Assembly: GCF_000003605.2 (NCBI RefSeq)
Contig: NW_003129858.1
Location: 163,936-189,621 of the forward strand
DNA length: 25,686 nucleotides
Reading direction: 5' to 3'
Origin: Saccoglossus kowalevskii
Lineage: Eukaryota > Hemichordata > Enteropneusta > Harrimaniidae
In this document: piece after piece, positions 1 through 25,686 of the stretch
Layout: each line of letters begins with the position of its first letter
Numbering within the stretch: the stretch's first letter is position 1
Translations under genes and position numbers: made by a program
The notes under the pieces: model-generated
The model's input: the letters and a program-made list of their open reading frames with translations, nothing else
Database searches by the model: none
What the model was told of the DNA's origin: nothing

Positions 1-36
1 AAAGACTCCCCATTATGTGCTTCGCACATGGGAGTC
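1..36. repeat. Terminal-type hairpin (first of three related copies)
   Basis: Bases 4-10 pair with 30-36 (GACTCCC with GGGAGTC) and bases 15-20 pair with 24-29 (ATGTGC with GCACAT). The loop is TTC and four bases (CATT) bulge on the left arm. An A-rich stretch follows. The layout matches the hairpins at 14674-14704 and 20704-20734, where the context shows it to be the end of a dispersed repeat. The rest of this copy would lie off the left edge. Confidence 0.6.
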
Positions 37-1041
37 AAAAATATTATAAGTGACACCAAAAAATCTTCTTTTGAATAGATACGCTTGCAAATAATTTTTG
101 GATGATCTACCTATGCAAATAGACATGGACAGACGTAATGATATATCTTAGCATTGGCAGGTTTAGTTAAAATTTTATGCACAAAACAACGGTGGACCCA
201 ATGGCAATTTGTAGAAAGTATGCAAAACTAGGTGTACTTGTTTTCCTCAAAAATATATAAGACAAATATATTGTTGGATTAATTTTATAGAAACAATCAG
301 GAATTCAAAACTAAACTACTGAGTCTGTTGTAGATCTGGCGGACTAACAGAGTGTCAAGCAAATATCAAATGAAAGATGTGAATTCATGCAATAGGTTAC
401 TGATGGCATCCATACATAGTGGCAATAAACTTTCAACAACATGACACCAAAAGTCATGTATGCTGAGCAATGCTTTCTAATTCTATCACTGTTAGCAATG
501 CACATTTCAATTAAGAACTGAAGATATCATTAGAAAATGAACAATATGTATAGTATCAAAGCAATCGGACTAAATTCGCTTGATAAAAATTAGAAGGCAA
601 AATAAAAAAATTCATATCTTTTTTGAACACCACAAATTAATTGATACATTCAATAATTATTTTTTTTTCAGAATGAATTAATTAATTTATTAATTAATTA
701 ATTAATGGCGAACAAATTAATGTTTTTTTGGGGTAAATTAATAATAGTATGGGATTTCTCCAATCACCATTCAGTAAATCCAAATATTGAATTAAAAAAA
801 AAAAACCAAAAGCATAAAACAAGTCTGGTCTTTTGACAATTGGTCATCAGTTGCTGTCACAAATGCACGCTAATATCTGTTTTTCACAACTAGCAATGTT
901 TACCATGAGAAAACTACTGATGGAGTCATGTTGATGAAAACACAATTTGTCTTCTTTATATGAATATGACCTCTTTCTCACTTGAACTGTCTATTCTGTA
1001 GAAGGTAAGAATACATAAATTAAATACATTGAATTTCTCAC
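37..1041. other. CEP128 intron, no exon found
   Basis: I read both strands and found no convincing exon. The stretch is AT-rich and holds simple repeats: a TTAA-type microsatellite at 676-706, an A run near 790-805 and T runs near 659-669. The next CEP128 exon was not found here and probably lies beyond the left edge. Confidence 0.5.
676..706. repeat. (TTAA)n microsatellite
   Basis: About 31 bases of alternating AATT/TTAA units with one interruption, inside a CEP128 intron. It is self-complementary. Confidence 0.8.
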
Positions 1042-1128
1042 CCGATTAATTGCAGAACTCTGCGAGTCTGAGGCATCACGATATTGACCTAACATTCGAT
1101 CTACTTCTCGTAAATTACGGTTTGTGTC
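1042..1128 (-). CDS. CEP128: CEP128-like, second coding exon (87 bases)
   Basis: The acceptor is a good pyrimidine tract ending TTTTTTCCAG just above 1128, and the donor GTGAGA follows 1042. The exon is 29 codons in phase 0, from DTNRN to SSAINR. It carries the family-diagnostic NLREVDRMLGQYR segment. Confidence 0.85.
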
Positions 1129-2365
1129 CTGGAAAAAATAAATTATAGAGAGAAGCAAGAATAAGTAAAATGTTGTTTGCAACAGGCATAGTACTAAACA
1201 AGATTTGTCCAGGTCAAAAAAGAATCAAAAATTTTAATGTCAAAACAATGTTGAATTCAGTAAAATCTAAGAAGCTAACCACCAAATTTCTAAGATTGCA
1301 CACACAAGATATTGATGTGAATAAGAATAAGGAAAAGTTCACACAATGATTCAATTTGCATATCTCTATTGTGTTACACTTCTCATATATTTACATGGAT
1401 CATTCACAGTCTCTTTGATAATTGATCTTTGATACATGACAAAATATTGATTTGTTTTACAACTTAATAATAGGATAAGCTAAGGTTTCAGTACACACAC
1501 ACATTTTTCAACAGTCAAGAAAATACCACACAACAAATCTGCTAATTTACTTATGATGTAGGAGTTACAATTGGCTGAAATACCATTACCGGTAATACCT
1601 ATGCAATATCATAGGATTTTTGTGTCAGAACCTCTAAATAGAAACATTTTATTTCAAGTGAATTTTTGTACACCTGAACCAGTGACTTTAAATCTGTCAA
1701 AAAAACATGAAATATATTCTAACAACCTAAACACATATTTTAAAAGTACAAATAATGATAACATATTTTACAAATACAATGTAAATGTAAACAAAAATAA
1801 CGATGGCCATACACAAATAAACGTAATTGCAGACTAACACCCAATGAGAACAACTAATAATACTATAATTATGATAGTAGATACATGTATGAAGACAACG
1901 TTATTGTAGTAGATTATTATTTCATTATCATAGATTACAATGTTGTACAAGTCATTGTTAAATAAGAAAACATATAGGTATGTAGTTGTTGACAATTTAA
2001 GCACATTATAACTTCATTAACCCTTATCTGGTCAATTTACAACTACACAGCGCTCACCACTGGCAGGACAAGGGTTAATGGTGTTCTGTCATTACTTTTA
2101 TGTATTGAACCTAGTAAGAAACTAAGCAACTAAGTGATACTGACTTTCTAACATGTACACTTTCTATTATTAGTGAAATCACACACAGTTATTAGCATAC
2201 AATATTACTTACGTAAAGAGTAGTTGTAAGTGCAGTCACACTATCCCGAGTGAGAGCTGAATCTGAGAGACCTTGACTACGGGGTGAAGAAGGAGGTGTG
2301 GGAAGACGACGGGAAGCTCTACGTGGCGGTAAACGATGATCATAACCCTCTGAATCAGAGGACAT
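1042..2365 (-). CDS. CEP128: CEP128-like centrosomal protein, N-terminal part (5' end of gene)
   Basis: Two coding exons, 2365-2213 and 1128-1042, are joined in phase 0 and give the first 80 residues. The strongest signal is the second exon, which begins DTNRNLREVDRMLGQYRDAS. This closely follows the conserved early segment of vertebrate CEP128 (DTSRNLRQVDQMLGRYRE). The first exon encodes an acidic MSSDSEG start and then a basic, Pro/Ser-rich stretch (RLPPRRASRRLPTPP). The family opens in a similar Ser/Asp-rich then basic way. CEP128 is a long coiled-coil protein of centriole subdistal appendages and the basal body. Only the pre-coiled-coil N-terminus is visible, and most of the protein is off the left edge. 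The start is the first ATG of the exon. The gene runs away from CNTD1, probably from a shared promoter. Identification rests on recalled similarity over about 35 residues. Confidence 0.8.
1129..2212. other. CEP128 intron between the two coding exons
   Basis: The intron is bounded by GTAAGT (2212 downward) and TTTTTTCCAG (ending 1129) on the minus strand. It contains the 62-base TTAA-bounded element at 2017-2078 and a short CA run near 1493-1503. A plus-strand 88-codon open frame at 1571-1837 is Asn-rich and unrecognised, and I do not call it a gene. Confidence 0.75.
2017..2078. mobile_element. Short TTAA-bounded palindromic element, piggyBac-like MITE remnant
   Basis: Both ends are TTAA followed by inverted repeats: TTAACCCTTATC on the left and its near-complement GACAAGGGTTAA on the right. 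The whole unit is 62 bases and non-coding. TTAA target sites with CCC-starting inverted ends are typical of piggyBac-class transposons, so a very small non-autonomous derivative is plausible. At this size a chance inverted repeat cannot be excluded. Confidence 0.45.
2213..2365 (-). CDS. CEP128: CEP128-like, first coding exon (153 bases)
   Basis: ATG is at 2365 and the donor GTAAGT follows 2213, giving 51 codons in phase 0. The translation is Ser/Asp-rich, then Arg/Pro-rich, and ends ALTTTLY, corresponding to the TSTLQ that precedes DTSRNL in human CEP128. Two possible acceptors lie upstream: TTATTCAAG (exon from 2434) or TTGGAATCAG (exon from 2376). Either gives a short 5' UTR segment before the ATG. 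Confidence 0.78.
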
Positions 2366-4930
2366 GTTACTTCAAACTGATTCCAAATGAAACTAGATAT
2401 GTCACCTCATCAGATCTACTCTTCTTTGTTCCTTCTTGAATAAATATAAGTGTATACTTTAAATAAAAATAACCTGCAAAAAAATGAATATTAGAGTAAC
2501 AAAATGATGCATAATATAGAGAATTACCAGTTAATATAATTATTGCACTTATAGTTTCAAAAATCAAATCACAAAACTTTAAGAAATTAACTAGGGTTCC
2601 AGGTAGCAAGAAAGTGAAAATTTTTCCAACGAACAGTTTACAGTATTGCAACGTGTGTGCAATTTACCGTTGTATTTCCTCTGTTCATACGCTATGTAGT
2701 GTAAATCATAACACTAGTGTCTGTAGTACTAACAAACAACTCACACAACCTCTTTTGATTAATAGTTAAAATTAAACCATGATACAATATGTAGAAGATT
2801 TAACACACAAACTAGAAATTCCTGATTTTGAATAGCTACTTGACACTACACCCTAGAGATTAGAGTTACTTGGTACATAGTGAACTATGGATTGACTCAA
2901 GGATATTGCCTGAAGCCACTGGGAGATAATAAGGTGTTTTATTTTGTTAATACATCGGCAGTACAAAGACCACTCACTACATGTTCTTGCACAATAAACA
3001 GCTTTATGTAGTGAATAGACATAATGTTTTGGCAACACATCAAAAGTCACAAGATACCCAGAACCAAAAGAGGCATCAAATTCGATGATTAAAATGGTAA
3101 CTGATTTGCTGCAAGTCAATTGTATGTTATTTTATAGACAAACAACCTTCATATGAATTAAACCAACCAGCCATTAAATTTTAACCATGATAAGGACAGA
3201 GTAAATAAAACATCATGCAGCTTTTGAGTGATTTTGATGAAAAGCAAACAGATTATTTTTTCTTATTTACTCAAAACAACAAGTTTAAAATTAAAAACAA
3301 CAATTAAATCCATTGATTAACAGCTGACAATTAATATTAATTGATTTGTAACAACATCGTCATGTGACTGAACACAATATTGGTTTCAGGCTAAATTCAC
3401 TAGTTATTATTACTCGCTAGAAATAAGCAAAATAGACAGTTTCAATTCTTTAATGCACTTCACTTATTACAAACTGCCATAGCAGACTACTGATTTTATC
3501 AACAAATACCACGCTACTACTCAACTGTAATAAAGAAAACATGTCGCATCACGCTTTTCAGCCATACTACTTCAGAACAGTGTGAGTAAATCTTTCATTA
3601 ATCAACAATTTTGTTAATAATCAGCCATCTAAAATTCTCATACAGGTCCATATTGTTACAATCAATTTAAATTCAGTATATAATAAAATAATCATTAAGA
3701 AAACTATACATGTGACTGATAATTAGCGCAGGTACCTACCATGCAGGGAAAGTGTGTAAATGATATTACTTAAATAAAATAGTAAAATAACAATTTTGTA
3801 GGTGTTTTAAAAATTTAACAAATACAGACACTAAGGGATAAGTTGGATACTGAACCAAATTGAGTACATACATATTTGTACTTGTTAATACATGAATACG
3901 AGTCTGCCATAACGTCTCATATAATCAGGTTGATGACATACTTTGAGAACAATTGATAACAATAGCTATTGATACTATGTAACAGAAGACACAATAACAG
4001 AAGTGGCTGAGACAATTCATTAATAAACTATAAAAACCAAACAAATAGAACAGAGATTCTTCATTCAGATTTCTCTTTTAATTCACTATTACAGTTTATG
4101 GTGGGAAAAAATAAAAAATACCATAGTGAAATGCAATCTAGTTGCTTCACACTCAGGAACAATTATAATTTAGTGGTTATGGTTAAAAGTTACTTCATTA
4201 AACTAGCAATTATAGATTATATAAATAAGCTATGTGAAGCGGGATTCGGGACTACTTATAACAGGTACACAAGATACCAACGGTTTTCCCCATTTTTAAC
4301 AATGGGAGTTGCCAGGTAACAGACGCCAAGTTGGTACATTGCCAAGTTGGTACAAAATACGTGGATGTCGTTAAATGCTTGATAATGAAAGACTGGACAC
4401 ATTCATTCCAACCTTGATTCTCTTGAAAATAATCATCGTTGTCTGGTAATAAGATTTAACATGTTGGAGAGAAAATTTGGAATGCTCTGTGAACGGCAAT
4501 GGCAGGAAGCCGAGTGAAACACAATCAAATAAAAATATGTCCATGTTATCAGGTTAGCGGTGTTCTATCGTGACCCCTCATTTTGTTATTTCGACATACA
4601 CCTCAGTAGCTTAGTCGAGTTACTATTATGTGTTTTGTATAAGCATGTTTCTATTACTATGTCCCCTCTCCATATTTTACGGGCAATCTCAAAGGCAAAT
4701 ACATGACCTTCTTCGTTTTAGTCAGTTCAACAGCACGGGTACTAACAGTTTGTAGAAAGTGTTTACTAGTAAAATGTCACAATTGTTCAAACACTAAATT
4801 ATGGTAAATACTCGTCGTATAGTTTCGAGTGACTCAATATTCCTGAAGATAGATGGAGTCGAGTCGAGTTGTGTAAAGTGTTCAGGAATCATCGATCGCT
4901 GTCGTGTGTGAAATAGTACACGTAACTTAC
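2366..4930. other. Probable first intron of CEP128
   Basis: No coding exon was recognised on either strand. The only structures noted are a tandem pair of 16-base units with core GCCAAGTTGGTACA (about 4326-4355) and a small CCCATT/AATGGG hairpin near 4290-4310. Intron status depends on the non-coding exon proposed at 4931. Confidence 0.45.
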
Positions 4931-5100
4931 CTGTCTATTCCGTGTAGACGACTGATAGACGTTACTTGTACACACTTCAATGCAGAATGTAATATCCAAA
5001 ATGTCTTATTTAATCCAACTCACGCTATATTGATAACTAAGCAAACTCCTGACGTCCAGTTTCCCACCTAAACACTTCTACGCTATGTGTTGTCGTTAGT
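4931..5100 (-). other. CEP128: Probable non-coding first exon of CEP128 (5' limit uncertain)
   Basis: On the minus strand the sequence GGAATAGACAG is followed at 4930 by GTAAGTTACG, a near-ideal splice donor. The likely upstream promoter is 50-150 bases away: a minus-strand CCAAT box lies at 5156-5160. The exon would carry only 5' UTR and splice to the ATG exon near 2376-2434. The transcription start is inferred, so 5100 is only a rough limit. Confidence 0.45.
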
Positions 5101-5440
5101 GGGGAAATTGAAATCGCCGCCTAGACTGCGCTTTTGATTTATAACAACTTTTCTGATTGGTCAAAAACGCGGAAGTGTTTATGGCATGTCTTAACGGTCT
5201 TCAGTTGATTCTCGTAGACTAAATATACATTTGCGTCACCAAATAGTGAAACTCGACATTTTATTAAGCACTGACATTTTGAGATTAAATAATGATAAAG
5301 TTTAATTGAATAGAATAATACTTAAAATGTAATTTTGCCATCATCAATGTGCATAAAAGCTAAACTGATAATAGCCAATCAGCATACTCGAAGTATACTG
5401 TGATAGGCCTACAAACAATTACGCATGCGTACTGTTAACT
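5101..5440. promoter_or_regulatory. Candidate divergent promoter of CEP128 (-) and CNTD1 (+)
   Basis: Two CCAAT boxes face outward: ATTGG at 5156-5160 (CCAAT on the minus strand, CTGATTGGT context) and CCAATCAG from 5375 on the plus strand. The palindrome ACGCATGCGT at 5421-5430 contains the CGCATGCG core of NRF1 sites. Each side is followed within about 100-230 bases by a plausible splice donor (4930 on minus, 5519 on plus). CCAAT plus NRF1 without a TATA box is typical of divergent housekeeping or germline promoters. No transcript evidence is available. Confidence 0.45.
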
Positions 5441-5518
5441 TCCGCCTTATCTCAGAGGGCAGTATGACATCGTCTGCCGTTTGAACATGTATTTTGATGA
5501 CTCTTTACTCTTTGACAG
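5440..5518 (+). other. CNTD1: Possible 5' UTR exon of CNTD1 (5' limit uncertain)
   Basis: TTTGACAG at 5511-5518 is followed by GTAGGATTTT, an acceptable splice donor. The exon would join the acceptor TTTCTAG ending at 7888, just before the CNTD1 start codon. An ATG at 5487 would open a short upstream frame that is out of frame with CNTD1 after splicing. It is therefore a candidate uORF, not an extension of the protein. Confidence 0.35.
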
Positions 5519-6701
5519 GTAGGATTTTTGATTCGTTGCAGTATTGATTTATACTTCGGCAATATAAACAAATGTTGTCCGTAAATGCTGTTCATTATGT
5601 CGTATTTCTTGGCGAACGGCGTAAATAATCTTACTCAACCGTGACTGCAGGACGCTCGAGCTCTCAAAATCACAATCATGCACTTTAATGTAGAATGCTA
5701 CACAAGTATATGTCATTTTGACATATTTGATATTTCATATCACGAGGATGAAGAAAATGGAATAAAATTATCACCGTACTCGGTTCGGAGAAAGTCGATG
5801 TACAAAATGAAGTGAAAAGTAGCATGTTAGTAGTCGGTTTTAGGGCATTTTTAATATTTTCCTATGGAACGCATATATTGCATTATCTCAAAATTATGCT
5901 CTGTAACATATGGTTAAAGAAGATATACATTGTCTTACTAAGTACTTTTTGATGTCCTTTCAGTGTTAAAAAATTGACAATTATTTTTGAGGGTTTTTTA
6001 ATTTTATCAAAGAAATGTGTTTGGAAACTGCTACTAATACTAAAATAACATTTTATGCATATGGTATTATTTTTTTCGTTTATCTAAAAAAATACGAACA
6101 ATTCTATCAATAAAATTTATTTTAATTAATTTGTTTCCAATTTTCACCATTACACTAAGCTAACAAAAGACAAATTGTGAAACTCCACTTAGTTTAGCGA
6201 TTCATTCATTAGCTTAAAAAACAAAAGCATGGCACTCATAATCAAATTCTGTTTTTTCCCACGGACTCTTGCAACAAGAGTTTAAGATTGGGTTGGTTCA
6301 TGGCAAGAGTTTTATAACCCCGCTAAAACTATAGAGAATAATTAGAGGATCTTCAATGAGTGACCGTGTAGTAATTTTCATATGTTCCAAGCCTTTACTA
6401 CAACGCAAACGCTGGGCGCATTGATTCGGTCGAACAAGTAAAAGTGAAGAGCCATTGAATTGAAGAGACAAAACTTCAAGCAATCAAGAAGAACTTTAAA
6501 TAAAAGTCCAAACACCAAACTAGTTAGAATACAAATAAACAAATTAGATAATTTTTAACTTAAACGAAAAACGAAAGCAGTAAAAACTATTAAATATGTC
6601 AAAAAGCTGTAGGAACTAAAAGTATTTATCGGGCGTTTGAATTAATTTTATATCGTTCTTGTCTAATAATATTGTCCTTAGGAAACTTGCCTAATAAACT
6701 T

Positions 6702-6723
6702 GAATATTTAATATTAAATATTC
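6702..6723. repeat. Perfect 22-base AT-rich palindrome
   Basis: GAATATTTAAT is followed at once by its exact complement ATTAAATATTC, with no spacer. It could form a cruciform. No flanking target duplication was noticed. Confidence 0.8.
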
Positions 6724-7129
6724 TGGTAATGGTAAGTGGTCATTGTCATCATTAATAATGAAGTCTGACAGTTGAGCACTTCTAGCATTCATGTCACCCA
6801 TGATTAAGACATCTCCCATATTAGAAGCCGCAGCTTCTATTAAAATTATTCAAAAAGAATGGGTGCAACTTCTAATACAGATTTGATGGTAGTACCTGCA
6901 CTTATGCAAATGACAGCATGTGCGTCTATGCATGCATGGTCATAATTTGTTTATGATCTAGTGTACAATAAATGCAATTTCTGGATTGAGTACACTTCTA
7001 TTGGAGACAACAAATACAGTATTTATTGTTCAATCTTCAACTTATTTTCTGAGCATAGACACGCCTTTGGCATTTATGTAAGCGCATGTGCTATTATAGC
7101 AAAAATACAGTTTCTTTCATTTCATTTTA

Positions 7130-7320
7130 GTTTTGGCACGCAAATTGCCGCCGCCATGTTCGCCTAGTAGTCTCAAGCAGCACGCAGGGAGGTCAATACC
7201 TGAGATTCACTGTCAACCAATGCGCATAATAGACCTGCGCGAGACTTCGGTACTTTGATCATGATACTCCCATGAAAATGCAACTTGGATATGTTAGGCG
7301 GCGGGCAGAAAAAAAATGAA
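7130..7320. promoter_or_regulatory. GC-richer patch with YY1-like and CCAAT motifs; alternative CNTD1 promoter candidate
   Basis: This patch stands out from its AT-rich surroundings by clustered CpGs. GCCGCCGCCATG at 7147-7158 reads on the minus strand as ATGGCGGCGGC, the core of YY1 initiator sites. On the plus strand the same ATG has a strong Kozak context but opens only ATG TTC GCC TAG. A CCAAT lies near 7216. It is 600-700 bases upstream of the CNTD1 start. It competes with the 5.1-5.4 kb region as the CNTD1 promoter, and both could be used. Confidence 0.35.
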
Positions 7321-7904
7321 GATAAAAATAATTTTTTTAGCAATTTTTTGCACTCACAAGTCAGTAGGCGCGAGAAATTATGCTGAAATAAAATGTTATT
7401 TTTATTTCATTTTCGGCTCCTGTTCATTCGGCGGGTTCACAAAACAAGGGATAATAAAAGTCTTGTCTTACCGTAAAAAAAAGTTGCTAGAATATCATCA
7501 TTGAATAAATTTTCTCGCTCTACGCTCATTGACCTGAAAAATAATCCATCTACACCCACCGATCATAAGTAAAAACCACCTATTTCACCTCCATGAAAAC
7601 ACGGGTACAAACGTAGACATACATTCCTGTTGAAAAAGTGTGAACATGTAGTGAAAATAGCCACAGACTTGAAAACAGACAGATTGAAAGTCCATTTAAA
7701 AGCACAGACAAAATAATATATTAAAAGTAATACCCATGGTATATTACTAGTTAACCACAGCCACAAGAACAATTCAGATACATAAGCCACGACTTGAAGA
7801 TGTCAAAGAAAATGACAAACTAGTTGTATAAATGGCAAAAATGAATCTGTATTGATCAACCTTAATGCATGTGTTTCTCATTTCTAGTAATTGGTGCAGT
7901 AATC

Positions 7905-8849
7905 ATGTCAGTAGCTGGTCGAATATTTGGAAGTCCTCCAGAACCAGTATTTAACTTGGAAGGTGCTTGTATGCCAGCAGAGCTTCTTGAAGACCAGCTA
8001 TTTATCTTGGCTTCCCAAAATGAAGAATACGCTCAGTGCAACACTATCTATGATCAAGGATACTTTTGCTCAGGAATACTTGCACAGTATATTTTTTTGG
8101 TTTGTGAAAAGTTCAGATTACCATCTGAGAGTCAATTTCTGGCAGTAGATATCTTTGATAAATTTATGTCAAGACATTTACATGGCTTATACAAGTATAT
8201 CAGAACTAGTAATAAGTATGCTGACAAGAAAGAAGAGTGGAAAGCATTGGAGAATAAGCTTAGTCGTTTGATGTGTCTACGTATGGTGTCTTCAGTGCAA
8301 ATAGCAAGTAAACTAATCTCTCATGCCAAAGTTGTGACGATAAGGAAATGCAATAATTTTCTTTCTCAATCGGGACGTAATTACACAAACGAAAGTATCA
8401 TGCTCTCTGAACTTAGTATTTTGAAAGCTCTTGATTTTAAAGTGTCATCAACCTCTGCATTAACGTACATTGAGGCATTGCTTGAAATTCTTGGCCATAA
8501 CGACACAATGACCAATGTAAAAGTGCTGCATGATACATGCTTACATATCTTAGAAATGACGTACATCCAAAGACAATCTGTATATGAGAAGCTGTGCTGT
8601 ATAGCGACTGGAAACGCTGAAGTCTGCCATGAAGAAAGAGTGAAATTCAGGACAGTTGAGCAAGACATGATGTTGTTGTCTGTGGCTATCATTGGGGCTG
8701 CAACATATGTAACAGAACAAAAAATGCTTGATAGAGTATTAGACAATCTCGGAAAAATTACAAGAATTCCAATGGAAGATATTGTTGATTTTTCTACTAT
8801 ACTTGTTGAAGAAGCTCTGCAGAGCAACTGCAATATATTGAACTTTTAA
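7905..8849 (+). CDS. CNTD1: CNTD1-like cyclin N-terminal domain protein (meiotic crossover factor)
   Basis: A complete 314-residue frame, close to the ~330 residues of human CNTD1, with no stop or frameshift. Similarity is continuous: an N-terminal ELLEDQLFILASQNE segment (human ETIEDALLHLAQQNE), a central LRMVSSVQIASKLISHAK (LRLVSCVQLASKL) in the cyclin-box fold, then LSELSILKALDFKVSST (LESELDVLKSLNFRI), LTYIEALLEILGHN (LAYVETLLEVLGYN) and QDMMLLSVAIIGAATYV. The family (worm COSA-1) marks designated crossovers in meiosis and in mammals is needed for normal MLH1/MLH3 foci. I chose the ATG at 7905 because a likely splice acceptor (TTCTAG) ends at 7888. An ATG at 7869 would add 12 residues encoded mostly in intron-like sequence. 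Oddly, the coding region has no introns, whereas the human gene has several, so a retrogene origin is possible. It is convergent with MLH1 and divergent from CEP128. Confidence 0.9.
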   Translation: MSVAGRIFGSPPEPVFNLEGACMPAELLEDQLFILASQNEEYAQCNTIYDQGYFCSGILAQYIFLVCEKFRLPSESQFLAVDIFDKFMSRHLHGLYKYIRTSNKYADKKEEWKALENKLSRLMCLRMVSSVQIASKLISHAKVVTIRKCNNFLSQSGRNYTNESIMLSELSILKALDFKVSSTSALTYIEALLEILGHNDTMTNVKVLHDTCLHILEMTYIQRQSVYEKLCCIATGNAEVCHEERVKFRTVEQDMMLLSVAIIGAATYVTEQKMLDRVLDNLGKITRIPMEDIVDFSTILVEEALQSNCNILNF

Positions 8850-8918
8850 CTTGAACTTATAACATTTTACAAGTTTGTAAATGACAGTCTATTATTGGCA
8901 TTAGTAATTTATTGTGAT

Positions 8919-8924
8919 AATAAA
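8919..8924 (+). terminator. CNTD1: CNTD1 poly(A) signal AATAAA
   Basis: A canonical AATAAA starts 70 bases after the CNTD1 stop codon. No genomic A tract follows the expected cleavage site, so the 3' end does not look like a recent retrocopy junction. Confidence 0.7.
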
Positions 8925-9440
8925 GTTTAATAGTATTAAGTTTAGACATGCTGGCAATATCTCATTAACCATTCTGATTTTAATATGCAAACATCACTCA
9001 CTATGGTATGTCATAAGTGATCTGGGAAATTACTCTGTCACAGTTGGTGAGGACCACATCATGTTCAGTATGGACCCCATGTGACATGTACATTACCGTA
9101 CATATAAAATACATTGTTTATAGGAAATTCAAATGTGTTGCTTGGAAACAGTGGTGCTTTGAATGCCAATTGAATTTAACAACAATCTCAGCTAGGCATT
9201 AGTGGGGATGTGAATAGTGAGTGGATTCAAAGCCAAGTAGTATTGTAATGTATATGGTATGGAGAGGAGTCGATGTTCTTAAGAATTTTTGAATTGAGAG
9301 ATATTCCTGTAGATGGACAATCAAATATTAGAATACATAGTGGATTATTTTGCACATGTTAGCTCTCTCAATACTGTAAATAATTTTCATTTGATTTTAA
9401 TCTCACTGCGTTTCCAAATGAGCAAAATCTGCTAAATTAA

Positions 9441-9463
9441 ATTCATATGAAGAACATATGAAT
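9441..9463. repeat. Hairpin, 9-base perfect stem
   Basis: ATTCATATG (9441-9449) pairs with CATATGAAT (9455-9463) around the loop AAGAA. No associated element was identified. Confidence 0.6.
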
Positions 9464-11021
9464 ATTCTTAAGATATCGAAAAATGAAATTAAACACAAGT
9501 GAAATTTGATGCGTTTATATACCCTGCGGTTTATATTAGGATTTTAACGGTATATCTTCATTTCAGACCATTGCAGTTGAATGGTATGCATATGTATAAA
9601 CACTAATACAAATGACTAGTTTTCTTCCCCATGTATAAATTATACATTTTCACATACTAATTAATTACTGGACTTTGCAGTAAAATGCAAATTAATTTGA
9701 TTATTGTTCACAATTGATATGCTAATACCGGTAGTATTGTGCCAAGCCATGGTGTGTAATATAGTGTGAATGTTTGGCCCTAGAGATGTGAAACCTTTAC
9801 TGTCGTTTATTAACACTCTCACCACGTTGTATGTCATTTAAATTTACTGCAATTGTTTCAGTCATCATACATTCTCTTCAGAATACCCTTATGCTGTACA
9901 GGCAAGCTGTATGCCAACAGACAGACACCCACACATAAACAAAGTACTTAAAAATAAGAAATATGGAAATAATTTAATCTTAATTCAATGACTTGGTTAT
10001 GGTTACTGATTGCATAGACAGATTTTCTTCAAACTGGTTACACATACATGCTCTCAAATCTTTGTTTAGATTATTTAAAAAATAATAGCAAATTTAATGT
10101 GTGTACAGTGGTTTATTCAAGATACACAGACTAGTTTAGTTCAAACTGTAAACACCTGTTGGCTTAATTTACTTCGCGAGGTACTTCAGTTATTTTTAAT
10201 CATTTTGGTTGAAATTGTTTTCAAAACGCCAACTGTGTTGGTTCCTACTGATTGCAACATATACACGGACGTATGGTGACTTTACCATGATCGAACTTGA
10301 GATGTCTGACTGCTGTCAATTGATCGAGTCGCCAATTGATGCAGAATGGATTGGTGCAATGCAGTATGTGAGAGATAGATGTTTTGTATCATAACAATGG
10401 CTGGTGTGATGGTGCGTCTTCCCCTCGGGCATCCTACTCTCCTTCATTATGCGTACAACATGCTTCATTTCTTCGCCAATTAAGATACAAAACATCGTAC
10501 ATTAATTACGCTCTCTTTATGCTACATCAACACACAGATGACTTATAGAAAGCTTTATTTAAACAACGGAATGTATGATCGAAATGCAATATCGCAAATA
10601 CTTAAATATTGAATAACAACCACATCGATGTATACAACACTAAATTACCCACTTCTGCGAAAAGAATCAATTTAAAACATACAGTCCATTGCATTATCTG
10701 TTACCGGTACTGGTACATGCATTTGTGTGTGGTGTGTACAAGGACGCACGCACGCAGGAACACTGTGCCAATATTTGGTCGTATATTTCGATCTTTCCGT
10801 CGGGAGGGCATAGCAATAAAAATATCAAAAATACGTGTTGTTGATGTGCAAGGCGAACTTTTAGAACTTTAATAAAAAGCATTCAACCACGCATCGCTAA
10901 CCTGAATTCAGTAAGACTGTCACACAAATGCGTAATCAACTATTATAGTGATTTTTGATATACGGATAAATAAAACGAAATTACATTAACGAAAGTGACT
11001 GATAACTTTTACTATAAAAAA

Positions 11022-11097
11022 CTTAGCATCCCGTTGGCAGGCCAGTCACACTGGTTCTCACTACAAGAGGTTACGATCCCCCCTGCCAAATGCTAAG
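11022..11097. repeat. Two-step foldback of 76 bases, possible structured RNA or small foldback element
   Basis: The outer arms CTTAGCAT (11022-11029) and ATGCTAAG (11090-11097) and the inner arms TTGGCAGG (11034-11041) and CCTGCCAA (11082-11089) are all perfect complements. Only a four-base asymmetric bulge (CCCG) separates them. Inside is a small CCAGT-CAC-ACTGG hairpin. A GGTTACGATCC string resembles a tRNA B box but with an inserted base, and the overall fold is not a tRNA cloverleaf. Confidence 0.5.
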
Positions 11098-11155
11098 GAA
11101 AACTGAAACGTGTATATACATATTTACATAAAATATTGTCCACCTATGCGGATCT

Positions 11156-11251
11156 GTTGGTGCAAGGTTTTTATGACTGTATGCCCTTACTGACGTCAAC
11201 CAAACATTTTATGTGCCAGTGGGAAGTTGGCACCCAAGGCTGACAGGTACT
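11156..11251. repeat. Dispersed repeat, copy 1 of 2
   Basis: This copy runs from GTTGGTGCAAGG to GACAGGTACT. It shares long runs such as GTATGCCCTTACTGACGTCA and GGGAAGTTGGCACCCAAGG with the copy at 11424. The copies differ by scattered substitutions and a short indel (ATGTGCCAGTGGG here, ATGTGGG there). It is probably a fragment of an interspersed element. No coding frame was recognised. Confidence 0.7.
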
Positions 11252-11423
11252 ACACCTTGCCCAAAGGTGACCTGGGGGTAGTTGTGGCAAAGGGTAACCC
11301 CATTCTCCCAAGTCCATAGACTCCACAACCGGATGTAGTTTAAAATCTTGCCCAGGATAAATATATACATAATTAAACCATACACGTTGTTTTTATCAGG
11401 TAATACCTCACATTTTAGGTTGA

Positions 11424-11512
11424 GTTGGTGCAAGGCTTTTACGACCGTATGCCCTTACTGACGTCAACCAAACTTATTATGTGGGAAGTTGGCACCCAAG
11501 GCTGACAGGTAC
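11424..11512. repeat. Dispersed repeat, copy 2 of 2
   Basis: A second, same-orientation copy of the 11156-11251 unit, about 268 bases downstream and 7 bases shorter. The two copies flank about 170 bases of unrelated sequence, as expected for a local duplication or a direct-repeat-flanked insert. Confidence 0.7.
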
Positions 11513-12512
11513 TTTCCTCAAAAAATTTCAAATGATGAATACGAATACAGATAACACATAATATCCATGAAAAGTTCGTTACTAGTATGTTATTTTCTAA
11601 CACCATCTCCATGAGTACCTGTATCTGTTAAATATGGTCTTTTTATTGGATTCGTCCCCTGTTATCTTAATGCTTTTGGGGCATATGTCAATATAAAAAT
11701 ATCAGCGAATAACAAACAAGTGTTTACATTTTTAGTTAGGGTTGGTACCATATAGAGTTGAGAAGCAACAATGCATAAACTTGAACACAAGACAACAAAA
11801 AACGAAAAGTTGCATGACAAAGCAAAAAAAAGACACACAGAGTAAATTCAAAACAATAAAACATCAAAATTGCATCAATATCTAGGAGGAGTTATCGTCT
11901 AGATTCAAAACAGATTCGCAAATAATCGCCTAAAGAAATTATGGAGAACTGTTTTTCCGTAGTATGTACAAGTCTTTTCGTAGGTTTAATATGATTCTAA
12001 ACCCCACGCTTGTGTGGAAAATGTTATACACCTGTGCAAGATAGCAGATTTCTACCACAATCCCTCAACTGTCATTCTACTCACACCCGTTTAGAATTGT
12101 GAACCAACTTGAACCCGTACGTACTTTGGGGTTATTTTTTGTTAGTTCATGGACAAAGCCCATTTATGCAGATTTAGTACTAACTGTGGGCACTAATTAT
12201 GATTGAGTTAATGGTCTGTGTGCGTATTTTTCTGAAATGTGCGCTGGCCTGGTCAGATAGTTTGATCAAAATTTGGAGAGGTCAATAATTAATCCTTAAT
12301 GGATTAAATTAAAACAAGCTACAAACTCCGATCACTGATTTTTCTATCTACATGATTATCATGTGTTCTGTGTGCAACGCGTTGCCATTAATATCACAGA
12401 AAGTGATTTTAAACCTTTCCCTGTATCTAAGAGGTAATATAACGTATATCATACGTTAGACAATTCATCAAATATATCATGTCTGTGAATATCAAATTAT
12501 CAATATGGTGGA

Positions 12513-12541
12513 CCACAGCCCCTCTATCAGAGGGACTGTGG
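12513..12541. repeat. Hairpin with 13-base stem and one mismatch
   Basis: CCACAG and CCCTCT on the left pair with AGAGGG and CTGTGG on the right. There is one C/A mismatch and an ATC loop. The right arm AGAGGGACTGT recurs at about 14800 in another imperfect foldback, so it may belong to a repeat family. Confidence 0.55.
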
Positions 12542-13443
12542 GTGGACACATCTTTACTTATACAAGCCAAATGACAAAATAACTTTTGCCAAGCATACGT
12601 CTTAAACGTCAAATAGTTTTGACATAGTTTACCAAAATATCACTGAGTATCGCGATAGACTTACACTGATCATATCATTTTATTTCTTAGATATAAGGGT
12701 ATTTACAATGTTCTTGATTATACTATTAAACTGAAAGGCATATTTAAAATACAGGGAAATGTAGAGAAATCAATTGTCAGATTACACTACGTTTGGTTTT
12801 ACCCAATTTGGTCATGTTTGTGGCTTGTCATTTACCTATGGGAATCGTGGGACAGATACGACTTTAAAGAATATTGCAATAGGAATAAAGAAGTTGTTTT
12901 AATATGGTTGGGGACAAACATTCCGGAGCCCCTTGGAAGAAATTGGTGTTTATACTCGCCAATACGTGTTGTATACAGTCGGGTTTAACAACGTTAGACA
13001 CAATTTCAATGTTTATTGAAAAAAAAAAAAAAAACATATCATAGCAAAAAATGTTGCAGTACTGATTACTAAAGCTGCTCTGCTTTATTTCCACATTCAA
13101 CATCAAGAATGTTTTATCGAATGTCGAATATATATTACCGTAACAATGTTCCTGGCTTATTTATCCATTTGACCTTTCAAGTTTATGTATTTTGTCAAAC
13201 CACTGCACACGAACCTGTACACAGGGATAATAACGAGCACTGCCGTATTTTGCGTACCAAATTACGGTGTCTCTAAGTGCCGATACATACTAAATACTTT
13301 AGTAGATCAACATTAATGCTAAATGACAATTCAATATTTTTTTCGTAAGAACTTTGACTGTAAGGAGCAGTTGATCAACTCTCACGCACGAGATATACGG
13401 AGAGTGCGGGGTAGAGGTTAATTTCGTATTGTGTGCATCAAAA

Positions 13444-13463
13444 CACAGTCCCTCCGGACTGTG
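13444..13463. repeat. Hairpin, perfect 8-base stem with CTCC loop
   Basis: CACAGTCC pairs with GGACTGTG. It resembles the terminal hairpins of the dispersed family in base composition, but the flanking A-rich tail and GGACGG tract are absent. Confidence 0.5.
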
Positions 13464-13696
13464 ATCAAAACAGCAATTAGAAACAAAGGATGGACTGAAA
13501 ACGAACTTGAGAAACGTAAAACATTGTACAAATATCTTCAGCTGAGAATATTGGCATCTCCATGTGAACTCATGTCGAGAGAGTGGCATACTAACTCATC
13601 TTGCCAACCTTGACTTAGACTGTCGAGAGTCGCTCTTGTCTAATGGGTTTTGCCCCAACCATGGAAGTATAACTATGCGTCCGCGAGAAGCCCAAG

Positions 13697-13828
13697 GGAT
13701 TTCAAGTGAGCACCGTAAGGCCTGAGGCAGTCCCTTTGGCCTAATGGTTTTTTTTCCAAACAAAATGATTTATTTAATGAAAAGTTTGCGAAATGCCATA
13801 AAGCCTTACGGCCCTAGCTTGAAACGCC
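13697..13828. repeat. Imperfect inverted repeat pair
   Basis: The segment 13697-13730 and the reverse complement of 13793-13828 share TTTCAAG followed by CCGTAAGGC at matching spacing, plus scattered further matches. This suggests a degraded foldback element with about 60 bases between the arms. Confidence 0.45.
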
Positions 13829-13965
13829 TTTGGCATTACACAAACGCATTGCGATATTTGATTAAATCATTTCAGCCTGACCTTGACTAGACCTCCATGC
13901 TATTACCACACTTCTTGTTAGGACACGAGGGGAGGGGCCTCTCGACCGTGAAAACTGGAGGGGGG

Positions 13966-14556
13966 NNNNNNNNNNNNNNNNNNNNNNNNNNNNNNNNNNN
14001 NNNNNNNNNNNNNNNNNNNNNNNNNNNNNNNNNNNNNNNNNNNNNNNNNNNNNNNNNNNNNNNNNNNNNNNNNNNNNNNNNNNNNNNNNNNNNNNNNNNN
14101 NNNNNNNNNNNNNNNNNNNNNNNNNNNNNNNNNNNNNNNNNNNNNNNNNNNNNNNNNNNNNNNNNNNNNNNNNNNNNNNNNNNNNNNNNNNNNNNNNNNN
14201 NNNNNNNNNNNNNNNNNNNNNNNNNNNNNNNNNNNNNNNNNNNNNNNNNNNNNNNNNNNNNNNNNNNNNNNNNNNNNNNNNNNNNNNNNNNNNNNNNNNN
14301 NNNNNNNNNNNNNNNNNNNNNNNNNNNNNNNNNNNNNNNNNNNNNNNNNNNNNNNNNNNNNNNNNNNNNNNNNNNNNNNNNNNNNNNNNNNNNNNNNNNN
14401 NNNNNNNNNNNNNNNNNNNNNNNNNNNNNNNNNNNNNNNNNNNNNNNNNNNNNNNNNNNNNNNNNNNNNNNNNNNNNNNNNNNNNNNNNNNNNNNNNNNN
14501 NNNNNNNNNNNNNNNNNNNNNNNNNNNNNNNNNNNNNNNNNNNNNNNNNNNNNNNN
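13966..14556. other. Assembly gap (591 Ns)
   Basis: Unread bases. The left edge is a G-rich run (GGAGGGGGGG) that may have stopped sequencing or assembly. Open frames reported across the Ns are artefacts. Confidence 0.98.
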
Positions 14557-15875
14557 GGTCTACCCAAGGCACATATACACCAAGTATCAAAGCATTCAGG
14601 CTTGTAGTTTTCAAGAAGAAGTCGAAAAAGTAAAACATTGACACGGACGACGACGACAATCACTCATATGATAAGCTCCGCTCGACAAAGTCGACAGCGG
14701 AGCTAAAAAAAACATCAGGTATCCAAACTATCTACTGATGCATGTAATTTGCCCATATTTTAATTGAAAATGTCCACTATTAGTAGGGTTTAACCACATA
14801 GAGGGACTGTAGTTAACTATATGGGGAGCTGGCAAAGTCATTGTATATATAGAGACAAGTTTTTGTACAATTTTTAGTGTTTAATTTTTTTTTTTTCACT
14901 AGTTTGCTGGATTAACTCTTAAAGGGCCTCGCTCGCTGTGCTGCATCCTGTTTGATACAGAGGACTGTAGTGTCATACATGACATGTGTAACATACATTA
15001 TTTACATGAAATTCATGTGTGACAACCATCAACATTTAATGTTGTATTGTATTTTGACTTTTGAAATGTAAAGTAATATGTGTACTGTGATACATACAAC
15101 ACCTACAGGATTTGCTGGATGTCTGCCTTGTCAATTAATAGTCGAACATTACCAAGCAGTTCTGTGGCTTCGGTTGTGATTGAGTTTTCATCATCTTAGG
15201 GTGTAAACCTAGTCACCGAATTGTACACCGAATTCTCTATTCTATATTACACACATTATAAACAATGCAATGTGTCAGGTTTTAACAGGTATAACTCACA
15301 AATACAGTAACTTTAACATTTGATTTTTATTCATGTTACTCAAAATTGATAGTGCTTCAAATTATGTTGTGACAGTACTACAACCCAGGGATGCTGTAGT
15401 TGATAAATTAATAACACCAAATATATTCATGTAAATATAGAACAATTTATTAGTAAAATAAAGTTAAAGCTAGCAATACTTTAACAATTTACAGGTTATT
15501 TTGTAGTGTCAATGTGAATGACAGTCAGATGTAAAATTGTATCATCTCTTACAACAATTAACCCTTCCTAATGTCCAAGAAAAACTGTAAAATGTTGACA
15601 CGTAATTATACAAATAAATTGTTATACTATAATTTGAAAGCAAAGGTATGAATTACACAATAAAGTAACATTAGATGATACTCTGCTACATAGGAGTATG
15701 ACTAGCTAGGGTGCTGACACTTTTGTTTTGCATGGCTGCCATGGTAATATATTTATGTATCAATTATACAGCTGCACTTTCTCTCAAATGAGTGGACAAA
15801 TATTATTAGCACAAGTTTTCATTGGAGAAAGATAATGGCAATTACATAACCAATGAGCCTTGGCTTTGGAGTGAT
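14557..15875. other. Spacer between CNTD1 and MLH1, right part: no gene supported
   Basis: AT-rich. It contains the hairpin module at 14641-14710, a T run near 14886-14896 and an imperfect foldback around 14791-14821 with CCACATAG/CTATATGG arms. Nothing coding was recognised. Confidence 0.55.
14641..14710. repeat. 3' end module of the dispersed hairpin repeat
   Basis: It follows the same order as the copy at 20669-20740: a GAC/GGAC-rich tract (CACGGACGACGACGACAA), then ATAAG, then a hairpin, then CTAAAAAA. The hairpin pairs AGCTCCGC (14674-14681) with GCGGAGCT (14697-14704) and TCGAC with GTCGA around AAA, with a two-base bulge. The stem sequence differs completely from the other two copies. 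The upstream body of this copy would fall near or in the assembly gap. Confidence 0.6.
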
Positions 15876-15881
15876 TTTATT
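15876..15881 (-). terminator. MLH1: Candidate MLH1 poly(A) signal
   Basis: TTTATT on the plus strand is AATAAA on the minus strand, about 140 bases past the MLH1 stop codon. It is the nearest canonical signal, but the region is AT-rich and other sites are possible. Confidence 0.45.
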
Positions 15882-16021
15882 TAACAAATTACCATACTTA
15901 GATTTTGATACATCGTTGCTATGGTGTTTGTGACATGTTATCATGAATAGATTTTGCATGATTTGTCACTAAATTGACCATCAAGTCACTCCTTTGTTAT
16001 TTGGATTTTAATAAATTATAT

Positions 16022-16195
16022 CTAGCATCTTTCAAATACTTTATACAAGTCTGGAAGATTGGCAATCTGCAGTATACTGGTATCCTGTGCAAAGCTAGCA
16101 GGTGGATATAATATAGCTTTGAAAGCTGGATATAGTGTATGCTCCACACTCCATTTCCAATTATCACCACATGAGTCAGCACATGCATCATCAGT
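16022..16195 (-). CDS. MLH1: MLH1 last coding exon (exon 19 equivalent)
   Basis: The acceptor is TGTATCCACAG, in phase 0. It encodes [20 protein letters not shown] and on to [16 protein letters not shown] and a TAG stop. The end is almost identical to human MLH1 ([16 protein letters not shown]). Confidence 0.97.
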
Positions 16196-19100
16196 CTGTG
16201 GATACAAATAAAATAAAAACTTTTACATTATTTCAAGTCTAATACTAATTTTCTGGTAGATTTCAGCCCAATATTGCCAATAGTAATGATGATTATTTCA
16301 CAGTGTGTTTTTTTCATAGATAAGGAAATTTTGTCCGACATGCAGTGTAAAACATTCTTATAACTGTCTTCATGGTTTGCTATTTGATTTATGCAAGGCA
16401 GTTTACAAGCTAGAAATAAGTATATCATCTATGTGCTTCACTATGATGGTACCAATTGAACAAATTCCATTGTCTACTATTTAACTGATATACACAATGG
16501 TGTTTCCCAAGACTATATTTTCAGCCTGTGACTTGACGTTGGTTCACATTCGACATGTACTGTATGCAAATGAGAAAACTCAGTATTCCCAATTTAAGAG
16601 AAAACTATAATCATATACTTCATAAAACTTATTGTACCATTGTTTATGGAAGTGCTATTTATTGCAAAATGTGGTTTATTTTTGTCAGAACTATTCAAAG
16701 CAACATAGGCTCTAAAGGTGAAATATGAGTGGTTCTAGAAAACAGGATTTGTTTCAAAAGGTGGACTCTGCTGCGCATAAGAGTAATAGACTTACTTCTT
16801 TGATTCCTTGTTCTGGAAAAACAAATGCTTTTTTTATTGTGTAAAACTTACTGCACTCCTTGGCAAATGACTCAAAACAAGCCTTTTCAGAATCCCAATC
16901 AACCTTTGGTAAAAACAGACAGCAATGGTTCAGTGTACAAAAATTTGCTTATCACTTAAAACTTGAGACAAATACAGACAATAGAAATGATGTTGTCATT
17001 GAGGATCATGTACATGCAGTAATACCACAACAAATTCACTTACTTCTGTTGCTATTCTTAGAATAAACATTGGCAGACCTGCTAGTGGAGGAATATAATT
17101 CTCCAATAATAGTGGTAAAGTGCAAAGTTGACCATCCTGAAAAACAGCAACATAAATCTTTGTGTAGCATAATCGTCATAATACGTAGCAGGCAATTGAG
17201 TGCAGTCGGGCAGTTCATTGATTTACTAAAAATAGAATTGACACAACCATAGATAGTCAAATCTTGTGAATTGTGGGCAAGTTATTCAATGTTCAAGTTG
17301 AACGAGATTAAAGATGGTGCTTTGCAGGACTTTTGTGTTGCTGCTAAAATAACTTGAAACACCATTCAAAATTAAACTATCAGTCTGTTAACAGAAAGCG
17401 CTAAATAATTTGTGAAACAACAAACAAAATGATGGCTTTTTTGCACTCAAGATTGACCTAACTCATAAGCAAGAACTCGGTACAAGATTCCAATATACAC
17501 TTGGAAGTGAAAAATATTGATTTTGAATAATGTGATTGAAATTACAGAGTAGATATATTTAAAGATTATTGCATGACTGTGATGTCATCATCTTTATGCA
17601 AACTGATGATTCAAAATATCAAGATCAGACTGATGTAAAGCATGCAGTGTAATATAACAGGTATACCTGTAACAACCTATTTATCATATATGTTTTCACT
17701 CATGCAGAGTAAATAAAGAAGGGGTAATAAATGGACATACCTCATCAACTTCCATTGAAAAATAATCCAATAACATTTCTTTTTTGGACTTGAAAAAATC
17801 AACAATATACTGCCCAAGGTCTTCTTTAGGACCATCACTCTCAGACCATCCACTTTCCTCCAAATCAAGGGCTATCATGGCCAATTCATAAAGGGGAGCA
17901 GGTGTCTGAGAGAAAATGTGAAAACAAAATAATTATATCTGACAAATACAAGGAATTGATAAACATTTATTATTTCAACTGAATGACAGGTAAATACAAA
18001 TATATTAAGTAGATCACTTGTTTAGGCTGCCCTGATATAGAAAGGTTATTCAAAGGTGCTGAACTCAATAACATGATAGAGTCCCAAATAGTTTAGTAGT
18101 AAACAAAACTGATTTGAGTCTGTCATTTAGAATCAGAATTGAAATAATGCATGTCAACATTTGTGACATAATGTATAACGTAATTTTTCATTTTTTTTTA
18201 TTTAGCTAATTGTTTATAGAATTGAAGATGCATAGTACCCAAGTATCATTTCCTGTCAATAGTTGCCTGGGGCCTGTTTACAGACTCAGAAATGAGAGAC
18301 AGCACAACTCAAGCATATGATATAGATGTATTGAGAGGAATACATCCATTGTCTTGCAAAACCATTACTCTTCTTGTTCAATTTTATCAGTAATGTCATT
18401 ATAAGTCACTGCAAAATAATGAGAATTAGCTGCACGTACCGACAATCTCAGGAATCCAAAATTACCAAAATCATACATGAATTGCTGGTAGAAAAATTCT
18501 TGACTGAAAAATAAATTAACAAAGTAAATTTTGTGCATGATAAATTATCAACACTTGTTTGCCAGTGTGGATGAAATGCATTGACTGGTCTTTGATTGTA
18601 TGTGATGGGAGGGGTGTAGGAGCAATTGATCAATGAACAACAGTAATATGTATGAAAAGGATTATGATTACCTACTACTATTTTCAATATGTTTTTTTTG
18701 AGTCATTGAGTTGTTATTTGTCTTGTGTTGCATTGCCTAAGATGATGATGCATTCGAAAAGAACAATTTTACTAAAAATTCGTTGACATTATACCCATGC
18801 ACATTCAAGTTATTAAATTATAAGTGAGTTCAAATGTCTAGTAATGCAGTGCAGTAATGCACAAGCCAGGTGAAAAAAAGCAAAGTGCTAAAAAGCAAAA
18901 ACATTCTGTCATTTTCTCTTTTCACACATTTTGATAAACTACAAGTTAGTGTAAAGTTTTGCTTCACATCCTAGGAAATATAGAAAGATGATGCTGATAC
19001 GCATTTAATTTTTTTGTATTAAAATGATATGTTCAACACTTATTTAAAAAAAGGTTTCAAATACATCTATTTGTTTGATCAACAAAAGATTCTTGGAAAC

Positions 19101-22100
19101 AGAAAACAAACACTTCCCCATTCTGTTGCATATGACGTATATATAATTGAGAAAAAATATTCTGTTGGCATAACTGACCTTATTTTAGCAGTGTTTACTA
19201 AATATAATTTAGTATGATGTTGCATCAGAGCTAGTTCTGGATTTACACAGCCAACAAAAGTATGGTTCTTGAACATATCCCTTAAACCTACAAACAGAAA
19301 TTTTGTAAAGAAATAACAAAAGTAATGTGTAAGGTTTTGCATGGAGATTGACATCAATAAGCAATAACTGTCACAAGTAATAACTGCATGAAATATGATG
19401 CAGTGACGGATACACATGATAAAATAGAATATTCCTGATATCTGAATAACTTGATAAATGCATAGAATATATGAAATATATACACAACTCCAGTTAGTTT
19501 TGAGTCAAGTTAGAATTTAAGAAGTATTTGACCAACAACTATGTGTAAATATTTAATCAAAGAAACCTTAGAAATAACTCCTGTTTACAAGGGTATTGAA
19601 AGCATAGAGTACAAAACATAGCACAACTATTACAACTGCTCAATATTGCACCCAGGCAACAGACAAGGTAACCTCTTTACCATACCATTTTATTATCATT
19701 ACTGTCAAGGTAATTATTATGGTAGATAAGTATTTTGCCCCCCAGATCATCAAAATATTGAATGCAAGACACACTCGCCCACTCACTAACCTTTGTGCAT
19801 ATTCTGTTCAATCTCTTTTTGTAGTGTTAAAACACTAGTAAGTGTAATCTCTCTTCTATGTGGCTGTCTAACAAATGAACTAGAACTATCCTGACAATCA
19901 CTATCATATTCTCTTTGTTTCCTGTTGAAGTGATCATAATACAAGTCATTAGAAATTGACACTTTCCCAGTTAAATTTTTGAAAGTTCTCTTTGTGCTCG
20001 TCATATTAAAGCGGAGAAGTTGTCGCAAGCGTGTCCCTGAAACTTTAGTTCCAAGTGGCGTATAGACCCAGATTGTTTATTTACATCAAAACACGTGTTC
20101 AGTGTAGTAGTAATATGGCCAAAAATAAAAACAGCCGTTATTCGGCCATCTTTGATCTGATTATAAAACACACTGATATGTATGATGTATGTGCCAAATA
20201 CGAATGAAAATGGTACATAAATTGTGGAAATATAGTAGTAAGACCAAAAAGTCAGATGGCTGTCATTCAGCCATCCTTGACCAGATTTTGAAACAAATTG
20301 TCATGGACATGCATCCTAACATGTATAAAGTACATGTATGTGCCAAATTTGAATGAAAACTGACAGAGCACATCCAAGATACCGCATAAAAAAAAAACAA
20401 GATGCCTGCCAGTCGACCATCTTTGATCCAATTGCGAAATAAATCGTCATGGACATGTATCCTAACATGTATAATCTATGTACCAAGTTTGAATGACAAC
20501 TGACAAAGCATGTTTAAAATACAACATTTTCAAAAAACAAGATGGCTGCCTGTCGGCCATTTTGAATCGAATCGCTAAACCACTGCATGTGCATATGTCC
20601 CACATAAGGTACTAGGCACATGCAAAGAATGAACAGAATCGGTCCACAGGATTCTGAAATATAACTCTGGACGGACACACGGACGGACGGAGACCGAATT
20701 ATAAGTCCCCGTTTTCGGACTTCGAACGGGGACTAATAAAGTGAGCAGGCATCAGTCGATACAACCATACTGTATACTGGATTATTAAAATATGCTTTTG
20801 TCTAGAGGTTATAAATGGCAAGTGAGGCTATTTTGTAGTGGATATAAGACCTCTCTAGGTAAAATTACCATATTTTGTGGGAGATAATAACCAAGTGTAA
20901 GCTCTAAATATGCTAATTTTACCCAAGATTACCATTTATAAACTCATTATAACATGCTGGCACAAGAAATACACTACAAACTTACTGTTTATATCATGTT
21001 GCTATGTGTAAATTTCTAATTCTCTCAAGGTCTTTTCTTGGATTATAGTACTATTGTAAGGGGTGATGAAAAAGTTTTTTTTTAAAAACACCTAAAAGTG
21101 TTAAAATTGTGAAAACATAAAACCCCGATTTTCATTGTTAATGCATTATTTTGGTTTTATTTGTGTAAACTGGCATTCTAATTCATTTTGAAGGATTAAA
21201 ATTTACCTGCTGCGTAGTGCGTGTTCTAGATATCATATATCAAGTTCAGGGCTAAAACATGCTCTATAGAACATATGCATAAATGGGTGAGGCATATGGC
21301 AAAATGGTCAACAGTTCTTGTATATTTCAATGAGCTAGTGGCAATAGTGACTATACACTATTTCCGCATATAAACACAAAGCAAAAACAGTAAAATATAC
21401 AAAGTTTTTAGTTATGATTCTTTGCAGTTACGTTGATTAACAAAAACAGACGACAGGTCTGGCGAGTGACAGGAACGAACACGTCGATGACATCTTGTGT
21501 TCAATTCAAACACTATGCTGCAATGAACAAGCATGTTTCTCACAGGGAGTTTTTTCACAAAATGCGCAATATATTACTATTTTTCCCAATAATAATTCGT
21601 ATTCGGTTTGCCTGTTTTGATTAGTTTATCACACAGTCGCAATCACTATAAACAGTGCTCACAGTCAATCTCGTTTCAGTTAGATATTTAAGCCAGTTCA
21701 TTAAGTTTTGTGGTGGGATCACAGGTCTTCCAGTGCCAGGTATAAGACCTTGTTTCAGCCAATCAGATTGCTAGATTCAGATTTTCATAATTGAAGATAG
21801 ACCATTGTCATTGTACGCATTTGATTCTCTTGGACGACACTAACAGAATAATTTTCAAAGTGATTAAAAGATCCTCTTCAGGTACTAGGTAGTTCAGTTG
21901 AGTATATCTGAATATTACCCTAGTTAATAAGCAAGGGAAAGAAGTGAATCATAATTTACTAGGATTGTCAATCAGAGCTTATGATGAAGTTTCTAAGCAA
22001 AGAAGCACATCTGTATGATGTTCTAACCATTTTGGAGTAACTATTATAATGTACTTACCCTGAAACAGAAGTATCCATGGTAACCAACTCATTATCTTCC

Positions 22101-25100
22101 TCTATTTCATTTACAGTACAATCCAATTTGTTTTCTTTCCCTAAATTATCAAGCTGAGTAAAATCAACTGTTGTGTCACCTAAAGAGACACAAGCAACTT
22201 CCTGGACACTCCCTGAGCTTCTGGTACTGGCTACTTCCTTGAACTCATCAGCACTGGTAGTACGGGCAACTCGGACAGCCCCTCTGTCGCTTGTACTGGC
22301 AGACGTTGGTGAATTATCTATGCTGCTGGTACTGCTAGGTCTTGGTGTAGCAATCCTGGAAGAACTCAAAGTAGCACTTTCCTCAGGAATGATAGAGGGC
22401 GATGAAATCTGGGATTTGTTAAGAAATGTTTCTAGTTTCTGTATTTTGTTATCTGTTCTCACCATCTGATGAGCATAGACCTTGTCCCCACTTTTACCAG
22501 TGTTGCTCGGTAAAATTTCAGAGGTTTGTATGGAAGCACCTGGGAGTAAAGCCTGGAAATGTAATAACAATAATATATTGGATACCAACAATATAGAAAA
22601 TAGTGTAACCATGAAAGTAAGAATGATATAATAGCTATAAGAGTTACATGTATCAGATAAATCATACAAGTTATACAATTATTGTTATGATTTCATTACG
22701 AACAAGTCATTATTAAGGAAATAGTCGTCGTTGGAATCAGAGGAAATGTTATTCATGCCAAAAATAAAATATAGACCAAAAGCATAGTTAGTAATTGAGA
22801 GTGAATAATTGGCTGGTCTAGTATAAGTATAAATTAGATTCCAATATGTATGAAGTATATGCAAAATATGATAAAATGATCCCTTAGCCTTCTTTGATCT
22901 CATTATGAAACAAATTGTCATGGACATGTAATCTAAAATGTACAATGTATGTACCAAATTTGGCCACCATTTGAATAAGCATGCATAAGATACCACATTT
23001 TCAAAAACAAAATGGCTGCCAGGTAGCTAACTTGGATTGAATCAGTAAACCCTGCATGTGCATATATCCCAGATAAAGTACGAGGCACATGCAAAGAATA
23101 AACAGATTTGGTCCACAGGGTTCTGAAATATGACTCCAGACGAACAGAGACCAAATTATAAGACAGGGGATAAATGTGCATCCTGATTGGTTTAGTTGGT
23201 TAGACAGAAGATAAAGTGTGTTCCGATTGGTTTAGTGGGTTGGGCCGGGGATAAATGTGTATTCTGATTGATTTAGCAGGTTAGACAGGGGATAAATGTG
23301 TATTCTGATTGGTTTAGTGGGTTAGACAGAAGATAAAGGTGTATTCTGATTGGTTTAGTGGGTTGGGCCGGGGATAAATGTGTATTCTGATTGATTAAAT
23401 GGGTTAGACAAGGGATAAATGTGCATTCTGATTGATTTAGCAGGTTAGACAGAAGATAAAGGTGTATTGTAATTGGTTTAGTGGGTTAGGCAAGGAAAAA
23501 AAGTGCATTATGATTGGTTCAGTTGGTTAGACAGAAGATAAAAGTGTGTTCCGATTGGTTTAGTGGGTTAGCAAAGGGATAAATGTACTTCCTGATTGGT
23601 TTAGTGGGTTAGGCCAGGGATTAATGTGTATTCTGATTGGTTCAGTGGGTTAGACAGAAGACAAAGGTGTATTCTGATTGGTTTAGTGGGTTAGGCCAGG
23701 GATAAATGTGTATTCTGATTGGTTTAGTGGGTTAGACAGAAGATAAAGGTGTATTCTAATTGGTTTAGTTGGTTAGGCCAGGGATAAATGTGTATTCTGA
23801 TTGGTTTAGTGGGTTAGACAGACGATAAAGGTGTATTGTGATTGGTTTAGTGGGTTAGGCAAGGAAAAAATGTGCATCCTGATTGATTTAGCAGGTTAGA
23901 CAGAGGATAAATGTGTATTCTGATTGGTTTAGTGGGTTAGTCAGAAGAAAAATATGCATCCTGATTGGTTTAGTGGGTTAGACAGAGGAAAAATGTCAGG
24001 GGACAAAGGTGTATCATGATAGGTTTAGTTGGTTAGGCTTGATACAAAAGTGCATTATAATTGGAAAATAGAAAATAACAGGTATTCTCCAGAAATTCTA
24101 GGATGAATATGTTGTGTCATTACAAAACAGGGTTAGCAATTACCTGTGTGAAGAATGTTCTGGATGCATTAGCACCAAGTAGCTTTTGCTCTACACACTG
24201 CTGTATTTCCTCTAATATCATGTCTTCATGTAAGAAATGTACTTCATGCTTTGTGGGATGAACATTTACATCAACATTCTGAGGAGAAATCTCTAAACTA
24301 TAAAAAGATTAAAATAGTAGAATGTTATTACATTCATATTATTACTGTCATTGTAAAACGATAAGAATTACCAAGATATGAAAGACAGTAAAAACATACA
24401 TGGATCATTAGTTTTTGTGGAAGCTCTAAAAGATTGTCATTATTTCTACTGCAGTGGAAGAGTAATGCTGAGACTGACAGAGTGGGTTTTTAGGGTGAAC
24501 TCTGAACTTAGAAATATATCTATACTTCTATTTAGAATGACAAATGCAGATAATTTCAGGTGACTTTAGCCGACAACAGTGAAGAATTTAAAACTAGACT
24601 AATGGTACTAGACTACAGGTACAATGCAGATTTTATGACACCTATAAAGTACACTTTTTAAAATGGATACCTAGTAATTGCATTACATAGTCTCTGTGAA
24701 TTTTCAAAGTTTAAACTGCATTCACTAAAACAAAATGACATGCATCAAATACCAAGTTTGAATGAAATCTGTCCATGCACAACTGAGATTCAGATTCTGA
24801 ATAGCAGCCATTTTGAATTGGATCACCAAATGAATAAATATGCATATATGTGACATGATGTATATCAGACATTCAACTCTGGAACAGCATTTGTGAAAAG
24901 AAAATGGCTGCCTGTCAGGAATTTTAAATCAGATCTAGAACGTCCAATGTATGCACCCAATTGACCATACACAGCAGAGATCTGGTTTTGGAATGGCATA
25001 AAGGCTTGGTTTTGATGAATGTGAGCACAAAAATCATTTGGCCATCTCGAAACGGATTGCAAAACTAATGGATGTGCAAATGTATGTTAAAATGCAGGAT

Positions 25101-25296
25101 GTATGTGTAAAGTTTGAACGTAATCGGGTCAAGGCATGTCTGAAATACAGGTGGAGAAGCACATGGACGCACAAAAATATTGCAGCCACAAATGTGTCTC
25201 ACCTTAGGTACAGAAATGGATGTGAATTCTTCGGTAAGTAAGATGTGTACACTGCCTCTATAGTTTTCCTCAAAGCTGATGACTCTACCAAACGAT
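16022..25296 (-). CDS. MLH1: DNA mismatch repair protein MLH1, last ten coding exons (5' part off the window)
   Basis: Exons 25296-25203, 24297-24144, 22552-22059, 19921-19791, 19287-19179, 18503-18440, 17905-17741, 17136-17044, 16903-16796 and 16195-16022 join in one consistent phase for 1586 coding bases (about 527 residues). They cover the end of the N-terminal ATPase/transducer region, including the MutL-family string [13 protein letters not shown]; a Ser/Thr-rich linker opening with [12 protein letters not shown] and QKLETFL; and the C-terminal dimerisation domain with [20 protein letters not shown], ending in the conserved FERC. MLH1 pairs with PMS2, PMS1 or MLH3 in mismatch repair, and with MLH3 resolves meiotic crossovers. 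The C-terminal Cys contributes to the partner's endonuclease site in studied homologues. Exon lengths 94, 154, 109, 64, 165 and 93 equal human exons 10, 11, 14, 15, 16 and 17 as I recall them. The linker exon is longer than human. No disabling changes are seen. Confidence 0.97.
16796..16903 (-). CDS. MLH1: MLH1 exon 18 equivalent (108 bases)
   Basis: The acceptor TTTTTACCAAAG has an imperfect tract, and the donor is GTAAGT. It encodes [20 protein letters not shown] and 16 further residues, matching human [20 protein letters not shown]. It is two codons shorter than the 114 bases of the human exon. The lost codons are in the variable tail, which reads FPEQGIKE here. Confidence 0.95.
17044..17136 (-). 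CDS. MLH1: MLH1 exon 17 equivalent (93 bases)
   Basis: The acceptor is GTTTTTCAG and the donor GTAAGT. It encodes [20 protein letters not shown] and [11 protein letters not shown], with the same length and phase as the human exon. Confidence 0.96.
17137..17740. other. MLH1 intron between exon 16 and 17 equivalents
   Basis: A 604-base intron with GT-AG ends. A TGATGTCATCA string near 17580-17592 is CRE-like, but is probably incidental here. Nothing else was seen. Confidence 0.8.
17741..17905 (-). CDS. MLH1: MLH1 exon 16 equivalent (165 bases)
   Basis: The acceptor is TTTTCTCTCAG and the donor GTATGT. It encodes [38 protein letters not shown] and [17 protein letters not shown]. This matches human exon 16 in length and phase, and most residues are identical or similar. 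Confidence 0.97.
17906..18439. other. MLH1 intron between exon 15 and 16 equivalents
   Basis: A 534-base intron from GTACGT to CTCTCAG on the minus strand. It is AT-rich, with no feature seen. Confidence 0.8.
18440..18503 (-). CDS. MLH1: MLH1 exon 15 equivalent (64 bases)
   Basis: The acceptor is TTTATTTTTCAG and the donor GTACGT. With the AG carried from exon 14 it encodes [20 protein letters not shown] and LS (human [21 protein letters not shown]). The exon is too short to stand out as an open frame, but its length and phase are the same as human. Confidence 0.96.
18504..19178. other. MLH1 intron between exon 14 and 15 equivalents
   Basis: A 675-base intron with GTCAGT donor. It is AT-rich, and no gene or repeat family member was recognised. 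Confidence 0.8.
19179..19287 (-). CDS. MLH1: MLH1 exon 14 equivalent (109 bases)
   Basis: The acceptor is TTCTGTTTGTAG and the donor GTCAGT. It encodes [20 protein letters not shown] and [15 protein letters not shown]. This is the start of the C-terminal dimerisation domain core, the same length and phases as human. Confidence 0.97.
19791..19921 (-). CDS. MLH1: MLH1 exon 13 equivalent (131 bases, acceptor less certain)
   Basis: The donor is GTTAGTGAG. It encodes [20 protein letters not shown], then [20 protein letters not shown]. The second part matches human [20 protein letters not shown]. The acceptor CTTCAACAG at 19922 has a weak pyrimidine tract. I chose it because it completes the split Gly codon in phase and leaves a plausible branch region (TTCTAATGAC) upstream. 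The upstream open frame to about 20028 could be additional coding sequence if another acceptor is used. The human exon is 149 bases. Confidence 0.8.
20112..20740. mobile_element. Modular non-coding repeat: four monomers, GGACGG tract, terminal hairpin
   Basis: Four diverged monomers are anchored on CCAT at 20146, 20271, 20417 and 20557 (spacing 125, 146 and 140). Each has a version of AAGATGGCTGCC, GCCATCTTTGATC, TCATGGACATGTATCC and CCAAGTTTGAATG in this order. The last monomer is more diverged. Then come the tract GGACGGACACACGGACGGAC (about 20669-20690), ATAAG, and a hairpin of AGTCCCCGTT (20704-20713) with AACGGGGACT (20725-20734), then CTAATAAA. No frame is coding. Tandem monomers plus a terminal hairpin recall Helitron-derived non-autonomous elements, but the canonical ends are not evident, so the class is open. 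Confidence 0.7.
20809..20941. mobile_element. 133-base imperfect palindrome, MITE-like
   Basis: The outer arms TTATAAATGG (20809-20818) and CCATTTATAA (20932-20941) are perfect complements. The inner arms at 20858-20875 and 20906-20923 match over GGTAAAATTA-CATATTT with one mismatch. It is non-coding and AT-rich. No clear target-site duplication was seen. Confidence 0.5.
22059..22552 (-). CDS. MLH1: MLH1 exon 12 equivalent (494 bases, linker region)
   Basis: The acceptor is TTATTACATTTCCAG and the donor GTAAGT. It encodes [20 protein letters not shown], then [20 protein letters not shown] and ETFL, then a long Ser/Thr-rich stretch (about 100 residues, with many TS, SS and DEF/EED patches) ending MDTSVSG. 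The start and end phases equal human exon 12, but the exon is 123 bases longer than the 371 I recall for human. The extra length is all in the disordered linker. Confidence 0.95.
22885..23163. mobile_element. Partial copy of the modular repeat (two monomers and truncated tail)
   Basis: The order is the same as the end of 20112-20740: TCATGGACATGTAATCTAAA, AAAATGGCTGCC, GCATGTGCATAT, GGCACATGCAAAGAAT, GGTCCACAGGGTTCTGAAAT, then CCAGACGAACAGAGACCAAA and TTATAAGAC. It stops where the hairpin should begin, and the 41-base satellite starts there instead. Confidence 0.7.
23162..24064. repeat. 41-base tandem satellite, about 22 units
   Basis: The unit reads approximately TTCTGATTGGTTTAGTGGGT, then TAGACAGAAGATAAAGGTGT and A. 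I count 21 full units and a partial one, with an insertion of roughly 10 bases in unit 20. Two unit types alternate in places (GACAGAAGATAAAGG and GGCCAGGGATAAATG), so an 82-base higher-order period is visible, especially in units 11-16. Units 7-8 closely resemble units 16-17. Nearly every unit has ATTGG or a one-base variant. It lies wholly in an MLH1 intron. Confidence 0.95.
24144..24297 (-). CDS. MLH1: MLH1 exon 11 equivalent (154 bases)
   Basis: The acceptor is CTTTTTATAG and the donor GTAATT. It encodes [20 protein letters not shown], then [20 protein letters not shown] and [11 protein letters not shown]. The DVNVHPTK motif is the most conserved part of the MutL transducer domain. Its Lys reaches the ATP site in MutL structures. 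Confidence 0.97.
24298..25202. other. MLH1 intron between exon 10 and 11 equivalents
   Basis: A 905-base intron with donor GTGAGA and acceptor TTTTTATAG. The half nearest exon 10 (about 24735-25190) is made of diverged monomers of the modular repeat. The rest is unremarkable AT-rich sequence. Confidence 0.8.
24735..25190. repeat. Diverged monomers of the modular repeat
   Basis: Successive monomer marks are visible: ACCAAGTTTGAATGAAATCT, AGCAGCCATTTTGAATTGGA, AAAATGGCTGCCTGTCAGGA, GGCCATCTCGAAACGGATTG, GTGTAAAGTTTGAACGTAAT and GGCATGTCTGAAATACAGG. It ends with ACATGGACGCACA, similar to the start of the GGACGG tract, close to the exon 10 donor. Confidence 0.65.
25203..25296 (-). CDS. MLH1: MLH1 exon 10 equivalent (94 bases)
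   Basis: The acceptor is TTTGTTTATTGCAG and the donor GTGAGA. It encodes [20 protein letters not shown] and [11 protein letters not shown] (with exon 11). Human reads [20 protein letters not shown] and PKNTHPFLYLS. Length and phases are identical to human. Exons 1-9 are beyond the right edge. Confidence 0.97.
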
Positions 25297-25316
25297 CTGC
25301 AATAAACAAATCAGTC

Positions 25317-25392
25317 AGCCATCTTGAATCAACAAACAATGACATGATGTATACATATAAAGTTTGATTGCAATCAGTCAATGTATGTGAGA
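25317..25392. repeat. Single monomer of the modular repeat
   Basis: It reads AGCCATCTTGAATCAACAAA, CAATGACATGATGTATACAT, AAAGTTTGATTGCAATCAGT and CAATGTATGTGAGAAACT. It has the same order of blocks as the copies on the other side of exon 10. Confidence 0.55.
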
Positions 25393-25520
25393 AACTCTAT
25401 CAGTTCCTGTTATATATAGGTTCAATGTATCAACCATACAGCTGACAATGTATAACCAAGATCTGGGTGTGAAATGAAAGAAATGCTTGATTTTACAGCA
25501 AGTTTCATAAGTATTGGGGC

Positions 25521-25553
25521 AGCCAATTTGCAAACTCGCTAGCCGAATTGGCT
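25521..25553. repeat. Hairpin with AGCCAATT / AATTGGCT arms
   Basis: The eight-base arms are perfect complements with a 17-base loop. An inner alternative, TAGCC/GGCTA, also exists. Confidence 0.5.
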
Positions 25554-25686
25554 AACTGCTTTGGTTTTGAATAAGTTTATTCGGAATCCTGTCAGCTAAA
25601 GGCTGTTTTACAAGGAGCCATTTAAAATATTACATTAAAATACAATACAGAAAAAAAGCCATAAAAATATATACAAATATACAAGC

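Follow-up and report, generated by a model that had tools for sequence, protein, structure and literature searches.

Single-exon CNTD1 beside MLH1 in Saccoglossus kowalevskii: crossover genes that seem to be neighbours by accident rather than through an old association

Among the closest described systems is the SYCP1 gene of amphioxus, a retrogene replacement reported by Garstang and Ferrier 2018 (PMC5803294). SYCP1 is a meiosis gene with a single coding exon and no multi-exon parent found, preceded by 5'UTR exon(s) and apparently served by a bidirectional promoter together with a divergent neighbour, CHIC. The CNTD1 gene of the hemichordate S. kowalevskii shares these features, its 5'UTR exon being a predicted one and its apparent promoter partner being CEP128. 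The two cases differ in their backing: the account of SYCP1 draws on RT-PCR, transcriptomes, three Branchiostoma species and multi-exon SYCP1 genes elsewhere, whereas that of CNTD1 draws on the sequence of one genome. Among the matches listed in our literature search, no report of CNTD1 gene order or of a CNTD1 retrogene appeared.

The window analysed here is a stretch of 25,686 nucleotides from contig NW_003129858.1. The original prediction had placed CNTD1 and MLH1 in it as convergent neighbours, and the genes, strands, end points and orientation were all borne out by a 314-aa ORF, a ten-exon model and Pfam matches. It had mentioned neither that CNTD1 is intronless nor that the left edge carries a third, CEP128-like gene. 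The features of CNTD1 are as follows:

7905..8849, plus strand: CNTD1 coding sequence, a cyclin-box gene with one exon, 314 aa, intact
7888..8940, plus strand: CNTD1 exon, with a putative acceptor before 7888 and AATAAA at 8919; 3' end approximate

The CNTD1 reading frame (7905-8849, +) encodes 314 aa with no internal stop, and its stop-to-stop frame measures 327 aa; when the window was Markov-shuffled 100 times, the longest frame reached 190 aa. An N-terminal cyclin box is present (Pfam Cyclin_N, E 5.2e-10, above cut-off). Against human CNTD1, represented by an approximate 330-aa query, the product gave E 2e-43, with 32% of 286 alignment columns identical; identities number 95 in 304 aligned residues, with 31% identity across both halves. 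The query length fits the exon 7 start (c.823) plus 171 bp in PMC13285272, and six of its residues match, by eye, the mouse exon 2 primer in PMC7303132. A PDB search at E<=1 returned 16 distinct sequences, 10 of cyclin E1 and 6 of cyclin B1, with a top score of 22.5 bits. Judged by these alignments, the product is nearer to CNTD1 than to ordinary cyclins over its full length, and it resembles the CNTD1/COSA-1 crossover cyclin in length (314 aa, 330 aa in human), cyclin box and the 31% identity; it is a putative cyclin of meiotic crossover sites. Single-sequence structure prediction (mean pLDDT 37.8) was too poor for use.

The single coding exon stands against the seven exons of the human CNTD1 mRNA (PMC13285272, where exon 6 is 97 bp long and exon 7 is 171 bp). 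Projected from these sizes, two human junctions would fall at window residues of about 245 and 277-278, where the ORF here runs on without a break. In mouse, the exon 1 and exon 2 primers listed in PMC7303132 yield a 238-bp product, and a junction therefore falls within about the first 80 codons. CNTD1 is thus single-exonic where the orthologues compared, those of human and mouse, are multi-exonic, the ancestral exon structure being drawn from mammals only. A multi-exon parent is missing from the searchable part of the 572-Mb genome at E<=0.001: the window copy was the single match (two candidates scored) in a search that also listed no ordinary cyclin and that a strongly diverged parent could escape. 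MLH1 was likewise found once in the searchable part of the genome. Its visible portion consists of ten coding exons on the minus strand, the first starting at 25296 and the last closing with the stop at 16022, which splice in frame to 527 aa:

16022..16195, minus strand: last coding exon of MLH1, 174 nt including the stop
16796..16903, minus strand: MLH1 exon, 108 nt
17044..17136, minus strand: MLH1 exon, 93 nt
17741..17905, minus strand: MLH1 exon, 165 nt
18440..18503, minus strand: MLH1 exon, 64 nt
19179..19287, minus strand: MLH1 exon, 109 nt
19791..19921, minus strand: MLH1 exon, 131 nt
22059..22552, minus strand: MLH1 exon encoding the linker, 494 nt
24144..24297, minus strand: MLH1 exon, 154 nt
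25203..25296, minus strand: MLH1 exon, 94 nt, the exons before it falling beyond the window; PDB 4p7a matches model residues 1-82

The model contains the Mlh1_C family (Pfam, E 3.5e-95), matches the solved structure of the C-terminal domain of MLH1, 3rbn (E 1.4e-105), and ends in FERC; the C-terminal domain and terminal FERC are both shared with human MLH1. The gene continues past the right edge of the window, where positions 189622-206236 of the contig read as N in the sequence searched; exons for the N-terminal GHKL ATPase domain would lie out there, and an approximate human N-terminus used as a query matched only two exons, both inside the window. Exons 10-19 of human MLH1 measure 94, 154, 371, 149, 109, 64, 165, 93, 114 and 168 nt. 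Six of the ten exons here (94, 154, 109, 64, 165 and 93) have exactly the lengths of human exons 10, 11, 14, 15, 16 and 17, while the other four differ (494, 131, 108 and 174 here, 371, 149, 114 and 168 in human). Because the adjoining gene keeps its ten exons, six of them of human size, intron loss is not a regional trend.

On its other side, CNTD1 adjoins a CEP128-like gene, between the two of which we infer a two-way promoter:

1042..1128, minus strand: coding exon 2 of the CEP128-like gene, 29 in-frame codons flanked by an AG acceptor and by a GTGAGA donor
2213..2473, minus strand: predicted first coding exon of the CEP128-like gene, with ATG at 2365, coding to 2213 and a 5' untranslated part from 2473
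4931..5176, minus strand: putative CEP128 5'UTR exon and core promoter, with ETS-like ACTTCCG at 5176, CCAAT at 5160 and a donor after 4931
5375..5518, plus strand: putative CNTD1 core promoter and 5'UTR exon, with CCAAT at 5375, CGCATGCG at 5422, an ETS-like site at 5438 and a donor after 5518

The two-exon CEP128-like piece matches human CEP128 with E 3e-7 (49% over 41 aa, a short match to an approximate query), and no Pfam family was above cut-off for it; the remainder of this gene falls where the contig is N or was not found. Its acceptor at 2473 was the top of 24 AGs scored, and the donor after 4931 the top of 72 GTs. The ETS-like sites face outward, toward CEP128 and CNTD1, less than 300 bases apart, in a region (4401-6500) with a CpG o/e of 1.09. 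The element CGCATGCG, which we take to be NRF1-like, occurs once in the window against 0.03 expected. ACTTCCG occurs twice and CCAAT[CG] 34 times, and CCAAT is for the latter reason weak as promoter evidence. The predicted CNTD1 donor at 5518 ranked second of 149 GTs with a score of 7.4 (the top GT, 6731, scored 8.3; the nine MLH1 donors 8.0-10.3), and the predicted acceptor at 7888, 17 bases before the ATG, ranked first of 62 AGs in 7000-8000 with 8.7, on a scale where the 11 training acceptors score 9.4-15.0. Both sites hence score under every correctly registered training site, and the 5'UTR exon, its intron and the promoter of CNTD1 are candidates that rest on consensus matches. On this basis CNTD1 appears to share a promoter with CEP128 at the left edge and not with MLH1.

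CNTD1 has lost its coding introns and probably arrived here through reverse copying of its mRNA. We infer that retroposition and loss of the parent occurred as follows: a spliced germline CNTD1 mRNA would have been reverse-transcribed and inserted beside CEP128, where the copy may have come to use the CEP128 promoter in its outward direction by way of a new 5'UTR intron; it would then have replaced its multi-exon parent, which was subsequently lost, with MLH1 lying downstream of the insertion by happenstance. A new 5'UTR exon and a borrowed promoter are common in retrogene replacement but not required. CNTD1 and MLH1 need not be regulated together, because the genes converge and the MLH1 promoter lies beyond 25296, outside the window. 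That the neighbourhood as a whole is a lineage-specific by-product of CNTD1 retroposition and parent replacement is the likeliest reading, though one we hold with about as much doubt as confidence.

Two marks of a young retrocopy were sought. For a poly(A) remnant, neither an A run of at least 7 nor an A-rich 20-mer was found in 8850-9300; for a target-site duplication, the longest flank-to-flank word was 8 bases, equalled or exceeded in 71% of 300 random placements. An old retrocopy need not have either mark. Since no insertion scar was found and the CNTD1 splice scores fall below those of the training sites, retroposition is weakened and intron loss in place is strengthened. The latter, in which CNTD1 lost its introns by recombination with its own cDNA, kept the 5'UTR intron and came to adjoin MLH1 by chance or in this lineage alone, is clearly the less probable account, yet a serious one. 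It would leave nearly the same picture; the sole predicted intron left is the 5'-most, before the ATG, as expected of cDNA-mediated loss from the 3' end, and no loss of a parent is needed, no second copy having been found. Every coding intron would nevertheless have gone while adjoining MLH1 keeps nine visible introns, and nothing specific favours an old location of CNTD1 here. That CNTD1 was ancestrally intronless in animals, with the introns gained on the vertebrate line, is hardly credible, as about six gains in one gene would be needed. Intron gain is rare in vertebrates.

CNTD1 and MLH1 face each other across 7.2 kb, and, as originally claimed, no recognisable gene lies between them: Pfam cut-offs were reached by none of the 17 gap-free ORFs of at least 60 aa wholly inside the spacer (six further ORFs, which span the N gap, were left out), and tRNA and Rfam scans, the latter at gathering score, were blank. 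The reported gap is real. The spacer contains:

10941..11513, no strand assigned: dispersed repeat, from the own-genome search
13966..14556, no strand assigned: assembly gap, 591 N
14557..14713, no strand assigned: end of a young, abundant repeat running into the gap, from the own-genome search

The first repeat has at least 65 own-genome matches including the locus itself (40 of 249 candidates scored), the others at 79-96% identity. The second returned 1276 candidates; the 40 scored include at least 39 near-full-length matches of 96-99% identity, and the same end recurs in three further genomic copies. Two fuller copies put the repeat part missing at the gap at about 413-748 bp, compatible with the 591 N. 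For the left gap edge (13300-13965), none of the own-genome candidates scored gave a further match. The CpG o/e of 10001-14700 is 0.82, against 0.43 in CNTD1 and 0.18 and 0.28 in MLH1 (save a repeat-bearing intron stretch, 0.75), which disfavours a broadly germline-expressed gene in the spacer. A gene hidden in spacer or gap, allowed for in the original prediction, was rejected on the ORF scan, the CpG o/e, the dispersed repeat and the gap-filling repeat; it is unlikely because the gap begins inside abundant repeat, though a small or fast-evolving gene is possible.

The right edge of the gap being abundant repeat, the adjacency of CNTD1 and MLH1 depends on a scaffold join that crosses repeat DNA. 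An erroneous join of two contigs over the gap would be favoured by the 591 N in this sole link and by the many nearly identical copies of the repeat; we think it improbable, because 591 is not a round default, which suggests read-pair support, and because the missing repeat length fits the gap. That the two genes were linked in ancestral animals and came apart in vertebrates, their linkage perhaps maintained because both act in crossing over, is somewhat less improbable, if still unlikely. In favour of this, mouse CNTD1 promotes crossing over (PMC7303132) and MLH1-MLH3 drives most crossovers (PMC6588253), and both gene bodies are CpG-poor, as expected if methylated and germline-expressed; the CEP128-like gene, however, is an equal neighbour and equally CpG-poor (o/e 0.48), the promoter that CNTD1 appears to share is that of CEP128, and the distance and orientation of the convergent pair give no common promoter. 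If CNTD1 was brought to MLH1 by insertion, ancestral linkage is less likely. With 50-100 meiosis or repair genes among 20,000-30,000 (assumed numbers), 0.08-0.5 adjacent pairs are expected per genome by chance, and the adjacency, taken alone, is within chance. Of the three explanations first offered, lineage-specific arrangement or chance is favoured by the single-exon CNTD1, the apparent CEP128 promoter sharing and the base rate. That CNTD1 and MLH1 form a long-standing, selected pair of crossover genes in some invertebrate group, where a germline CNTD1 retrocopy landed by MLH1 and survived because the chromosomal domain is active in meiotic cells, is scarcely more probable than a faulty join.

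Among the papers searched, only one mentions both CNTD1 and synteny, and CNTD1 occurs there once, within the reference list, which does not favour ancestral linkage. Human CNTD1 lies on chromosome 17 near BECN1, CCDC56 (COA3) and WNK4. Here, BECN1 (PF04111) was found on contig C2860, which ends ~290 bases past the match, and a COA3-like match (PF09813, E 2.5e-4, 18 of 48 positions) on C1346, both other than the CNTD1 contig. PSME3 (PF02252) and LRRFIP (PF09738) gave no own-genome match in a search that detected 0 of 14 controls, and amine oxidase (PF01179) none where 1 of 14 was detected; PSME3, AOC and LRRFIP2 are human neighbours. Human MLH1 is flanked by EPM2AIP1 and LRRFIP2, and the neighbours of MLH1 here differ.

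Should CNTD1 prove to be a retrogene replacement of its parent, a crossover gene would join the SYCP1 examples described in amphioxus and Ciona (PMC5803294). It would also support the view that meiosis genes, being germline-expressed, are prone to rebuilding from their own mRNA, and would mean that functionally related genes can become neighbours through insertion.

The window (positions 163936-189621 of contig C2160, in an assembly of 572 Mb and 4830 contigs) has a GC content of 34% and is of animal origin, as judged from its genes, which are arranged as follows.

Features of the locus
1128-1042, minus strand: CEP128-like second coding exon (frame and match to human CEP128)
ATG 2365 to 2213, minus strand: CEP128-like first coding exon (reading frame)
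CCAAT 5160, ACTTCCG 5176, minus strand: motif matches, CEP128 side
CCAAT 5375, CGCATGCG 5422, ACTTCCG 5438, plus strand: motif matches, CNTD1 side
7905-8849, plus strand: CNTD1 coding sequence, single exon (ORF)
Between 8849 and 16022: CNTD1-MLH1 spacer, 7.2 kb with a 591-N gap
25296-16022, minus strand: last ten coding exons of MLH1 (in-frame exon model)

Both genes named in the original prediction are confirmed. The CNTD1 reading frame carries a Cyclin_N domain (Pfam) and matches human CNTD1 over nearly its whole length (E 2e-43, with 95 of 304 aligned residues identical); its top PDB matches are to cyclin E1, at 22.5 bits at most. The identity of MLH1 is clear from its sequence (Pfam Mlh1_C, E 3.5e-95; PDB 3rbn, E 1.4e-105), and its earlier exons lie beyond the window edge, where the contig consists of N (189622-206236). 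The start of the CEP128-like gene (1042-2473, minus strand), absent from the prediction, is the head-to-head neighbour of CNTD1; its second exon is matched by human CEP128 (E 3e-7). Within its own genome CNTD1 gave one match at E<=0.001 (two candidates scored) and Mlh1_C five, all of them exons of the same MLH1, although N stretches could conceal more of either.

The CNTD1 coding sequence is devoid of introns. The MLH1 exons measure 94, 154, 494, 131, 109, 64, 165, 93, 108 and 174 nt, compared with 94, 154, 371, 149, 109, 64, 165, 93, 114 and 168 nt for human exons 10-19, such that six of the ten sizes are identical. Because the adjoining MLH1 thus retains its exons, intron loss is peculiar to CNTD1 of the pair. 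Human CNTD1, on chromosome 17, is described with a seven-exon mRNA (PMC13285272), and mouse primers located in exons 1 and 2 indicate an early coding junction (PMC7303132). An MLH1 intron contains a 41-bp tandem array of ~20 copies (23161-23996). In an otherwise CpG-poor MLH1 intron, the 20000-21500 stretch, which includes a 140-bp repeat in 2.2 copies, is CpG-richer (o/e 0.75) and is perhaps a younger insertion.

Upstream of CNTD1, promoter-type sites pointing away from each other all fall inside one 300-base stretch. CGCATGCG occurs once in the window, versus 0.03 expected, and ACTTCCG twice; CCAAT[CG] occurs 34 times (14 of them in the tandem array), so the CCAAT sites are weak evidence. 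The CpG o/e is normal in 4401-6500 (1.09) and depleted in the CEP128 part (0.48) and the CNTD1 exon (0.43). From the motifs, CNTD1 apparently has a promoter in common with its divergent neighbour, CEP128. The matrix used to score splice sites drew on eleven acceptors, the nine donors of MLH1 and a single donor of CEP128 that had mistakenly been placed one base off. An acceptor-like site ending at 7887, with the ATG 17 bases further on, is the top of 62 AGs scored in 7000-8000, its score of 8.7 being slightly below the training acceptors (9.4-15.0). The putative CNTD1 donor after 5518 ranks second of 149 (7.4; MLH1 donors, 8.0-10.3), behind that at 6731 (8.3). For CEP128, the putative donor after 4931 is the top of 72 and the putative acceptor at 2473 the top of 24. 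On these scores, a 5'UTR intron is probable in CNTD1.

In amphioxus, the meiosis gene SYCP1 is described as replaced by its own retrocopy, and work cited in the same paper reports that most retrogene 5' introns accompany the recruitment of bidirectional promoters (PMC5803294). CNTD1 is similar in its single coding exon, the failure to find a parent in the genome, its probable 5'UTR intron and its apparently common promoter with a divergent neighbour. By analogy, its anatomy may reflect retrogene replacement, wherein the mRNA would have been reverse-transcribed and inserted beside CEP128, and the multi-exon parent then lost. The chief alternative is loss of the introns in place via cDNA recombination, and in its favour an insertion scar, sought around CNTD1, was not found, which counts against retroposition; a missing scar is expected of an old insertion, yet supports nothing.

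The suggestion that a small gene is concealed in the gap (13966-14556) or spacer now appears unlikely. None of the 17 gap-free ORFs of the spacer exceeded a cut-off in a Pfam scan, and the right gap edge is the final 157 bp (14557-14713) of an abundant element with 1276 candidate copies; among the 40 scored, 39 near-full-length matches stand at 96-99%. Two fuller copies are ~570 and ~905 bp, with bounds set by mutual similarity, and a third (L031) has N ahead of its last ~410 bases. The missing part of the element would therefore be 413-748 bp, compatible with the 591-N gap, which argues against a concealed gene. Since the join crosses this repeat, a scaffold misjoin between CNTD1 and MLH1 keeps a small probability. 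The element is young, has internal repeats of ~157 bp, and is adjoined by N stretches both here and in L031. The spacer (CpG o/e 0.82) also includes a dispersed repeat (10941-11513) with an internal repeat spaced ~268 bp and many genomic copies.

Assuming 50-100 meiosis/repair genes among 20,000-30,000, 0.08-0.5 adjacent pairs are expected. CNTD1 and MLH1 are convergent, with no common promoter, and CEP128, the other neighbour of CNTD1, is a centrosome gene. CpG depletion in the bodies of both genes fits their germline expression, and equally that of CEP128. The neighbours of human CNTD1, sought in the S. kowalevskii genome, gave no usable linkage. If CNTD1 did arrive by retroposition, its closeness to MLH1 would date from the insertion.
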